A stretch of 64,000 nucleotides of DNA from Gammaproteobacteria bacterium (GTDB lineage Bacteria > Pseudomonadota > Gammaproteobacteria > Pseudomonadales > JAUIET01). The translations under genes were made by a program, and so were the position numbers. Under the pieces are notes generated by a model. That model saw only the letters and a program-made list of their open reading frames with translations. It did not search any database and was not told the origin of the DNA. The stretch is taken from the NCBI GenBank assembly GCA_030429735.1, contig JAUIET010000012.1, positions 1 through 64,000 on the forward strand, given 5' to 3'. Shown here piece after piece: positions 1-64,000 of this stretch (the stretch's first letter is position 1; every line of letters starts with the position of its first letter).

Positions 1-100
1 GGCCAAAGGTCGGGAAGAATAAGGGCAACAGTGCCCATTCCAGTCAGGGGTGGGTCAAAATTATTGGCCGATAGTGGGTCAGTTTAATTGGCCATTAACA
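1..100 (+). mobile_element. Right end of an IS21-like insertion sequence (partial)
   Basis: Two imperfect 24-bp direct repeats (50-73 and 74-97), each starting GTGGGTCA and containing ATTGGCC, stand side by side and stop at a terminal ACA near 100. Tandem repeats of this kind next to a TG/CA terminus are typical of IS21-family ends. A reading frame stopping at 20-22 could be the last residues of an IstB-like helper ATPase, but only six codons are visible. The rest of the element lies left of the window. The family call is by resemblance only. Confidence 0.45.
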
Positions 101-292
101 GCTGGAGAGGCAAAGGTTGATGTGGCATTAAGTAGAGTTATTCTAGATTCGGCTCGCCCTCTGGAGAAAGCCAGCGTGAATTTTTCGTTATCGACAGAAG
201 CTAGTGCCATAGATGATTTCGTTAGTTCTTTGAAGGACATGGCAAGAGAGCCGGTTGGTTCAACGAAGGCGGTTCTAAGTGGTGTCACATAA
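101..292 (+). pseudogene. 3' part of an integron-cassette gene, 5' end replaced by the IS
   Basis: This open frame runs in from the IS end and stops at a TAA inside the attC outer core site, the usual arrangement for a cassette gene. About 63 residues are left. They show no membrane segment and no family I recognise. A GTG in the IS repeat (50) could give an 80-residue protein, but its first 17 codons would be transposon sequence. I infer that the IS inserted into the cassette and removed its own start. Confidence 0.45.
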
Positions 293-373
293 CAAAGCGG
301 TCAAGTCACTCACGATGTTCGCTGGGACGCCGTACAGCTGCACTTTCCGGCGCCCCTTACAGCGACGTTATAG
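287..373 (+). repeat. attC recombination site 1
   Basis: Starts with ACATAAC and ends with GCGACGTTATAG, enclosing inner elements AAAGCGGTCAAGTC and GGCGCCCCTTAC that recur in the later sites. About 87 bp. The GTTRRRY-like core at the 3' end puts the cassette genes on the + strand and the integrase to the left. Confidence 0.8.
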
Positions 374-378
374 GTATT

Positions 379-705
379 ATGATTGAGAATATTATCTACT
401 ATGCCACGTGTTACATGCTAACGGTGCCTTTTCAATTCGGCATCACTAATCCGACCTACTCTAATCGTATGTTCTTAGTAGTTATCTCACTACCGATCGC
501 AGTATTGATCGCTTACTTTTTTGAGCCTGAGATACTCAAATTGCTGGATGTAAACTACGTTTGGTCGTGGGCAGGCAGCCAGGACATAGTGCACCATAAA
601 ACTGGAAATAGGCTGCCATTTTTGCTCTTTTTTCTAACTTTTGGCTATTTCTTCTGTTTTCAGATATTGGTGCGTAGCTTATGGAAACCTATAACAAGAC
701 GGTGA
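379..705 (+). CDS. Cassette-encoded small integral membrane protein
   Basis: A 108-residue protein with about three hydrophobic segments, around residues 5-15, 28-45 and 75-95, and a basic end (KPITRR). It follows attC site 1 by 6 bp, and its stop lies inside the next, shortened attC. I do not recognise the family; no catalytic motif is visible. Small membrane proteins are common cargo of chromosomal integrons. Expression without an internal promoter would depend on read-through from the left, and no good promoter is seen before it. Confidence 0.6.
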   Translation: MIENIIYYATCYMLTVPFQFGITNPTYSNRMFLVVISLPIAVLIAYFFEPEILKLLDVNYVWSWAGSQDIVHHKTGNRLPFLLFFLTFGYFFCFQILVRSLWKPITRR

Positions 706-737
706 AGTCGCCTGCTACGCGGGCTGGGACGTTATGT
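689..737 (+). repeat. Shortened attC site 2 (49 bp)
   Basis: Starts CTATAACAAGACGGTGAAGTC and ends GGGACGTTATGT. Aligned with site 8, the left half continues to GCTGGGACG and then jumps directly to TTATGTG, so the central segment and second inner arm are missing. It looks like a deletion between two GACG motifs. Confidence 0.6.
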
Positions 738-750
738 GTAAAGAGAATTC

Positions 751-1173
751 ATGGACGCGATAATCGTTCTCCTATTCCTAATATTTCTGATCGGTATGGG
801 CATTTTCATGGTCAAGTATGCTCGGTTACTACAATCTATCGTAGATTATTCGAATGAAATTGAAGTGGAAATATTCGGGACGCGTTACAAAAATTCATAT
901 CACTTAATGGCGGACATTAGCTTTATAAATACTCTTTGGGCTAAAGACTGTCACTCCGAAGCTGACAACAACCAATTATCTGCGCTGCTCTTTAAAGCTC
1001 ATCGTATGTTACGTATTCAAGTGTATATTGGTTTGCTTGTGTTCTTTATCCCGCTTATCAATTCGGTAGTAAACATTGGTGCATGGTACACATACAAGGC
1101 GGTCAAGTCGCTCACTACGTTCGCTGGGACGCCAAAAAGCTGCGCTGTTTGGCGCCCCTTACCGCGACGTTAG
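751..1173 (+). CDS. Cassette-encoded membrane protein with attC-encoded tail
   Basis: A 140-residue protein. Residues 1-25 form a strong N-terminal membrane helix, and residues 85-105 form a second. The natural end is probably near residue 114. There the expected TAACAAGG of the attC start has become TACAAGG by loss of one A, which removes the stop. Translation then runs through the attC and adds about 26 basic residues, stopping at the TAG in the terminal GTTAGCT. Family not recognised. Whether the tail is tolerated is unknown. Confidence 0.6.
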   Translation: MDAIIVLLFLIFLIGMGIFMVKYARLLQSIVDYSNEIEVEIFGTRYKNSYHLMADISFINTLWAKDCHSEADNNQLSALLFKAHRMLRIQVYIGLLVFFIPLINSVVNIGAWYTYKAVKSLTTFAGTPKSCAVWRPLPRR

Positions 1174-1175
1174 CT
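1089..1175 (+). repeat. attC site 3 with altered outer core
   Basis: Carries AAGGCGGTCAAGTCGCTCAC, GGCGCCCCTTACCGCGACG and ends GTTAGCT, nearly the same as site 1. The left outer core reads ACATACAAGG instead of ACATAACAAGG, a one-base deletion that also deletes the stop codon of the gene before it. Confidence 0.8.
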
Positions 1176-1187
1176 GTCTCAGAGAAT

Positions 1188-1514
1188 ATGTTTAAACACG
1201 TTTATAGAATAATGGTCCAGGTAACCCACATGGACGGGAGCAAGCTACCGGAAGACTCCGCGGGGGCTTACGTTAATGTATATGTTCCTGCAAATGCGAT
1301 CGTCGATTCAATTGAAAGAGCAGAGGAAAGCTTACTTGCGGATTTTTATCGCCCCATTGAAACGATCTCTGCAGTCCAAATCGATGAGGAGCGCTATGAT
1401 TCCGAGTACCAAGAGGAGGGAGACCCAGAAGAGGAAAACTTGCGTAATCTAAAGAGTACAGGAGGTATCTGGTATGCCTGTTTTCATTTATACCCCCATG
1501 AACAGACACACTAG
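1188..1514 (+). CDS. Cassette-encoded hypothetical protein
   Basis: A 108-residue acidic soluble protein, starting at the ATG 12 bp after attC site 3. An in-frame GTG at 1083 would begin inside attC and is rejected. It contains a run of acidic residues around 70-85 (EEGDPEEEN) and no membrane segment or signal peptide. I do not recognise the family. It may belong to one of the small uncharacterised protein groups found as integron cargo. Confidence 0.6.
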   Translation: MFKHVYRIMVQVTHMDGSKLPEDSAGAYVNVYVPANAIVDSIERAEESLLADFYRPIETISAVQIDEERYDSEYQEEGDPEEENLRNLKSTGGIWYACFHLYPHEQTH

Positions 1515-1528
1515 GGGCGGCAAGTGAC

Positions 1529-1618
1529 AGCTAACAAGGCGGTCAGGTACGTTCCGGCTGACGCCTCCACCGGACGAATTAAGCTGCGCTTAACCCGCCG
1601 CTTACCGCGACATTATGC
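1529..1618 (+). repeat. attC site 4
   Basis: Starts AGCTAACAAGGCGGTCAGGT and ends CCGCGACATTATGC, about 90 bp. The central palindrome (ACGCCTCCACCGGACG) differs from sites 1 and 3, as expected for the variable middle of attC sites. Confidence 0.8.
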
Positions 1619-1629
1619 GTCAGCTTATA

Positions 1630-1664
1630 TTGACATACCATATTAGATATATATACTTAATATG
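1630..1664 (+). promoter_or_regulatory. Promoter and operator of the cassette toxin-antitoxin genes
   Basis: TTGACA at 1630-1635, a 16-bp spacer and TATACT at 1652-1657 form a near-consensus sigma-70 promoter. An inverted repeat, CATATTA (1639-1645) and TAATATG (1658-1664), brackets the -10. This position is typical for autorepression by a toxin-antitoxin complex. Confidence 0.65.
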
Positions 1665-1666
1665 AT

Positions 1667-1948
1667 ATGTGGGAAATCTACGAACATCGACGAGTGGCGC
1701 GGGCGTTACCTAGGCTTCCTAGAGAGGTTCTGGAACGCTACGAGAAATGGAAAGATATCGTTCGAGTCTCGGGGCCGGAAGGCCTTAGAATGATTCGAGG
1801 ATTTAACGACGAAGCTCTACGCGGAGAGTGGCGTGGTCATAGGTCATCTCGTCTAAACTTGCAATATCGTGTTATCTACAAGATTGAGCGTGAAGAGGTT
1901 TATGTTCAGGTCGAGAAGGTGACGCCACACGATTATGGGAGAAGCTGA
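1667..1948 (+). CDS. RelE/HigB-superfamily toxin in an integron cassette
   Basis: A 93-residue basic protein with the compact RelE/ParE-like fold pattern. An N-terminal helical stretch (HRRVARALPRLPREVLERY) is followed by strands ending in LQYRVIYKIEREEVYVQVEKV. Members of this superfamily are usually ribosome-dependent mRNA interferases held inactive by the antitoxin. Its stop is one base before the antitoxin ATG, so the pair is co-translated, toxin first as in higBA. It has its own promoter, unusual for a cassette gene but normal for toxin-antitoxin cassettes. The start lies very close to the -10, so the message may be nearly leaderless. Confidence 0.8.
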   Translation: MWEIYEHRRVARALPRLPREVLERYEKWKDIVRVSGPEGLRMIRGFNDEALRGEWRGHRSSRLNLQYRVIYKIEREEVYVQVEKVTPHDYGRS

Positions 1949-1949
1949 A

Positions 1950-2207
1950 ATGAGTGATTATCGAAAAGCTAAGAAGAGCATCGAAGTCTCAATTGGAGAC
2001 TCAGTGCGCATTGTTCGAGAATTACAGGAATTGAGTCAAAATGACCTGGCAGCTCTTACTGGCATTCCCCAGTCTACGATTTCCGCAATAGAAAACAATC
2101 GAATTAACCTTGGGATTGAGCGTTCAAAGGTTCTAGCTCGAGCACTAAAGTGTCACCCCGCGGTACTTGTATTTCCTGGCTGGGACGTTGAAAGTACAGC
2201 CGCATAA
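1950..2207 (+). CDS. HigA-type XRE-family antitoxin
   Basis: An 85-residue protein. The helix-turn-helix spans about residues 15-70, with SQNDLAALTGIPQSTISAIE matching the XRE pattern. The start at 1950 is chosen because GGGAGAAG sits about 8 bp upstream; an ATG at 1935 would overlap the toxin end. It should neutralise the toxin and bind the palindrome over the promoter. The stop is the TAA of the attC core, so it is a genuine cassette gene. Toxin-antitoxin cassettes are thought to stabilise large arrays. Confidence 0.82.
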   Translation: MSDYRKAKKSIEVSIGDSVRIVRELQELSQNDLAALTGIPQSTISAIENNRINLGIERSKVLARALKCHPAVLVFPGWDVESTAA

Positions 2208-2288
2208 CAAGGCGGTCAAGTCGTTCGCTTCGCTCTCTGGGACGGCTTTTGGCTGCGCTAAATTTCGCCGCGTACCGCGACGTTATGT
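2202..2288 (+). repeat. attC site 5
   Basis: Starts GCATAACAAGGCGGTCAAGTC and ends CCGCGACGTTATGT; 87 bp. Its centre holds TTCGCTTCGCTCTCTGGGACGG. The left core supplies the stop codon of the antitoxin gene. Confidence 0.85.
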
Positions 2289-2305
2289 TTCCTGAGCATT
2301 GACTA

Positions 2306-2668
2306 GTGGTATCTAAAGCAAAGCTATATGCGCAACTGGACAAGATGGAAGACGAGTTGAAGCTTCGTATAGTTCCACATCTGGAGAATGCGGCGAAAGG
2401 AAAAAATGACCTTGTTTTTTCTACGACAGAGTTCAATCCCTTTCCCCATTTGAGATTCGAAGCAGACTCTGAAACCGAATCACTCATTCGTTTGGGGAGA
2501 CAAATCCTGGGGCTGCGAGAAAAGCTGGGCGAAGACGCTAGCGGCACTATCGCAGAACGAATATGCTGGTATTGTAGGGAATGGGGTAACACGGACAACC
2601 ACCATGGGAAAGCGGCTCAAGGGCTGGCTCTCCAGTTTCTAGAGGAAATCAGCGGTGCGGGACCATGA
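2306..2668 (+). CDS. Cassette-encoded hypothetical protein
   Basis: A 120-residue soluble protein starting at GTG 2306, about 18 bp after attC site 5. It is helical and charged, with no signal peptide or membrane helix. Its end overlaps the shortened attC that follows. I do not recognise the family. The conserved-looking stretch around residues 95-110 contains WYCREWGNTDNHHGKA, with Cys and His residues that could bind metal, but this is only a suggestion. Confidence 0.55.
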   Translation: MVSKAKLYAQLDKMEDELKLRIVPHLENAAKGKNDLVFSTTEFNPFPHLRFEADSETESLIRLGRQILGLREKLGEDASGTIAERICWYCREWGNTDNHHGKAAQGLALQFLEEISGAGP

Positions 2669-2714
2669 AACCAGGGCGATGAATTCGCCCGCTCTGCAGG
2701 CTGGGATGTTATGT
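2665..2714 (+). repeat. Shortened attC site 6 (50 bp)
   Basis: Reads AACCAGGGCGATGAATTCGC and, after GCAGGCTGGGATG, ends TTATGT. Like site 2 it lacks the central segment present in full-length sites, so it probably arose by the same kind of internal deletion. Confidence 0.55.
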
Positions 2715-2731
2715 GTCAAGAGGTGTGATCG

Positions 2732-3037
2732 ATGGGTAATGACGAAAAGGTGCAAGTACAAAACGTCAATGTACCGGGGCAAATTACCAATGTGAACGCG
2801 ACGAAATACTATGCTATGAAAAAGGCCTTCCTGCATATCTTGCCAAATTCCAGCCCAGGTCTGACTCAGAAGGAAATACAAAGAGAAGTGAAAAACCACT
2901 TACCTGATAGTGTGTTCCCGCAGGGAGCAACTGCAGGTTGGTGGGCTAAAACAGTTCAGCTAGATCTCGAAGCTAAAGGGTTCGTCAAAAGAGAAAACTG
3001 CAAACCACTAAGATGGTACCAATCAAATGCCACATAA
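2732..3037 (+). CDS. Cassette-encoded DUF6958-like protein
   Basis: A 101-residue protein with a winged-helix-like layout: a short N-terminal strand region (VQVQNVNVPGQ), a helix with MKKAFLHILP, then GLTQKEIQREVKNHLP and GWWAKTVQLDLEAKGFVKR. The GWWAKTVQLDLEAKG block is what I associate with DUF6958. No activity is known to me. Its stop is the TAA of the next attC core. No promoter is seen directly in front. Confidence 0.6.
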   Translation: MGNDEKVQVQNVNVPGQITNVNATKYYAMKKAFLHILPNSSPGLTQKEIQREVKNHLPDSVFPQGATAGWWAKTVQLDLEAKGFVKRENCKPLRWYQSNAT

Positions 3038-3118
3038 CACGGTGGTCAAGTCATTCGCTGCGCTCGCTTGGCCACCGTTAAGCTGCGCTAAACGGCACCG
3101 CTTACCGCAACGTTACGT
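3032..3118 (+). repeat. attC site 7
   Basis: Starts ACATAACACGGTGGTCAAGT and ends CCGCAACGTTACGT; 87 bp. The centre, GGCCACCGTTAAGCTGCGCT, is shared in part with site 4. Confidence 0.82.
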
Positions 3119-3131
3119 TTGTTGTTGAACA

Positions 3132-3461
3132 ATGAGGAAAGAAAAATTGAGTCAAGAAGTTTATATGTTAAACGCTCTATGGTTTAAACCGGGCGGCGGA
3201 AAGGAAAAATATTTGGAGTATGGTGCAGCTGTTGCCCCGCTAATCGAAAAAGCAGGTGCTGAGGCCCAGCATAACTACGAACCGCAAGAAAGTCTGATTG
3301 GTGACTTCAACCCGGACGTATTTTTCGTAGTTAAGTATCCAAGCAAGGAAGCTTTCGAGGCCATGATAAACAGCACTGAATATCAAGAAATCATGCATCT
3401 TCGGGAAGAGGCTCTGGAAAAAAGCCTGCTGGTCACATGCAAACCATATGACTGGACCTGA
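3132..3461 (+). CDS. DUF1330 family protein
   Basis: A 109-residue protein with the ferredoxin-like alpha/beta layout of DUF1330. The motifs YMLNALWFKPGGGKEKYLEY, DVFFVVKYPSKEAFEAM and LREEALEKSLLVTCKP are close to the family pattern. The function of this dabb-like family is not established. An internal ATG at 3165 is possible, but family members commonly carry the VYMLN strand, so the longer start is kept. The gene lies between attC sites 7 and 8. Confidence 0.8.
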   Translation: MRKEKLSQEVYMLNALWFKPGGGKEKYLEYGAAVAPLIEKAGAEAQHNYEPQESLIGDFNPDVFFVVKYPSKEAFEAMINSTEYQEIMHLREEALEKSLLVTCKPYDWT

Positions 3462-3464
3462 TAC

Positions 3465-3551
3465 ACGTAACAGGGCGGTGAAGTCGCCCGCGATGCAGGC
3501 TGGGACGCGTAAAAGCGCTGCATTTCGGCACCCCTTGTCGCAACGATATGC
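3465..3551 (+). repeat. attC site 8
   Basis: Starts ACGTAACAGGGCGGTGAAGT and ends GTCGCAACGATATGC; 87 bp. The right core GATATGC departs from GTTRRRY, so it may recombine poorly. It is the full-length relative of shortened sites 2 and 6. Confidence 0.75.
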
Positions 3552-3569
3552 GTCAAGGTAGTAGCAGAT

Positions 3570-3737
3570 ATGAATAGACTTCTGGAGGCCATTTCAGATC
3601 ACAGTGACCTATTAATCGCGGCGGGAATTTTCGCAGTAATCCTTCTGATTCTTATGGACTTGCCAGGCAAGGTGATGGGAGGTTGGGGAGCAATCCGGTT
3701 AAACTGCATGGAATTTGGACTTGGTGATCCTGGCTAG
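3570..3737 (+). CDS. Small membrane protein (55 aa) in an integron cassette
   Basis: A short frame starting 18 bp after attC site 8. It encodes MNRLLEAISDHSD, then a single hydrophobic segment at about residues 14-29 (LLIAAGIFAVILLILM), then a Gly-rich tail ending at TAG 3735. The size and the position right behind an attC support a real cassette gene, but no homologue is recognised. It may have been longer before decay of this part of the array. Confidence 0.4.
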   Translation: MNRLLEAISDHSDLLIAAGIFAVILLILMDLPGKVMGGWGAIRLNCMEFGLGDPG

Positions 3738-3817
3738 GGGGGCGCACGGCGCAATCAGAAAATGGGGGTATGATTGGAGTTCGCACCCCCAATGAGAGAA
3801 TCGGAAGAGGTACTGGA

Positions 3818-4183
3818 ATGACTGAGTATGAAGCTGTGACATTGGCGCAAAGCCTTCTCTCCAATGCAAGTAACATGTATGTTATTTTTCTTTCGTTCTT
3901 GAGCGGTTATCTACTGGTAGCGCACCTGGCTGGAGAAACTTTAACCCGAAGTCAGCTGTTGCTCATCACCGCGCTTTACATCCCCACCATGATGTACACG
4001 CTTTACGGTTGGCACGCCTTTACCCAATTAGGCGCTCATTATATGGCTATCGCAAATAACCTCAGTGAAGAGGCCAGTCGGGGTGAACAAAGGCTGTTGC
4101 TGTTTGGTCTGTTTATTAACCTGGCAATAACACTTGCGCCGCTGAAGTACATGTACGATGTAAGACGTTCAAATGATCCATAG
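3818..4183 (+). CDS. Hypothetical membrane protein near the array end
   Basis: A 121-residue protein starting at ATG 3818, chosen because GGAAGAGG lies 8-9 bp upstream; an in-frame ATG at 3770 lacks such a site. Three membrane segments are visible: near residues 20-38 (MYVIFLSFLSGYLLVAHL), 43-62 and 95-112 (LLLFGLFINLAITLAP). The family is not recognised. No clear attC follows directly, so it may sit in an old, degraded cassette. Confidence 0.6.
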   Translation: MTEYEAVTLAQSLLSNASNMYVIFLSFLSGYLLVAHLAGETLTRSQLLLITALYIPTMMYTLYGWHAFTQLGAHYMAIANNLSEEASRGEQRLLLFGLFINLAITLAPLKYMYDVRRSNDP

Positions 4184-4480
4184 CAAGGCACAGTAGGTTA
4201 CTCTTGCGCTCGCTTGCTTCCGGTTGCGGCCTGGCAATAGCTAGTGATAACGTGGAGGTCAACTCTAAAGCATTCCGCGGCTGCTATTGAGTTAAGGCGG
4301 GCAATCCCTGAACGCCATGCGAGGAGTATGATCCGTCCGGAAATCTAAGAAATATTGCGCGAAATTGAGTTTGAACGGGAACATGCAGAAGCCGATACAT
4401 GGAAGAATCGGCCCGTTGGTGAGTGTATTTCTGGCAGAAAGTGAGCGCGACATTAGAATTCAAGTATCAATAGGAGTGAA
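4184..4480 (+). other. Decayed cassette remnant with attC-like fragments
   Basis: No intact gene is seen in this stretch. A frame from ATG 4328 meets a stop after six codons and then continues open for about 30 codons (EFEREHAEADTWKNRPVGE) to a TGA near 4443, which looks like a broken gene. TAGCAAGGC after 4182 resembles an attC start, and GCGACATTAGA at 4447-4457 resembles an attC end. I read it as an eroded cassette. Confidence 0.3.
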
Positions 4481-4873
4481 GTGATGTATGAAAGTACGAT
4501 CCTAGCAATGGGTGTGTTGGCAGTGTTGATGCTTACACAGCTCCTTGTTGCAGACGCAGTGGGAATAAAAGCAAAACATTCTCCTGGCAGTACCGTTATC
4601 CCAAATCATGATGACTTTTTATTTCGCTCTACGAGAACCGTAGCAAACACGAATGAGAGTATCGCAATTTTTCTTTTAGCGTCGATATTCTGCATTTTTT
4701 CCCAGGCTAATCCCACTCATACTGCAATAGCGTCCTGGGGTTTTGTGGCGTCGAGGGCAATTTACGCAGCGTGTTACTATCTCGATTTTCGTTTGCTGAG
4801 GTCCACTTCATTCGGTATTTCTCTGCTATTTCTGGTTGCTTTACTGGTTGTTGGTTTTGGGGCAAGTAAATGA
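4481..4873 (+). CDS. MAPEG-family membrane protein
   Basis: A 130-residue protein with four predicted membrane helices. The signature-like block RSTRTVANTNESIAIFL is followed by ASRAIYAACYYLDFRLLRS, matching the bacterial MAPEG pattern (N-x-x-E near helix 2; R-x-x-Y before helix 4). The family includes membrane glutathione transferases and many bacterial members of unknown role. GGAGTGAAGTG before the ATG is a good ribosome site. It stands between attC-like remnants, so it may be old cassette cargo. Confidence 0.75.
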   Translation: MMYESTILAMGVLAVLMLTQLLVADAVGIKAKHSPGSTVIPNHDDFLFRSTRTVANTNESIAIFLLASIFCIFSQANPTHTAIASWGFVASRAIYAACYYLDFRLLRSTSFGISLLFLVALLVVGFGASK

Positions 4874-4887
4874 TGTATCGCAATGCT

Positions 4888-4940
4888 GTAAAGCATGTTC
4901 CGGTCGGCGCCCTTACCTCCGATGACAGCGACCTTAAGCT
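4888..4940 (+). repeat. Degenerate attC-like remnant
   Basis: GGCGCCCTTACC matches the inner GGCGCCCCTTACC of sites 1 and 3 except for one missing C, followed by a GCGACCTTAAGC that resembles the terminal core. The left half is not recognisable. It probably marks the last traceable cassette boundary. Confidence 0.35.
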
Positions 4941-4958
4941 TCCCTCGGACAGCCAGTA

Positions 4959-5369
4959 ATGGAGCAAATACTAATCAGTGTCGGAGCCGCTATTTTCGGA
5001 TTTCTGGGTACAGTTCACTTGGTATATACCTTTTTCACAGACAAGTTTGAGGCCTATGACTCTGACGTGACAAAAGCTATGAAAAACACCACTCCAATTC
5101 TTACTAAAGACACGACAATGTGGAACGCCTGGATCGGATTTAACGCAAGCCATAGTCTTGGGGCTATTGTCTTCGGCGCTATCTATCTCCCCATGGCGGT
5201 ATCCCACTTTCACGTAGTCCGGGAGTCAATGTGGCTTCTGCATCTGCCGGTCTTGGTTGGCGTATCCTATCTGGCGCTAGCGAAAAAATACTGGTTCAAA
5301 ATACCTTTTATAGGTATTCTCGTCTCAACCATTTGTTTCAGCTGCGCAGCGCTTCTTGCCAACTTATAA
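4959..5369 (+). CDS. Conserved four-helix membrane protein
   Basis: A 136-residue protein with four hydrophobic segments at about residues 3-25, 55-78, 88-106 and 115-134. The conserved-looking loop TTMWNAWIGFNASHSLGAI contains an N-x-S-H-S motif seen in a family of small uncharacterised inner-membrane proteins. Function unknown. Its stop TAA is followed in the same frame by another 65 open codons. Confidence 0.65.
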   Translation: MEQILISVGAAIFGFLGTVHLVYTFFTDKFEAYDSDVTKAMKNTTPILTKDTTMWNAWIGFNASHSLGAIVFGAIYLPMAVSHFHVVRESMWLLHLPVLVGVSYLALAKKYWFKIPFIGILVSTICFSCAALLANL

Positions 5370-5384
5370 CTGGTTTTTCATGTC

Positions 5385-5567
5385 GTGTTAGCGCATCACT
5401 TTATCTGCCGCGTATGGCGGCATCAGTTCACAGGCACGGGGTTAGTGCTAGGAATATTTGCCTTTTTTGGTGGCGCTTTTTTTCTAAGTGGCTATCTGCT
5501 GTTCCACAGCTATGCATCTCGCGGCAGTGTTCAGCATCTCTTGCTTGGCAAAAATAGTACTGCTTAG
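5385..5567 (+). CDS. Possible small membrane ORF
   Basis: A 60-residue frame from GTG 5385 with one strong hydrophobic segment (LGIFAFFGGAFFLSGYLLF, about residues 22-41). It lies in the same frame as the preceding gene, just after its TAA. It could be a separate small protein or the tail of a longer protein cut by a nonsense mutation. No good ribosome site is visible. Low certainty. Confidence 0.25.
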   Translation: MLAHHFICRVWRHQFTGTGLVLGIFAFFGGAFFLSGYLLFHSYASRGSVQHLLLGKNSTA

Positions 5568-5738
5568 CATCCAATACTGAACGCGTCAGCGCTACTCCGT
5601 GTTTTACGGACCTGACTCAAAGCACTCGCCTTGCTCGCGGGGCCAGCTTTTGGCGATTTCGGTTCGCGCGTTCATGAATAATGCAGCCCAGCCGGGTTCG
5701 TTACAGTACTTGGCCTGTTATGGGTGGTATTGCGGCAA

Positions 5739-6434
5739 CTATGCGCGCTCAAATTTTAATATGCGTCCTTTAAATTCTTGTTTTAGAAAGTCTGTGTGAG
5801 CCGGCCTTAAGTGAGTAGATGTAAAACCGAATTCTTTCATGCGTGCACTCAGTTTGTTTTTTCGGCCGCGCCCGGGGTCAACAATCAGTACTTCGCAAGC
5901 CGGCATTGAGTGCGCTTCTATAAAATTTGCCAGCAATTCGGTATGAGCATCTTCATACAATAGATCACTTCCAATTATCAGATCAAAGCGGCCCAGGTTG
6001 TCGCTGTTGTCGCTCCAGTTAACCAGTTCAAACGCAATATCCCGGTCTTCGTTGAGTTGGGTATTCCTTTGTAGGAATTTACTTGTTTCCGGGTGATAGT
6101 CGGTAGCGGTAATGTCTGCTTGCTGTTTGTTAAGCAGTAAACTGGAGAGCGCCATACCACAGCCAACTTCCAATATTCTCTTTGAACCGGTATCGTAGTT
6201 ATCGATGAAGTGCGCAAGTACCAGGCTTGATGGCCAAATCACACCGAACATAGGCCACGCCGCTGAGCAAATGCCTAGCTTCTCAGCGGCACCTTCAGGG
6301 TCTTGAAACTCCTGCCTGTCGCGCAACGCGCACACATGAATATCAATTTTGCCAAACTCGATAGTTTGGTAGCATAGTCGTAGATTGTTGATGTGGCTGC
6401 CTCTGTGTGTAGGTGCTGAGCCAGCTATCGACAT
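5739..6434 (-). CDS. Class I SAM-dependent methyltransferase (METTL21-like)
   Basis: A 231-residue protein. The SAM-binding motif I is ILEVGCGMALSSLLL at about residues 87-101; an acidic motif follows at TATDYHP, and LIIGSDLLYEDAH is the post-I/catalytic region. This layout matches the methyltransferase 16 group of protein lysine methyltransferases. It is predicted cytoplasmic; the substrate cannot be told. The gene faces away from the following lipoprotein gene. It is the first clearly chromosomal gene after the integron array. Confidence 0.8.
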   Translation of the reverse strand: MSIAGSAPTHRGSHINNLRLCYQTIEFGKIDIHVCALRDRQEFQDPEGAAEKLGICSAAWPMFGVIWPSSLVLAHFIDNYDTGSKRILEVGCGMALSSLLLNKQQADITATDYHPETSKFLQRNTQLNEDRDIAFELVNWSDNSDNLGRFDLIIGSDLLYEDAHTELLANFIEAHSMPACEVLIVDPGRGRKNKLSARMKEFGFTSTHLRPAHTDFLKQEFKGRILKFERA

Positions 6435-6477
6435 GAGATGCGTGACGAAACGAGTCAGTTCCCAGAGGGTATAGCAC

Positions 6478-6684
6478 TTGACGAATAAGGCAATGATTTT
6501 AGTAACACTGGGTTTGGGGCTCGTCGCGTGCTCGCAGCAGCAAGTTTATGACGCGGCTCGGCATGATGCGCAATTATCCTGTCAGGAGTTGCCGCAAGCT
6601 CAATACCAAGCATGTATGGCCGAGGTCACTGAGTCTTACGACACCTATTCCCGAAAGCGCGATGAGCTAATCGGTGAGCAGTAA
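6478..6684 (+). CDS. Small lipoprotein
   Basis: A 68-residue precursor. Residues 1-18 form a lipoprotein signal ending in the lipobox LVAC, so the mature chain starts at Cys18. The TTG start is preferred over ATG 6493 because it supplies a Lys for the signal n-region and has AGAGGG about 10 bp upstream. The mature part (SQQQVYDAARHDAQLSCQEL...) is charged and contains two more Cys. Similar tiny lipoproteins are common and uncharacterised. Confidence 0.65.
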   Translation: MTNKAMILVTLGLGLVACSQQQVYDAARHDAQLSCQELPQAQYQACMAEVTESYDTYSRKRDELIGEQ

Positions 6685-6702
6685 GACAGGGCTGCTTTTG
6701 GT

Positions 6703-7107
6703 ATGACGGGTGTTACCGAGCTGAGCGAATTACTCGCGACAATGTCACCGGAGATGCAAGACGGCGAATTCGTGTTCTGCACAGTGGCTGCCGGTAGTTC
6801 TGAAGTTGACACGCTAACCCCGCTGGCAACGTTTCGAGAGCGCGAAGGGATTACGTTGGTTTTGTTGTCATTTGACGCAGATCAGGCTGGGCTTTCCTAT
6901 GACACCACCTATCGTCAAATTACCCTGGCGGTGCATTCGAGCCTGGACGCCGTGGGTTTAACGGCTGCTGTGTCTGCCAAGTTGACTGAGCATGGGATAA
7001 GTGCGAATGTGATTGCGGCCTACTACCACGATCATATATTTGTACAAAGTCAAAAGGCGGAAGAAGCGCTGCGCGCCCTGCGCGAGCTCAGCGCTGCGGC
7101 TCAATAG
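6703..7107 (+). CDS. ACT-domain protein
   Basis: A 134-residue protein with tandem ACT-like halves. The N-terminal half contains EFVFCTVAAG, and the C-terminal half SSLDAVGLTAAVSAKLTEHG followed by NVIAAYYHDHIFV. These fit the two-ACT small proteins seen in many proteobacteria, thought to sense amino acids or related ligands. No enzyme domain is attached. It follows the lipoprotein gene by 18 bp and converges on the photolyase gene. Confidence 0.78.
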   Translation: MTGVTELSELLATMSPEMQDGEFVFCTVAAGSSEVDTLTPLATFREREGITLVLLSFDADQAGLSYDTTYRQITLAVHSSLDAVGLTAAVSAKLTEHGISANVIAAYYHDHIFVQSQKAEEALRALRELSAAAQ

Positions 7108-7121
7108 ACCTGTATTTTCAA

Positions 7122-8708
7122 TCATATTTCGGCTGCGTGTATGCGCAACCATTGTTCGCGATCCAGAATCGCGCGTTGCTCAGTGACGGGTTTCCGGTTC
7201 CAGTTCTTAACCTGCATTGCCAGGCGTGGGTTGTTCCCCAGAAGCTCGCTGTGCTTGTGTACAAAGCCCCAATACAAGGTAGTGAATGGGCAGGCATTGT
7301 CGCCCTTGGCTTCACTGGGTTTGTACTTGCATGTTTTACAGTAGTTCGACATGCGATTTATGTAAGCACCTGATGCTATATAGGGTTTGGAACCAACAAT
7401 GCCTCCGTCGGCGTATTGGCTCATGCCGATGGTGTTGGGAATTTCCACCCAGGCAACGGCGTCAACATACATGGCCAGATACCAGTCATGAATGTCTTGT
7501 GGCTTCACGCCCCACAGCAATGAGAACAAGCCAGTAACCATTAAACGTTGTATATGATGGCCGTAGCCACTATTGAGCACTTGCTCAAGGCTGTGCTGCA
7601 TACAATTCATGCCCGTCTTGGCGTTCCAGTACATCTCTGGCAGTGCGTGACTGGCTTGCAAGGCATTAAACGCTAACCACTCGTTACGGTGCAGCCAATA
7701 TACGCCGCGAATATATTCTCGCCAGCCTACGATTTGCCTGACGAAGCCCTCCACCGCATTGATTGGTGCCTTGCCTTGCTCAAAGGCGTCCACTGCGGCA
7801 TCAACCACCTCTCTTGGGTCCAACAGCTTTAAATTCAAGCTGCTCGACAACAGCGAGTGATACAGAGTGCCGTGCTCGGTCCACATCGCATCCTGGTAGT
7901 CGCCAAACAAGGGCAGCCTGTCTTCTATAAATACCTTAAGTGCAGATAAGGCCTGCGAGCGCGTGCTTGGCCAGGTAAACGAATCCAGGTGCCCCGGCAG
8001 GTCTGGTAACAGCGATTCGATATCGGCTAGCACCTCTCGGTCAATAGCATCGCGTTCGAAAGTCGGCGGTGCAGGAATCGATGTTGGGCCTGCTGCCTGA
8101 AATGATTTGCGATTCTCGGCATCAAAATTCCACTGACCACCAACCGGTTTGCCATCCTGCTCGACAAGCAGATTGTGTTTGCGGCGCATGTGTCGGTACC
8201 AGTACTCCATGCGCAGCGTTTTGCGGTGATTAGCCCATGTTGAAAATTCTCCACGTTCAGCGTAAAAGTGCCGATCCTGTCGCCAGACTATCGGCGTTTG
8301 CAGCTTTTCACAGCTGTTATTCAATGACTTGAGTACCCTGACGTCTCCAGGTACCACGCACACAATCTGCTGGGGTTTATGGCGTGTAATTGCATTTTCC
8401 AGCGCGTACCCCAAACTGCGTATTTGCTCGGTGATTGGCTGATAATCAAGCGCTATGTCTCGGCTTCTTAACTCGGCGGCAAAGTGGCGCATGGCGGAAA
8501 AGAAAACGGCTGTGCGTTGTTTGCTGGACGGAACCGCAATGGATTCATCCAGTACCTCAGCCATGAACACAATGTCCTGACCGGTATCCAGGTCATCCCA
8601 TAACGCGCTGTTCAGGTTGAGCTGATCACCAAGAACAATACGCAGTGCGCGCACTGAATCAGGCAAGAAACTCTGCCCTCGTTCGATCGTTGGACTTAAA
8701 GTCACCAC
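7122..8708 (-). CDS. FeS bacterial cryptochrome/photolyase
   Basis: A 528-residue protein of the deoxyribodipyrimidine photolyase-related (FeS-BCP, PhrB-type) group. The N-terminus carries [12 protein letters not shown], and the C-terminal part has [13 protein letters not shown] followed by [10 protein letters not shown], three of the four cysteines expected to hold the 4Fe-4S cluster. Known members repair (6-4) photoproducts using FAD and a lumazine antenna. The GTG start overlaps folE by 50 bp; a GTG at 8654, just after the folE stop, would match typical N-termini better. With folE it should be transcribed from the ECF-type promoter at 9347-9374. Confidence 0.88.
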
Positions 8709-9297
8709 CCAGTGCGGTGGTTTCCGTTTCAGAATTGACGTCCATCACTCCGCGCGACTTAACGCAGTAATGCGTTGCCTCAATACTAACAGCCACATTG
8801 TCTGTTTCGAGTATGGTTTGCAATGCAACCAATATCTGCTGCGTTAAACGTTCTTGAACCTGGGGGCGTTTCGCGAAGAAATGTACGATGCGGTTTATTT
8901 TTGACAGGCCAATGATGCGTTTACCAGGAATATAAGCCACTTTAGCCGTGCCGTCGATGGTTACGAAATGATGCTCGCAAGTGCTTAGTACGCTGATGTC
9001 GCGTACCTTCACCATCTCTTCCACGCCCATTTTGTTTTCGATCACGCTAAGCTTGGGAAAGTTTTCGTAGTCGAGACCACCGAACACTTCATGCACGTAC
9101 ATCTTGGCGATACGATGCGGCGTTTCCCGCAGGCTGTCATCTTCCAGGTTTAAGCCGAGAGCCCTCATAACCTCGGCCATATGGCCGCGAATCAATTCGT
9201 ATTTCTGATCATTGCTAAGACCATTGTCAATACGCGGGGTTTCTAGCCCGCGTTCAATTAACTGCGTTTGTACAGCGAATGCGTCGTCGGAAATCAT
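8659..9297 (-). CDS. folE: GTP cyclohydrolase I
   Basis: A 212-residue protein converting GTP to 7,8-dihydroneopterin triphosphate, the first step of folate synthesis. The zinc ligands are visible as C107 and H110 in STCEHH and C178 in [22 protein letters not shown] is the family signature. The length is normal. It overlaps the photolyase gene downstream. A TGATCC-N16-CGTAAA promoter lies about 50 bp upstream. I infer that folate, the usual antenna of class I photolyases, is raised together with the repair enzymes. Confidence 0.95.
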
Positions 9298-9346
9298 GAT
9301 CAGCCTTAGCGGTCCTTAGCGTGTTTTTTTGCTCGTTGTGGTTTGC

Positions 9347-9374
9347 TTTACGCCGCGCCGCCTTACCCGGATCA
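9347..9374 (-). promoter_or_regulatory. ECF (RpoE/ChrR-type) promoter of folE-photolyase
   Basis: On the minus strand, TGATCC (9374-9369), a 16-bp spacer and CGTAAA (9352-9347). The same arrangement lies before rpoE itself at 16.5 kb. TGATCC with a CGTAAG-like -10 is the pattern I recall for Rhodobacter sigma-E, the singlet-oxygen sigma factor. Confidence 0.65.
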
Positions 9375-9421
9375 CAAAACCATGCAGGAGTTTGCAGTAC
9401 GTAAATTTGTCGCGCCAGAAC

Positions 9422-9449
9422 TGATCTGAACGCAAATACGCCACGTAGC
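9422..9449 (+). promoter_or_regulatory. ECF promoter of the DUF2892 gene
   Basis: TGATCT (9422-9427), 16 bp and CGTAGC (9444-9449), ending 46 bp before the start codon at 9496. It is divergent from the folE promoter in the same intergenic region. Confidence 0.6.
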
Positions 9450-9495
9450 TTGCTGCTCATGAATTGTTAAACCGAAAAACGGTTGAGATAACACT

Positions 9496-9723
9496 ATGAT
9501 TGAACGAAATTTGGGAAATGTTGAACGTGTGGTGCGGCTGATATTCGGAGTAATACTGGCCCTATGGCTATTGCAGCAACCCAGTTACACTATCGCTGAC
9601 ATTATGGCCGGTGTGGTGGCTCTGTTCCTGATATTGAACGGCATATTCTCGCGCTGCTATCTGTGGTACGTGCTGGACATCAGCAGCGCGGAGTCACCAT
9701 CAGACAGCAGAACCTGCCAATAA
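9496..9723 (+). CDS. DUF2892 family inner-membrane protein
   Basis: A 75-residue protein. The N-terminal NLGNVERVVRLIFGVIL is the typical DUF2892 opening, and two membrane helices follow (about residues 12-30 and 35-52). The YgaP-like membrane half occurs alone or fused to rhodanese; here it is alone. Its role is unknown. The promoter match in front suggests it belongs to the light-stress regulon. Confidence 0.78.
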   Translation: MIERNLGNVERVVRLIFGVILALWLLQQPSYTIADIMAGVVALFLILNGIFSRCYLWYVLDISSAESPSDSRTCQ

Positions 9724-9737
9724 TCACACGGCAATAT

Positions 9738-9765
9738 TGAACCGATATGCGCTTCCAGGCGTATA
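9738..9765 (+). promoter_or_regulatory. ECF promoter of the SRPBCC-SDR gene
   Basis: TGAACC (9738-9743), 16 bp and CGTATA (9760-9765). One mismatch to TGATCC. The expected start of transcription is about 9772, giving a leader of under 30 bases before the GTG at 9800. Confidence 0.55.
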
Positions 9766-9799
9766 AGTATACGCAGAGTAACCTTAACCAGGAGAGACA

Positions 9800-11230
9800 G
9801 TGACAACCCTTAATGAGATTATCGACGTCCCACGCAGCATTGATGAATGTTTCAACTATTTGCTTGATTTCTCGCGTTGTCAGGAATGGGATCCGGGTGT
9901 ACTGAGTGCACGGCGTTTGCAGTCTGGGCCTTGCAAAGAAGGGTCGCGGTTTGCGGTTGAATGCGCGTTACCCGTTGGCTCAATCAAGCTCGATTACTCG
10001 CTCGACAGGGTCATACCGAATGAATTGCTGGTGCTCACTGGTCGCAGCGCGTTTTTTGAAGTTCTGGACACTATCCGCCTTAAAAAGCTTGGCAAGAACC
10101 AAACACGCATCGATTACACAGCAGCATTTACTTACAATGGAGCTGCGTCTGCAGTCACTTCACGTATGGCCGCGGCGTTTCCGTCGGCCATGGACGAGAT
10201 GGGGCGCAAGGCGCTTCAGGGCCTGAAAGAAGCGCTGGAAGATAATTTTCCCGCACCCAAGCAATCGTTTCGGTCGTCTCTGGGCGACAAGCTGGTATTG
10301 CCGGGCATGGCTCAGTTTTCAAAGCTGGGGTACAAAACGTCCAGGCAGCAATTCACGCCGCTCACAGCAGATTTGCGCGAACGACATATGGTGATTACCG
10401 GCGCGTCATCCGGCATTGGTCTGGCTGCCGCCGAGGAATTGGCCAGGCGAGGTGCCAAACTCACCTTGGTCATGCGCAATGAAGCGAAAGCCAACAAAGT
10501 CGTTAAGCAGTTGATCAGCGACTCCGGCAATCAGCACATTCGAGTGGAGCTGGCAGACTTGAGCCTGCTGGCCGAAACAGAAGCTTTGGCAAAACGTTTG
10601 AAGCGCCGCAAAGAACCGATTGATGTGTTGGTTAACAATGCCGGTGCCTTGTTCGACAAGCAGCGCAACACGGCAGAAGGCTACGATGAAAGCCTCGCAT
10701 TGCTGTTGTTGAGCCCGTTTACACTGACCACCAGGCTCTTACCCCTGCTGAAGAAATCCGCGTCCGCCAGAGTGATCAACGTGGTGTCCGGGGGCATGTA
10801 CACGCAGAAGCTGGATGTAGCGAAGCTGTATGATCCAAACCCGTCCGGTTTTTCTGGAAGCGTTGCCTACGCGCAAGCCAAGCGAGCTTTGATGATTGCT
10901 ACCCAGGAGTGGGCGCACGAGTGGCAAGACACTAACATCAAGGTGAATGCCATGCACCCCGGTTGGGCCGACACGCCCGGTGTTGAAAGCGCCTTGCCTG
11001 AATTTTATTCCCTCATGAAGAAAGGCTTGCGTACACCCGAGCAAGGGGCTGATACCATTGTATGGCTGGCGGCCGCGACAGAAGCTGGCCTGGTGAGCGG
11101 CGAACTGTTTTTGGATAGAATTCCACGAGATCCTTACCTGGTGCCTGGAACGCGGGAAACCGAAGATGAACGCGATCGTTTACTGGCGGCCCTGCAGGGT
11201 CTGCACGTTTCGGGCGCTGTTGCCGCCTGA
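9800..11230 (+). CDS. SRPBCC - short-chain dehydrogenase fusion protein
   Basis: A 476-residue two-domain protein. Residues 1-150 look like an SRPBCC (START/Bet v1) ligand-binding domain (VPRSIDECFNYLLDFSRC, QEWDPG). Residues 195-450 form a classical SDR: nucleotide motif GASSGIG at 201-207, NNAG, and catalytic Y357-x3-K361 in YAQAK. It probably reduces or oxidises a lipid-like substrate held near the SRPBCC cavity; the substrate is unknown. AGGAGA precedes the GTG start. SDR genes recur in ECF11 regulons of other bacteria, which fits the promoter upstream. Confidence 0.85.
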   Translation: MTTLNEIIDVPRSIDECFNYLLDFSRCQEWDPGVLSARRLQSGPCKEGSRFAVECALPVGSIKLDYSLDRVIPNELLVLTGRSAFFEVLDTIRLKKLGKNQTRIDYTAAFTYNGAASAVTSRMAAAFPSAMDEMGRKALQGLKEALEDNFPAPKQSFRSSLGDKLVLPGMAQFSKLGYKTSRQQFTPLTADLRERHMVITGASSGIGLAAAEELARRGAKLTLVMRNEAKANKVVKQLISDSGNQHIRVELADLSLLAETEALAKRLKRRKEPIDVLVNNAGALFDKQRNTAEGYDESLALLLLSPFTLTTRLLPLLKKSASARVINVVSGGMYTQKLDVAKLYDPNPSGFSGSVAYAQAKRALMIATQEWAHEWQDTNIKVNAMHPGWADTPGVESALPEFYSLMKKGLRTPEQGADTIVWLAAATEAGLVSGELFLDRIPRDPYLVPGTRETEDERDRLLAALQGLHVSGAVAA

Positions 11231-11299
11231 TCAACACACCCGGCTAGCTTTCAACCGTTTGGCGGGGGTGCAGCATGGGTGTGGATAGACAGGTAGTGT

Positions 11300-12253
11300 A
11301 TGAGCGACACTAAAATTGTACTTGGGCTGAGTGGCTGTCTGGCAGGCCAGGAAGTTCGCTACGATGGCGCCAGTAAGCGCTTCAAGTTGCGCAAGAAGCT
11401 TCAGGAGTCGTTCGAGCTCAGGCCATTCTGCCCGGAGGTGGCCATTGGCTTGGGAGTTCCACGTAAAACACTGCGCCTGGTAGGCGAACAGAATGCACCG
11501 CAGGTGATCGAAAGTGACGGCACTTTGAACGTCACGTCGAAATTGCAGCAATACGCCGGTCGTGTCGCCAAGTCAATTGAGAGCAGCTCGGAGCTTTGTG
11601 GATTTATTGTCTGCAAGGGTTCGCCTTCATGCGGCATGGAAGGCGTAAAACGCTACAACGAACAAGGTAATGTGCTGGGCCATGATACCAGTGGTGTGTT
11701 CACCGCGGAACTGATCAGGCGCCTGCCTCATTTGCCGGTTGAAGAAGACGGGCGCTTAAACGATCGTGGCTTGTTTGAGAATTTTCTTACCAGGGTGTTT
11801 GCACTGCAACGCTGGCGCGCTTTGGAAAGCCAAGGGCTCTCTGCCTCTGGTCTGCTGGACTTTCACCGCAGGCACAAATTCTTGCTATTGGCCCATAGCC
11901 AATCAGCGTACCGCAGTCTTGGTCCAATGCTGGCTAACCTGGCTTCCCGTGAACTGACGGAGCTTGCGCAGAATTACATTATTGAATTCATGGCGGGCAT
12001 GGCGAGGGTGCCAACACAGGGGCAGCACAGCAATGTATTGATGCATTTGCAGGGCTACGTCAAAAACTCGCTTAAACCACGAGAGCGCGAAGAACTGGCC
12101 GAATCCATTCTAGCGTATCGGAATTGTGAATTGCCACGCCAGGCGCCAATGACTTTGCTGAAGCATCATTTATTGAATTTTCCTAACGAATACGCTCAAT
12201 CACAATATTACCTGGAGCCATTTCCACGACATATGTTAGTCGAGCGTTACTAG
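11300..12253 (+). CDS. DUF523/DUF1722 (YbgA-like) protein
   Basis: A 317-residue protein. The N-terminal DUF523 half has LSGCLAGQEVRYDG, PFCPEVAIGLG and CKGSPSCG, a set of Cys residues that could hold metal. The C-terminal DUF1722 half (about 190-310) contains FHRRHKFLLLAHSQSAYR, as in E. coli YbgA. ybgA lies next to the photolyase gene in E. coli, so its presence in a photolyase-rich island fits a role in light or DNA-damage response, though the activity is unproven. It may be read through from the SDR gene (70 bp). Its last 18 bases overlap the convergent gene. Confidence 0.88.
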   Translation: MSDTKIVLGLSGCLAGQEVRYDGASKRFKLRKKLQESFELRPFCPEVAIGLGVPRKTLRLVGEQNAPQVIESDGTLNVTSKLQQYAGRVAKSIESSSELCGFIVCKGSPSCGMEGVKRYNEQGNVLGHDTSGVFTAELIRRLPHLPVEEDGRLNDRGLFENFLTRVFALQRWRALESQGLSASGLLDFHRRHKFLLLAHSQSAYRSLGPMLANLASRELTELAQNYIIEFMAGMARVPTQGQHSNVLMHLQGYVKNSLKPREREELAESILAYRNCELPRQAPMTLLKHHLLNFPNEYAQSQYYLEPFPRHMLVERY

Positions 12254-13708
12254 GCTTGCGTCAGCAAGGGTTTTAATGGTCAGCGTGCCGCTGCGGTCTC
12301 TGATCATAAATTTGTGCAGAATTCGGTAAGTGTCTTTATCAAAACCCAATGATATTGTTGTGAGCCTGGTGGCGCTATCGTCCAACTGCGTTACTGACTC
12401 GCTTGTTAGCTCATTTGCTGTGATCGAGCCCTGCAAACGCCAACTGCCAAGATACGCCCAGTTCGATACGGCATGAACATCAGTGATGTTGTGCTCGGTA
12501 TTGGTTTCGCACACCAGTACATCGCCGTCATAGGGCCAGCTATCAACGCGCTTGCTTTCCAGTGCCAATTGCAAACGCACATTATGCTGCACGGTACTTT
12601 CCTGGCCGATACAGGCACCGGCGCATTTCTTTAACTGGAAACCAAAGCAGGCACCCTTGCCCTTTTCCAGCCCCAACAGTTTTTTACACAGCATGTGCTC
12701 ATCCGCCAGGTTTCGCAATGCACTGGTGGCTGAACTGCGCGAACTGTAAATTCCATAGCTAATGCCTTCTGGTGCGTGTTCTACCAGGCGGTCTTTCACC
12801 TGGCTGTGCAGGTAGCCATTCCGGTCTTCATGGAGTTTTATCGTCCACAGCTTTTTCATGGGCCGCTGGCGGCGATTGTAGATGGGTCGCAAGTTTTTTA
12901 TATCATGATTTTCCAGCAGTAACGCGCCAAGCTCGCCTGCGCATGGCTGGTAGTTCACGTTACGAACCTCTTGTGCCATTCGCATCTCACGAGGCTCCCT
13001 AACATCGGCCCCAAAATGTGACTTAACGCGGGTGCGCATGGTTTTACTTTTGCCAACATACAACAACGACTCGTCTTCTCCATAGAAATAGTACACGCCG
13101 GGTGAGTCAGGAATGGCCTGAATCATGCTGCTGTCGAGGTAACTCGGAACACTGGCGCCGGTGAGTTGTTCGGCGGCAGCGGCGTTCACTGCGGTCAAGC
13201 CATGTTGGTCTATGGCGTAATTTAGAAACGCCCTTGTTGCCTGCACATCAGCCATCGCACGATGTCGGTCGTTAGCGGTGTAGCCAATTCGGGCAATTAT
13301 CTTGCCAAGGCTGTATCCGGACCAGTGCGGGAACAGGCGCCGCGCAAGTTTCACCGTACACACTATATTCGGTCGAAAACGGTAGCCGCATTGCGCAAAG
13401 TTTTGTTTTAGAAATGCGTAATCAAATCGTGCGTTGTGGGCGATAAACACAGTGTCGTTGATCAATGACCACAGTTGCGGCGCTATGTCTTCAAACCCCT
13501 GGGCATCAGCAACCATACCATTGGTGATACCGGTCAGCGATGAAATGTAGGGAGGAATGCTGATGGTCGGGTTCAGTAGTGTTTGAAACTCGTGCTCGGC
13601 ACCGTCGGTGTCCAACAACAGTGCGCCCACTTCGGTAATGCGGTCTCGGCTGGCGTTGGTTCCGGTGGTTTCAAGATCAACCACCGCACAGACTCGGTCT
13701 AGTAACAA
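12236..13708 (-). CDS. DnaQ-like exonuclease fused to a UvrC-type GIY-YIG nuclease
   Basis: A 490-residue fusion. Residues 5-165 are a DEDDh 3'-5' exonuclease (VVDLETTG, NARFDYAFL, HRAMADVQAT). Residues 195-275 are a GIY-YIG nuclease (GVYYFYGEDESLLYVGKS), like UvrC or Cho. The C-terminal third carries a Cys cluster (CFGFQLKKCAGACIG) also seen in UvrC-like proteins. Such fusions are found in many gammaproteobacteria and are thought to act in excision repair. It lies downstream of the photolyase gene, separated by a 104-bp inverted-repeat element. Confidence 0.87.
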   Translation of the reverse strand: MLLDRVCAVVDLETTGTNASRDRITEVGALLLDTDGAEHEFQTLLNPTISIPPYISSLTGITNGMVADAQGFEDIAPQLWSLINDTVFIAHNARFDYAFLKQNFAQCGYRFRPNIVCTVKLARRLFPHWSGYSLGKIIARIGYTANDRHRAMADVQATRAFLNYAIDQHGLTAVNAAAAEQLTGASVPSYLDSSMIQAIPDSPGVYYFYGEDESLLYVGKSKTMRTRVKSHFGADVREPREMRMAQEVRNVNYQPCAGELGALLLENHDIKNLRPIYNRRQRPMKKLWTIKLHEDRNGYLHSQVKDRLVEHAPEGISYGIYSSRSSATSALRNLADEHMLCKKLLGLEKGKGACFGFQLKKCAGACIGQESTVQHNVRLQLALESKRVDSWPYDGDVLVCETNTEHNITDVHAVSNWAYLGSWRLQGSITANELTSESVTQLDDSATRLTTISLGFDKDTYRILHKFMIRDRSGTLTIKTLADASLVTLD

Positions 13709-13733
13709 AAACAGTTCTCGCGCAATTCAGTGT

Positions 13734-13837
13734 CTAGTGTCCCTTAACATAAGTTCGTACCAATTAGAGCCATCACAATGGCGTTCTTCCAGGCGTGTTC
13801 CGCAGGGAATATCGACTATATTGGCAAGGGACACTAG
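13734..13837. repeat. 104-bp element with 12-bp terminal inverted repeats
   Basis: CTAGTGTCCCTT (13734-13745) and AAGGGACACTAG (13826-13837) are perfect inverted repeats bounding 80 bp of unique sequence. A 37-codon frame on the minus strand (13840-13727) spans the whole element. A third copy of the end occurs at 60805-60816. It looks like a small mobile or REP-type element between phr and the exonuclease gene. Confidence 0.6.
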
Positions 13838-13857
13838 CATAGCGAGGCAGGACTTAA

Positions 13858-15297
13858 TCAGCCAGAGTTTTTCGGCATTGCCTTGTGCGCTGCCAGTGCG
13901 CGTTCGCGCGCCATTTTATGTTCTACCACAGGGAACGGGTAGTTCACACCCAATTCAACGCCGGCGTCTTTCAAAACCTGAGCGGGCGCTTTACCTGGCT
14001 CGTGAATGTATTTCGCGGGTAGGGCAGCCAGTTCCGGAACGTACTGGCGAATGTAGTCACCTTTGGCATCAAATTTCTGGCTTTGCAAGGTTGGGTTGAA
14101 TATACGGAAGTAGGGCGCTGCATCAGCGCCACACCCAGCGGCCCATTGCCAGCTTGCCGTATTATTCGCCTGGTCTGCGTCAACCAGCGTGTCCCAAAAC
14201 CATGCCTCGCCATGTTTCCAGTGTTGTAAGCAGTGCTTCACCAGGAACGATGCCACCACCATTCGAACGCGATTGTGCATCCAACCGGTGTGCCATAGTT
14301 GCCGCATGCCGGCGTCAACCAGCGGGTAACCGGTCTGACCTTTCGACCACACCTTGCGTAGCTGCTCGTCATCCTGCCAGGGAAAACCGGCAAACTCCGG
14401 TCGAAACGGGTCGGTTGGTAACGTGGGCCAGTGGTGTAACAAGTAATACGCAAAATCACGCCAGACAAGTTCTCGCAGATACGCCGTAGCGCCTTCCTGA
14501 ATATCCGGGTTTTGTTGCACGGCTTGCTCTACCTGATGCCAGATGACCCTGGGGCTGATCTCGCCAAAGTGCAAGTGTGGTGACACTTGTGATGTACCGT
14601 CAATGGCTGGAATATCGCGATCAGTTTTGTAGTCAGCGACGGCTTCAGCCAAAAAATGCTGCAGCTTGTGATGCGCACCCTGCCCACCGGGCTGCCAGGT
14701 GTCGCGCAGGCCGCCGGCCCAGTCCGGTGCTACTGGAAGCAAGTTCAGTTCCTCCAACGTGCACGAACCTGGTAGTGTGTCATTGAACCAGTTGCCGGCG
14801 TCGGGTGGCACAGGCGCACGGCCGGGCGATGGTCGCCGCAGGCAGCTTTTATAGAAAGGAGTGAATACCTTGTACGGGCTGTTGTCGTCTTTAACGATCG
14901 ATTCCGGTTCGAACAACAACGTGCCGCAATAGCGGTGCACGTCGACAGCCGGCTGCAGCACCTTGTAGACCCGCTGTTCCAATGCGGCAGCGTCGGGTTC
15001 GTAACAGCGGCTTAAATGTACTGTGCTAAGATCATTGGCGGCGCACAGTTCGCTGAGAATGCTTTGCGAGTTGCCATGAAAAAGATGCAAGGTTCCACCC
15101 AGGCCTGAGATATCGGCTTGCAGTGCGGCCAGACTGTGGTGCAACCACCAACGGCTGGCACCCCCTAAGGCGCGAAGATTTTCCTCATCAAGTATGTAAA
15201 CCGCAATGATCGCGTTACCCTGGTTGACCGCTGCATCCAGAGCGGAGTTATCAATAACGCGAAGATCTTGGCGGAACCACAGCAGCGAACGCGGCAT
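13858..15297 (-). CDS. phrB: Class I deoxyribodipyrimidine photolyase
   Basis: A 479-residue protein repairing cyclobutane pyrimidine dimers with reduced FAD and usually a folate antenna. The N-terminal photolyase domain starts PRSLLWFRQDLRVIDN. The FAD domain carries TGYPLVDAGMRQLWHTGWMHNR and ASWQWAAGCGADAAPYFRIF. Length is typical. It follows chrR by 16 bp and should be co-transcribed as rpoE-chrR-phrB, a link known in singlet-oxygen regulons. Confidence 0.95.
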   Translation of the reverse strand: MPRSLLWFRQDLRVIDNSALDAAVNQGNAIIAVYILDEENLRALGGASRWWLHHSLAALQADISGLGGTLHLFHGNSQSILSELCAANDLSTVHLSRCYEPDAAALEQRVYKVLQPAVDVHRYCGTLLFEPESIVKDDNSPYKVFTPFYKSCLRRPSPGRAPVPPDAGNWFNDTLPGSCTLEELNLLPVAPDWAGGLRDTWQPGGQGAHHKLQHFLAEAVADYKTDRDIPAIDGTSQVSPHLHFGEISPRVIWHQVEQAVQQNPDIQEGATAYLRELVWRDFAYYLLHHWPTLPTDPFRPEFAGFPWQDDEQLRKVWSKGQTGYPLVDAGMRQLWHTGWMHNRVRMVVASFLVKHCLQHWKHGEAWFWDTLVDADQANNTASWQWAAGCGADAAPYFRIFNPTLQSQKFDAKGDYIRQYVPELAALPAKYIHEPGKAPAQVLKDAGVELGVNYPFPVVEHKMARERALAAHKAMPKNSG

Positions 15298-15313
15298 AAC
15301 AGCGAATGCGACG

Positions 15314-15943
15314 TTAGAAGGTAACGAGAGGGTTTAATAGCCGGCCAACTGCGCCTGTAAAACGCAATTTTCCAGACACAGCCGTTAGCAAAATACAGTC
15401 CTGATCGCGGTGGGCAACGGGTTTGTGCACATGGCTGCCATCACACTCTATGAAATCGCCGGCGGTGTAGCTGCCCAGCTCATCGGAATACCCGCCTTGC
15501 AGCAATACGGTCAGTTCAGTGTCTGTGTGGGTGTGCTGAAAAACGCTTCTGCCTTTTTCCACACGCAGTAATTTTACGCTGTACTCGCCATCATTAATTG
15601 GCAGGGTATAGCTGCTGACGCCACCGGCAATCTTTTTCCAGGGCACAGATTGGATACCGCCAGGAATCAGCGATGACAGGGCCTTGCTGCCTGCCGATCG
15701 GCTGAAGGGCGCCTGCGGCGCGCTGGACCCTAGCTGATCCAGTACACGACTAAACAAGTCATCACTGCAGGACGCCTGGTCGCTGTCGCGCATCATTACC
15801 GCGCCTAGAACATTCAGGTCTTCGGCGACCCGGTTGCAATCATGGCATTGCTCAAGATGAGTGCGCACGCACAGCGCAGCGCCGGTGTTGAGGCTGCCGC
15901 TGGTGAATTCAGCCAATAAGTGCTCGCTTGGGTGATGGCTCAT
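15314..15943 (-). CDS. chrR: ChrR-type cupin anti-sigma factor
   Basis: A 209-residue protein. The N-terminal anti-sigma domain has H29-x3-C33-x2-C36 (HLEQCHDC) plus an upstream His8, the zinc site of ChrR. The C-terminal half is a cupin with QHTHTDTELTVLLQGGY and a later His in DGSHVHKP, a probable second metal site. In Rhodobacter, ChrR holds sigma-E until singlet oxygen triggers its release. It overlaps the sigma gene by 4 bp, so the two are translationally coupled. Confidence 0.93.
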   Translation of the reverse strand: MSHHPSEHLLAEFTSGSLNTGAALCVRTHLEQCHDCNRVAEDLNVLGAVMMRDSDQASCSDDLFSRVLDQLGSSAPQAPFSRSAGSKALSSLIPGGIQSVPWKKIAGGVSSYTLPINDGEYSVKLLRVEKGRSVFQHTHTDTELTVLLQGGYSDELGSYTAGDFIECDGSHVHKPVAHRDQDCILLTAVSGKLRFTGAVGRLLNPLVTF

Positions 15944-16521
15944 AGCTCTTTCTCCTGCAGCAACAGTCTAAGGCGCGCAAGGGCCAATCGTGTTCTGGAT
16001 TTGACGGTGCCCAGTGGAATGTTGAATTCTTCTGCAATCTCGCGCTGAGATTTGCCCTCCAGGTACATTTTTTTCAGCACCAGGGCCTGTTCGGGGTTAA
16101 TTTGTTCGAGGCCAGCACGGATATTGTCCGCCAGCTGGCGCTGACGAAGCTGCACGAGAGGGCCGGGCTCGTCGCTCTCCTGCCATATGTCGTCTACTTC
16201 AATACAGTTGTCATGCTTGTTATTGCGCCGCTGTATATCGATACGCACGTTTCGGGCAATGGTGTATACCCAGGCATCCACATTTGCCTTGGAGCGGTCG
16301 TACAAAGAGGCTTTGTTCCAGACTTTGATCATTGTTTCCTGGACGATTTCCTCTGCCAACGTGGCCGAACCCGACACGCCGGGCGATTTCATCGCGAACG
16401 CCTTGATTCTGCCTGAATAATGATCAAATAACTGTTTGAAGGCTGCTTTATCTTGATCTGCGGCGACTGCGTCGAGCCAGCCCGCTAGTTGTTGTGCTTC
16501 TGCCATATCCATGACCTTCAT
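15940..16521 (-). CDS. rpoE: ECF11-type sigma factor (RpoE, singlet-oxygen response)
   Basis: A 193-residue ECF sigma factor. Region 2 spans about residues 25-95 (FDHYSGRIKAFAM, AEEIVQETMIKVW, ARNVRIDIQRR) and region 4 about 130-190 (LEGKSQREIAEEFNIPLGTV). Pairing with a ChrR cupin partner assigns it to the ECF11 group. It should direct RNA polymerase to TGATCC / CGTA promoters; one lies upstream of its own start, so it is likely self-amplifying. Alternative starts at Met4 and Met6 are possible. Confidence 0.93.
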   Translation of the reverse strand: MKVMDMAEAQQLAGWLDAVAADQDKAAFKQLFDHYSGRIKAFAMKSPGVSGSATLAEEIVQETMIKVWNKASLYDRSKANVDAWVYTIARNVRIDIQRRNNKHDNCIEVDDIWQESDEPGPLVQLRQRQLADNIRAGLEQINPEQALVLKKMYLEGKSQREIAEEFNIPLGTVKSRTRLALARLRLLLQEKEL

Positions 16522-16535
16522 TGTATCCGACCTGT

Positions 16536-16563
16536 ACTACGCCCGCTGAGGGTCGTTGGATCA
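16536..16563 (-). promoter_or_regulatory. ECF promoter of rpoE-chrR-phrB
   Basis: On the minus strand, TGATCC (16563-16558), a 16-bp spacer and CGTAGT (16541-16536), just before the rpoE start at 16521. It suggests autoregulation. Confidence 0.65.
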
Positions 16564-16588
16564 CTGCGCGAATAATCTTGTTCGGGGG

Positions 16589-16617
16589 TGATCTGGGTCA
16601 GGCCCGGGCTTCGTAGA
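16589..16617 (+). promoter_or_regulatory. ECF promoter of the FAD-DUF1365-cfa operon
   Basis: TGATCT (16589-16594), 17 bp and CGTAGA (16612-16617), 13 bp before the GTG start at 16631. It is divergent from the rpoE promoter. The spacer is one base longer than in the other four sites. Confidence 0.55.
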
Positions 16618-16630
16618 CAGGAATATTACA

Positions 16631-17896
16631 GTGGGTGAGAAAAGCGTGCGTATTGCAGTTATTGGAACAGGTATTTCGGGCCTGGTAGCGGCCAACAAAC
16701 TGAGCCGCAATCACGCGGTTACGGTGTTTGAGGCGGCTGATCGTCTGGGCGGCCACACGGCCACTAAAAACGTGACTGTTGATGGCGAAAACTACGCCAT
16801 TGATACCGGATTTATTGTGTTTAACGATCGGACTTACCCGGAATTTATCAAGCTGCTGGACAGCATGGGCATCCCTTCGCAGCCCACGACCATGGGATTC
16901 AGTGTGTGCTGTGAGCGTACCGGTCTGGAATACAGTGGTGGAAGCCTGAACACGCTGTTTGCTCAGCGGAAAAACCTGCTGTCGCCGTATTTTCTGAGCC
17001 TGGTGCGCGATATTCTGCGGTTTAATCGGCAAGCGCAGCATCATTTTGAGCACGGTGAACTGGACCCAGAGCAAACGCTGGACCAGTATCTCCACCAACA
17101 CAAGTATGGCACCGCGTTTGTGCGGCACTATCTCGCACCAATGGCCGCGGCTATCTGGTCGTCCAGCCAGCAAGCCGTGCTGGACTTTCCTGTGCTGTTC
17201 TTCGTGCGGTTTTTTAAAAACCATGGTTTGTTGCAACTTCGCGACCGACCGCAATGGAGAACCTTGCTTGGCGGGTCCAGCCGCTACCTTGCCCCGCTGT
17301 CAAAGCCGTTCAAAGACCACATTCGCTTAAGCTGCCCTGTTCAAAAAATTGTGCGCCATGAAACTGGGGTAACCGTGCTTACTGAACGCTTCGGCAAGGA
17401 AGAGTTTGATCACGTAGTGGTTGCGGCTCATGCTGATGACGCATTATCAATGCTTGCGGATCCAAGTGAGGCCGAACGCGACATTCTGGCGGCCATTCCG
17501 TACCGGCAGAATTCGGTGGTGCTGCATACCGACACACGCGTTTTACCAGAGCGTCACTCAACCTGGTCCAGCTGGAACTATCGAATCACCAACTCAGGAC
17601 AGGAATTGCCGGTGCTCACGTACAACATGAATATTCTGCAGCGCATTGAATCCGCGCACACATTTTGCGTAACACTCAATCACGATGAGGGCATAGAGAC
17701 AAGCAAGATACTTGGGCGTTATCAGTACGCACACCCCGAATTCAGTGCGGGTGCCGTGACCGCGCAATCACGATGGTCGGAAATCAATGGCGTGCAAAAC
17801 ACCTGGTATTGTGGCGCATACTGGCGCAACGGATTTCATGAAGATGGAGTGAGCAGTGCGCTGCGAGTTGTTGACCGATTGAATCCATGTCAATGA
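16631..17896 (+). CDS. FAD-dependent amine-oxidase-like protein
   Basis: A 421-residue flavoprotein. The N-terminal dinucleotide motif is IAVIGTGISGLVAANKL (residues 6-22) with FEAADRLGGH following. It belongs to the NAD/FAD-binding family always seen beside DUF1365 and a CFA-synthase homologue; the set is associated with modification of unsaturated or furan fatty acids, though the exact reaction here is not provable. First gene of the operon; it overlaps the next gene by 10 bp. The GTG start is only 13 bp from the promoter -10. Confidence 0.9.
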   Translation: MGEKSVRIAVIGTGISGLVAANKLSRNHAVTVFEAADRLGGHTATKNVTVDGENYAIDTGFIVFNDRTYPEFIKLLDSMGIPSQPTTMGFSVCCERTGLEYSGGSLNTLFAQRKNLLSPYFLSLVRDILRFNRQAQHHFEHGELDPEQTLDQYLHQHKYGTAFVRHYLAPMAAAIWSSSQQAVLDFPVLFFVRFFKNHGLLQLRDRPQWRTLLGGSSRYLAPLSKPFKDHIRLSCPVQKIVRHETGVTVLTERFGKEEFDHVVVAAHADDALSMLADPSEAERDILAAIPYRQNSVVLHTDTRVLPERHSTWSSWNYRITNSGQELPVLTYNMNILQRIESAHTFCVTLNHDEGIETSKILGRYQYAHPEFSAGAVTAQSRWSEINGVQNTWYCGAYWRNGFHEDGVSSALRVVDRLNPCQ

Positions 17897-18669
17897 GTCC
17901 GGTCATGTCTGTGCCCATGAACAACGCGGAATTCGATGGCGGCGTGTTTACAGGTACTGTTCGGCATCGCCGTTTCAGAACCACTAAACGTGACTTTCAC
18001 TATCGCGTGTTTATGACGCTGGTAAATCTGGACAAAGTGTCAGCACTGTTCGGCGCTGGTCGCTTATGGGGCTGCGGCAGAGCGCTGGTTCAGTTTAATC
18101 GAGCAGACTATCTGGCCAGTTCACGAACGCTGCGTGATGAGGTCTTGTGGTCGCTCAACGAGGTTCTGGGCATCAAACACTGTGGTCAGATACTGATGTT
18201 AACCAACCCGCGTATCTTCGGTTATCTGATCAACCCGATCACAGTTGTGTTTTGTTTTAATCAGGACAATACGGGGTTGCAAGCGGTGATTCTGGAGGTC
18301 ACGAACACGCCTTGGAAAGAGCGCACACGCTACGTGTTGCGGTGTGATCCTGAATTAAGAACGCAGCGTATTCAGTTTGGTAAGGAGATGCATGTTTCAC
18401 CGTTTTTGCCGATGAGCATGCAGTACGAATTTTGTTGCAACACACCAGGTGATCGCGTGGTAGTACATCTTCGCAATCTGGAAGACGGGTGCTGCGTTTT
18501 CGATGCAACCCTGGCCTTAAAAAACGAGGGCTTATCCTCAGCAACAAAAGGAAAGGTACTGCTGTGTTACCCGTGGATGACCATGAAAGTGTTCCTGGCG
18601 ATTCACTGGCAGGCGTTGAAGTTGTTTCTGCGGGGTGTGCCTGTAGTGGCCCATCCGAAGCATCAATAA
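17887..18669 (+). CDS. DUF1365 family protein
   Basis: A 260-residue protein. Motifs typical of DUF1365 are seen: GTVRHRRFRTTKRDFHYRVF near the N-terminus, TNPRIFGYLINPITVVFCF, and EVTNTPWKER. The biochemical role is unknown; the gene nearly always sits between the FAD protein and a CFA-type methyltransferase in ECF11 regulons. An internal ATG at 17911 is an alternative start. The 10-bp overlap with the upstream gene supports one operon. Confidence 0.9.
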   Translation: MSMSPVMSVPMNNAEFDGGVFTGTVRHRRFRTTKRDFHYRVFMTLVNLDKVSALFGAGRLWGCGRALVQFNRADYLASSRTLRDEVLWSLNEVLGIKHCGQILMLTNPRIFGYLINPITVVFCFNQDNTGLQAVILEVTNTPWKERTRYVLRCDPELRTQRIQFGKEMHVSPFLPMSMQYEFCCNTPGDRVVVHLRNLEDGCCVFDATLALKNEGLSSATKGKVLLCYPWMTMKVFLAIHWQALKLFLRGVPVVAHPKHQ

Positions 18670-18689
18670 TGGTATGTGAATAGAATTTT

Positions 18690-20000
18690 ATGAACAATGT
18701 ATTGGAACATTCGAACGACTCGGGACATTCGGGGGCCTCAATAGCCAGCCTCAATATCCTCAAACAGAAGAAATCATTGCGCGGCAATAGAATGGCGCGC
18801 AAGCTGGTTCATTCCCTGCTTGGCCGCTTGCAGGTGGGCAGTATCACGCTAACCGACGGTATTGGTGTTCAGCAATTCGGACTTGCCAATACCGAGCGTG
18901 TGGAATTGCAGGCCAGTGTCACCATCAAAAACGATGATGCTTACGCGCAAATTGTTCGCAGTGGTGTGCTGGGCGCGGGGGAATCGTACATTCTTGGGTA
19001 CTGGACGAGCCCAGACGTCGTTGCGCTGATTCGCGTGTTTTGCGCCAATATGAGCACCATGACTGCCATGGACAGTCATGGCGGGCTGCGGGCAACCTTG
19101 TCTAACTTGCTGCAGCGAATCAGTGCGAGAAATACGTTACAGGGGTCCAAGAAAAACATTGTTGCGCACTATGATTTGAGCAATGATTTTTTCGAAGCAT
19201 TTCTGGATCGTTCGATGATGTATTCCTCGGCAATTTTTCCGCACGAAAACGCCAGCCTTGAAGAAGCGGCGCAGTTCAAGATACAACGCATTTGTGAGCG
19301 CCTGCAGCTCAATGAGAATGACCATCTGCTGGAGATAGGCACCGGTTGGGGTGCGTTAGCCTGTTACGCGGCCACGCATTACGGTTGTAAAGTAACAACG
19401 ACCACTATTTCAGATGAGCAATTTGCCCGTGCACAGCGACGCATAACCGAGGCAGGCGTCGGGCATTTGGTAACGCTGCTCAACCAGGATTACCGTGCCT
19501 TGCAAGGACGCTATGACAAGTTGGTTTCCGTCGAAATGATAGAAGCCGTTGGTTACGAATACTACGATGAATTTTTTCGCACTTGCAGTGGTTTGTTGAA
19601 ACAGGATGGCTTGATGTTGATTCAGGCCATCACTATTGCAGACCAGCGTTTTGAACTTGCCAAGAACTCTGTCGATTTTATTAAAAAGTATATTTTTCCC
19701 GGTGGCTGCTTACCGTCAAATGCAGTTATTGCCACGCATATCGCAAATGATACTGATATGATGATTGTTGGTTTGGAAGACATAGGTTTGCATTATGCCG
19801 AGACACTGGCGCATTGGCGTGCCCGTTTCAACAGTAAGATTGAGAGCGTGCAATCGTACGGTTTTGACGAGCGTTTTCGCCGTATGTGGGAGTACTACCT
19901 TTGTTACTGCGAAGGCGGTTTTCGAGAGCGTGTCATTAGCACTGTACAGGTTCTTGCGGCAAAACCGGCACGCCTTGAAACGCCCGCAATTGCTCAGTAG
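18690..20000 (+). CDS. cfa: Cyclopropane-fatty-acid-synthase family methyltransferase
   Basis: A 436-residue SAM-dependent enzyme. The SAM site is LLEIGTGWGALACYAA (about residues 213-228). Further motifs are NIVAHYDLSNDFFEAFLD upstream and VEMIEAVGYEYYDEFF. It methylates double bonds of membrane phospholipid acyl chains, or starts furan fatty-acid synthesis. Third gene of the operon, 20 bp after DUF1365. CFA-type genes are known members of singlet-oxygen regulons, matching the promoter at 16.6 kb. Confidence 0.92.
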   Translation: MNNVLEHSNDSGHSGASIASLNILKQKKSLRGNRMARKLVHSLLGRLQVGSITLTDGIGVQQFGLANTERVELQASVTIKNDDAYAQIVRSGVLGAGESYILGYWTSPDVVALIRVFCANMSTMTAMDSHGGLRATLSNLLQRISARNTLQGSKKNIVAHYDLSNDFFEAFLDRSMMYSSAIFPHENASLEEAAQFKIQRICERLQLNENDHLLEIGTGWGALACYAATHYGCKVTTTTISDEQFARAQRRITEAGVGHLVTLLNQDYRALQGRYDKLVSVEMIEAVGYEYYDEFFRTCSGLLKQDGLMLIQAITIADQRFELAKNSVDFIKKYIFPGGCLPSNAVIATHIANDTDMMIVGLEDIGLHYAETLAHWRARFNSKIESVQSYGFDERFRRMWEYYLCYCEGGFRERVISTVQVLAAKPARLETPAIAQ

Positions 20001-20721
20001 TACGGCGCCAGGTATGGTGCTGTTGCTGACTTTTCTGGTCAACGTGCATGCGTCTGCAGCCGTCGTTGAAGACGTGCAACCTTATGTCACTGGCAAGGCT
20101 TTTGAACCAGGTGGCAGTACGCTGTTGTATATAGAAGAGCATTACAAAGTGGGCGATACCCTGCATAAGGTGGTGTATCTTGATGCCGACAGAGCACTTG
20201 TTGCCGAAAAACTGATTGACTACAGCACCAGCGCATACGCTCCCGACGTGAAAGTTGATGATTACCGCGTGAAGCGGGCAACGGCAATAGAGCATGGCAC
20301 CGATGTATGCAAAGTCACGATTACCAATCTCGAAGATAGCACGGCCAACAACACAGCCACGTTTAAACCTGACAAGCATGATGTTGTGGATGCCGGCTTC
20401 GACAACTATGTTCGTAGCCATTGGGACGCGTTGAGCCAAGGCCAAACGGTGAAGTTTCGCTTTATGTTACCGCTGCGTGACAGCACTATAGGGCTGAAAC
20501 TGAAGCCCAGACAATGTGAGCAGGGCGACGGTACCAATCTTGACCGCGCCATCTGCCTTAGAATATCCCCCGCTAATTGGCTGGTGTCTGCATTAGCCGC
20601 CCCTATCGATTTAGTGTACGAACGCGACACGCAGCGATTGCTGCGGTTTGTAGGGCAGGGGCAGCTCCCAGATGCCGACGGTAAAAGCATGGAAGTTGAT
20701 TTGCGCTACGAGTACCAGTAG
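19975..20721 (+). CDS. Exported hypothetical protein in the cfa operon
   Basis: About 248 residues. The TTG start at 19975 gives a signal peptide with KR near the start, a hydrophobic core (MVLLLTFLVNV) and cleavage around ASA; an ATG at 20014 lacks the basic n-region. The mature part is beta-rich with two cysteines near CEQGDGTNLDRAIC. I do not recognise the family. It overlaps the end of cfa by 26 bp, so co-expression is likely. I infer a periplasmic role linked to the lipid modification, possibly carrying or sensing acyl products. Confidence 0.6.
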   Translation: MKRPQLLSSTAPGMVLLLTFLVNVHASAAVVEDVQPYVTGKAFEPGGSTLLYIEEHYKVGDTLHKVVYLDADRALVAEKLIDYSTSAYAPDVKVDDYRVKRATAIEHGTDVCKVTITNLEDSTANNTATFKPDKHDVVDAGFDNYVRSHWDALSQGQTVKFRFMLPLRDSTIGLKLKPRQCEQGDGTNLDRAICLRISPANWLVSALAAPIDLVYERDTQRLLRFVGQGQLPDADGKSMEVDLRYEYQ

Positions 20722-20729
20722 CCCGGACA

Positions 20730-21452
20730 ATGCGGTATCGATCGGCCCTGTTCTGGTTGGGTTTCATTCTTATTATCCCCCAGGCGTTATATGTGCGGCG
20801 CATGGCACATCGTGCAGCCCCTGCACCCGGTGCCCGAACAGGTGTGGTTGGTAGCGGTGAATCAAGGTTTCATTTGTACTCCATTGGGGATTCCATAATC
20901 GATGGTGTAGGAACGTCTGGCCTGCAACACGCGATACCCGGTCAAACTGCGGCAAGTCTTGCGCAGCAGTTAGGCGCAAGGGTTGCTTGGCATGCTGCCG
21001 GCAAATCAGGGCATCGCGCGGCGCAGGTGCTGGAGTTATTGAACTCCCAACCGCCTGACAACTCGCCAGAGTTCGTGCTTGTCTCGGTGGGTGTCAACGA
21101 TGTGACGGGCTTGCGCACCTTGCGCCAATGGCGCCTTGATTTGCGCAATTTGCTGCAGGCGCTGAGCGAAAGGTGTGCTGAGGCAAGCATTTTAATGATT
21201 GGTTTGCCGCCCATGGGCGAATTTCCATTGCTGCCACAGCCCTTGAGAGCCCTGTTCGGATTGCGTGCCAGGCAGTTTGAAGAAGCTGCGCTGGCAGAGA
21301 TAAGCAAGTTCGAATGTGTGAAGTATTCGCGCATCGATTTGGCCGCCGATGCAGACAGCTTCGCCGAGGATGGTTATCATCCATCGGAACGTGCCTGCAC
21401 CGCGCTGGGGCATGATCTGGCGGCGAAGCTGCTGCCCCATTGTCAGCGTTAA
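20730..21452 (+). CDS. SGNH/GDSL hydrolase
   Basis: A 240-residue protein with an N-terminal membrane anchor (residues 6-22). The SGNH blocks are YSIGDSIIDG (Ser catalytic), SAG-like GKSGHRA, VSVGVNDV with the Asn, and EDGYHPSERA with the Asp and His. These enzymes cleave esters, often of lipids or acylated polymers. It follows the exported protein by 8 bp as the last operon member. It may remove or turn over damaged acyl groups in the envelope. Confidence 0.83.
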   Translation: MRYRSALFWLGFILIIPQALYVRRMAHRAAPAPGARTGVVGSGESRFHLYSIGDSIIDGVGTSGLQHAIPGQTAASLAQQLGARVAWHAAGKSGHRAAQVLELLNSQPPDNSPEFVLVSVGVNDVTGLRTLRQWRLDLRNLLQALSERCAEASILMIGLPPMGEFPLLPQPLRALFGLRARQFEEAALAEISKFECVKYSRIDLAADADSFAEDGYHPSERACTALGHDLAAKLLPHCQR

Positions 21453-21500
21453 TACCCGCTTGTCCGCCACTTGGCCGCCGCAAGCACTGGGAGACTTGCA

Positions 21501-23825
21501 TTGAGTCTAAAAAAAATAACAGTCCTTTTGGCGTTTTTATGGCCGCTGTTGAACAGTTCGCTGCTTGCCGCGCAGGACATTGACACCAGTAGTATTCGCA
21601 GTGATTTTTTGGCGCTTGAAAACGCGATTCGTGACAATACTCTGGCGGCAGATGATATCGATTACACTGTGGCAACTGTCAGCGCCCAGAGAGCCATTAC
21701 CAATGAGTGCATTACTCGCGAGCAGTTAAACAGTACCCGACTGAAGAATGAGCAGGCCACGCTCGGCCTGGAAGATAATGACGTGGCACTGTCGCGGCCG
21801 TTGCAAGAAGAACTGGCTGCGTTGTCGTCTGAGCTAGAAAAGATTCAGCGCCGTGCCCTGGATTGCCAACTGCTGAGCAATCGGGCCGATCACTTGCTGG
21901 CTTCGCTTACCGACTATAAAGGTTCACTCCTGATGTTGCGGCTAAAGGACCAGAACATCGATGCATTTGATGCCGTCCAAACCTTGTACGCGCAGCGCAC
22001 TAGCCTTCTGAACTCATTGTCGAGCGTTGGCGATACGCTGTGGCAACAGCTGGTTGACGGGCTGAGCTTGCGGACTCAGTGGTTGTATTTTGGGGTGGTT
22101 GCATTACTGGTTGGTATCTATGTAACTCTGTTTCGCCGCGGCAAATCCGAACAGCTGACGCAAGAACACGGTTTTGGCAGCTTTCATCGATTCAGCCTGG
22201 CGTTTCGTGAGGCGATAAGCCGATTTGCGATTGTGTTGTTGCCATTGACTGTAATAAGTCTCAAATGGCTGCTACTGGGTGGTGCGTCTGGCGATGCTGC
22301 GGAATACGTTCGTAATTTGAGCTATATCCTAACAGTATTTATGTGGTCTATGGTGATGATCCGAGCCACGCTTGAACCGGCCAATGAACAATGGTTGTTT
22401 GTACCGGTGCAACCGCGCAGAAGAATTGCGTTGGCCAATCGATTGCGCGGCTTGCTGGTATTGGTGCTGGTGTATGTTGTCTTGCAGCTGACGACCTCTA
22501 TTTCCGGAATGCCAGCGGAAATAGCCAATGTACTGGCCCTTTTGCTAAGACTTGCGATTGGTATCAGCCTGATCTGGTTGCTCTGGCTTATCGACAGTCT
22601 GGAAAAAATGGAAGGGCGCGGCCGCGGCCTGCGCACCGTGTTGGTGCTGATACTTCTGATAGCTGTACTGGCTGATCTGACCGGCTATCAGAATTTTGCA
22701 GCGTTTCTTATCCAAGGCTTCATTGGTACTTTGGTAGCGTTTTCCTTGCTCTGGCTGCTTAACGAATTTACTAAAGAGGTGTTCGATGGCCTGGACACGG
22801 GCAAACGGGAGTGGCATAGAAGCATCCGCGCGCGCCTGTCGATTGAGCCCGGTGAGCATATTTCGGGTTTGGTGTGGTTTCGTTTTCTGGCACTGATATT
22901 GGTCTGGATTGTTGCGGCAATAGTATTTCTGCAATCCTGGAATATCTGGCATGTCAGCAAAGCATGGTTCAGCAACGCGTTCAGCGAGGGTTTCTCGATA
23001 GGTGATACCCAGCTAGTACCTGCAAAAATATTGTTCGGCGTGATGTTGTTCGCAACTGTGCTGTTGTTATCAAATGCGATCAAGCAGCGCCTGACCGAAC
23101 GCTCTACCCTGCTCACAAGGCTTGAGCCGAGTGCCAAAGAAACCGTCGTGACCTTAACCGGTTATACCGGTTTCATGATAGCGCTGCTGATTGGCTTGTC
23201 GTTGGCCGGCTTTAGTTTCCAAAATCTGGCAATTGTGGCCGGTGCCCTGTCAGTAGGTATTGGTTTTGGCCTGCAGAATATCGTCAATAATTTTGTCTCG
23301 GGCATTATTCTGTTGTTTGAACGGCCCATACGGCGCGGCGACTGGGTGGTGGTAGGTGGCACAGAAGGGTTTGTGAAAAACATTCGAGTGCGCTCAACCG
23401 AAATAGAAACCTTCGATCGGTCGGATGTTATGGTGCCAAATTCCGAGTTTATTTCGCAGCAAGTCACGAACATGACCTTGAACGACCCGCACGGTCGTGT
23501 GAAAGTGACCGTTGGCGTTGCCTATGGCAGCGATACCGGCTTGGTCAAAGAGTTGTTGCTGGGGATTGCCAACGAACATGAGCAGGTCTTGAAAGAAGGC
23601 AATTTCCGAAAGGTTCCGCCTCCGCAGGTGCTATTTACTGGTTTTGGTGATAGTTCGCTGGATTTTGAACTTAGGTGCTTTGTGCGCGACATCAGGATGT
23701 GGCCAGTTGTAAAAAGTGACCTTAACTTTTCAATTGATGCGGCCTTCAGAGAGCATGCTATTCAAATACCTTTCCCGCAGCGAGATGTGCACATGATTCC
23801 GCCTGCGGACCCTGGTGTGGAATAA
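21501..23825 (+). CDS. MscS-family mechanosensitive channel, large (MscK/YbiO-like)
   Basis: A 774-residue protein from TTG 21501, chosen because GGGAGA precedes it by about 7 bp and it opens directly with the signal peptide (KKITVLLAFLWPLL). A periplasmic coiled domain spans about residues 30-190, and several membrane helices follow. The C-terminal MscS core has VAGALSVGIGFGLQNIVNNF (pore helix) and RPIRRGDWV, the conserved beta-domain motif. It should release solutes on osmotic downshock. The gene for a ZntB-like transporter follows after 3 bp. Confidence 0.9.
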   Translation: MSLKKITVLLAFLWPLLNSSLLAAQDIDTSSIRSDFLALENAIRDNTLAADDIDYTVATVSAQRAITNECITREQLNSTRLKNEQATLGLEDNDVALSRPLQEELAALSSELEKIQRRALDCQLLSNRADHLLASLTDYKGSLLMLRLKDQNIDAFDAVQTLYAQRTSLLNSLSSVGDTLWQQLVDGLSLRTQWLYFGVVALLVGIYVTLFRRGKSEQLTQEHGFGSFHRFSLAFREAISRFAIVLLPLTVISLKWLLLGGASGDAAEYVRNLSYILTVFMWSMVMIRATLEPANEQWLFVPVQPRRRIALANRLRGLLVLVLVYVVLQLTTSISGMPAEIANVLALLLRLAIGISLIWLLWLIDSLEKMEGRGRGLRTVLVLILLIAVLADLTGYQNFAAFLIQGFIGTLVAFSLLWLLNEFTKEVFDGLDTGKREWHRSIRARLSIEPGEHISGLVWFRFLALILVWIVAAIVFLQSWNIWHVSKAWFSNAFSEGFSIGDTQLVPAKILFGVMLFATVLLLSNAIKQRLTERSTLLTRLEPSAKETVVTLTGYTGFMIALLIGLSLAGFSFQNLAIVAGALSVGIGFGLQNIVNNFVSGIILLFERPIRRGDWVVVGGTEGFVKNIRVRSTEIETFDRSDVMVPNSEFISQQVTNMTLNDPHGRVKVTVGVAYGSDTGLVKELLLGIANEHEQVLKEGNFRKVPPPQVLFTGFGDSSLDFELRCFVRDIRMWPVVKSDLNFSIDAAFREHAIQIPFPQRDVHMIPPADPGVE

Positions 23826-23828
23826 AGC

Positions 23829-24806
23829 ATGGGTATGCAAACAATGACCGCTATTTTATCCGCTCTTGAGCTTGACGGATTAGGGGGAGCGCGTCAGTTA
23901 ACGCCCAGTGAGCTCTTGCAACCAGCACGCGGCCCGCGCTGGATACATATTGACGCTGCGCAGTGCGAATCGGCCGAAATGCTGACGGAGTTTTCACCGT
24001 CGCTGGACATCTCCACTGCAGAAGCAATGCTTGAGCGGGACGTACGGCCACGTTGCCTGCAGCTTGATGACAACGTGCACTTGATCCTGCGTGGGGTGAA
24101 CCTAAATGCCGATGAAAACGCCGAAGATATGGTTGCGGTGCGTCTGTGGATAGAAAAGGACTTGCTAGTCAGCAGTCGATTCCGGCGTCTGAAATCCATG
24201 ATTGATGCTCGCGAGCGATTGCTGGCGGGTAGAGGCGCAAAATCAATAGCCGATCTGGTCACACAGGTTTGCGGTCAGTTGCTGGAACGCATGGAGCCCG
24301 TGCTGGGAGATCTGGATGACGATACCGACGCTCTGGAAGAAGAAATTCTGGAGAACCCTGCGCCTGAGTTGCGAAGAAAAATTACTGACGTAAGAAAACG
24401 CGCCATACTGTTTCGACGTTATATTGCTCCGCAACGCGAAGCGATTGGCCAATTACGTCGTGCCGAGGTGAGTTGGTTATCAGACCGGCATGTGCGAAGT
24501 TTGCAGGAGAGTCATGATCGGGTAACCCGTTATGTTGAAGATCTGGATGCGATCCGCGAACGCGCGCAGATTGTAAAAGATGAGCTTGCCAGCTCACTCA
24601 GCGACCAACTAAACAGAAATTTGTATGTCTTATCGGTAGTGACTGCTATTTTCTTACCACTGGGATTTTTGACCGGGTTGTTTGGAATCAACATAGCCGG
24701 AATGCCCGGGGTAAACAACGAGGCTGCATTTTGGATCTTCCTGGCCTTTTTGATGACGGTAGTTGCCGTACAAGTAGTGTTCTTTAAACGAAACAGGTGG
24801 TTCTGA
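23829..24806 (+). CDS. zntB: CorA-family zinc transporter ZntB
   Basis: A 325-residue protein. A large N-terminal cytoplasmic domain is followed by two C-terminal membrane helices. The first ends in GLFGINIAGMPG, carrying the GxN signature as GIN, typical of ZntB. A basic tail (KRNRWF) closes the protein. ZntB moves zinc across the inner membrane; CorA-family activity toward magnesium cannot be ruled out. It starts just after the MscS gene and is probably co-transcribed. Confidence 0.87.
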   Translation: MGMQTMTAILSALELDGLGGARQLTPSELLQPARGPRWIHIDAAQCESAEMLTEFSPSLDISTAEAMLERDVRPRCLQLDDNVHLILRGVNLNADENAEDMVAVRLWIEKDLLVSSRFRRLKSMIDARERLLAGRGAKSIADLVTQVCGQLLERMEPVLGDLDDDTDALEEEILENPAPELRRKITDVRKRAILFRRYIAPQREAIGQLRRAEVSWLSDRHVRSLQESHDRVTRYVEDLDAIRERAQIVKDELASSLSDQLNRNLYVLSVVTAIFLPLGFLTGLFGINIAGMPGVNNEAAFWIFLAFLMTVVAVQVVFFKRNRWF

Positions 24807-24860
24807 TTCGCCATTGTTGATTAGGCCCCTCATAATCTCTCACCAGCATAGATTGAAGTT

Positions 24861-26624
24861 ATGCTCATTGATACATGCAGATTTCTGCATCATTACGCCA
24901 GTATTTTTTTGCTGCTATTGTTGCTTTCAAGCGGTGTTGCCGCCGCCGATCGAAAACCGGTAACGCTTTCTGTGAGCGGCGTTAACAAGGCGCTGGAAAC
25001 AAACGTGCTGGCACACCTCAGCATAAACAAGGCGCTTGAGAAAGACGGTTTACTGTCTGACGCCGCTGTTCGACGCTTGAGCAAACGCGTTGAGGAACAA
25101 TCGCGCACTGCGTTGCAGGCTTATGGCTACTACGAACCAACTATTAACTTCCAGCTGCAGGAGGGCGACGAATGGACACTGAGTATCGATATTGTACCGG
25201 GTACGCAAACGCGCCTGCGAGATGTGAACATTCAACTTGTTGGACAAGGAGCCACCAATGAGGCATTGCGCAATATCATAGAACGATCTGGTCTGGCCCA
25301 GGGAGCCGCTTTAAACCATCAGGTGTATTCAGCGTATAAAAGCGCGACAACGAAGATGGCCTATAACCTTGGGTATCTGGATGGTGAATTCCAGCACAAT
25401 GAACTGAGGGTGTATCCGCAGCAGCATGTGGCTGACATAAACCTGACATTTAATACCGGCAAGCCCTATTTTTTCGGTCCTTTGACCATTGAGCAAACCA
25501 TCCTGAACGATCAATTCGTCAGGCGTTATGTAAACATCGAGGAAGGTGATCCATTTGAAAGCTCAAAACTGGTGAAGTTGCAGCTCGCACTGAGCGAGAC
25601 AAACTACTTCAGTCATGTTGACGTGGATGTGAAACGCGATGCCGCCACTGACCAGCAAATTCCAGTAACCATCAGGGCTGGCGAACGCAAGGCCAGCAAG
25701 TATGTGTTCAGTCTCGGGTTTGGCACAGATACCGGTCCTCGCGCTGGTATAGGTGCCGATTTTCGACGGGTTAATCGCAACGGTCACCGCCTGAAAAGCC
25801 GTCTTCAGCTGTCGTCGGTGCAGTCGACACTGGCGGCTCAATATCTGATACCCGTAGGCGATGTGAGCAGCGAGTTTCTGGATTTTACGAGCAATCTGGA
25901 GCAGGAAACGGTTAATGACGTAGACGCTACAGAATACCGTATAGGCACCAGTCTGAATCAAAACCGCTGGGGTGGTCGGCGTCGACTGGGACTGGATTTG
26001 CTGCACGAGAATTGGTCATTCGGTGATGGACCGAGCAATAATGCGACCCTGTTGTTTCCAAGCCTTAACTTCACTTTTAAAAACGCCGACGATCCCTTTT
26101 TTGCGCGCCGCGGGTACAGCTACACCGCGCTGCTGCAAGGAGCCGCGGAGAATGTGGCGAGTGATGTGAGTTTCGCGCAAGTGCAATTGTTCGCGAGCAC
26201 GGTATTTTCCGTGAGCGAGCGCAGTCGGCTGCTGTTGCGTGGGGAGTTTGGTGCTATTGCGACCGATAGTTTCGATGACTTGCCGCCGTCGTTGCGGTTT
26301 TTTGCCGGTGGCTCGCAAAGTGTGCGTGGCTATGGCTACAAAGACCTTAGCCCGCGCGATGCCGACGGAAACATTATTGGTGGCAAGTACGTGACCACTA
26401 TTAGCGCAGAGCTGGATTACCTTCTGTACCAAAACTATGGGGTTGCAGCGTTCATTGATGCAGGCGATGCAACCCGTGACCCAGTCAGCCGCTTCAAGCT
26501 TGGGGCAGGGGTCGGGTTTCGGTACAGAAGCCCTGTTGGTATGCTCAGACTTGACCTGGCACACCCGTTTGATGATCCGAATGAATCCTTTCGGATTCAC
26601 TTGAGCTTTGGAATCGATTTATGA
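24861..26624 (+). CDS. tamA: Translocation and assembly module outer-membrane protein TamA
   Basis: A 587-residue Omp85-family protein. A signal peptide spans residues 10-28 (ending GVAAA), then three POTRA domains to about residue 270, and a 16-strand barrel with the conserved FFAGGSQSVRGYGYKDL (about 480) and the final strand FRIHLSFGIDL. It inserts outer-membrane proteins together with TamB. Stop and tamB start overlap (ATGA). Confidence 0.93.
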   Translation: MLIDTCRFLHHYASIFLLLLLLSSGVAAADRKPVTLSVSGVNKALETNVLAHLSINKALEKDGLLSDAAVRRLSKRVEEQSRTALQAYGYYEPTINFQLQEGDEWTLSIDIVPGTQTRLRDVNIQLVGQGATNEALRNIIERSGLAQGAALNHQVYSAYKSATTKMAYNLGYLDGEFQHNELRVYPQQHVADINLTFNTGKPYFFGPLTIEQTILNDQFVRRYVNIEEGDPFESSKLVKLQLALSETNYFSHVDVDVKRDAATDQQIPVTIRAGERKASKYVFSLGFGTDTGPRAGIGADFRRVNRNGHRLKSRLQLSSVQSTLAAQYLIPVGDVSSEFLDFTSNLEQETVNDVDATEYRIGTSLNQNRWGGRRRLGLDLLHENWSFGDGPSNNATLLFPSLNFTFKNADDPFFARRGYSYTALLQGAAENVASDVSFAQVQLFASTVFSVSERSRLLLRGEFGAIATDSFDDLPPSLRFFAGGSQSVRGYGYKDLSPRDADGNIIGGKYVTTISAELDYLLYQNYGVAAFIDAGDATRDPVSRFKLGAGVGFRYRSPVGMLRLDLAHPFDDPNESFRIHLSFGIDL

Positions 26625-29600
26625 GCATGCGTCCAGTGTTGAAGTGGCTGGCGGTAGTGACCGGCGTCGTACCGGTTCTGATGCTATTGTTACTGCTTGT
26701 CGTGTTGTACAGCGAAACAGTGGCGAAATCGCTCTGGTCGCTTGCCGGTGATTCGGTGGATGGCTTGAGCGCAGGCGAGCTGTCTGGTCGTCTGGCAGGC
26801 CCGCTGAGCATTCGTAACCTGCACTACAGCACCGATGAACTGACCATTGACGTGGCCAGTGTTGGGCTGGATTGGCGACTGGAAAGATTGGCTTTTGGTG
26901 AGCTTTATATCAGTACGTTAACAGCGCATGGCATTCGCATTCACAGCCAAGGTCAACCATCCCCCGAACAAGACAAGCCATTTAAACTACCCGACAGCCT
27001 GCCTTTACCGGTGATCGTGCGCTTGGCTGATGCGCGCCTGCGCGAGCTGCATTTCCAGAGCGGAGACGCTGAACCATTGCGGCTCGATGCTGTGCGTATG
27101 CGAGGCCAGGTCGGAAGCACTGAAGTGTTTATCGAACAGCTCAGCATGGATGGGCCGCAGCTTGAACTGACAGCGCGTGCAAACACCCAGCTTTGGAACA
27201 AATATAAAACCGACGCCAACATAAGCTGGCGCTACGCACTACCCGATGTGGCCAGTACATCTGGGTCCCTGAAAGTCAACGGTGACCTTGATGATCTGAG
27301 CGTTGCGCTACGAGCCGACGCGGATGATACGCAATACGGCAATTACGAGCTAACACTCAAGGCACTTGCAAACCGGCACTCTGTGCATATTAGTGAAGCG
27401 ATATTGCAACAAAAAAACACGGATACTTTCTTGTCAGCCTATGGTGAGCTTGATCTGCATTCTTCGGTTCCGGAAGTGGACTTACACGTGGATTGGCACA
27501 ATCTGCAATGGCCTGTTCGACGTGACCCTGATGATTTGGCGCAGGTAAGCAGCCAACGTGGGAATCTGTTAGTGCAAGGGTCACTTGATCGATACACGGC
27601 AACGCTTGACGGAGACATCAGCACACCGCAGGTTCCGCAAGGAAGCATTCGCCTGGCTGCAAATGGCGACCAGACGCATTTACACATTTCCTCATTCAAG
27701 CTGCAGGCACTGCGGGGCTTGGCCAGCGGTCAGGCACTGCTTGACTGGAATGATGAGTTCGCATCCAGCTTTCAGCTGAGCGGCGCGGGGCTTGATCCGG
27801 GCGAATTGTTTCCGCAATGGCCAGGCACAGTCAATTTTAAGATTCAGGGTAATCAAAAAGGTGAGTCGGTAGATATCGCTGCTCTCAATGCTGACGGGAT
27901 TGTGCGCGGTCACGCACTGACCCTCAAGGCAAGTGGCCGGTATGACGGATCAATAGCAACGGTTCCGGGGATACGATTGCGCAGCGGTAAAACCCGGCTA
28001 GATGCCAGCGGTACGATTGGTAAAGAGATGGATTTCAAATGGGATTTGGACAGTTCCGATGTGAGCAGTTTGTTACCAGGTGCTCGTGGCCAGCTTTCAA
28101 GCACCGGCCGTTTGTCGGGCGCACTGGCGACTTCTCTGGTAAATGCCTCGGTTCGCGCCAGGGATTTTCATTACGACAGCTACAGCATAGGGTCGATAGA
28201 CGCAAATGCGTTTGTAGACCTTGGTTCACAATCAGAATCAACCCTCGCTCTGAGTGCCCAGTCTGTGCTGATCGCGGGCAATCAGATCCGCTCGTTGCAA
28301 CTCGATGGCAGCGGTCGGCCGGACAAGCACTCCTTGGGGTTGAAAGCCAGTACTGAGGTCGCTGATGTGGATTTGCAATTACAAGGCAGCCTGCAAGAAG
28401 AGCGTTGGCTAGGGCGCCTGCTGGGCGCTGACGTGTCACCTGCAAGACTGGATGCCTGGACTCTGAAGAATGCGGTGGATTTGACAGTATCTGCTCAACA
28501 ACAATCGATATCCCGCGCTTGTTGGGTAGCCGGAATTTCATCCATTTGTGTGCAAGGCAATCGCCTGGTTGATGCGCAGCAAAGTAACACCCAAAAAGCG
28601 GAATCGAGCGCACAGTTTTCAGTTCAGGATTTTTCACTCACATACTTGAAGCCGTTTATACCAGCGGATATCGAATTCAGCGGAACGCTGGCAGCAGAGG
28701 GTGAGTTTCAGCAAGCATCGGATCAACAATGGGTAAGTACGGCACGCATAGAGACTAGCCCGATGACTGTTACCGCGATTGGCGTAGCCGGCGAGCAGCG
28801 GCTTGAGTTGCTGGCAACAGCGCCCGGACGGCTGCTCGTCAATGGCAGTTCCAACGAGGCTAAGTTTAGCGTGCGCCTCCCTTTTGCAGACAGCGGCGGC
28901 ATAGATGGTGAGGTGACGGCGTTGCAGAGCGCTCAGGGATTAAGCACTGCGCAGCTTGACGGGGGTCTTACGCTGGATTCGTCATCGCTGGACGTGATTG
29001 CCGCGTTTGTACCAGAACTGAAAACCCTGCAGGGCAAGCTCAGCGCCGCGGTTGATTTTTCTGGCTCGGTTGCAAAACCCGAGGTAACGGGCAGGTTGTC
29101 AATGTTAGACGGTTTGGCTGAATTGGCCACACCGGGGGTATTGATTAACGACATTACTCTAACCGCAAACACCAAACGACCCGGCGAGTTTGTGTATACC
29201 GGTAGCGCGATGTCAGATAGTGGTCGTATCAGCCTGGAAGGCAACAGTGTGCTTGGCGGTGACACGACCAGCACAGAGTTCACAGTAAAAGGTAATGACT
29301 TTCAGCTTTGGAATACAGCGGAAGCGCGTGTTTGGGTGTCACCAGATGTCAGCGTGATAATGCAGGGCGAGCGCGTAAAAGTGCAAGGTAAGCTTGGATT
29401 GCCCAAGGCCCGAATAACCCCTCAGGAATTGCCTTCAGGTGCAGTGGATGTATCCAGTGATCAAATAATTGTTCGCACAGACGATGACAAGGAGCGCACT
29501 AACAGCATAAATGATGCTCTGCAAGTGAGCGCGGCAGTTGATATTGAACTGGGCGATGACGTTACCGTTGAAGGCTTTGGTTTTAAAGGCGCGATAGCGG

Positions 29601-30253
29601 GTGAATTGGGCGTTCGACAGCGACCGGGTAAGCCACTTGTTGCCAGCGGTGAGTTGAATATCGTTGACGGGGAATATCGAGCGTATGGCCAGGGTCTGGT
29701 CATTGATCGTGGGCAGGTTCTTTTTGCCGGAGGCGCTATTGATAATCCCGGCTTGAGCGTTCGCGCCCTAAGACGGCCGGCCGAAGGTATAGTCGTTGGT
29801 GTTAACGTTCGTGGCGAGTTACGCCAGCCGGAGCTGAGTTTGTTTTCCGAGCCGAGCATGAGTCAGTCAGACCAGCTATCCTGGCTGGTTCTGGGCAGGC
29901 CGTTGCAAAATGCATCGGGCGCTGAAACCGATTACATTACCCAGGCCGCGCTGGCGTTGGGTATTCGCGGTGGCAACAGCGTTGCGAAGGGTATTGGTGA
30001 TACTCTGGGCGTGGATACGTTTGCAATACAGACTGGTAGTGGCGAGGCTGGCGCGGCGAGTGACGTAAACCAGGCAGCATTGGTGATCGGTAAATACTTA
30101 ACGCCTAAGTTATACGTTAGCTACGGCGTTGGTCTGCTGGACGCTGTGAACACGGTGAAGTTGCGGTATCTGATGACCGACCGGTGGAATCTCGAAACAG
30201 AATCGTCGGCTATTTCCAGCGGCGGAGATATAAGCTACTCGTTCGAAAAATGA
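26621..30253 (+). CDS. tamB: Translocation and assembly module inner-membrane protein TamB
   Basis: A 1210-residue protein. A single N-terminal membrane helix (about residues 8-28) is followed by a very long beta-rich periplasmic region of the AsmA/TamB type and the C-terminal DUF490/TamB domain (about 850-1210), closing with the strand ISYSFEK. It bridges the periplasm to TamA and is proposed to move lipids or assist barrel assembly. Length is normal. It is coupled to tamA by a 4-bp overlap. Confidence 0.93.
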   Translation: MSMRPVLKWLAVVTGVVPVLMLLLLLVVLYSETVAKSLWSLAGDSVDGLSAGELSGRLAGPLSIRNLHYSTDELTIDVASVGLDWRLERLAFGELYISTLTAHGIRIHSQGQPSPEQDKPFKLPDSLPLPVIVRLADARLRELHFQSGDAEPLRLDAVRMRGQVGSTEVFIEQLSMDGPQLELTARANTQLWNKYKTDANISWRYALPDVASTSGSLKVNGDLDDLSVALRADADDTQYGNYELTLKALANRHSVHISEAILQQKNTDTFLSAYGELDLHSSVPEVDLHVDWHNLQWPVRRDPDDLAQVSSQRGNLLVQGSLDRYTATLDGDISTPQVPQGSIRLAANGDQTHLHISSFKLQALRGLASGQALLDWNDEFASSFQLSGAGLDPGELFPQWPGTVNFKIQGNQKGESVDIAALNADGIVRGHALTLKASGRYDGSIATVPGIRLRSGKTRLDASGTIGKEMDFKWDLDSSDVSSLLPGARGQLSSTGRLSGALATSLVNASVRARDFHYDSYSIGSIDANAFVDLGSQSESTLALSAQSVLIAGNQIRSLQLDGSGRPDKHSLGLKASTEVADVDLQLQGSLQEERWLGRLLGADVSPARLDAWTLKNAVDLTVSAQQQSISRACWVAGISSICVQGNRLVDAQQSNTQKAESSAQFSVQDFSLTYLKPFIPADIEFSGTLAAEGEFQQASDQQWVSTARIETSPMTVTAIGVAGEQRLELLATAPGRLLVNGSSNEAKFSVRLPFADSGGIDGEVTALQSAQGLSTAQLDGGLTLDSSSLDVIAAFVPELKTLQGKLSAAVDFSGSVAKPEVTGRLSMLDGLAELATPGVLINDITLTANTKRPGEFVYTGSAMSDSGRISLEGNSVLGGDTTSTEFTVKGNDFQLWNTAEARVWVSPDVSVIMQGERVKVQGKLGLPKARITPQELPSGAVDVSSDQIIVRTDDDKERTNSINDALQVSAAVDIELGDDVTVEGFGFKGAIAGELGVRQRPGKPLVASGELNIVDGEYRAYGQGLVIDRGQVLFAGGAIDNPGLSVRALRRPAEGIVVGVNVRGELRQPELSLFSEPSMSQSDQLSWLVLGRPLQNASGAETDYITQAALALGIRGGNSVAKGIGDTLGVDTFAIQTGSGEAGAASDVNQAALVIGKYLTPKLYVSYGVGLLDAVNTVKLRYLMTDRWNLETESSAISSGGDISYSFEK

Positions 30254-30262
30254 ACCCGCTTG

Positions 30263-30565
30263 CTAACGCCGTGCATGAAATTCGCGCTCGGCTCGCAATT
30301 GCTCGATCTCATCAAGAAGTTCCAATACCAGGCCAATGCCAGCAACGTTCACGTTGAGGTCATGCTTTAGAGCAGCCGCTGTGCGTGCACGGCGCAGTTG
30401 ATGTTGCGCAAATTGCCAATCGCGTTCATGCCTGCCTTGAGGGTCAAGAATGCCATGTTCAACCAGTTGCGCGAGAAACCCTCGGTCGACGGCGGATACC
30501 TGACATAACTCCTCAACCGAATAGTAGGTGATATGCTCCGCCCTGATAACGGGTAGCTTATTCAT
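30263..30565 (-). CDS. cbpM: Chaperone modulator CbpM
   Basis: A 100-residue MerR-like helical protein. YYSVEELCQVSAVDRGFLAQ is the helix-turn-helix-like start, and the rest is a coiled segment (LVLELLDEIEQLRAEREF). CbpM binds the J-domain of CbpA and limits its stimulation of DnaK. It follows cbpA by 2 bp, so the pair is one unit. The 3' end nearly touches tamB. Confidence 0.9.
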   Translation of the reverse strand: MNKLPVIRAEHITYYSVEELCQVSAVDRGFLAQLVEHGILDPQGRHERDWQFAQHQLRRARTAAALKHDLNVNVAGIGLVLELLDEIEQLRAEREFHARR

Positions 30566-30567
30566 GA

Positions 30568-31530
30568 TTAGTCCATATGTGCTCTAGGATTAAACGTCGA
30601 TTTTTCCTGCAGCTCTTTATAAAGCCGTGTTGTTTCCGGGTCCATGCGAGCAGGGTTCTCTATCATCAGCGTAACGTACTGATCGCCAGCCGGTGAGCCA
30701 GGCAAGCCTCTGCCCTTCAAGCGCATGCGCTTACCGCTTTTTGAGTTGGCCGGTATGGTCAGGCTCACTTTACCTGACAAGGTGGGCACCGTTACTTTGG
30801 CGCCCAGCGCGGCCTCCCACGGGCTAACGGGTAGCGTAATGGAAACGTCTTTGCCATCAACATGATAGCGCGAATGCGGTGCAATCTGAATTTCAACGTA
30901 TAAATCGCCGCTGCCACTGCCGGTGTTTTCACCAAGGCCTTTGAGTCGCAACTGCTGACCATTGGTAACACCTGCCGGAATACTGACATCGAGTGCGCGT
31001 TCTCTCACTTCTACCTGCTGTGCGCTGTTCACTTCGTGCTGCTGAAAGCTCACGCGCTTCTTGCCGCCGTTAAACGCCTCTTCCAGCGTGATGCTCAATT
31101 GCGCATGACGGTCGCGCGGCATGTGGCGGTCGGACCAATTTCGATGTGAGCTGCCAGTTGTCTGCCGTTGAAAACCACCAAACCCTCCACCACCAAAGAT
31201 ACTGTGGATAAAGTCGTCGAAGTCACCGAAATCAGCATCGCTGAACTGCGCGGAATCGTAACCCTGGCGTTGTTGCCAATCCGGTGGCGGTTGAAATTGC
31301 TCGCCTGGTTTGAACCCGTATTTTTTGAGTTCGTCGTAGGCCTGGCGCTTCTCTGGGTCTTTGAGCGTTTCATAGGCCTCGCCCACAGTCTTGAATTGTG
31401 CTTCTGCATCCGGTTCTTTGCTAACGTCAGGATGATACTTGCGTGCCAGTTTTCGATAAGCGCGCTTAATCTCGTCATCAGACGCGTCATCGCTAACACC
31501 TAACGCTTTATAGTAGTCAACAAATTCCAT
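30568..31530 (-). CDS. cbpA: Curved-DNA-binding protein / DnaJ-type co-chaperone CbpA
   Basis: A 320-residue protein. The J-domain (residues 4-70) has the HPD motif in KYHPDVSK, then a Gly/Phe linker (FGGGGFGGFQRQ) and the DnaJ C-terminal domains without zinc fingers (LKGLGENTGSGSGDLYVEI, LKGRGLPG). It works with DnaK in protein folding and can bind nucleoid DNA. A sigma-32-like promoter is seen upstream. Divergent from the two Hsp20 genes. Confidence 0.93.
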   Translation of the reverse strand: MEFVDYYKALGVSDDASDDEIKRAYRKLARKYHPDVSKEPDAEAQFKTVGEAYETLKDPEKRQAYDELKKYGFKPGEQFQPPPDWQQRQGYDSAQFSDADFGDFDDFIHSIFGGGGFGGFQRQTTGSSHRNWSDRHMPRDRHAQLSITLEEAFNGGKKRVSFQQHEVNSAQQVEVRERALDVSIPAGVTNGQQLRLKGLGENTGSGSGDLYVEIQIAPHSRYHVDGKDVSITLPVSPWEAALGAKVTVPTLSGKVSLTIPANSKSGKRMRLKGRGLPGSPAGDQYVTLMIENPARMDPETTRLYKELQEKSTFNPRAHMD

Positions 31531-31581
31531 GGTCGGATTCCAGTAATAATCAGCCTTTCTTCACTGAGGTTCATAGGCTGG

Positions 31582-31609
31582 ATATGGTGCTGATTGATCA
31601 AAAAACAAG
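31582..31609 (-). promoter_or_regulatory. Sigma-32-like promoter of cbpAM
   Basis: On the minus strand, CTTGTTT (31609-31603), 13 bp and CACCATAT (31589-31582), close to CTTGAAA / CCCCATNT. It lies about 50 bp before the cbpA start. Confidence 0.45.
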
Positions 31610-31632
31610 GTTGAGAAAAAAATATTTTTTCG

Positions 31633-31660
31633 CTTGAAAAACGATTGAACGCCTCAATAT
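31633..31660 (+). promoter_or_regulatory. Sigma-32-like promoter of the hsp20 pair
   Basis: CTTGAAA (31633-31639) is a perfect heat-shock -35, with CCTCAATAT (31652-31660) as a weaker -10, 12 bp apart. It is divergent from the cbpA promoter. Confidence 0.5.
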
Positions 31661-31724
31661 TTTTAGCGAGCAATACATTACCCCGGTGCAGACTGGGTTG
31701 AACCAATTGATCCCTGGAGGACAT

Positions 31725-32150
31725 ATGAACATATACAGACAAGATCCCTGGCGTTTGTTTAATCAGCTGCAGGGCGAATTAAACCGAAATTATTTACAGC
31801 AAGAACCGGAAGGCTCAAGTGCCACCAGTGACTGGGCACCCCCCGTCAATATTGTTGAATACGAAGACCGCTTCGAGTTGTTTGCTGATGTTCCAGGCAT
31901 ACCAACCGATGCGATTGAAGTGACGCTTGAAAATGGTGTACTTGCCATTTCGGGTGAACGCGAAGCAACTTCTGCGGAGGGAGGCAGCTTGAAACGCGAA
32001 GAGTGCCAAAGTGGCAGTTTCTATCGACGTTTCGTGTTGCCGGATACCACTGACTCCGAAAATGTCAGTGCCAGTGGCAGCAATGGCGTGCTGACGGTGA
32101 CCATTCCTAAAGCCAAGCCAGCGCAGCCTAGAAAGATCTCAGTTAACTGA
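31725..32150 (+). CDS. Small heat-shock protein Hsp20
   Basis: A 141-residue alpha-crystallin-family chaperone. The start at 31725 is fixed by CTGGAGGA about 5 bp upstream; the frame is open further left but lacks a ribosome site. The core domain spans about residues 37-135 (DRFELFADVPGIP, LAISGERE, GVLTVTIPKAKP). It binds unfolding proteins as oligomers without ATP. First of two adjacent hsp20 genes. Confidence 0.92.
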   Translation: MNIYRQDPWRLFNQLQGELNRNYLQQEPEGSSATSDWAPPVNIVEYEDRFELFADVPGIPTDAIEVTLENGVLAISGEREATSAEGGSLKREECQSGSFYRRFVLPDTTDSENVSASGSNGVLTVTIPKAKPAQPRKISVN

Positions 32151-32164
32151 TAAAGGAGCGTGTG

Positions 32165-32659
32165 ATGAGAACCTTGAACAAACTATCCGATGGGCTCGAG
32201 AGGGCCTGGGATCACCTGGCAGAGGGTTGGCGCGATCTTATGGGTCGCGCCAAGGAATCGATGACCTTTTTTGAGCGCGACGACTCTGCTGATGACAAGA
32301 AGTCGCTGGCGGCGGTGGGCAGCGGCCGTTGGGGCGTGGTAGCGGCCGACCTGAGTGATCATGGCAACAGCCTGCGCTTACGATTGGAGGTGCCAGGCCT
32401 TGATAGTGATGAGCTTGACATAGAAGTGGACGATGACGTGTTGATAGTTAGCGGCGAGAAGCGCTATGAGCATGAAGAAAAGGTTGATGGCTGGCTGCGT
32501 CGCGAGTGCGCGTACGGGCGATTCAGTCGCCGCATAGCACTGCCGGTCGAAGTAGACGAATCGAAAGCAAAAGCCAATTACCGCAGAGGCGTACTTACCA
32601 TCGACTTGCCAAAACGACCAGAAGTAATGCCGCGACGAATAGCGGTGAACGCTTCCTGA
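32165..32659 (+). CDS. Second Hsp20-family chaperone
   Basis: A 164-residue protein starting at ATG 32165 behind AAAGGAG. A longer N-terminal arm (residues 1-55, with a Trp-rich amphipathic part) precedes the alpha-crystallin domain (LRLEVPGLDSDELDIEV, VLIVSGEKRYEHEE, GVLTIDLPK). It differs clearly from the first copy, so the two probably form mixed or distinct oligomers. It follows after 14 bp, in one operon, and is closed by a hairpin at 32669-32712. Confidence 0.9.
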   Translation: MRTLNKLSDGLERAWDHLAEGWRDLMGRAKESMTFFERDDSADDKKSLAAVGSGRWGVVAADLSDHGNSLRLRLEVPGLDSDELDIEVDDDVLIVSGEKRYEHEEKVDGWLRRECAYGRFSRRIALPVEVDESKAKANYRRGVLTIDLPKRPEVMPRRIAVNAS

Positions 32660-32668
32660 CTAGTCCTG

Positions 32669-32712
32669 GTCTGCATTTCCGTTAGCCACCGTGGTTATAT
32701 GGAAATGCAGAC
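32669..32712 (+). terminator. Hairpin terminator after the hsp20 operon
   Basis: GTCTGCATTTCC and GGAAATGCAGAC pair perfectly over 12 bp around a 20-base loop that itself contains CCACCGTGG. Only a short T run (TTTGTGT) follows, so termination efficiency is uncertain. Confidence 0.55.
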
Positions 32713-32778
32713 TTTGTGTCCTGGCCCTTCACTTTGCTGTAAGCTGCGGATCCGAAAAAAACGATTTGCAGATCCAGA

Positions 32779-33243
32779 GTGAACAACTATCCCAGTGATT
32801 CAAGCAGTACAGAACTTGCCAAGCCATTGATCGGTTGGCGCGAATGGGCTGCATTGCCCGATTTGGGTGTGCGCCGTATTAAAGCGAAAGTGGATACTGG
32901 CGCCAAGACCTCTTGTCTGCATACATTCAGTATTGAACCCACTACTCATGCTGGTGAGCCCTGGTTGCGCCTTGGAATCCACCCGCGCCGCGACACTCTG
33001 AAAGAGGTGTTTTGTGAAACGCCGGTGAGCGATGAACGAGAGGTAATGGACTCCGGCGGCCACATTGAAATTCGCTATGTCATCGAAACCATCCTGCATA
33101 TGGGGAATAGACAGTACCCTATCGAAATGACCCTGACCAATCGAGATTCGATGCGCTACCGCATGTTGCTTGGCCGCACGGCAATGCGTGGCTATTTTAC
33201 GGTTGACCCGCAAGCCGACTACCTACTTGGCAAGCCTCAATGA
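32779..33243 (+). CDS. RimB-like retropepsin-type aspartic protease
   Basis: A 154-residue protein of the ATP-dependent zinc protease / RimB group. The core motif is [15 protein letters not shown] (DTGA with the active Asp), with [17 protein letters not shown] later. RimB cleaves the poly-glutamate tail that RimK adds to ribosomal protein S6. GTG start at 32779. Its stop overlaps the rimK ATG by 4 bp, supporting the link. Confidence 0.87.
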
Positions 33244-34145
33244 AAATAGCGATTCTTTCAAGAAACCCCGACCTGTATTCAACGCGGCGCCTTAAGGAGG
33301 CAGCGCTTGAGCGTGGCCACGAAGTGAGAACGCTGGACGTGTTGCGCTGCTACATGAATATTAATGTACAGAACCCAAGTATTCACACCCTGGGCAAAGA
33401 ACTGCCGCACTTCGACGCAGTAATCCCTCGCATTGGCGCCTCTGTCACCTTCTATGGTGCGGCTGTTTTGCGGCAGTTTGAGATGCTTGGCACGTATCCT
33501 TTGAATGAGTCGGTGGCAATCACCCGTTCGCGTGACAAGCTGCGCTCCATGCAATTGTTGTCTCGTCGGGGGATTGGTTTGCCAGTGACCGGCTACGCCA
33601 GCAAACCCAGTGATATTCCTGACTTGATTGATATGGTGGGCGGTACGCCATTGGTGATTAAATTGCTTGAGGGCACGCAAGGCATTGGCGTGGTACTCGC
33701 CGAAACCCGCAAAGCCGCCGAGTCGGTGATTGAGGCGTTTATGGGCGTAAAAGCCAACATCATGGTTCAGGAGTACATCAAGGAAGCGGGCGGCTCGGAT
33801 ATTCGCTGCTTTGTTGTGGGTAAAAAAGTGGTGGCTGCGATGAAGCGTCAAGCGCCGGCGGGTGAGTTTCGTTCGAACTTGCATCGTGGCGGTACAGCGA
33901 CACTGGTCAAGCTGCACCCTTCGGAGCGGACCACTGCGGTGCGTGCTGCGAAAACAATGGGCTTGAATGTGGCAGGCGTGGATATTCTGCGTTCTGCTCG
34001 CGGCCCGGTGGTGATGGAGGTAAATTCTTCACCTGGCCTGGAGGGTATTGAAGAAGTCAGTGGCAAAGACGTGGCTGGGCAAATCATTGAGTATCTCGAA
34101 GAGAATGCTCGCCCGCGGCGAACCGGAACAAAAGGTAAGGGCTAA
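33240..34145 (+). CDS. rimK: Ribosomal protein S6 modification enzyme RimK
   Basis: A 301-residue ATP-grasp ligase adding glutamates to the C-terminus of ribosomal protein S6. [20 protein letters not shown] is the typical start; ATP-grasp blocks include [19 protein letters not shown] and [17 protein letters not shown]. Length is normal. Coupled to the protease gene before it and, 4 bp on, to an aspartoacylase-like gene. Confidence 0.94.
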
Positions 34146-34149
34146 TTGA

Positions 34150-35193
34150 GTGTCGAAACGTGAAGATTTTGTGTTGGCCGGAGAGCGTGTTGCGGCAGGC
34201 CAGCGCAAACAGGTAAAAATTCCCGCCGTACGCCTCTATACCAACACCCCGGTTGATCTGGTTGTTCATGTTATTCATGGGCGCCGCCCCGGCCCGGTAT
34301 TGTTGGTCACCGCCGCGATACATGGCGACGAGTTGAACGGCGTGGAGATATGCCGCCAGTTGGCGAAGCGCAAACTGCTGCAGAATTTGCGCGGCACGCT
34401 GTTGCTGGTGCCGGTTGTGAATATACTGGGTTATATTCAGCAGAGTCGGTACCTGCCTGACCGCCGTGATTTGAACCGTTGCTTTCCTGGCTGGGCTAAT
34501 GGCTCGCTCGGGGGGCGTCTGGCGTACATCATTAGAACGGAATTATTGTCGGTGGCCACGCACGTCATAGACCTGCACACCGGAGCGATACACCGCACCA
34601 ATTTGCCGCAGATAAGGGCAGACCTGGACAATGAAACCACGCTTTCAATGGCAGAAGCGTTTGGTGTACCGGTGATAATTGACTCCAAAACGCGGGACGG
34701 TTCGTTCCGAGCGTGTGCGGCTGACCAGGGCGTTCCGCTGATTTTGTATGAAGCAGGAGAAGCCTTGAGGTTGGACAGCGCCGCGATAAAGGCCGGCGTG
34801 CGAGGTATACAGCGGGTCATGCGTGCACTGAATATGTTGCCTGCCAATCAGAAGCCGCGCACTACCGCGGAAAAACAGCCATCCATTAAACCTGTGCAGG
34901 TACGGCGCAGCTATTGGGTGCGCGCCGATTGTGATGGCATGGTGGTGTCGCGCGTACCGCTGGGGCGGCGGGTGGCTGAGGGCGAAGTGCTGTGTACACT
35001 GGCCGGCCCGTTTGACTCCGAACTCAGACAGGTACGCGCACCCAGTGCCGGTATAATCATTGGTGCTACCCAGATACCGGTGGTGAATGAAGGTGAAGCC
35101 TTAATGCACATTGCGGAGTTTTCGAAATTGCAAAGCGCTGAGACCAGCGTTAACAATTTTCAGGAACGCTTCGTGGATGAAGATACAGTGTAA
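34150..35193 (+). CDS. Succinylglutamate desuccinylase/aspartoacylase family protein
   Basis: A 347-residue zinc carboxypeptidase-like protein. Zinc ligands are visible in AAIHGDELNG (His, Glu) and in VIDLHTGAIHR (second His). The PDRRDLNRCFPG motif is the family's substrate-binding block. This family is regularly found with rimK and rimB; a role in trimming glutamyl or N-acyl groups is likely but unproven. GTG start. The C-terminal part (residues 255-335) resembles a lipoyl-like barrel (GMVVSRVPLGRRVAEGEVLC). Confidence 0.88.
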   Translation: MSKREDFVLAGERVAAGQRKQVKIPAVRLYTNTPVDLVVHVIHGRRPGPVLLVTAAIHGDELNGVEICRQLAKRKLLQNLRGTLLLVPVVNILGYIQQSRYLPDRRDLNRCFPGWANGSLGGRLAYIIRTELLSVATHVIDLHTGAIHRTNLPQIRADLDNETTLSMAEAFGVPVIIDSKTRDGSFRACAADQGVPLILYEAGEALRLDSAAIKAGVRGIQRVMRALNMLPANQKPRTTAEKQPSIKPVQVRRSYWVRADCDGMVVSRVPLGRRVAEGEVLCTLAGPFDSELRQVRAPSAGIIIGATQIPVVNEGEALMHIAEFSKLQSAETSVNNFQERFVDEDTV

Positions 35194-35196
35194 GGC

Positions 35197-35499
35197 TTAC
35201 AGTACTCGCAGCAGGTTAGATAGCTTGGGGTTGGGTTTCTGAGACGCGCGGAAAATCAAAATAATATTGCCAATACGCTGCACTAATTCAGCGTTGTGCG
35301 TTTCACAAATTTCCTCAGCCAGGCCTTTTCGCACGGCGCGGTCGGGTACGCTGAGACGAACTTTAATCAGCTCATGGTCCTCGAGAGCCCGGTTGAGCTC
35401 GGCATCAATGTTTTTTGTAATACCATTACCCGCGATCGTGACCACAGGTTTTAACTTGTGACCCACCGCTTTTAACTGTTTCTTGTACGCATTATCCAT
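35197..35499 (-). CDS. yhbY: YhbY-family RNA-binding (CRM) protein
   Basis: A 100-residue CRM-domain protein. The start at 35499 (MDNAYKKQLKAVGHKLKP) matches the family; the frame extends further but without homology. TIAGNGITKNIDAELNRAL carries the GxxG-like RNA-binding loop. It associates with the pre-50S ribosome. It is divergent from rlmE, an arrangement conserved in gammaproteobacteria. Confidence 0.92.
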   Translation of the reverse strand: MDNAYKKQLKAVGHKLKPVVTIAGNGITKNIDAELNRALEDHELIKVRLSVPDRAVRKGLAEEICETHNAELVQRIGNIILIFRASQKPNPKLSNLLRVL

Positions 35500-35563
35500 T
35501 GAATGCGGCCTGCTGACTCCGGGGCGGCGCATTCTACAGTAAAATGGCGTACGCAACACATTA

Positions 35564-36196
35564 ATGGAACAGCTCTTGGCTCGATCCAAAACCAGCGCGC
35601 GCTGGCTGAAAGAACATTTTGACGATCATTATGTAAAGCTTGCTCAGCAGCAGGGCTGGCGTTCGCGTGCGAGTTTCAAGCTGCTTGAGATAGATGACAA
35701 ATACCGCCTGTTAAAACCGGGGTCAAGAGTGATCGACCTGGGTGCGGCACCAGGTGGGTGGTCACAAGTGGCCAGCAAACGCATGGGTTCGGGCGGCAAC
35801 ATTATCGCGGTGGATGTGTTGCCGATGGACGCGTTCGCAGACGTTGAATTTATTCAGGGCGATTTCACCGAACAAGCTGTATTTGATCAAATTATGTCTG
35901 CCTTAAATGGCCAGAAGGTGGACCTTGTTTTATCGGATATGGCCCCCAATATAAGTGGTATGGCAAACATTGATCAGCCTCGGGCCATGTATCTTATTGA
36001 ATTGGCGCTGGATTTGGCTGAGCAGGTGTTAAAGCCCAATGGCAGCTTGCTGGTGAAGGCGTTTCATGGCGAAGGGTTTGATGAATGGCTGGCCTTGTGC
36101 AAACAGCGCTTTTCCAAGGTGAAGTCGATTAAGCCAAAAGCATCTCGGCCCAGATCACGGGAAATTTATCAGCTTGCTCAAGGCTTTAGGCCATGA
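35564..36196 (+). CDS. rlmE: 23S rRNA (uridine-2552 2'-O) methyltransferase RlmE
   Basis: A 210-residue SAM enzyme methylating U2552 in the 23S rRNA A-loop. [20 protein letters not shown] starts the domain, [15 protein letters not shown] is the SAM site, and [11 protein letters not shown] holds the catalytic Asp. [11 protein letters not shown] supplies a conserved Lys region. It precedes ftsH as in most gammaproteobacteria. Confidence 0.95.
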
Positions 36197-36390
36197 AAGC
36201 AAGTCTCAAACCAATTATTTCAGAATGCGTCCTGGTAGAATGTGTAGTACAGTTAACAAGAGCTTCGATAGAACTCATGGTGTACAAACTGGTCCAAATA
36301 CCACGGGCTGACGTTGTATCATCTGAACACGTGTTAAACACAGTAATGATTACTGACGACAGCCACCGCCAACCAGGGGTACTGTTTTGA
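36193..36390 (+). CDS. Doubtful small ORF between rlmE and ftsH
   Basis: A 65-residue frame that starts on the rlmE stop (ATGA) and ends over the ftsH start. Such coupling at both ends is suggestive, but the predicted protein has no recognisable motif, one cannot see a ribosome site, and relatives usually have no gene here. It may only be open by chance in the leader of ftsH. Confidence 0.2.
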
Positions 36391-38327
36391 ACGATATGGC
36401 AAAAAATCTGATTTTATGGACCATCATTGCAGCGGTATTGCTGATGGTGTTTCAAAACCTGAACGTGAAACCACCGGTTGACCAGCTCAATTATTCCGAG
36501 TTTGTGGAAGAAGTTCAGGCTGGGCGCGTAAGCAAGGTGGTGGTTGATGGCCTGGATGTTTATGGTGAAACCAAAAACGGTGAAGCCTTTAAAACCGTTC
36601 GACCCAATTTGGTTGACAACGGTCTGATTGGTGACTTGCTTGACAATAATGTGCAGGTGGAAGGACGTGCCCCTGAGCGGCAGAGTCTGCTGACTCAGTT
36701 ATTGGTTGCCTGTTTCCCCATTCTGATCATTATTGCGGTGTTCATGTTCTTCATGCGCCAGATGCAGGGTGGCGCCGGTGGGCGCGGTGGCCCAATGAGT
36801 TTTGGTAAAAGCAAAGCGCGTTTGTTAGGCGAAGACCAGATCAAGACTACGTTTGCAGACGTAGCGGGTGTTGAAGAAGCCAAAGAAGACGTGAAGGAAT
36901 TGGTTGAGTTTCTTCGGGATCCCAGCAAGTTTCAACGTTTGGGCGGGCGAATTCCACGCGGCGTTTTGATGGTAGGTCAACCGGGTACCGGTAAAACCCT
37001 GTTGGCAAAAGCGATAGCCGGTGAAGCGAAAGTACCGTTCTTTTCCATTTCGGGTTCCGATTTTGTGGAAATGTTTGTTGGTGTGGGCGCCTCGCGTGTA
37101 CGCGACATGTTTGAACAGGCTAAGAAGCAATCGCCCTGCATTATATTCATCGACGAGATCGATGCCGTTGGTCGCCACCGTGGTGCCGGGCTTGGTGGCG
37201 GGCATGATGAGCGCGAGCAAACTCTGAACCAGTTGCTGGTTGAGATGGATGGCTTTGAAGCCAACGACGGCGTTATTGTTATCGCTGCAACCAACCGCCC
37301 GGACGTGCTTGACCCGGCGTTGTTGCGCCCCGGGCGTTTTGATCGTCAAGTGGTTGTAGGTTTGCCTGACATCCGCGGCCGCGAGCAGATATTGAAAGTG
37401 CATATGCGCAAAGTGCCATTAGGCGATGATGTTGAAGCGTCCAAGATTGCGCGCGGAACACCTGGCTTTTCGGGCGCGGATTTGGCTAACCTGGTGAACG
37501 AAGCGGCCTTGTTTGCGGCGCGTGCCAATCGAAGAACGGTGGGCATGGAGCAGTTTGAACTGGCCAAAGATAAAATCATGATGGGCGCTGAGCGCAAATC
37601 TATGGTGATGTCTGATAAAGAGAAACTGAATACGGCATACCACGAGGCCGGGCATGCGATAGTTGGTCGTTTGGTGCCCGAGCACGACCCAGTCTATAAG
37701 GTGAGCATTATCCCGCGTGGGCGCGCCCTGGGTGTGACCATGTTCTTGCCGGAGGAAGATCGCTACAGCCACAGCAAGCGCGCCATTATCAGCTCTATTT
37801 GCAGCTTGTTCGGTGGTCGAATTGCGGAGGAAATGACTCTGGGTGCCGATGGGGTAACCACGGGTGCCTCAAATGACATAAAACGCGCCACGGAAATTGC
37901 CCGCAACATGGTCACCAAGTGGGGGCTGTCTGAAAAGCTCGGTCCGCTGATGTACGATGACTCGGAAGAGGAAGTATTTCTGGGCCGTTCCGCTGGCCAG
38001 GCTGCCAAGCATTTCTCAGGTGAGACCGCGAAGTCTATTGATGAAGAGGTTCGCCGCATTATTGATGAGTGCTACAAGAAAGCAGAAACTATTTTGCAAG
38101 AGAACGTTGATAAACTGCATGCCATGGCAGACGCCTTGATGCTGTATGAGACAATTGACGCAGACCAGATTGACGACATTATGGAAGGTCGCGAACCTCG
38201 GGAGCCCAGCGATTGGGGCTCGTCCGGCGGTGGTCTGGGCGCGTCTGATACGGATGACGCAGAGGCCGACGCGGAAGATCGCAACGAAGGCAAAGGCTCG
38301 GTTGGCGGACCCGCTAGCGAAACCTGA
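36387..38327 (+). CDS. ftsH: ATP-dependent zinc metalloprotease FtsH
   Basis: A 646-residue membrane protease. Membrane helices lie at about residues 8-24 and 104-123. The AAA domain has Walker A GQPGTGKT (197-204), Walker [12 protein letters not shown] and the [19 protein letters not shown]. The zinc site is HEAGH (419-423). It degrades membrane proteins, LpxC and sigma-32. TTG start at 36387 gives the [11 protein letters not shown] opening known from Pseudomonas. The acidic, Gly-rich tail is normal. Confidence 0.96.
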
Positions 38328-38362
38328 AACCAGTTGATCAATTCCTGATTAAGACACAGGCT

Positions 38363-39226
38363 TTGATATCACTTCCCGAAAAGCTGCTGCCGCGGGGTAG
38401 CAGCCCGCCGGACCGGCCATTGATTATGGCCATTCTTAACCTGACCCCTGATTCATTCTCGGACGGCGGTGAATTGTTCGCCGCTGGCAAACCCGATCTT
38501 GACGCAGTGTTAAAACGCGCAGAGCAGGCTGTCGACGAGGGCGCTGATATTTTCGATATTGGTGGGGAATCAACCCGGCCTCAGGCCGCTGCTGTTGGTT
38601 CAGAGGAAGAATGCGCGCGTGTATTGCCCGTTCTGGATGCGCTGAAAGAGCGCTTTGAGTTGCCAATCTCTGTGGATACCAGCAACCCCGTTCTAATGCG
38701 AGAGGCTGGTCGCGCTGGTGCGGCGATGATTAACGATGTGCGGGCCCTGGAGCGAGAGGGCGCGATAGGCGCAGCAGCGGCGTCTGATATGGCTGTGTGT
38801 TTGATGCATATGCAAGGTCAGCCCGGCACGATGCAGCTGGGCCCCCGTTATGATGACGTGACCGACGAAGTGAGCGCTTACTTACAAAGCAGGCTGGATG
38901 CGTGTGTGGTCGCTGGTATTGATGCCGAGCGTGTAGTGCTCGATCCGGGTTTTGGTTTCGGTAAAACGCTGGCGCACAATATTCAGCTGTTTAAGCATAT
39001 TGACCAACTTGCGCAGCTTGGTCGCCCGCTGCTGATCGGGGTATCTCGCAAGTCTATGATTGGGTCTATACTTTCGAAAGGCGGGACCATTCGCCCGGAG
39101 AAAGAACGGGTGTTTGGCGGACTGGCATCGTCCTTAATTGCGACGCAAAAGGGCGCGAGGATTATTCGCACACACGATGTACTGGCCACTGCAGATGCGC
39201 TGAATGTGCTTGCTGCATTATCCTAG
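38363..39226 (+). CDS. folP: Dihydropteroate synthase
   Basis: A 287-residue TIM-barrel enzyme joining 4-aminobenzoate to dihydropterin pyrophosphate in folate synthesis. IMAILNLTPDSFSDGGEL and DIGGESTRPQA are the two signatures; VVLDPGFGFGKT and GVSRKSMIG follow. TTG start assumed. It sits in the classical ftsH-folP-glmM order. Confidence 0.95.
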   Translation: MISLPEKLLPRGSSPPDRPLIMAILNLTPDSFSDGGELFAAGKPDLDAVLKRAEQAVDEGADIFDIGGESTRPQAAAVGSEEECARVLPVLDALKERFELPISVDTSNPVLMREAGRAGAAMINDVRALEREGAIGAAAASDMAVCLMHMQGQPGTMQLGPRYDDVTDEVSAYLQSRLDACVVAGIDAERVVLDPGFGFGKTLAHNIQLFKHIDQLAQLGRPLLIGVSRKSMIGSILSKGGTIRPEKERVFGGLASSLIATQKGARIIRTHDVLATADALNVLAALS

Positions 39227-39251
39227 AAACACATACTGATAAGACCGGTTT

Positions 39252-40601
39252 ATGGGCAAAAAATATTTTGGTACGGATGGTATTAGAGGTCGCGTTGGCA
39301 ATGACGTGATCAACCCCGAATTTGTGCTCAAGCTGGGTTGGGCGGTAGGCAAAGTGTTTGCCGAAGATCGGCGCGGAAAAAGCTCTTTGGGCAAAGTATT
39401 GATAGGCAAAGATACCCGCATATCAGGTTACATGTTTGAATCCGCGCTGGAAGCAGGTCTGGTGGCCGCCGGTATCGATGTGGCGCTGATGGGCCCTATG
39501 CCGACGCCAGCAATTGCCTATCTGACGCGGACCTTTAATGCGCAGGCGGGTATTGTGATCAGCGCGTCGCACAATGCATATCATGACAACGGCATCAAGT
39601 TCTTTTCGTCGAATGGCACCAAATTGCCCGATGAGCTGGAACTTCGTATTGAAGCGCAGCTTGATAAACCCATGACCACGGTAGAGTCCAACCAACTTGG
39701 CAGGGTAACGCGAATAGACGACGCCGCCGGGCGTTATATCGAATTTTGTAAAAGTACCGTGCCCACCGGCTTTAATCTGGAAGGCATGACGATTGTGGTG
39801 GATTGTGCGCACGGTGCAACCTACCACGTAGCACCTGCTGTATTGCGCGAACTGGGCGCGCGGGTGATCGAAATAGGCGTTGACCCGGACGGTATCAATA
39901 TCAACGACGGGGTTGGCTCAACCAGCCCCGCACTGCTCCAAAAAACTGTGGTGGAGCAACACGCTGACCTGGGCGTGGCGCTGGATGGCGATGGCGACCG
40001 ACTGATCATGGTTGACCATGCCGGCGACCTGGTAGACGGTGATGAATTGTTATACATCATTGCCTGCGACCAGCTGCAAACCAGTGGCTGCAATGGAGTG
40101 GTGGGCACGTTAATGTCTAATCTCGGCTTTGAGCTGGCACTGGCAGACCTGGATATTCCCTTTGTGCGTGCACAGGTGGGCGATCGGTATGTGATTGAAA
40201 AAATGGTGCAAAATGACTGGAAGCTGGGTGGTGAAAGCTCTGGTCATATCATCTGCGCGGACGTGACCACTACCGGTGATGGCATGGTTGCCGCATTGAA
40301 AGTATTGCTTGCCGTGCGCTCGTCTGAGCGAAACCTCAGAGATTTGCGTTCAGGCATGAGCAAATTCCCACAACGCATGATTAATGTGAAATTAGCCAGC
40401 AAAATCAACCTGGTAGAACAGCCAGACATCCAGAGCGCCGTGAGCGACGCTGAAACCCGGCTTGGCTCCCGTGGCCGTGTGTTACTTCGCCCCTCAGGTA
40501 CCGAGCCTGTCGTAAGAGTGATGGTTGAGGGTGAAAACGGACCACTTGTTGGGCAAATTGCCCAGGAATTGGCCGAAGTGGTTGAGCGCGCCGTTGCTTG
40601 A
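39252..40601 (+). CDS. glmM: Phosphoglucosamine mutase
   Basis: A 449-residue enzyme converting glucosamine-6-phosphate to glucosamine-1-phosphate for UDP-GlcNAc. The phosphoserine site is S106 in [13 protein letters not shown]; the metal loop is LDGDGDR, and GGESSGH and [11 protein letters not shown] are the sugar- and phosphate-binding loops. The length is typical. Normally tpiA would follow; here a TonB receptor gene intervenes. Confidence 0.96.
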
Positions 40602-40683
40602 ACCGTGCAACGCTGAGCACGTAATACCTCACGCCTGAAAACAGGCCAGAAAACCTCCTATCTGACAACATTGCCAATGTGCT

Positions 40684-40741
40684 TTGACGCACGTCGATTG
40701 TGCGTTATTATGCGTTGCCGCATTTCGACAATGCGAAATGC
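40684..40741 (+). promoter_or_regulatory. Promoter and leader hairpin of the TonB receptor gene
   Basis: TTGACG (40684-40689), 16 bp and TATTAT (40706-40711) form a good sigma-70 promoter. Directly after it GCATTTCG (40720-40727) and CGAAATGC (40734-40741) form a perfect 8-bp inverted repeat, either a leader hairpin or an operator. Confidence 0.5.
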
Positions 40742-40773
40742 AATAAATATAAATGAAGTCTGAGGATTCTCGC

Positions 40774-43332
40774 ATGGCTGTAACTTACAGAAAAACCCCT
40801 ATTGCTCTTGCTTTGGCACTGACTGCTGTTAGCCCGTTGTCGCAAGCGCAAATGCTCGAGGAGGTCGTGGTTACGGCCCAAAAGCGAGCCCAAAGCTTGC
40901 AGGACGTACCTATTTCAGTGTCGGCTATGCAAGGCGATAAACTGCAGGAAGCCGGTATTCCGAATATGGCTGCCATTGCGGACTATGTGCCTAACCTGCA
41001 TATCGCCAACGCGGCGGTGAACACCAATATTTATATGCGTGGTGTTGGTTCTGGTAACAACCAGGGCTTCGAACAATCGGTGGGTATGTACATCGATGGC
41101 GTCTACATGGGTCGCGGCCGGCAATACCGCAACGCCTTTGTTGATTTGGAGCGAATTGAAGTTCTGCGTGGTCCGCAGGGCACATTGTTCGGACGAAACA
41201 CGGTTGCCGGGGCGATCAACATCACGTCTGCGTCACCCGATGCGGGTGAAGAGCTGATGGGTGAAATTGCTGTTACGGCAGAGCAAAACGGCGGCCAGGT
41301 CATTGAAGGCTTTCTGAGCGGCTCACCTACTGAAAACACGGGTTTGAGAATTGGCTTTAAGCACCGAGAGTCTGAAGGTTACGTTGATAACCTGTTGATT
41401 GATACCCGAGAGCCTGCTGTGGAAGAGAGCAGCTATCGTGTTACGTTTGTTTGGCAAGCCACAGATGATCTGGATCTCAATCTGAAGTACAGCAAGTCTG
41501 ACGAAGGTCGCACTGGTGCTCCTTCCGCGACGTGGTTGTATTTAGACCCGGCCCAGCGCGATGCATTGTTCCCTAATAGAAGTGCTTTCGCCACCGGCGC
41601 TTATGCCATTACCGACCAGAATTTTCCGGAATTTGCATCTATTGCAGGCCAGGACTACACCACGTTTAAAGACAACGGTTTTGGCAGCGGCCCAACCAGC
41701 GGTGGCCCAACAATTGGCCGTTATCCGGAGGGTGACGACGCCATTGTAGAAAACTGGGCGCTGAACGTTAACTACCAAATGGGCGATTACACTTTCACTT
41801 CGGTAACGGGTCTTTCCGAGTATGAAGTTCGGAGTGGCTCCGACGTGGATTGGTTGCCATTGCGCTTTATTTCAAGAGATGATGACCAGCAATATGAGCA
41901 GTTCAGTCAGGAGTTTCGAATTACGTCACCTGTAGGTGAGCGCTTTGAGTATGTAGCGGGCGCGTACTACGATAAAAGCGAGCTGGACATAGATCGTCTT
42001 GTAGAACTCGATATGTCTTTAGGTGGTCTGGTTGCCGGCCTGCCAGGCAATCAACTGGTGCCTTTTCTGCCACCTATTCCACTGGGTGTAATCGGCTTTA
42101 CCAACCTGACACCGTTAGTAACGGTGCCGGTAGGCGCTCCTTACCGCCCCGACTTTATTGGTCGAAATCATAGATACATACTGGACTCTGATTCCTGGGC
42201 GCTGTTCTTTCAAGGCACCTATAACATTTCCGATACTCTGCGCGTGACAGTGGGCTTGCGGTACACTGAAGAAAACAAAGACGTAGAAAGCGTTCAGTTT
42301 TTGACAGACAGCTTTACGGGCAATAGAACGCGCAGCGATGTATTCTTCCTCGGCCAGGTGCAGGCGCTAGCGTTTAACGCCTACGCCTACAATTACAATG
42401 ATTCGCGATCCACCAGTGAGTTGATTCCTTCTATCAATTTCCAGTGGGACATCAACGACGACAGCATGCTGTACTTCGCGTTCTCGCAAGGCTTCAAGAG
42501 CGGCGGTTTCACCGCGGCGGATGACGGTGAGCCGGGTGGTGTGGCCCTGGGTGAATGGAGTTGTACGATGGAGGCCGATGGCAGTGTCAACATCAATGCC
42601 TGCTACGACCCGACCGTGCCCAATGAAGACTTCGAGTTTGACGATGAGTCAGTGGACGCGTTTGAGATTGGTGGTAAACACACGCTCTTAAGCGGTGCGA
42701 TGACCGTAAACTGGGCGGCGTTTTACACAGAGTACGACAACCTGCAAACCGCGATTTTCAAAGGCGTCGGTTTCACGGTGAAGAACGCCGGTTCGTCTGA
42801 AATTAAAGGCGTTGAAGTTGATACCCGCTGGCAGGTAAGCGAAGGGCTGCAAATTGGCGCAAACATAGCGTGGCTTGATGCTACGTATGCAGAATTTGCG
42901 GATGCACCATGCACAGCGATTCAGTTAGATGCAAACCCCTTGTGTGGCGTAGCGGGTAACCCGGGTGGCGACTTTAATGACCTGTCAGGCGAACCTACTC
43001 TGTATGCCTCTGACATCAGCGCTTCCATACTGTGGGATTATGTCAAATCATTTGATGACCTTGAATTCTACGTAGGTGGTGAAGTTAACTACCGCGACGA
43101 ATTCAACTCAGCAGGTGACAACGACCCAATCGATGTGATTCCTTCTTACACCAAAGTGAATATGCGCATTGGTATACGCAATGAGCAGTGGGACCTTATG
43201 GCCTTTGGCCGCAATATCTTTGACGAAGTGGCCTACGCTCAAAGCTACGACGTGCCGGTATTGGCAGGTTCACACGCGCGCTTCCAGGAAGAAGGATCTG
43301 TGTTTGGTTTGCGAGCCAAGTACTCGTTCTAA
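40774..43332 (+). CDS. TonB-dependent outer-membrane receptor
   Basis: A 852-residue protein. The start at 40774 (MAVTYRKTP) directly opens a signal peptide cut after SQAQ; GAGG lies 9 bp upstream. The TonB box region is LEEVVVTAQKR, followed by the plug domain (QDVPISVSAMQG, RGPQGTLFGRNTVAGAINI) and a 22-strand barrel ending FGLRAKYSF. The transported substrate is unknown; this size class often handles plant or algal compounds rather than siderophores. Monocistronic with its own promoter and terminator. Confidence 0.92.
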   Translation: MAVTYRKTPIALALALTAVSPLSQAQMLEEVVVTAQKRAQSLQDVPISVSAMQGDKLQEAGIPNMAAIADYVPNLHIANAAVNTNIYMRGVGSGNNQGFEQSVGMYIDGVYMGRGRQYRNAFVDLERIEVLRGPQGTLFGRNTVAGAINITSASPDAGEELMGEIAVTAEQNGGQVIEGFLSGSPTENTGLRIGFKHRESEGYVDNLLIDTREPAVEESSYRVTFVWQATDDLDLNLKYSKSDEGRTGAPSATWLYLDPAQRDALFPNRSAFATGAYAITDQNFPEFASIAGQDYTTFKDNGFGSGPTSGGPTIGRYPEGDDAIVENWALNVNYQMGDYTFTSVTGLSEYEVRSGSDVDWLPLRFISRDDDQQYEQFSQEFRITSPVGERFEYVAGAYYDKSELDIDRLVELDMSLGGLVAGLPGNQLVPFLPPIPLGVIGFTNLTPLVTVPVGAPYRPDFIGRNHRYILDSDSWALFFQGTYNISDTLRVTVGLRYTEENKDVESVQFLTDSFTGNRTRSDVFFLGQVQALAFNAYAYNYNDSRSTSELIPSINFQWDINDDSMLYFAFSQGFKSGGFTAADDGEPGGVALGEWSCTMEADGSVNINACYDPTVPNEDFEFDDESVDAFEIGGKHTLLSGAMTVNWAAFYTEYDNLQTAIFKGVGFTVKNAGSSEIKGVEVDTRWQVSEGLQIGANIAWLDATYAEFADAPCTAIQLDANPLCGVAGNPGGDFNDLSGEPTLYASDISASILWDYVKSFDDLEFYVGGEVNYRDEFNSAGDNDPIDVIPSYTKVNMRIGIRNEQWDLMAFGRNIFDEVAYAQSYDVPVLAGSHARFQEEGSVFGLRAKYSF

Positions 43333-43351
43333 GCGAAAGCGCAGTAAAGAA

Positions 43352-43377
43352 AAAGGGCATCTTATGATGCCTTTTTT
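43352..43377 (+). terminator. Rho-independent terminator after the TonB receptor gene
   Basis: AAAGGGCATC and GATGCCTTTTTT pair around TTAT with one bulge and end in a run of six T. It closes the inserted transcription unit. Confidence 0.75.
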
Positions 43378-43560
43378 CGTTTTTGGGTTTAGGTGTTTCA
43401 CGTCAATGTGCCTGATGAAGGAGGGGCAGTGATGGCAGCCACAAGGGGTAGGCCTGAATCAGGCATTTATGCGGGTGAAATTCAGGCAGGCTTGTATGTT
43501 TAAGGGCGCTTGGGTACCATGTGCGCCCGCTGATAGCACCGCAGGGCGCCAGGGGTAGGA

Positions 43561-44313
43561 ATGCGTACACCGTTAGTGATTGGCAACTGGAAGTTGCATG
43601 GGTCTACCGCTGAGGTAGAGGCCTTAATATCCGCACTGGGCGCCAAAAGTGGTGTTGAAACGGCGGTTTGCCCTCCCTATGTGTATTTATCACAGGCGAG
43701 AGGTTTGCTGGCTGGCAGTGCTGTTGGCCTTGGCGCGCAAAACTGTGCTGCCGAGAAAAGTGGTGCGTTCACGGGAGAAGTGGCCGCTGCGATGCTGGCG
43801 GATGTGGGCTGCGAATACGTGTTGATCGGCCACTCAGAACGCAGAACGCTGTTTGCGGAAACTGACGCTCACACTGTGGCCAAAGTTGGCCAGGCACTGG
43901 ACGCCGGGCTGCAGCCTGTATTATGCGTGGGGGAAACCCTTGAAGAACGCGAGCAAGGGCATACACTTGATGTGGTGCTGGGCCAGCAAAACGCAGTACT
44001 TGATGCGTTTACCGCCGAGCAGCTTGGTCCGTTGGTATTGGCTTACGAGCCGGTCTGGGCCATAGGTACCGGACGAACCGCGTCTGCAGAGCAGGCGCAG
44101 GAAGTGCACGCAGCAATGCGTGCCAAAGTAAGTGAGTACAGTCAACATCTGGCTGATGGCGTGCGTATTTTGTACGGCGGCAGTGTGAAGCCAGGCAATG
44201 CGCAAGAATTGTTTGCGCAGCCCGATATTGACGGCGGGCTTATTGGTGGTGCTGCCTTGGTAGCAGACGATTTTATGGCAATTTGCCAGGCCGCGAACGG
44301 CGGCAGCGCGTAA
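43561..44313 (+). CDS. tpiA: Triose-phosphate isomerase
   Basis: A 250-residue TIM-barrel enzyme of glycolysis. VIGNWKLHG holds the substrate Lys, H91 is in VLIGHSERR, and the catalytic E163 is in AYEPVWAIGTG. GGSVKPGN is the phosphate loop. Followed by secG after 30 bp, as in relatives. Length normal. Confidence 0.96.
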   Translation: MRTPLVIGNWKLHGSTAEVEALISALGAKSGVETAVCPPYVYLSQARGLLAGSAVGLGAQNCAAEKSGAFTGEVAAAMLADVGCEYVLIGHSERRTLFAETDAHTVAKVGQALDAGLQPVLCVGETLEEREQGHTLDVVLGQQNAVLDAFTAEQLGPLVLAYEPVWAIGTGRTASAEQAQEVHAAMRAKVSEYSQHLADGVRILYGGSVKPGNAQELFAQPDIDGGLIGGAALVADDFMAICQAANGGSA

Positions 44314-44343
44314 TCTGATGGCGCGATTTAGAGGACATTACAC

Positions 44344-44748
44344 ATGGGTCTAGAACAAATAGTGCTGATTGTGCACGTACTGGCCGCGATTGGCATCGTG
44401 GCCTTGATTTTGATTCAGCAAGGAAAAGGTGCAGACGCCGGCGCTTCGTTTGGCAGCGGTGCCTCACAAACTGTATTTGGCAGCACCGGCAGCGGCAACT
44501 TTCTGACCAAGAGCACAGCCCTTTTGGCGACATTATTTTTCGCCACTAGCTTTGCATTGGCCATATATGCCAAAGATAAGGCCAGCGTCAACATAGATAC
44601 CGCGTTGCCCTCTGCCGAGGCCATTGAAGCACAGGCTGAACAAGCCGTAGAAAGTATTATGGACGACGAAGTACCTGTTCTGGATGCCAGCGACATACCC
44701 TCATCGCTGACCGACGATCTGCCCGCAGATTCGGATATTCCGGAGTAG
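44344..44748 (+). CDS. secG: Preprotein translocase subunit SecG
   Basis: A 134-residue inner-membrane protein. Two helices (about residues 3-22 and 55-73) flank the conserved loop LIQQGKGADAGASFGSGASQ. The C-terminal tail is longer and very acidic (about residues 80-134), typical of some marine lineages. SecG aids SecYE-mediated export. Confidence 0.93.
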   Translation: MGLEQIVLIVHVLAAIGIVALILIQQGKGADAGASFGSGASQTVFGSTGSGNFLTKSTALLATLFFATSFALAIYAKDKASVNIDTALPSAEAIEAQAEQAVESIMDDEVPVLDASDIPSSLTDDLPADSDIPE

Positions 44749-44790
44749 GGGTTAACTGGGATCCACGGTTTCAGTTAGTTTAAAAGGAAG

Positions 44791-44937
44791 AAGTCAGGAC
44801 GACTTTTTCCGTATAAAACTCTGGTACAGGATGTACCAGCATGTCTTGAGGCGTAAGCAGAAAGACATGTGAGCGCAGCGAAATGACATTTTGCGTAGCG
44901 TGAAAGGAGAAAGTCAGGACGACTTTTTCCGTATAAA
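44791..44937 (+). repeat. 27-bp direct repeat and two hairpins before tRNA-Leu
   Basis: AAGTCAGGACGACTTTTTCC followed by GTATAAA occurs at 44791-44817 and again at 44911-44937. Each copy forms a small AAGTC/GACTT hairpin followed by T's. Between the copies lie two perfect stem-loops: CTGGTAC/GTACCAG (44821-44839) and CATGTCTT/AAGACATG (44840-44869). The second copy ends three bases before the tRNA and may hold its -10 (TATAAA). It looks like a local duplication. Confidence 0.6.
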
Positions 44938-44939
44938 TA

Positions 44940-45024
44940 GCCCAAGTGGTGGAATTGGTAGACACGCTATCTTGAGGGGGTAGTGGCGAAAGCCGTGCCG
45001 GTTCAAGTCCGGCCTTGGGCACCA
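44940..45024 (+). tRNA. tRNA-Leu (anticodon GAG)
   Basis: An 85-base class II tRNA with a long variable arm. The acceptor GCCCAAG pairs with CTTGGGC, and CCA is encoded. The anticodon loop CTTGAGG gives GAG; the T loop is GTTCAAGTC. Sequence and position after secG match the gammaproteobacterial leuU gene. Confidence 0.95.
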
Positions 45025-45156
45025 TCTTAGCGCTGAGGCGCTTATCAAAAAACCCATAAAGCTCTGAAAAATAAAGGCTTTATGTGTTGAATTGCACTTA
45101 AAACTGACCCGGGATTGGAGTGAACCCCTGGGACTGGACCAGCTACCTCTCCAAAA

Positions 45157-45957
45157 TTAAGCCGCTTTTCGGGCAAGTTTCTCCTCAAAATGATTGGGTG
45201 ACACGTATCCCAGTGCTGAGTGCATGCGCTTGGCGTTGTACACATCTTCTATGAACCGAGGCAATCTGGCAACGACATCTCGATACGATTCATATCTGTC
45301 GAGATAAACCTCCTCAACTTTCAACGTTTTCATAAAGCTCTCTGCCTGTGCATTGTCGTAAGGATTCCTCGGGGAACTCATCGATCCCACCAGGCCATAA
45401 TCCTCCAATGCCTTTCGATACCGTTTATTGGCATATTGGCTCCCTCTATCCGTATGGTGTATACAGGTACCAGGCTCTGGAGATCGGCTCAGACAAGCGG
45501 CATCCAGTGCAGCGAGCGTCAGCTCAGTATCAATTCGGCGCGACAATGCATATCCGACGACCTTGCGGCTGCAGGCATCTAATAGTGCCGCCAAGTAGGC
45601 GAATCCATTGCGCATACGGATGTAGGTAATATCTCCCACCCAGACTTGATTGGGTTTAGAAGGGATTTGATTTTGATAGAGGTTTGGAAATACTGGCTCT
45701 TCATGATCACTGGCTGTCGTGGCCACGAATCGAAGCGCCTGAACTGCTGATAAGCCATTTTCTCGCATAATTCGAGCGACCCGCTTGTGGTTTACACGAA
45801 TGCCTCTAGCGGCCAATTCACGCGTCACTCTTCGATAGCCGTACCCAGGAAATTCATCCCTAATAGTTCCGATCTTTTCGACCAGATGCTCATCTGACAA
45901 GCCGTGTTGTTTGGCAGAGGAGCGATAGTAATATGTGCTTCGAGGTAGGTTGATCAC
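45157..45957 (-). CDS. IS3-family transposase OrfB (DDE integrase core)
   Basis: A 266-residue protein. An N-terminal HTH_21 region (YGYRRVTRELAARGIRVNHKR) precedes the rve core. The DDE triad is visible: Asp in VWVGDITYI, Asp in HHTDRGSQYA and Glu in NAQAESFMKTLKVE. Its ATG overlaps the orfA stop (ATGA), so it may be made by re-initiation or as a frameshifted OrfAB. Confidence 0.93.
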   Translation of the reverse strand: MINLPRSTYYYRSSAKQHGLSDEHLVEKIGTIRDEFPGYGYRRVTRELAARGIRVNHKRVARIMRENGLSAVQALRFVATTASDHEEPVFPNLYQNQIPSKPNQVWVGDITYIRMRNGFAYLAALLDACSRKVVGYALSRRIDTELTLAALDAACLSRSPEPGTCIHHTDRGSQYANKRYRKALEDYGLVGSMSSPRNPYDNAQAESFMKTLKVEEVYLDRYESYRDVVARLPRFIEDVYNAKRMHSALGYVSPNHFEEKLARKAA

Positions 45958-46313
45958 CTGGCACCCCCTTCGGATAGAACAGGCTCTGGGCCGCTCACGA
46001 TCAATAACTCGTCGTTGTCGATCTCTCCTGAACTCACCGGAGTTTTTTTAAGTAGATCAATCTCCATCGTCAGTTGGCCTACCTTGCGCTCGAGAGCTGC
46101 AATTTTGGCCTCATACTCAGTCATCAAAGACTGGGCGGCTCGATCCTGGTTAAGTTCTCCAGAATCGAATTGCGTAAGCCACAGCTGAATTAGATTCGCT
46201 GATAGTTTGTATTTCTTTTGTGCTTCCCGACGTCCCAGGATGCCGCTGCGGATATCAGCGCATAACTGCAGCTTGAAATGGGGGCTATGATGGCGGTATG
46301 GACCTCTGGACAT
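45954..46313 (-). CDS. IS3-family transposase OrfA
   Basis: A 119-residue protein. A helix-turn-helix occupies about residues 10-55 (GILGRREAQKKYKLSANLIQ) and a leucine-zipper segment about 65-90 (YEAKIAALERKVGQLTMEID). It binds the terminal repeats and helps form the transpososome with OrfB. Confidence 0.9.
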   Translation of the reverse strand: MSRGPYRHHSPHFKLQLCADIRSGILGRREAQKKYKLSANLIQLWLTQFDSGELNQDRAAQSLMTEYEAKIAALERKVGQLTMEIDLLKKTPVSSGEIDNDELLIVSGPEPVLSEGGAR

Positions 46314-46393
46314 GGGTATTCTCCTCTTCCAAGGCCCGATAAGCGTATCAATATTTGGGGCTGGAGTGGTCTAGCTTCAGGGGTTCACTCCAA

Positions 46394-46532
46394 TTTTCGA
46401 TGCAAATTAACACACGAGGCTCTGGGAAATGGCGAACACTTTCCTGTTCATGCGGCCAGCCTTATTGGTGTAGAGGCACTGGCTGACGATGGATTGTTAA
46501 TTGAAGTCTCCGTAGTGGCTGTGGTGGACTGA
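46394..46532 (+). pseudogene. RidA-family 3' fragment beside the IS
   Basis: An open frame with no start, running from the IS edge to TGA 46530. It encodes about 45 residues ending PVHAASLIGVEALADDGLLIEVSVVAVVD, similar to the C-terminal strand-helix end of RidA/YjgF proteins. The 5' part is not on the other side of the IS, so it was deleted. Confidence 0.4.
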
Positions 46533-46544
46533 TGCATGAGTTGC

Positions 46545-47228
46545 TCACACATGGGCCCAGCGACGCACCAAATTGTGGTACACGGCCGTCAATCGAGTAA
46601 GTTCATCCGGGTCAGTTGTCGCACTGCGTGTCAGTGCCTGGATTGATTGGTCTAAGTCAAACAACAAGGCACGTGCAGCGGCATCCGCAACCATGCTTTG
46701 AACCCATAGTATGGCGGCCAACCGTTCGCCACGCGTGACCGCACTTACTTGATGCAGGCTACTGGACGGGTAGACCACCATGTCTCCAGCATTGAGCTTT
46801 ACTTCTTGCGCACCAAACTGACCTTCTATAAGAAGCTCGCCGCCGTCATAGGTATCGGGTGAGGAAAGAAACACAGTAGCTGATACATCACTTCGCAATA
46901 CATCATTACTGTTGGGCATTGACATAATAGGCGCGTCTACGTGCATCCCATAGGATTCACCAATTCCATAACGATTAAAACGTGGTGGGTGAATGCGTTG
47001 GGGGATTGTGGCAGATACAAACAACGGATGATGCCCAAGCTTGCACAAAAGAATATTCGCCATATCGACGGCTGTGGCGCTTTTGTCATCAACTTGCTGG
47101 TTATTCTTAGATGCAGCGGCGAGGCCTCCTGCGGTGATCTGTCCATCAGCCCAGGGAGCAGAGGCCAAGGCCGTACGAATTTTCACAAGCTCCTCAGCAC
47201 TGAGGAAATTCTCAACCACAACAAGCAC
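46545..47228 (-). CDS. piuC: PKHD-type Fe(II)/2-oxoglutarate hydroxylase PiuC
   Basis: A 227-residue protein. The dioxygenase iron site is seen as GMHVDAPIM (H-x-D) and the distal His in SSSLHQVSAVTRG, followed by the Arg for 2-oxoglutarate. This group (PiuC/YbiX) is nearly always beside a siderophore receptor and is iron-regulated; the natural substrate is unknown. It follows the receptor gene by 27 bp and should share its Fur control. Confidence 0.93.
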   Translation of the reverse strand: MLVVVENFLSAEELVKIRTALASAPWADGQITAGGLAAASKNNQQVDDKSATAVDMANILLCKLGHHPLFVSATIPQRIHPPRFNRYGIGESYGMHVDAPIMSMPNSNDVLRSDVSATVFLSSPDTYDGGELLIEGQFGAQEVKLNAGDMVVYPSSSLHQVSAVTRGERLAAILWVQSMVADAAARALLFDLDQSIQALTRSATTDPDELTRLTAVYHNLVRRWAHV

Positions 47229-47255
47229 AGATCACCCCTTTGGCATAGCGTAGTA

Positions 47256-49586
47256 TCAAAACTCCCACGTTACTGAGCCTCGGACGCTGCGCGCTTCACC
47301 CAGATACATAAATGATCCAGACCGATAGGCAGCCGTCCAATACTCGGTATCCGCAACATTGCTAACATTCAGCCGCAGGTTAACTTTTTCAGTGGGGTAG
47401 AAGTTCATGAATAAATCTACAACCTCATACGAGGGCACAACAATACTATAATCGCCGATCGTTGCATTATAGCCGGCAGCAGTATCCGGTTGGCCACCAT
47501 ACATCTCACTTTTGTAGCTGATGGATCCACCAAAGGAGAATCGCGGTGAGGCATCGTAACGCAACTGCAGATAGAGGTGTTCATCGGCAAAGTTGCTCAA
47601 GGCCAAGCCGACATTGTCTTCAATAAATGCGTCCAGCACTTCCGACTCCATAAATGCAGCGCTGAATTGCGCACTGAGTTTATCTGTAATCGCACCGGTT
47701 AGGGAAAGTTCCACGCCTTGCACACGGTTTTTACCGGTATTCAAGGTGCCAAGAGTGGAATAGGAATCGCCAACGCTTTCCATTACATCATCCTTGGTCA
47801 TTCGAAACAGCGCCGCTGTTGCTAATAGCCGGTCATTGAAAAATTCCCACTTCGTACCCAGCTCCAGATTTTCAACATGTTCTGGGTCGGAACGATCAAC
47901 CTGGTCGGGTGTTCCGCATAAACCGCCATAGCCACAACTACCACCAACGTCAGACTCACCACCGTTAATATTGGTTGCCGTACTGTAAGTGAAGTAAACA
48001 TTACCTGAGTGGCCGAAGTTTCGCACAATGCCCATATGACCATTCCAGAAACCATCCGAGTAATTGTATGCGCTGGGCTCTGTCGCACCACGACCCACTA
48101 CTGCATTGCTGTAGTCAAAATGATCGTAGCGTGCGCCAAGAAAGACCGTCCACCGATCGTTTAGTTCAACCGTGTCCATTATGTATCCGGAAGTGGTTTT
48201 CACATTAAAGTCTGAGTCTTGGTTTGCGCGGCTTACTGTACGCCCCAATAAATTTTGTACATTGGGATCCCAGTTTCCTGCGGCATCAATCGCGCAATGA
48301 GAAGCTAGCGCACCTCCTCGCCCTTGTGCAACGCAGTTTGTCGGCGCTGTGTTTTCGGTTGCAAAAAAGCCGTTTACGACTTGTTCATCTGAATACTCTA
48401 GGCCAAACACCAACTTGTGTGCGGCATCTCCCTGATCCAGGTCCCAGAATATGTTGAGTTGGTTAACTATGTATTCCACTTCCTGCCAGCCCTGATGTGT
48501 GCTGAGTGTTGCTGTGAGAGCATTCGGAGCCAGTGGGTCGCTGGCATCGCGCGTTGAGCCACGGGCACCGGTTGTGACATACGCGTTGTCTGTCGTTCCA
48601 TATCGAATAGCATTCTGCAGGCGTACGGAATCTGATAATTCATAAGTCGCTTTAAGCGTGAACGCGTTTACTTCGGTGTCCAGAAAATCCCCGCTTTGCA
48701 AATACACGCCGATGTCTTCGACCGGCGCGCGGGTCGACTGGTCGAAGTAACTTCCCAAATCCGGTACATCGTTTGCTTCGAGGTGGTAGTAGTCGGCCAA
48801 CAAACTTAGCCGAGGGGTTGCATCAAACCGAGCAGACACCAAGCCACCGATACGTTCCTTTTCGGCAGGGGCACGATCAGCCACGTCTTCTTGTGCGTGC
48901 AAGAGGTTAGCTCGAAACGCAAAGTCCTCGCTGAGGTTTTTATTTACGTCCAGCGTCATTCGATGATGATTGTCAGTACCTGCGCCACCTTGAAGGATGG
49001 CAAAGTTCTGATTTGGATTGGCCTGTTTGGATATACTGTTTACAGCCCCTCCACTGGAACCACGCCCGGCAAAGGTTGAACTAGGCCCCTTGGTAATTTC
49101 AATTTGCTCAGTAGCGAAACTCTCTCGCGTCGTCATGCCAGGGTCGCGAACGCCGTCAACAAACACATCACTGCGAGCTTCGTGACCGCGAATTATGTAC
49201 CGGTCGCCAAATGCGTTTCCATTCTCACCGGTGCCAATTGTTACGCCGGCTTGTGCAGCCAGAATCTCTTTCAGATCTGATTTTCCTGAATCAGCGATCT
49301 GTGTCTGGGTGAGAATCGTCATAGTTTGCGGTGACGATGCCAAATCGGCCGCACGGCGTAAATCGCCTGAGCGTATCGCTTTATAGGGCGCATTCTTCTG
49401 GCCATATACTTCGATCAATTCGATGCCATTCTCTTTTTCCACCGCATTATTTTCCTCTGAGCCTGGCTGCGCGTAAGCGTTGCCAGAGCCAGCGATGCTG
49501 ATAGCCATTGCCATGGCGGCTGGTCCAAATCCGTGTTCCTTTGCGATGATGCGTCGAATGCTCGCCGGTTTTTTGTGGTTGCTCAT
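47256..49586 (-). CDS. TonB-dependent siderophore receptor (Fiu/PiuA-like)
   Basis: A 776-residue outer-membrane receptor. A signal peptide of about 40 residues ends GNAYAQ. The TonB box is IELIEVYG, the plug contains SPQTMTILTQTQIADSG and TKGPSSTFAGRGSSGGAVN, and the last strand is SVRGSVTWEF. Pairing with piuC and a Fur box suggest uptake of catecholate siderophores. First gene of the pair. Confidence 0.92.
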   Translation of the reverse strand: MSNHKKPASIRRIIAKEHGFGPAAMAMAISIAGSGNAYAQPGSEENNAVEKENGIELIEVYGQKNAPYKAIRSGDLRRAADLASSPQTMTILTQTQIADSGKSDLKEILAAQAGVTIGTGENGNAFGDRYIIRGHEARSDVFVDGVRDPGMTTRESFATEQIEITKGPSSTFAGRGSSGGAVNSISKQANPNQNFAILQGGAGTDNHHRMTLDVNKNLSEDFAFRANLLHAQEDVADRAPAEKERIGGLVSARFDATPRLSLLADYYHLEANDVPDLGSYFDQSTRAPVEDIGVYLQSGDFLDTEVNAFTLKATYELSDSVRLQNAIRYGTTDNAYVTTGARGSTRDASDPLAPNALTATLSTHQGWQEVEYIVNQLNIFWDLDQGDAAHKLVFGLEYSDEQVVNGFFATENTAPTNCVAQGRGGALASHCAIDAAGNWDPNVQNLLGRTVSRANQDSDFNVKTTSGYIMDTVELNDRWTVFLGARYDHFDYSNAVVGRGATEPSAYNYSDGFWNGHMGIVRNFGHSGNVYFTYSTATNINGGESDVGGSCGYGGLCGTPDQVDRSDPEHVENLELGTKWEFFNDRLLATAALFRMTKDDVMESVGDSYSTLGTLNTGKNRVQGVELSLTGAITDKLSAQFSAAFMESEVLDAFIEDNVGLALSNFADEHLYLQLRYDASPRFSFGGSISYKSEMYGGQPDTAAGYNATIGDYSIVVPSYEVVDLFMNFYPTEKVNLRLNVSNVADTEYWTAAYRSGSFMYLGEARSVRGSVTWEF

Positions 49587-49671
49587 AAGCTAAGTTCTCC
49601 CAATCCAGTATTGATGCGCAGCGAGGTTGCTGCCCAGTTCTGAAGTGATGGTACCTATCGTTTTTGTAAAT

Positions 49672-49694
49672 GTAAATGATAATGATTCGTATTA
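49672..49694 (-). promoter_or_regulatory. Fur box before the siderophore receptor gene
   Basis: AATGATAATGATTCGTATT lies about 90 bp upstream of the receptor start and matches the GATAATGATAATCATTATC pattern in most positions. It implies repression by iron-loaded Fur. Confidence 0.65.
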
Positions 49695-49755
49695 GCATTA
49701 AATATTGTGTCATACTTCTTGGTAGAGCGCTGGGAAGCCGAGACCGTGGCAAGAT

Positions 49756-49938
49756 ATGGACGCGCTGATATCGCGGTGCACAATGTCGCTGTTTTATGAC
49801 AAGCCTTTGCAGCTGGTGCGCGGTGAAAGCGTTTGGCTAAGGGGTAACAAAAGTAGTCGTTATCCGGATGTGTATAACAATGCACCTTGTGTGGGTCACT
49901 GCCACCCGCGCTATTTGCAGTTCCCGAAATCGCGTTAA
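49756..49938 (+). pseudogene. N-terminal fragment of a class III aminotransferase
   Basis: About 60 residues. LFYDKPLQLVRGESVWLRG followed by YPDVYNNAPCVGHCHPR closely resembles the N-terminal block of PLP-dependent class III aminotransferases (which typically read YLDVYNNVPCVGHCHP). The frame stops shortly after, so about 85-90% of the gene is missing. Remnant of an earlier insertion or deletion. Confidence 0.6.
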
Positions 49939-50123
49939 GCCTGGGATTTCGATAGCGCCATTCTGTAGCGCAGCACGCGATTGAAAAAAGTTCGGGAAGT
50001 GTTATTGTTTTTGGCGTAAGCGTTCGTGTGTGTTGGGCCGACGCTCGCGCATCTGGCCGCTGAGGTATTGCTTATAGTGCAACCCAGGGCTCCAATTACA
50101 TCAACTCAACAAGGTACAACAGC

Positions 50124-50666
50124 ATGTCGCGAAGCCTTCTCGTCAATATTCATTTGTACACCGCGGCCTTGTTTGCGCCGGTATTACTGATGATGGCCTG
50201 TTCTGGTGGTCTGTACCTGCTTGGCATAAAGGGCTCTGTCGATCAGACGACCATCGATGTTTCTGCGGGGACTACACTGAACCTTGACTCCTCGACATTA
50301 GAGCAAGACATTGCTCACTTGCTTGCGAGCGCGGGTGAATCAGATCAGTTTGAGTATATCAAGCGCAGGGGAGCCAACGTGATCACTCGTCCCACATCAC
50401 GAGAGTACTACCAGATCACTCAGACCGATACGGAACTGCGCGTGGTTCGAAATTCGCCTGATTTACAAGCTGGACTGATAGAGCTGCATAAAGGGCACGG
50501 CCCACGGGCATTCAAAACGTTTCAGAAATTTATGGCCTTGGGCTTGCTGCTGATTTTGCTTAGTGGCGTTTACTTGGGTCTGAGTTCACCAAGACTACGA
50601 ATGCCGACATTTCTTACTAGCGCTGTCGGCCTCGTCCTCTTCTTGCTACTTGGCTTCATCGTTTAG
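50124..50666 (+). CDS. PepSY-associated membrane protein
   Basis: A 180-residue protein with an N-terminal helix (about residues 12-33), a periplasmic domain and two C-terminal helices (about 138-152, 160-178). The HKGHGPRAFKTFQKFMALGL block, with His before the helix, is typical of PepSY_TM-type proteins. Some relatives reduce ferric siderophores, which would fit the nearby receptor, but this small form may act otherwise. Confidence 0.7.
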   Translation: MSRSLLVNIHLYTAALFAPVLLMMACSGGLYLLGIKGSVDQTTIDVSAGTTLNLDSSTLEQDIAHLLASAGESDQFEYIKRRGANVITRPTSREYYQITQTDTELRVVRNSPDLQAGLIELHKGHGPRAFKTFQKFMALGLLLILLSGVYLGLSSPRLRMPTFLTSAVGLVLFLLLGFIV

Positions 50667-51127
50667 CAATTAGCTGCGGAATTCTAAAATGGTATGCGTC
50701 TAACACCGGACCAGAAAGCCCCGGATAACAGTGACTAAAGAATTAAGTTAGGTAGATTTTGTACCGATTCTGGAGTGAAGCGGCCTGCCTTCTTGTTTGA
50801 GCCATACTCACTTAGCTAGAACGAGCACTATTCGGATAACATATGATTCGCTTTAAAGGGCGCCACTATCAACAACATATGGTTTTACAACGTGTCTGAT
50901 GGTATGTGGCTTACTCATTGAGCTACCGCGTTTTTTAGATGTTCCGACTAAAATGGAGGCCAAAATTCAGATAGGCCGCCAGACATTTTGGTGCTCTATT
51001 AAGGAGACTATGTCCTTTTGAGCTGGAAAACCCGTAGTGCCCCATCGTGGAGGGTATTGGCTGTTGGCTATTGTGGGGCGGCACACCTATACCGAATTAG
51101 CGATCTTGAGGGTCATGAGGGTCACAG
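50667..51127. other. Gene-poor stretch with IS remnants
   Basis: No intact gene is seen. It contains an IS6-type transposase start with stops (50843-50937) and otherwise unassigned sequence up to the left end of the RAYT element at 51128. Confidence 0.5.
50843..50937 (+). pseudogene. IS6-family transposase remnant
   Basis: The frame opens MIRFKGRHYQQHMVLQRV, hits TGA at 50897, and continues WYVAYSLSYR before another stop. These blocks match the conserved start of IS6-family transposases (MIRFKGRHF...; WYLAYPLSYR). Only about 30 codons survive. Confidence 0.6.
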
Positions 51128-52043
51128 GGTCAGGTCTTTGATTTATGGCCACAATCATATAGAATGTGCAGAAAGTAAACAAAGAAGTTAACACAATGGC
51201 ACGCCCCCTGCGCCTGGAATTCGCTGGCGCGCTTTATCATGTCACGTCTCGCGGTGATCGCCGTGAGGCAATCTATGAATCCGCAGACGACTTTGAACAC
51301 TTTCTACAGCTATTGGACAGTGTGTGTGAGCAGCACAACTGGCTGTGTCATGCGTATTGCCTGATGAACAACCATTACCACTTACTGATAGAAACACCGG
51401 ATGGCAATTTATCCAAGGGTATGCGGCAGTTGAATGGCGTGTACACTCAGTTGTTCAACAAACATCACAACCGGGTGGGCCACGTTTTTCAGGGGCGGTA
51501 CAAAGCCATTCTGGTGGATAAGAACGAGTACTTACTCGAGCTGGCGCGGTATATTGTGCTCAACCCTGTTCGCGCTGGCATGGTGCGGGCAGCGAAGGAC
51601 TGGCCGTGGAGCAGCTATCGGGCTACGGCAGGCAGCGCCGCTGCCCGCATTTGTTTACACTGTGATTGGATACTGGCGGCCTTTGGCAAGCGCAAATCGA
51701 AGGCGGTTGAAAACTACCGGCGTTTTGTGGCCGCAGGGAAAGGCCAGCCCTCGCCATGGGCGATGCTTCGCAATCAGGTGTATTTGGGCGGGGAAGAGTT
51801 TGTAGAAAAAGTGCAGCTGCTTATTGATGATGATAAAGACCTAAGTGAAATACCGTCATCCCAGCGGCGGCCAATGCCTAAACCGATTGAGCATTACGAG
51901 AACACCAGTCAACATAGGAACGAAGCCATAGTAGCGGCCTACGCCAGTGGCGGGTACACGCTGAAGCAGATAGGTGAGCACTACGGTCTGCACTATTCGA
52001 CGGTGAGTGGGATTATCAAGCATCATAAATCAAAGACCTGACC
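51128..52043 (+). mobile_element. RAYT element with 20-bp perfect inverted ends
   Basis: GGTCAGGTCTTTGATTTATG (51128-51147) and its exact inverse (52024-52043) bracket a REP-associated tyrosine transposase gene. The right repeat overlaps the last codons and stop of the gene. Element of about 916 bp. Confidence 0.8.
51196..52041 (+). CDS. REP-associated tyrosine transposase (RAYT)
   Basis: A 281-residue Y1-transposase-family protein. The HUH motif is LMNNHYHLLIETPDG, and the catalytic Tyr is probably in MRQLNGVYTQLFN. The C-terminal extension ends with an HTH-like segment (TLKQIGEHYGLHYSTVSGII), usual in this group. Start at ATG 51196 (MARPLRLEFAGALYHV) matches the family. RAYTs act on REP-type hairpins. 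Confidence 0.92.
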   Translation: MARPLRLEFAGALYHVTSRGDRREAIYESADDFEHFLQLLDSVCEQHNWLCHAYCLMNNHYHLLIETPDGNLSKGMRQLNGVYTQLFNKHHNRVGHVFQGRYKAILVDKNEYLLELARYIVLNPVRAGMVRAAKDWPWSSYRATAGSAAARICLHCDWILAAFGKRKSKAVENYRRFVAAGKGQPSPWAMLRNQVYLGGEEFVEKVQLLIDDDKDLSEIPSSQRRPMPKPIEHYENTSQHRNEAIVAAYASGGYTLKQIGEHYGLHYSTVSGIIKHHKSKT

Positions 52044-52115
52044 TTTTGCCCCCTTGGATTCTTTAGAACCCGGTAAATTATATGGTTAAGCTTACGCATA
52101 GAAAGTTTGGTGCTT

Positions 52116-52139
52116 TGGTGCTATAATGTATAGGCACCA
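52116..52139 (+). promoter_or_regulatory. Promoter -10 and operator palindrome of the RHH-PIN genes
   Basis: TATAAT at 52122-52127 lies inside a near-perfect inverted repeat, TGGTGC-TATA / TATA-GGCACCA. A further TTTGGTGC half-site lies just left. A clear -35 is not seen. It fits autorepression by the RHH antitoxin. Confidence 0.55.
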
Positions 52140-52156
52140 TCTAGAAGCATTCCACG

Positions 52157-52399
52157 ATGAGCAGACTGACCATTACGCTGGATGATGAACTTCATCAAGC
52201 ACTAAAGGAAACCGCCGCACGCCAGCATCGATCTATAGGGTCGATTATTGAAGAAAGCCTGGTATTGCGTGGAATTCGTAAGTTTGAAAGCGCTCACAGC
52301 ATTGTCGCCCGGGTTCGATCTCAATCCGCCCTTGATGCTGAAAAGGCGCAGAAGCTCGCCGTTGCCGAAACTCGACGGGAACGTAAGCGTAAACTCTGA
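52157..52399 (+). CDS. Ribbon-helix-helix antitoxin
   Basis: An 80-residue protein. LTITLDDELHQALKETAARQ is the RHH strand and first helix; IGSIIEESLVLRGI follows. The C-terminus is basic and helical, probably wrapping the toxin. Its stop overlaps the next ATG by one base, so the pair is coupled. It likely binds the palindrome upstream. Confidence 0.82.
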   Translation: MSRLTITLDDELHQALKETAARQHRSIGSIIEESLVLRGIRKFESAHSIVARVRSQSALDAEKAQKLAVAETRRERKRKL

Positions 52400-52842
52400 T
52401 GCGCCTAATTCCGTGCGTCATCGATACTAACGTTATCGTTGCCGGTCTGATTACAAACGACGCCGACTCCCCCACCGCTCGAATTCTGGACGGAATGCTG
52501 GATGGTACTGTGGTGTATTTGATGTCGGCCGAATTTTTGTCGGAATACGCCGCCGTGCTGCAACGACCAAAAATCGCTAGAGCGCATCAACTGGAAGAAA
52601 AGGCAATAGATACATTGCTGACCGAACTGGTAGCCAATTCGATTTGGCGCGAACTTAGTCCGGCGTCAAATGGCCCGGTGACGGGTGTACCCGACCCTAA
52701 CGATGGGCATTTGTGGAGCTTGCTGAAATCGTATTCGGGCAGCCTGTTGGTCACTGGCGACCAATTGCTGATCGATAACCCACCTGAGCAACATTCGGTA
52801 ATGTCTGCTCGCAGCTTTGTTTCTGGCGCTTATGGTCTGTGA
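52399..52842 (+). CDS. PIN-domain toxin (COG1569-like)
   Basis: A 147-residue PIN protein. Acidic residues expected of the nuclease site are CVIDTNVIVAG (Asp), a Glu in FLSEYAAVL, and VPDPNDGHLWSLL (Asp). GSLLVTGDQ supplies the last. Such toxins cut RNA when freed from the antitoxin. Second gene of the module. Confidence 0.85.
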   Translation: MRLIPCVIDTNVIVAGLITNDADSPTARILDGMLDGTVVYLMSAEFLSEYAAVLQRPKIARAHQLEEKAIDTLLTELVANSIWRELSPASNGPVTGVPDPNDGHLWSLLKSYSGSLLVTGDQLLIDNPPEQHSVMSARSFVSGAYGL

Positions 52843-52992
52843 TGGAAAAAGGGGTCGGAGGGATTATTCCCATATTGGCCTCTGCAGCGCATTGACCACT
52901 TCTTCACCAGGTCGCGATTGCCAGATCTAGCAATCCTCGCTATGGTTGAAACCTATAAGGTTCTCAACACTTCTCGGGGATTCTCTGTGTCA

Positions 52993-53298
52993 ATGAAGGC
53001 AACCTCAGTTCGGCTGGATGATGAAACCCTCAAACGGGTCGGTCGCATGGCGGAAGCCATGGATAGACCCCGAGCCTGGCTCATGGCACACGCCATCAAA
53101 AAGTTTGTTGAACAGGAAGAGTGGTTTATCAGGGAAGTGGAGCTCGGTATTGATGCCGCCGATGAGGGACACCTAAAAGAACATGCTGACGTAAAGGCCA
53201 AATGGGAGGCCAAAACGTGCAGCTGCAGTGGACTGAGCCAGCAACGCAAGACCTCGATAGAATTGAACAATATATTTCCAGAGAGAATAGTCCAATAG
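52993..53298 (+). CDS. RHH antitoxin with an extended tail
   Basis: A 101-residue protein from ATG 52993 (MKATSVRLDDETLKRVGRMA). It is the RHH partner of a ParE-like toxin. The normal end would be near KAKWEAK; the frame instead continues 27 codons across the start of the toxin gene (overlap of 82 bp), giving a Cys-rich, low-complexity tail. I infer a lost stop or small indel. Function may be kept, since the RHH and toxin-binding parts are intact. Confidence 0.65.
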   Translation: MKATSVRLDDETLKRVGRMAEAMDRPRAWLMAHAIKKFVEQEEWFIREVELGIDAADEGHLKEHADVKAKWEAKTCSCSGLSQQRKTSIELNNIFPERIVQ

Positions 53299-53498
53299 TG
53301 ACGATCGACATCGTACTAAGGGTTATCGAGACAGTAGAAATGATATTGCCGGCCCATCCACGGGCAGGCCGAATAGGTCGAGTTACCGATACCCGTGAAT
53401 GGGTACCCTTCATGGTCATCTACAGACAAGTCGGCTCTTGCCATTTGCAGGTTATCCGCGTACTTCACGATGCACAGCAATGGCTGTCAGCGAATTAG
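53217..53498 (+). CDS. ParE/RelE-family toxin
   Basis: A 93-residue protein. The GTG at 53217 is taken because GGAGG lies 7 bp upstream, ideal spacing; an ATG at 53202 is worse. LQWTEPATQDLDRIEQYI is the ParE helix start, and FMVIYRQVGSCHLQVIRVLH the C-terminal strands. ParE proteins poison DNA gyrase. It overlaps the antitoxin gene. Confidence 0.82.
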   Translation: MQLQWTEPATQDLDRIEQYISRENSPIVTIDIVLRVIETVEMILPAHPRAGRIGRVTDTREWVPFMVIYRQVGSCHLQVIRVLHDAQQWLSAN

Positions 53499-53506
53499 CA
53501 CGATAT

Positions 53507-53590
53507 TCGGGGACAGTATACCGAATTGATGCTAGGCGATATTGCTGAGTCGTTTAGCATGAAGAATAAAAGGTATACTGTCCCCGGAAT
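53507..53590. repeat. Palindromic MITE of about 84 bp
   Basis: GGGGACAGTATACC at the left and GGTATACTGTCCCC at the right are perfect inverted repeats; inside, GATGCTA and TAGCAT form a second pair. Ends of this type are known beside RAYT genes, so it may be moved in trans by the transposase at 51.2 kb or a relative. Confidence 0.65.
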
Positions 53591-53721
53591 ACCACCTCGC
53601 AGCTTCCAAAGCGGTCATTCACTGCTTTCACTTCATAGCCACTTTGGGCTCGGGCGTTGACTGCCGTGGGCATCCGATTCATAAGTCATTGAGCAAACTG
53701 TGTGTTTTGCCAAAGCTCGGC

Positions 53722-53750
53722 TTGACCTGGTCGACGGGCATCACTATAAT
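53722..53750 (+). promoter_or_regulatory. Promoter of tRNA-fMet
   Basis: TTGACC (53722-53727), 17 bp and TATAAT (53745-53750) give a strong sigma-70 promoter 58 bp before the tRNA. Confidence 0.7.
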
Positions 53751-53807
53751 TCGCGGTCTTCTGATCAGGCTGCCGGATATCGCACGGCAGTTTGAGAGCA
53801 AGTTTGA

Positions 53808-53884
<77 letters not shown>

Positions 53885-53948
53885 ATTCGGTGATTGTGCC
53901 AGTAGAGAGATGCCCGACGATCGGGCTCTGCTTACTCAGGCGCAGCCG

Positions 53949-53987
53949 CTGAAGGTAGTTGGTGCAAATGTGGCCCCCGCTACCAAC
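53949..53987 (+). repeat. Degenerate copy of the tRNA-fMet 3' end
   Basis: GAAGGTAGTTGGTGCAAATG followed by TGGCCCCCGCTACCAA repeats the tRNA 3' half with four substitutions. The upstream part does not fold. It could be an att-like duplication from an integration or the rest of a second tRNA gene. Confidence 0.5.
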
Positions 53988-54043
53988 AATGTCTTGCAGC
54001 CTAAATTGATTGTTGGCTGCAAGGGGTGACAGCGGTAGTTTAG

Positions 54044-54066
54044 AAGCCCCTTTTTGGGGCTTTTTG
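54044..54066 (+). terminator. Rho-independent terminator before rimP
   Basis: AAGCCCC and GGGGCTT pair around TTTTT, followed by TTTT. It lies between the tRNA and rimP, so some rimP transcription must start elsewhere or read through. Confidence 0.75.
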
Positions 54067-54083
54067 CTTGATGGAGAGCGCAA

Positions 54084-54539
54084 ATGGCAACGGCGGCGCA
54101 GTTAGAGGTTTTGTTTGAGCCAGCCGTCCGGGCGCATGGGTGCGAGTTGTGGGGTATCGATTTACTGCTCAACGCCAACCCTAGAATGGTCAGAGTGTAC
54201 ATCGACAAGGAAGACGGTGTGAATGTGGATGATTGCGCCAATGTCAGTCGACAAATTAGCGCCAATCTCGATGTGGAAGAGGTAATTCCCGGAGAGTATA
54301 GACTGGAGGTCTCGTCACCGGGTATGGACAGGCCCTTGTTCAAGTTGGAGCAGTTCCACGAGTATATAGGGTATGAGTTGCAGGTTAAATTGCGGATGGC
54401 ATTTGACGGGCGGCGAAAATTTAAGGGCATATTGCGCGGCATAGAAAATGATGAGCTGATGGTTCACATTGATGACGAAGAGTTTGTTCTGCCCTATGAG
54501 TTAGTTGATAGCGCGCGTGTGGTGCCAAATTTCGAGTGA
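54084..54539 (+). CDS. rimP: Ribosome maturation factor RimP
   Basis: A 151-residue two-domain protein assisting 30S assembly. The N-terminal domain has GCELWGIDLL and VRVYIDKEDGVNVDDC; SSPGMDRPLFKLEQF is the family signature. The C-terminal SH3-like domain ends VPNFE. First gene of the rimP-nusA-infB operon. Confidence 0.95.
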   Translation: MATAAQLEVLFEPAVRAHGCELWGIDLLLNANPRMVRVYIDKEDGVNVDDCANVSRQISANLDVEEVIPGEYRLEVSSPGMDRPLFKLEQFHEYIGYELQVKLRMAFDGRRKFKGILRGIENDELMVHIDDEEFVLPYELVDSARVVPNFE

Positions 54540-54586
54540 TCGAAGCTAGGTAACACTCAATAAAAAGTGTTAGCCATGAGGATGTA

Positions 54587-56068
54587 ATGAGTAAAGAGAT
54601 ACTGCTGGTTGCTGAAGCTGTTTCAAACGAAAAAGGGGTGTCGGAAGACATTATTTTCGAAGCACTTGAGTCCGCCCTGGCCATGGCCACCAAGAAACGC
54701 TATGAAGAAGAAGCCGACATAGTAGTGAACATCGACCGCGAGAGCGGTGATTACGAGTCGTTTCGACGTTGGCTGGTTGTCGCCGATGATGAAATGGCCT
54801 TGCTGGGTACTCAGTTTACTACCGAAGAAGCGGCTGAAGTGGATGCCAGTTTGCAGGTTGGTGATTGGTATCAGGAACAAGTGGAAAATGTTGAGTTTGG
54901 CCGCATCGCGGCACAAACCGCCAAGCAGGTTATTGTGCAAAAGGTTCGCGAAGCAGAGCGTGCCAAAATTGTTGATGAGTACCAGGACCGAATTGGTGAG
55001 CTGATTGGTGGCACGGTCAAACGTGTGACGCGCGAGCACATAATAGTTGACTTGGGAAACAATGCCGAGGGTTTGCTTTCACGCGAGCAAGTGGTTGGTC
55101 GAGAAGCATTTCGGATCAATGATCGCGTGCGCGCAATATTGATTGACGTAAATCCCGAAGCGCGCGGTCCGCAGCTTATTTTAAGCCGTATCTGCAATGA
55201 AATGCTGATCGAGCTGTTTAAAGTGGAAGTTCCGGAAATTTCCGAGCAAGTCATTGAAATACGTGCGGCGGCGCGTGATCCAGGTTCGCGCGCAAAAATT
55301 GCGGTTAAAACCAATGATGGTCGAATTGATCCGGTGGGTGCATGTGTTGGTATGCGTGGCTCCAGGGTGCAAGCAGTATCGAATGAATTGATGAATGAGC
55401 GCGTTGATATCGTGCTTTGGGACGACAACCAGGCACAATTGGTGATTAACGCCATGGCCCCGGCTGAAGTTGAATCCATTGTTGTTGACGAAGACAGCCG
55501 TACCATGGATGTGGCGGTTGCCGATGACAACCTCGCACAGGCAATTGGTCGGAACGGTCAGAACGTTAGATTGGCAAGCGAGCTGACCGGTTGGATCATC
55601 AATGTGATGAGCACCGAAGACGCTAACCTCAAACAAGAAGAGGAAGCGGGTAAGGTGATGCAAATGTTCATCGACAGCCTGGAAGTTGACGAAGACGTGG
55701 GCCTTGTTCTTGTCGAGGAAGGTTTTACTTCTTTGGAAGAAGTGGCCTACGTGCCGCTTGAGGAAATGGTTGCAATTGAAGGCTTTGACGAAGACATTGC
55801 CGAGGAATTGCGAGCAAGAGCGAAAGATGCACTGTTAACCAGTGCAATCGCTTCACAGGAACACGCCACCGAGCCAGCCGACGATTTGCTGGGAATGGAA
55901 GGCATGGACAAGGCGCTGGCGTATCAGCTGGCAGGTCTTGGTGTAGTGACTATGGAAGATTTGGCTGAACAGGCCATAGAAGACATCATCGAGCTAGACG
56001 GGCTTGATGAAGAGCGTGCAGGTGAGCTAATTATGGCGGCACGCGCGCCCTGGTTTGCGGAAGAGTAA
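54587..56068 (+). CDS. nusA: Transcription termination/antitermination protein NusA
   Basis: A 493-residue protein. NTD (residues 1-130), S1 domain (about 133-200, with [19 protein letters not shown]), two KH domains (about 225-345, with [18 protein letters not shown] and [15 protein letters not shown]) and two acidic repeats (about 365-490). It modulates RNA polymerase pausing. Length is typical for gammaproteobacteria. Confidence 0.96.
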
Positions 56069-56144
56069 GCGCCGGCAACAGAAACTTTCTCATCCACCCA
56101 GGTCGCACAGATAGCAGCCTTTAAGGCTGAACAGGAGAACACCC

Positions 56145-58829
56145 ATGGCAGAAGTTACCGTAAGTGAACTTGCCAAAGTAGTTGGAACACCGGTTGATCG
56201 TTTGCTAGGGCAAATGCAACAGGCCGGCTTGTCGCACAGCAAAGAAGATGAAGTCGTTTCTGACAGCGACAAGAAAACGCTACTGTCTTTTCTCCAGCGT
56301 TCTCATGGTGAAACTCCAACAGCGCCGAAAAAGATCACGTTAAAGCGCAAAACAGTCAGTCGCTTGAAAACCGGCAGTGGCCAGGCACGCAAAACCGTTA
56401 ATGTAGAAGTGCGCAAGAAGCGCACCTATGTTAAGCGCGAGGAATTGCCCGAAGAAGAGGTAGCCGCACCGGTTGAGGAAGCACAGGAACCCGCGCCAGT
56501 GGTTGAAGAGCCGGTGGCCGAAGTAGCAGAAGAGACGGTTGAAAGCTCAGCAGATAGTGCGGCAGAAACCCCAGCCGAGCAAGAAATTGAGGCGGAAGAG
56601 CCTGAGCCTGCACCGGCGGAAGAAGTCGCTGCGAAGCCAGCGCGCAAAGCCGATTTTGATGCTGAAGCGTTACGTGTTGCCGCTGCTGGCAAGCGCAAGG
56701 CAAAAGAACGTGAAGAACAGGCGCGCCGTGATGAAGCCAATCGCAAACGCCTTGAGCTTGCCGAGAAGGAACGCCAACGCGTTGCGAAAGAAGTCGCGGC
56801 AGCTGCTGCACAAGTTAAAGCGAAAGTGGCCACAGAAGGCGCGGCCGACCCCCGACACAAGCGCAAAGATGGCCGGCCAGACGATGATGACAAGCCGAGG
56901 AAACGCGGCGGAGTTGGTAAACGTAAAGAGAAGCTGTCGGGTCACAGTCTTACTCGTCAAGCCATGCTGGCGGCTGAGGAAGAAGAAGCGCGAGTGCGTC
57001 GCGCATTGGCCGCGCAAGCGCTTGGTCCAGTGCACTCAGAACATCATAAGCACGGCTTTGAGATGCCGACGGAGGCTATCGTTCGCGAAGTAGAGATCCC
57101 AGAAAACATCAAGGTTGCCGATTTGGCGGCGCGTATGTCAATCAAGTCCGGTCAGCTGATAAAAACGCTGATGGGCATGGGTGTGATGGCCACCATCAAC
57201 GACCAGGTAGACCAGGACACCGCCGCGCTGGTGGTGGAAGAGCTTGGCCACAAGGTGAAGTTGAAGTCTGCAGATACGCCTGAAGAAAAGATCGAAGAAT
57301 TGCTCGATGTGGACGGCACACAAGAGCCTCGTGCGCCGGTAGTCACGGTTATGGGCCACGTTGACCACGGTAAAACTTCGTTACTGGATTATATCCGTAA
57401 AGCGAAAGTAGCCGATGGCGAGGCTGGCGGTATCACACAGCATATTGGTGCATACCATGTTGAAACCGATCGCGGCATGATCAGCTTCCTGGACACTCCT
57501 GGCCACGCGGCATTTACCGCCATGCGCGCCCGGGGTGCTCAAAGTACGGATATTGTCATTCTGGTGGTGGCAGCCGATGATGGCGTGATGCCACAAACTG
57601 AAGAAGCCATTGCGCATGCGCGGGCGGCTGGCGTGCCGATTGTTGTTGCAGTGAACAAAATCGATAAAGAAGGCGCTGATCCCGAGCGAGTTAAAAACGA
57701 GTTGTCTGCCAAGGAAGTTATTCCGGAAGATTGGGGTGGCGATACGCAGTTCATTCAAGTATCAGCCCATACCGGGCAAGGCATTGACGAGCTACTCGAC
57801 GCCGTGCTGCTGCAATCCGAGCTGTTAGAGCTTACCGCCGCACGGGATGTACCTGCGCAAGGTTTGGTGATTGAATCACGGCTTGATAAAGGCCGCGGCC
57901 CGGTTGCTTCCCTGTTGGTGCAACGCGGCATACTGCGCAGTGGCGACATCCTGTTGGCCGGCACTGCGGTTGGTCGTGTTCGCGCGATGCTTGATGAAAA
58001 CGGTAAACCGATCAAGGAAGCCGGCCCGTCAATACCGGTGGAGATACTCGGGCTTGACGCAACGCCCAATGCAGGTGATCTGTTCTTGCAGGTTAGCAGT
58101 GAGAAACAAGCGCGCGAAATTGCAGAGCAACGTGAAGTAAAAGAACGCGAAGAACGCGTTTCAAACCAACGTACGGTGCAGCTCGACGACCCATTTGCTA
58201 TGTTGCAAGGTGGCGAAACCAAGACTCTGAACGTGGTATTGAAAGCCGATGTGCGCGGTTCACTGGAAGCTATTCAATCTGCGCTGATGGATATAGGCAA
58301 TGACGAAGTACAAGTTAATATCATCTCTGGCGGCGTAGGCGGAATCACTGAAACCGATACCAGTCTGGCGCTAACCTCGAAAGCTGTAGTGTTTGGCTTT
58401 AACGTGCGTGCTGATGGCGCGGCCCGCAAAATGGTCGAAGATGAGAATATGGATATGCGCTATTACAGCGTAATCTATAACCTGATTGACGACGTTAAAG
58501 CGGCCCTGAGCGGTATGCTGGCACCCGAACTTCGCGAAGAGATCATTGGCGTCGCTGATGTGCGTGATGTGTTCAATTCACCGAAATTTGGCCAGGTTGC
58601 CGGCTGTATGGTGGTTGAAGGTACTGTGCATCGCAACAAACCCATTCGCGTCTTACGCGACAACATTGTGATCTTTGAAGGTGAGCTGGAGTCCTTGCGA
58701 CGCTTTAAAGACGACGTGAATGATGTGCGCAATGGCATGGAGTGTGGCATCGGCGTTAAGAACTACGACGTTAAAGTGGGCGACAAAATCGAAGTGTTCA
58801 GCGTTCAGGAAGTGGCTAGAACTCTGTAG
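56145..58829 (+). CDS. infB: Translation initiation factor IF-2
   Basis: An 894-residue GTPase placing initiator tRNA on the 30S subunit. The N-terminal IF2_N domain is at 1-55, then a long charged Ala/Glu/Lys linker (60-300). The G1 motif GHVDHGKTS begins near residue 404, and NKID and DTPGHAAF follow. The C-terminal domains end [11 protein letters not shown]. Nearby fMet tRNA is its ligand. Confidence 0.96.
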
Positions 58830-58845
58830 ATAACGGCAACAGCAA

Positions 58846-58897
58846 GGGGGGTGGCGCACGGTAAAGTGATGTGACCGTGCGCTACCCCCCTTTTTTT
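58846..58897 (+). terminator. Strong rho-independent terminator after infB
   Basis: GGGGGGTGGCGCACGG and CCGTGCGCTACCCCCC pair over 16 positions with one G-T pair, followed by seven T. It separates infB from rbfA-truB in transcription and faces the convergent DUF47 gene. Confidence 0.9.
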
Positions 58898-58920
58898 GCG
58901 TCAGTTTTGGCTTACAAAAA

Positions 58921-59571
58921 CTACAAGACTGACTTGAGCGCGGCAAATTCAAGTTCATCTGCCGCATCTTCTGATAAATCGGCAATATTGCCGATGTGTT
59001 CAATCAATCGTTGAAGGTGGATTTTCTCCACCAACTCCAGCTCTGAAGAAAAAACACGCCTGGTAAGAGTTGCTTGCAGCGTATCAACGTCTGATTCAAT
59101 ACGACAGACAAGAACGAAGTGTTCGTGCAAGTCCGTAATCTTACCCTTCGGCTTGAAGTAACATTTAAGAGCTGTGCGTAATTCGAAAAAACAAGACAGC
59201 GATTTACGAAAAATTGCGAGTAGATCCTGATGATATTCTTTAGGTATATCCGGGGTCTGGTTGGCAATGAATTGGCTCAGCTCTTCTCCTTGTCCGGCAA
59301 TTGAGTCTACCGCTTCAACCAAGCGGTAAATATCCGATCGGATATTTGGCAGAAATGCTCCATTAAACAGCAGCTCACGAATCTTGCGTGCTTTGACATC
59401 GGCTTCAGATTCGCAGTGATTGGCAGACTCTGCGCTGCTCTGTGTTGCCTCCAGATCGCCAGCCAGATAATTCTCCAGTGTGCTTTCTGATGCTTGCAAA
59501 CACTCTCTGACAGAATGCAGATGACCCAGGAAAAGCTCTCTTGCATGCTTTTCTTTCTTGAAAATTAACAT
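58921..59571 (-). CDS. DUF47 (PhoU-like) protein
   Basis: A 216-residue all-helical protein of the TIGR00153/DUF47 group. Helical blocks include LFLGHLHSVRECLQASE and EADVKARKIRELLFNGAFLP, with acidic metal-binding positions as in PhoU (EADVKA). Such proteins sit beside Pit transporters and are thought to regulate them. It follows pit by 52 bp. Confidence 0.88.
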   Translation of the reverse strand: MLIFKKEKHARELFLGHLHSVRECLQASESTLENYLAGDLEATQSSAESANHCESEADVKARKIRELLFNGAFLPNIRSDIYRLVEAVDSIAGQGEELSQFIANQTPDIPKEYHQDLLAIFRKSLSCFFELRTALKCYFKPKGKITDLHEHFVLVCRIESDVDTLQATLTRRVFSSELELVEKIHLQRLIEHIGNIADLSEDAADELEFAALKSVL

Positions 59572-59623
59572 GGTGTTTCAAACGCCTCCAACATCAGTTA
59601 TCAGTTCTCTCATAGCATCCCAG

Positions 59624-60655
59624 CTAAACGACCAGACGATACAAAGTTGCAGAAAACACCGCTGCGCATAGCGGTGTGGCTATCCAACCGACAAAAATAC
59701 TCGAAATTTTCTTTCCACCGACTGCTTTCATGCCCTTGGTGAGACCAACGCCAATTACGCCACCGACAACAGCCTGTGACGTGGAAACCGGAATTCCGGC
59801 GATGGAAAACAGGTGCACTCCAAATGCGGCAGAAAACTGCGCAGATAAAGCACCACTGTAGTCCAGTGGCGTAATGCTTTTACCCACGGTATTTGTTACG
59901 CGCGATCCAAGCATGAATGCGCCAATAGCCATTGCTACCCCTCCCAACAAGGCCAGCCAGATACCCTGTTCTGGAAACCGACTCAGTAGTGGTCCAATCG
60001 CGTTGCCAACATCATTCGCACCCAATGAAAAAGAAACGTAGGCAGCTGAACAAAGTACACCGATGCCGAGATACTTCGACCAAAAAATTGGGTTTGCATT
60101 CTTAAGTGCGCGACTCAGCCCTGTGTAGAAAAAGAAAGACAAGAGCATTGTCAATACAGGGCTGCATATCCAGGCGCTAAAAATTGTTAGTAACACATCA
60201 AGCTTAAAGTACGACGGATCCAGGCCAACAATGCCAACACCAACACCGCCAATGCCACCCACTATGGCTTGCGACGTTGAGACTGGAATACTGGAAAACG
60301 TTGCAATGGTGACAAAAAAACCGGCTGACAGCAGGGCAATCAAGATGGCTTTGTCCGGCAGACGATTATCCGGGAAGTGAGCACGGAATTCGTCGCCCGC
60401 TTGAAGCTGGTTCTGAGCTTCGTACTTACTGGCTTCTGAAATAACAATCCCCTTGCCCACGGTTTTCATTACTGTATGGCCTTGAAGCACTCCACCGAGA
60501 ATGACGAAGAATGCCATCAAAGTCACAGCTTTCCTGTAAGAAACGATTTGAGCGCCAACCGTTGTGCCTATGCAATTGGCAGCATCGTTAGCACCTATAT
60601 TCCAACCAACATAAAAGCCGGCAGCTAACAGAACTAACGGTAGGCCTATTTCCAT
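59624..60655 (-). CDS. pit: Inorganic phosphate transporter, PiT family
   Basis: A 343-residue inner-membrane protein with about ten helices. The repeated signature appears as GWNIGANDAANCIGTTVG near the N-terminus and SLGANDVGNAIGPLL in the second half; the PVSTSQA motif occurs in both halves (IPVSTSQAIVGG, IPVSTSQAVVGG). It takes up phosphate by cation symport. An FNR-type site lies upstream. Confidence 0.93.
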   Translation of the reverse strand: MEIGLPLVLLAAGFYVGWNIGANDAANCIGTTVGAQIVSYRKAVTLMAFFVILGGVLQGHTVMKTVGKGIVISEASKYEAQNQLQAGDEFRAHFPDNRLPDKAILIALLSAGFFVTIATFSSIPVSTSQAIVGGIGGVGVGIVGLDPSYFKLDVLLTIFSAWICSPVLTMLLSFFFYTGLSRALKNANPIFWSKYLGIGVLCSAAYVSFSLGANDVGNAIGPLLSRFPEQGIWLALLGGVAMAIGAFMLGSRVTNTVGKSITPLDYSGALSAQFSAAFGVHLFSIAGIPVSTSQAVVGGVIGVGLTKGMKAVGGKKISSIFVGWIATPLCAAVFSATLYRLVV

Positions 60656-60748
60656 TGGATTATTCTTTTTTGGAGCGCCACGATGCCTCGTATCGGCTCA
60701 AACAGAAAATTCTGATCTGTACCTTGGCATTCTTATTGAAGCGCCATA

Positions 60749-60762
60749 TTGATCTGGATCAA
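60749..60762 (-). promoter_or_regulatory. FNR/Anr-type site upstream of pit
   Basis: TTGATCTGGATCAA matches TTGAT-N4-ATCAA perfectly. It is about 95 bp before the pit start, on a stretch with no other gene start. Suggests oxygen-dependent control. Confidence 0.55.
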
Positions 60763-60804
60763 CAAGGCTGTCGGTAAGCAGCATCTGCCCAGACTATACT
60801 TGTC

Positions 60805-60816
60805 AAGGGACACTAG
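60805..60816 (-). repeat. Solo copy of the 12-bp element end
   Basis: AAGGGACACTAG, with the preceding TTGNC also shared, repeats the right end of the 104-bp element at 13.7 kb. No partner inverse copy is found nearby. Confidence 0.5.
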
Positions 60817-60831
60817 AGCAGCATACGCATG

Positions 60832-62886
60832 CTAGTCAGCTGGGAGGTCAGGGGTATACCAGATGGGTGAACTCCAGGCGCGCTCCTGAATCGTTTTCTG
60901 GTGTGAGGCAGCACAACAGCCTTCCATGCCTTGTGGAATCGAGTCAGGCTTGTCGCAGCGCACTTTAGCTGCCGCGCAAATTTGCTGGCTCCAGCGACAG
61001 CTCGGGTTTTCAAGAATACGTGTGTAATAAAAGGCCTGCGCGTCCGGGTTGAAATCCGGATCTGTCCAGACTGTGCATAGCTGTTTGTGTCCGCTGCCGC
61101 TTTGTTCGCAGGTGTTCACATCAACAGTGGCATTGTTAGGTCCACCGGCAACGTCCAGCACCTGCTCTTTTAGCTCGCCATCCACATACCAGCCTTTGAT
61201 GATTTGTGCACGTTGCAGGTCATTGCCAGGGTACTCCTCGGTACCGCCATCAGCCAAAGCCGACACAATAAAGCTCGGCGCACTAGCCTGCGCCGGTTTG
61301 CCGGGAAGATCGCTGCCCATGGGTACACCACTGGCGTAGGCATTGGCAACCATATTGTCTGTTTCGCAGGCGTCTGCATCCATATCCCAGCCGCCAAAAA
61401 AGCGTAGCACCGGCCGGGTGCCGCTGGTGGCATAGGCCTCGCGGCGCTGCATTGCCGCAAACAGAGAATCGCGTGTGTTTTCCTCGGCGTACAGCACGGC
61501 CAGGCCACCTGGACCGTATTCCAGTTCATCGGGCAGGCCGATAGGTACGCCGTCGGCTGCACCCATGCCGGCACCGCCATGGCCCGGGTGATTTTTCTCC
61601 ATCACCAGGCCGGGAGCGGCAATGTGAGTATCAGTACTTGAAATCAGGCCGAACTTGAAACTGTTCGCCCCTATCTCTGCCTGCTGTTGCAAACCTTTCT
61701 TTAAGCCATAGCGAAGAAAGTTGTTGGCTTCTGGTGGCTTGGTTTCCGGGATCATATCGTCATCAACAAAAATGGTCAGCCAATCCAGTTTGCCGCCGGC
61801 GGCCATGCCGGTGTTCTTGCCGCCAAAACTGTCGTAGCCCATTTTTTCAAAGTCACAGAACTCATCTGCCGCCCACGCAGTTCTTGAGTCGCATTCGCTG
61901 GACCCTTTGTGCTGCATTACTTCAAACAGCACATTCCAGCGTGCACGGCGTTCAGCCTCTTCTCTTGTGACAGGCCCGTCAGGTACAGTCTCTGTTTCAA
62001 TGCGTGCAGTTTCGAACATTAAGCCGCCACTCAGGTTGGAATTGTGCGGGATCACAACGGCGTCGCAGCCGGGCTTCGCCTCGATGCATTCCTTATCAAG
62101 GTAGTCCCACAGGTCTACCTGGGAAGGGGTCTCTATCCAGCTCAGCGCTCGGTCCGGTACAGCGCCGTTTTTAAATACCACATTGTGGTGCAGGTTCTGC
62201 CCTGAGCCAACGCTGGCGGTCCATTCGTAGCCGGGAAAGCTGGTGAAGCTGCATTCACTGGAGCGGTCATACGCTTGCTCCGCCGCTTCCTGTGCGCCTT
62301 TCCAGGTGTTGGCTGCGGCCGTGAAGCAATCTTCATTGTTCTCGCCGCAAAAGCCCCAGCGTTTTTTGCCCGCCATGCCATAGGCTGCGAATGTGCCGAA
62401 ACTGAACTGCGGCCACCAGCGATGCTGCATGCACACCGGGTGCCAGTAGCCTTTCTCGCCGGGTGTAGTACACATGCGCATCTCGCCCATGAATTCCGAA
62501 TGGTCGGTGACTGCGGTGAAGTCCAACGGGCGGTCAATCTGAATTTGACGGGTCGCCTCATCCTTGTCGCTATAGGGTTGTATGCCCATTTTGCCGCCCT
62601 TGGCAAAATTGTAGGCGTCCAGCGGGGTGTTGCGGGTGTCTTGCGAATTGGCATCAAACGACCAGGTAGTGTGCACGTGCATGTCACCAAAGTGCGGGCG
62701 GCGCAATGGGTTGTAGTTGCTGCATGGTGCGCGCTGTTCAGTCACTTCGTAGGGCCGCTGTGGTGTGCTGGGCGTGTTTGCGTTGTCGGTCGGTTGAGCC
62801 GCAGCAAGTGAGAAAGCCGACGCTAAGGCGCAAAGAGAGGCTATGACTGCGTTGTGTAACGACAAGACCTGATGGTTTTTGAGCAT
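60832..62886 (-). CDS. Exported DUF3604 protein
   Basis: A 684-residue protein from ATG 62886, chosen since it directly opens a signal peptide (HNAVIASLCALASAFSLAAA); the frame is open 56 codons further. DUF3604 spans the rest. RRPHFGDMHVHTTWSFDA carries an H-x-H like PHP metal hydrolases, with AVTDHSEFMGEM and SSTDTHIAAPG as further His motifs. Two Cys-rich parts near the end suggest disulfides. The family is common in marine proteobacteria; the substrate is unknown. Confidence 0.88.
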   Translation of the reverse strand: MLKNHQVLSLHNAVIASLCALASAFSLAAAQPTDNANTPSTPQRPYEVTEQRAPCSNYNPLRRPHFGDMHVHTTWSFDANSQDTRNTPLDAYNFAKGGKMGIQPYSDKDEATRQIQIDRPLDFTAVTDHSEFMGEMRMCTTPGEKGYWHPVCMQHRWWPQFSFGTFAAYGMAGKKRWGFCGENNEDCFTAAANTWKGAQEAAEQAYDRSSECSFTSFPGYEWTASVGSGQNLHHNVVFKNGAVPDRALSWIETPSQVDLWDYLDKECIEAKPGCDAVVIPHNSNLSGGLMFETARIETETVPDGPVTREEAERRARWNVLFEVMQHKGSSECDSRTAWAADEFCDFEKMGYDSFGGKNTGMAAGGKLDWLTIFVDDDMIPETKPPEANNFLRYGLKKGLQQQAEIGANSFKFGLISSTDTHIAAPGLVMEKNHPGHGGAGMGAADGVPIGLPDELEYGPGGLAVLYAEENTRDSLFAAMQRREAYATSGTRPVLRFFGGWDMDADACETDNMVANAYASGVPMGSDLPGKPAQASAPSFIVSALADGGTEEYPGNDLQRAQIIKGWYVDGELKEQVLDVAGGPNNATVDVNTCEQSGSGHKQLCTVWTDPDFNPDAQAFYYTRILENPSCRWSQQICAAAKVRCDKPDSIPQGMEGCCAASHQKTIQERAWSSPIWYTPDLPAD

Positions 62887-63003
62887 GTTTATGGTTGCAT
62901 TGTGAGAAATCGGGCGATTCATTGTCTCAGAGATTGCCTGCCAAGGAAAAGACGCGAACAATACGGTATCTTCAGGTAGAATCGCGGCTTTTTGGAGAAG
63001 CTC

Positions 63004-63408
63004 ATGCCAAAGGAATATCAACGCGCGGAGCGTGTGGCTGACTATCTTCAGCAAGAGTTAGCGCTACTGATTTCGCGAGAGTTACGCGACCCACGGCTTG
63101 CTCTGGTCGACGTGACCGGTGTGGAGGTTAGTCGTGACCTCAGCAGTGCCCGGGTGTACGTGTCGTTTCCAGGCGAATCGACAGTGGAAGAAGACAAAGA
63201 ACGCGAAGGGGTGCTGAATGGGGCTGCGGGCTTTCTGCGCTCGCAGCTGGCCAAGGGCAGCACAATGCGATCCACACCCAGGCTGAAGTTCTTTTATGAC
63301 GAGAGCATTCGGCGCGGCAGTTACCTGACCAAGTTGATTGATGATGCCCTGGAGAGCGATCAGCGCCTCGCTGGCGGGAAAACGAACCCGGATTCGCAAG
63401 ATTCCTGA
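63004..63408 (+). CDS. rbfA: Ribosome-binding factor A
   Basis: A 134-residue KH-fold protein needed for 30S maturation and cold adaptation. The start at 63004 (MPKEYQRAERVADYLQQE) follows TTGGAGAAG. LALVDVTGVEVSRDLSSARV is the family core, and RSTPRLKFFYDESIRRG the end block. In relatives it directly follows infB; here a 4.2-kb insert lies between. Confidence 0.95.
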   Translation: MPKEYQRAERVADYLQQELALLISRELRDPRLALVDVTGVEVSRDLSSARVYVSFPGESTVEEDKEREGVLNGAAGFLRSQLAKGSTMRSTPRLKFFYDESIRRGSYLTKLIDDALESDQRLAGGKTNPDSQDS

Positions 63409-63416
63409 GCGAAACA

Positions 63417-64000
63417 ATGCCGCAAAAGCGATTTCCACGGCACGCAATCAGTGGTGTGCTGGTGCTCAACAAGCCCTTGGGTCTGAGCTCCAATGGCGCA
63501 CTGCAGCGCGTTAAGTATCTATTGCGCGCCAAAAAAGCCGGCCACACTGGCGCGCTGGACCCATTGGCTACCGGTGTACTGCCGCTATGCTTTGGCGAGG
63601 CCACCAAATTCTCCCATTATCTGCTGGATGCCGATAAGACGTATCAAAGCGAGTTTAGCTTCGGGGTGGCAACAGAGAGCGGCGATTCTGACGGCGATAT
63701 TCTGCGCGAGGTAAACGCCAGCCATTTACAGCGCTCAGAATTGCTGGCCGCCATTAAACAGTTTACCGGTTCTATAGAACAGGTGCCGCCTATGTATTCC
63801 GCCCTTAAGCACCAGGGGCAGCCTTTGTATAAACTCGCCCGTCAGGGGGTCGAAATTACGCGCAGGCCCAGGCCAGTGCATATCAAACGTTTTGACCTGC
63901 TGGAATTCCAATCGGGTGCAGTAGCGAAAGCGCGAGTCGAGGTGGAGTGCTCAAAAGGGACTTATATACGCTCATTGGCTATGGATATCGGTGAGCTATT
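63417..64000 (+). CDS. truB: tRNA pseudouridine-55 synthase TruB (partial at window end)
   Basis: The frame opens MPQKRFPRHAISGVLVLNKP and is still open at the window edge, after about 194 codons. GHTGALDPLATGVLPLC holds the catalytic Asp48; KTYQSEFSFGVATESGDSDG and VPPMYSALKHQGQPLY are further TruB motifs. It makes pseudouridine 55 in tRNAs. It follows rbfA by 8 bp. Confidence 0.95.
   Translation, partial: MPQKRFPRHAISGVLVLNKPLGLSSNGALQRVKYLLRAKKAGHTGALDPLATGVLPLCFGEATKFSHYLLDADKTYQSEFSFGVATESGDSDGDILREVNASHLQRSELLAAIKQFTGSIEQVPPMYSALKHQGQPLYKLARQGVEITRRPRPVHIKRFDLLEFQSGAVAKARVEVECSKGTYIRSLAMDIGEL

Follow-up and report, generated by a model that had tools for sequence, protein, structure and literature searches.

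Five closely spaced genes in a contig of a Gammaproteobacteria bacterium (JAUIET010000012.1 of assembly GCA_030429735.1; the 64,000 nucleotides analysed are called the window here) raise the question of which of them form one pathway. The first three look like fatty-acid modification genes, and the last two encode an exported protein, called EXP here, and an SGNH hydrolase. A sequence-only reading had assigned all five to one operon, with the last two extending it to the periplasm, where they could hydrolyse or carry modified acyl chains as an undescribed branch of the pathway. The run FAD-DUF1365-cfa-EXP-SGNH is real: by their open reading frame (ORF) coordinates neighbours overlap or are separated by gaps of at most 20 bp, in agreement with the spacing within 30 bp noted before. 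The earlier gene list was incomplete, given that a divergent ECF sigma-ChrR pair (15314-16521) and two facing ECF11-type motifs are part of the same unit. The features of the region are as follows.

9422-9447, plus strand: additional ECF11-type promoter motif preceding the SRPBCC-SDR fusion gene
9800-11230, plus strand: SRPBCC-SDR fusion protein (Polyketide_cyc2 and adh_short)
13858-15297, minus strand: DNA photolyase (phr), behind chrR (Pfam FAD_binding_7, 293.9 bits)
15314-15943, minus strand: ChrR-family anti-sigma factor (TIGR02451, 168.4 bits, cut-off 124.5)
15940-16521, minus strand: ECF sigma factor (Sigma70_r2/r4), overlapping chrR
16538-16563, minus strand: ECF11-type promoter motif ahead of sigma-chrR (TGATCC-N16-CGTA), kept in relatives
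16589-16615, plus strand: ECF11-type promoter motif preceding the ufa operon (TGATCT-N17-CGTA)
16631-17896, plus strand: UfaD-type FAD oxidoreductase, GTG start (Pfam Amino_oxidase); UfaD-UfaO order as in excerpts of PMC7380195
17887-18669, plus strand: UfaO-type DUF1365 protein (PF07103, 235.8 bits), overlapping the FAD gene by 10 bp
18690-20000, plus strand: cfa-type methyltransferase, probably UfaM (Pfam CMAS, 284.3 bits), 20 bp after DUF1365
19975-20721, plus strand: EXP, unnamed exported protein with an EipB/LolA-like barrel as its model
20730-21452, plus strand: SGNH/GDSL hydrolase (PF13472) with an N-terminal hydrophobic segment, 8 bp after EXP

EXP overlaps the cfa-type gene by 26 bp if its TTG start is right (in-frame alternatives are TTG 19990 and ATG 20014). 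Beyond the SGNH gene the run goes on with MscK-like (21471), CorA/ZntB-like (23829) and TamA/TamB (24861/26621) genes, so the transcript end is not set by spacing alone. Scans for sigma-70 promoters (7 against a shuffle mean of 8.2) and terminators (14 against a mean of 10.7, s.d. 3.1) were at about shuffle level and were not used; the latter listed no terminator-like site at the cfa-EXP junction. A weak plus-strand site from the same scan lies at 20738-20760, just inside the SGNH gene.

By family and order, the first three genes are the predicted counterparts of the known furan fatty acid set ufaD-ufaO-ufaM: a UfaD-type FAD oxidoreductase adjoins a UfaO-type DUF1365 protein, and a SAM-dependent CMAS-type methyltransferase is present. 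Their Pfam matches (Amino_oxidase, DUF1365, CMAS) bear out the earlier view of a usual fatty-acid modification set. The cfa-type gene probably encodes UfaM rather than Cfa activity, judging from its position, which corresponds to the ufaD-ufaO-ufaM order found in Halomonas (excerpts of PMC12089945). Because the pathway of these three genes is described (PMC7380195, as excerpted), the term undescribed branch was too strong for the core.

The ECF sigma factor is probably of the ECF11 type, since its partner belongs to the ChrR family and its promoter motif is TGATCY-N-CGTA, which predicts ECF11 sigma-ChrR control. Among 47 regions between sigma gene and operon, near-duplicates and many Marinomonas included, 43 carry TGATCY with a second element CGTA, CGTT or CATA on each strand, compared with a mean of 0.5 and a maximum of 4 in mononucleotide shuffles. 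Excerpts of PMC5507510 and PMC4336711 give the identical motif for P. syringae and Shewanella. A similar site at 18345, inside DUF1365, may be due to chance.

The RSP1091-1087/ufaM system of R. sphaeroides under sigmaE-ChrR (ECF11) likewise combines UfaD, UfaO, a CMAS-type methyltransferase, the sigma-ChrR pair and the ECF11 motif. However, its ufaM lies elsewhere (RSP2144) and RSP1089-1087 follow ufaO, whereas in the window the cfa-type gene follows DUF1365 and EXP is the fourth gene; the source excerpts for R. sphaeroides mention no EXP. The Aeromonas salmonicida cluster NTF2-SDR-FAD-DUF1365-cfa-DUF2878 has the same core and the order of the full operon in relatives, but the excerpts of PMC10012899 end at DUF2878 and name no EXP. 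NTF2, SDR and DUF2878 are absent at the ufa place of the window, where the ufa operon looks shortened.

We find EXP in 55 of 145 genomes of the same order, and in 42 of these 55, from 18 families, it lies on the same strand 1.3-4.1 kb downstream of DUF1365 (neighbourhoods were read for 39 of the 57 EXP places; the remaining counts are from coordinates). DUF1365 occurs in 52 of the 55 EXP genomes versus 53 of the 90 other genomes of the order (Fisher p 1e-6, kinship ignored), which means that 3 EXP genomes are without DUF1365 and 53 of the 105 DUF1365 genomes are without EXP. In a second sample, the best 80 of 294 loci, retrieved with the motif V[IVL]DAGFDx[FY][VIL] and leaning to Marinomonas, 63 loci offer 5.8 kb or more of upstream sequence, and DUF1365 lies upstream of EXP in 55 of them. 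The usual order in relatives is NTF2-like/SDR/ufaD/ufaO/ufaM/DUF2878/EXP, often followed by DUF3833, with labels taken from the best BLAST hits of mechanical ORFs, among which GC-rich loci include overlapping wrong-frame ORFs. In the wider class the link with DUF1365 holds in only 5 of 16 EXP genomes including that of the window, with 3 of the 5 divergent, and across the phylum EXP matches occur in 11 of 299 genomes, all from the same order or class. The neighbourhood survey of homologues of 19975-20721 suggested beforehand thus ties EXP to the FAD-DUF1365-cfa operon, as the sequence-only reading had it. By gene order, EXP is a conserved, so far unnamed member of the ufa operon in many marine bacteria. 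A search of the open-licence PMC literature, seen in excerpts and with no name for EXP as a handle, found no paper linking an EXP-like exported protein with ufa genes.

The SGNH gene did not follow. Its product is a clear family member (PF13472, Lipase_GDSL_2, 71.6 bits, cut-off 32.9), with visible GDS, GxND and DxxH blocks that we take to be the SGNH motif, but it is not a conserved part of the ufa operon. Fifteen genomes of the order have both SGNH and EXP, and the two genes are together only in the window; in the other 14 they lie at least 80 kb apart on one contig (6) or on different contigs of draft genomes (8). In one genome of the same genus, a Zn_protease gene stands behind EXP and the SGNH gene is 80 kb off. 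The best SGNH match was within 20 kb of DUF1365 in 0 of 22 other genomes, and no SGNH label appeared around EXP in the stretches examined of the best 80 of 294 named loci and 53 other loci. (Neighbourhoods of SGNH were read for 20 of 27 genomes; for all 27, the coordinates of the best match were set against the places of EXP and DUF1365.) Single SGNH loci have a photolyase-like ORF (L100) or a methyltransferase-like ORF (L099) nearby.

We therefore reject SGNH as an operon member, given 0 of 14 other genomes with the pair together; it is a passenger, a local neighbour that at most shares the transcript. Nor does topology clearly favour a periplasmic SGNH domain: the hydrophobic segment has a net charge of +2 in front of it and +4 behind it, and in 10 of 11 sequences (the window plus 10 of the 20 loci whose neighbourhoods were read) the charge behind is at least as high as the one in front. 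The idea that EXP and SGNH jointly form a periplasmic hydrolase branch draws on their 8 bp spacing; it is contradicted by the neighbourhood data, is further disfavoured by the charges, and strikes us as most improbable. Hydrolysis of modified acyl chains finds no support, and the proposed extension to the periplasm is supported for EXP and unsupported for SGNH.

What, then, could EXP do? The protein matches no Pfam or NCBIfam family and no PDB sequence. None of 15 members gave a Pfam match to DUF1849 or LolA at E <= 1 (HMMER filters drop most matches above 0.1), and a PDB sequence search with the profile of 56 of the best 80 of 294 named loci plus the window (near-duplicate, partial and over-long ORFs dropped by choice) gave nothing at E <= 1. 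Its N-terminus reads KR, a hydrophobic stretch and ASA|AVV, and Cys is absent from residues 1-60. A simple N-terminal hydrophobicity test is passed by 44 of 57 family members and failed by 13, and one has a lipobox-like motif.

The AlphaFold2 model (pLDDT 90, pTM 0.82) has the Brucella periplasmic envelope protein EipB (DUF1849, PDB 6ntr) as its only Foldseek match in the PDB at E <= 0.001 (E 4.6e-4, TM 0.42). By VIA the two align over 190 residues at Z 11.1, with an rmsd of 4.5 A and 6% identity, which is a superfamily-level likeness at best. They would share export and a cylindrical beta fold, but differ in sequence and gene neighbourhood. LolA entries (Z 5.1-8.5) and RseB/MucB (Z about 6-7) match the model in part, although a Z under 8 can reflect a common arrangement, and Foldseek and VIA lists can miss folds. 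The predicted fold fits a binding or carrying role; it does not single out lipid binding, because the second VIA match is an axonemal protein (Z 10.7).

With EipB as the closest solved fold, EXP could instead be a general envelope-integrity factor, as proposed for EipB itself: a light-stress-induced lipoprotein or outer membrane protein (OMP) chaperone with no furan-lipid ligand. eipB mutants are envelope-sensitive, with lipoprotein, OMP or other roles possible (excerpts of the review PMC10787603), and EXP occurs away from ufa genes, both in the genomes lacking DUF1365 and in some of the best 80 of 294 loci. In five loci (L125, L126, L131, L134, L140) the EXP-DUF3833 pair is present but the stretch examined, which reaches only 2.6-4.9 kb upstream for L125, L134 and L140, contains no ufa gene, so EXP might bind something other than a furan lipid. 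Nevertheless, the genomic partner of EXP across 18 families is the ufa operon, and we consider a general factor unlikely.

The RseB and MucB matches would also suit a periplasmic sensor that signals lipid damage to sigma/ChrR, in the way these proteins with a LolA-like domain serve RpoE/AlgU, and ChrR turnover is connected with the synthesis of furan fatty acids (excerpts of PMC6852236). However, the same excerpts place R. sphaeroides ChrR in the cytoplasm, so a sensor would miss its membrane-crossing link; with low Z scores and the silence on EXP in the R. sphaeroides excerpts, we rate it very unlikely. An enzyme acting on oxidised or furan lipids deserves equally little credence. The polar residues Y52, E54, Y68, K79, D139 and Y215 are conserved in 93-96% of 54 members that had not been selected by the motif, and the enzyme VioE is among the Foldseek and VIA matches, but no recognised catalytic motif occurs in EXP, the conservation may reflect structure, and the invariance of residues 137-143 in the alignment of the 56 loci and the window is partly by construction because these loci were found by that motif.

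We hold it somewhat probable that the locus is a shortened ECF11/ChrR-controlled ufa operon with EXP as periplasmic lipid-binding partner of the furan-lipid response and SGNH as passenger. Singlet-oxygen or light stress would free the sigma factor, which would switch on ufaD-ufaO-ufaM; at the inner membrane their products would modify the acyl chains of phospholipids by methylation, desaturation and oxidation. A Sec-type signal peptide would send EXP to the periplasm, where, as a soluble protein with an open barrel of the EipB/LolA kind, it may bind acyl lipids modified to furans or by photo-oxidation, or fragments of these. It may protect such lipids, buffer them or hand them on in the direction of the outer membrane, with the lipoprotein DUF3833 as recipient in many relatives. 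Its ligand and function are proposed from fold and neighbourhood, and it would act after furan lipid synthesis, not in it. Against this reading, furan fatty acids arise in systems for which no EXP is described: single deletions of RSP1087, 1088 and 1089 leave the furan fatty acid profile unchanged, and R. palustris ufaM/D/O homologues restore synthesis in an R. sphaeroides triple mutant (excerpts of PMC7380195).

Since EXP travels with furan fatty acid genes and its barrel looks lipid-binding, a protein devoted to furan membrane lipids may exist beyond the cytoplasm. Cells build furan fatty acids on phospholipids, and these acids are connected with ChrR turnover under singlet oxygen; EXP offers a handle on their later fate in the envelope. 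With a conserved unnamed exported protein that keeps to the genes for their synthesis and often has a lipoprotein gene next to it, the light-stress response may include a periplasmic lipid arm.

DUF3833 lies within 0.9 kb downstream of EXP in 40 of the 75 loci with at least 0.8 kb of downstream sequence (from the best 80 of 294 named loci). A lipobox is seen by eye in 47 of 48 DUF3833 N-termini. Its model resembles an FABP/nitrobindin-like barrel (the DUF3833 alignment comprises 33 of the 48 ORFs); the top VIA match, a designed transmembrane barrel (Z 15.2), is level with BFA1 and a spirocyclase (15.0), so this barrel alone shows no ligand. Together the two could act as a periplasmic lipid shuttle dedicated to the singlet-oxygen response, a counterpart of the LolA-LolB relay for lipids. 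Soluble EXP would collect furan or photo-oxidised acyl lipids at the inner membrane, and the outer-membrane lipoprotein DUF3833 would receive them. We regard this more specific version as unlikely. The window genome gave no DUF3833 match, and no control genome matched either.

Along its length, the SRPBCC-SDR fusion protein shares about 50% identity with ORFs of L176 and L185, two loci in which the operon likewise has neither NTF2 nor SDR. It is only 24% identical to an operon SDR, and possibly takes the place of that gene.

The window's FAD oxidoreductase (16631-17896), DUF1365 (17887-18669) and cfa (18690-20000) genes, an exported-protein gene without a family name (EXP, 19975-20721) and an SGNH/GDSL hydrolase gene (SGNH, 20730-21452) form the tightly packed forward-strand run described in the sequence-only reading. 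Judged from ORFs and sequence, FAD and DUF1365 overlap by 10 bp, DUF1365 and cfa are 20 bp apart, cfa and EXP overlap by 26 bp, and EXP and SGNH are 8 bp apart. The FAD oxidoreductase, DUF1365, CMAS methyltransferase and SGNH hydrolase have Pfam matches; EXP gave zero matches in Pfam, NCBIfam or PDB sequence searches. Behind SGNH, genes for an MscK-like channel, a CorA/ZntB-like transporter, TamA and TamB continue in the same direction with small gaps (21471-30253). The first three genes, previously taken for a fatty-acid modification set, correspond to the already described furan fatty acid set UfaD, UfaO and UfaM. Genes of all three types are common to the window and R. sphaeroides, for which the sections used of PMC7380195 give UfaD as RSP1091, UfaO as RSP1090 (DUF1365) and UfaM as RSP2144. 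In excerpts of PMC12089945, the Halomonas trio is consecutive and its UfaM produces the 11-methyl intermediate in E. coli. By gene position, the window's ‘cfa’ is probably UfaM.

On the upstream side, the ufa genes are preceded by a divergent pair, an ECF sigma factor and a ChrR anti-sigma factor that exceeds the TIGR02451 cut-off; a motif scan of the window places one ECF11-type motif on each strand between the sigma gene and the operon:

16538-16563, reverse strand, ECF11-type motif facing the sigma gene
16589-16615, forward strand, ECF11-type motif facing the ufa operon

Across 47 sigma|operon intergenic regions (46 from loci of named genomes plus the window), the operon strand carries TGATCY with CGTA, CGTT or CATA 14-19 bases further on in 43/47, and the sigma strand does so in 43/47 as well; mononucleotide shuffles of these regions give approximately 0.5 occurrences (maximum 4). 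The parts consulted of PMC5507510 and PMC4336711 print a TGATCY/CGTA-type motif also for ChrR-linked sigma factors of P. syringae and Shewanella. Across the window's whole genome, GTGATCYN{14,18}CGTA has 18 sites, 14 of them outside the window, versus 4 for the reversed control pattern.

EXP is a genuine, bounded family. As a single query, the window protein matches 15 of 274 class genomes, its own included; profile searches match 16 class genomes, 55/145 genomes of the same order and 11/299 across the phylum, every one of these 11 from the window's own order or class. Pfam searches with 15 members yielded no credible match (best E 0.11). In 54 members chosen without the motif, G40 and G227 are invariant, E54 and G141 are conserved at 96%, Y52, P90, F142, Y215 and L222 at 94%, and Y68, K79 and D139 at 93%. 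The loci of named genomes in the EXP alignment were selected via a DAGFD motif, whose complete conservation there is partly by construction.

EXP is also a genuine member of the ufa operon, so far without a name, as the sequence-only reading had proposed. DUF1365 is found in 105/145 same-order genomes and in 52 of the 55 that carry EXP (Fisher p ~1e-6, not corrected for kinship). In 42/55, spanning 18 families, EXP follows DUF1365 at a distance of 1.3-4.1 kb on the same strand; in two genomes, G369 and G397, it precedes DUF1365 by approximately 8 kb, again on the same strand, and G397 has the order phr-DUF2878-EXP at the EXP site (locus L068). In the remaining 11, EXP is elsewhere, on a different or broken contig, or in a genome without DUF1365. 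Among the 63 named loci with sufficient upstream sequence, out of the best 80 kept of 294 relatives in named genomes, same-strand upstream genes include DUF1365 (55/63), cfa (54/63), NTF2-like and SDR (52/63 each), FAD (48/63) and DUF2878 (45/63), with sigma and ChrR present in 48/63. The usual order is sigma-ChrR divergent from NTF2-like, SDR, ufaD, ufaO, ufaM, DUF2878, EXP and, frequently, DUF3833 (one example each of the labels SnoaL_2, adh_short, DUF2878 and DUF3833 was compared with Pfam), whereas the window holds a shortened form without NTF2, SDR, DUF2878 and DUF3833. The window genome's DUF2878 adjoins a penicillin-amidase gene on a different contig, and a DUF3833 search of this genome gave no match, as in control genomes. 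DUF2878, the usual gene preceding EXP in relatives, is the family of Vibrio VC1123, for which the portion seen of PMC12971978 (2026) reports a colonisation phenotype.

The link is weaker in the wider class, where DUF1365 is present in 10/16 EXP genomes (Fisher p 0.004) and lies within approximately 4 kb of EXP in 5/16, including the window, 3 of the 5 being divergent. In G119, G171 and G370, EXP stands behind a second, distant CMAS-like methyltransferase, separate from the ufaM-type gene (loci L021, L026 and L071); these labels come from BLAST, with a Pfam check for G119/L021. Five loci (L125, L126, L131, L134, L140) keep EXP-DUF3833 with zero ufa genes in the available stretch, which is short upstream in 3, beside a ~154-residue ORF and a SIR2-like ORF (named by eye). 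These loci, together with the absence of EXP from 53/105 DUF1365 genomes of the order, speak against an exclusive tie to furan lipids. Nine loci in all have EXP without ufa genes in the available stretch (also L123, L124, L136 and L137), mostly from Halioglobus or Haliea, with L137 from a gammaproteobacterium; DUF3833 is adjacent in 8/9. By eye, the other neighbours are a SIR2-like ORF and a conserved ORF of ~150 aa, joined by DUF523 in some loci and by a carotenoid-oxygenase-like ORF in L134.

SGNH, counted by the sequence-only reading as part of the set, does not belong to it. A homologue occurs in 27/145 order genomes, 15 of which also carry EXP, and the two genes are adjacent only in the window. 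In the other 14 they are at least 80 kb apart on one contig (6) or on different contigs (8). No SGNH label appears in the available stretches around 80 named and 53 order/class EXP loci, and in G276, of the same genus, a Zn_protease family gene directly follows EXP. The proposed periplasmic location is not clearly favoured for its catalytic domain either, because positive charge in the window protein is greater after the hydrophobic N-terminal segment (+4) than before it (+2); charge after the segment equals or exceeds that before it in 10/11 sequences scored.

The EXP model, built from 57 aligned proteins of the window and named loci, is mostly beta after a signal helix (mean pLDDT 90.1, pTM 0.82). 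With Foldseek, EipB/DUF1849 is the only PDB match at E <= 0.001 (4.6e-4, TM 0.42), and its VIA score is Z 11.1 (rmsd 4.5, 190 aligned, 6% identity). VIA also gives an axonemal protein (Z 10.7), a DUF1089 protein (10.3), LolA entries (5.1-8.5) and RseB/MucB (~6-7). The sections used of PMC10787603 liken EipB to LolA and LolB and leave its role unsettled. From the model, a lipid-binding fold is plausible for EXP. In 40/75 named loci, DUF3833 comes no more than 0.9 kb after EXP, and by eye 47/48 of its N-termini carry a lipobox whose Cys is followed by S, T, A or G; by the rule on this residue, the protein is presumably sorted to the outer membrane. In VIA, the DUF3833 model (pLDDT 94.2) scores Z 15.2 with a designed transmembrane barrel, 15.0 with BFA1 and with a spirocyclase, ~13-14 with nitrobindins and ~9.5 with FABPs; its best Foldseek match is FABP-like Ycf58 (E 7.5e-5).

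Gene order, promoter motif, family and low-resolution fold class are shown here, and the new element would be a putative periplasmic arm attached to a known stress-lipid operon. Hypothetically, EXP would be exported out of the cytoplasm, would bind lipid and would act downstream of furan fatty acid synthesis, not in it. Action after synthesis is suggested by R. sphaeroides, in which, in the sections used of PMC7380195, single deletions of RSP1087, 1088 and 1089 leave the fatty acid profile as before and R. palustris ufaM/D/O homologues rescue synthesis in a triple mutant. RSP_1088, paired with a lipoprotein in a core-regulon table within the part consulted of PMC5507510, may be the counterpart of DUF3833. 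The earlier observation and EXP membership stand; the SGNH part and the idea that modified acyl chains are hydrolysed do not hold.

With a second facing motif pair from the motif scan, the window resembles a photo-oxidative stress island; two further genes lie beside a photolyase:

9349-9374, reverse strand, and 9422-9447, forward strand, ECF11-type motif pair
11300-12253, 2-thiouracil desulfurase/DUF1722 protein
12236-13708, RNase_T exonuclease with GIY-YIG domain

The motif pair is flanked by GTP cyclohydrolase I, then a photolyase-related DPRP protein, versus an SRPBCC-SDR fusion opposite (7122-11230).
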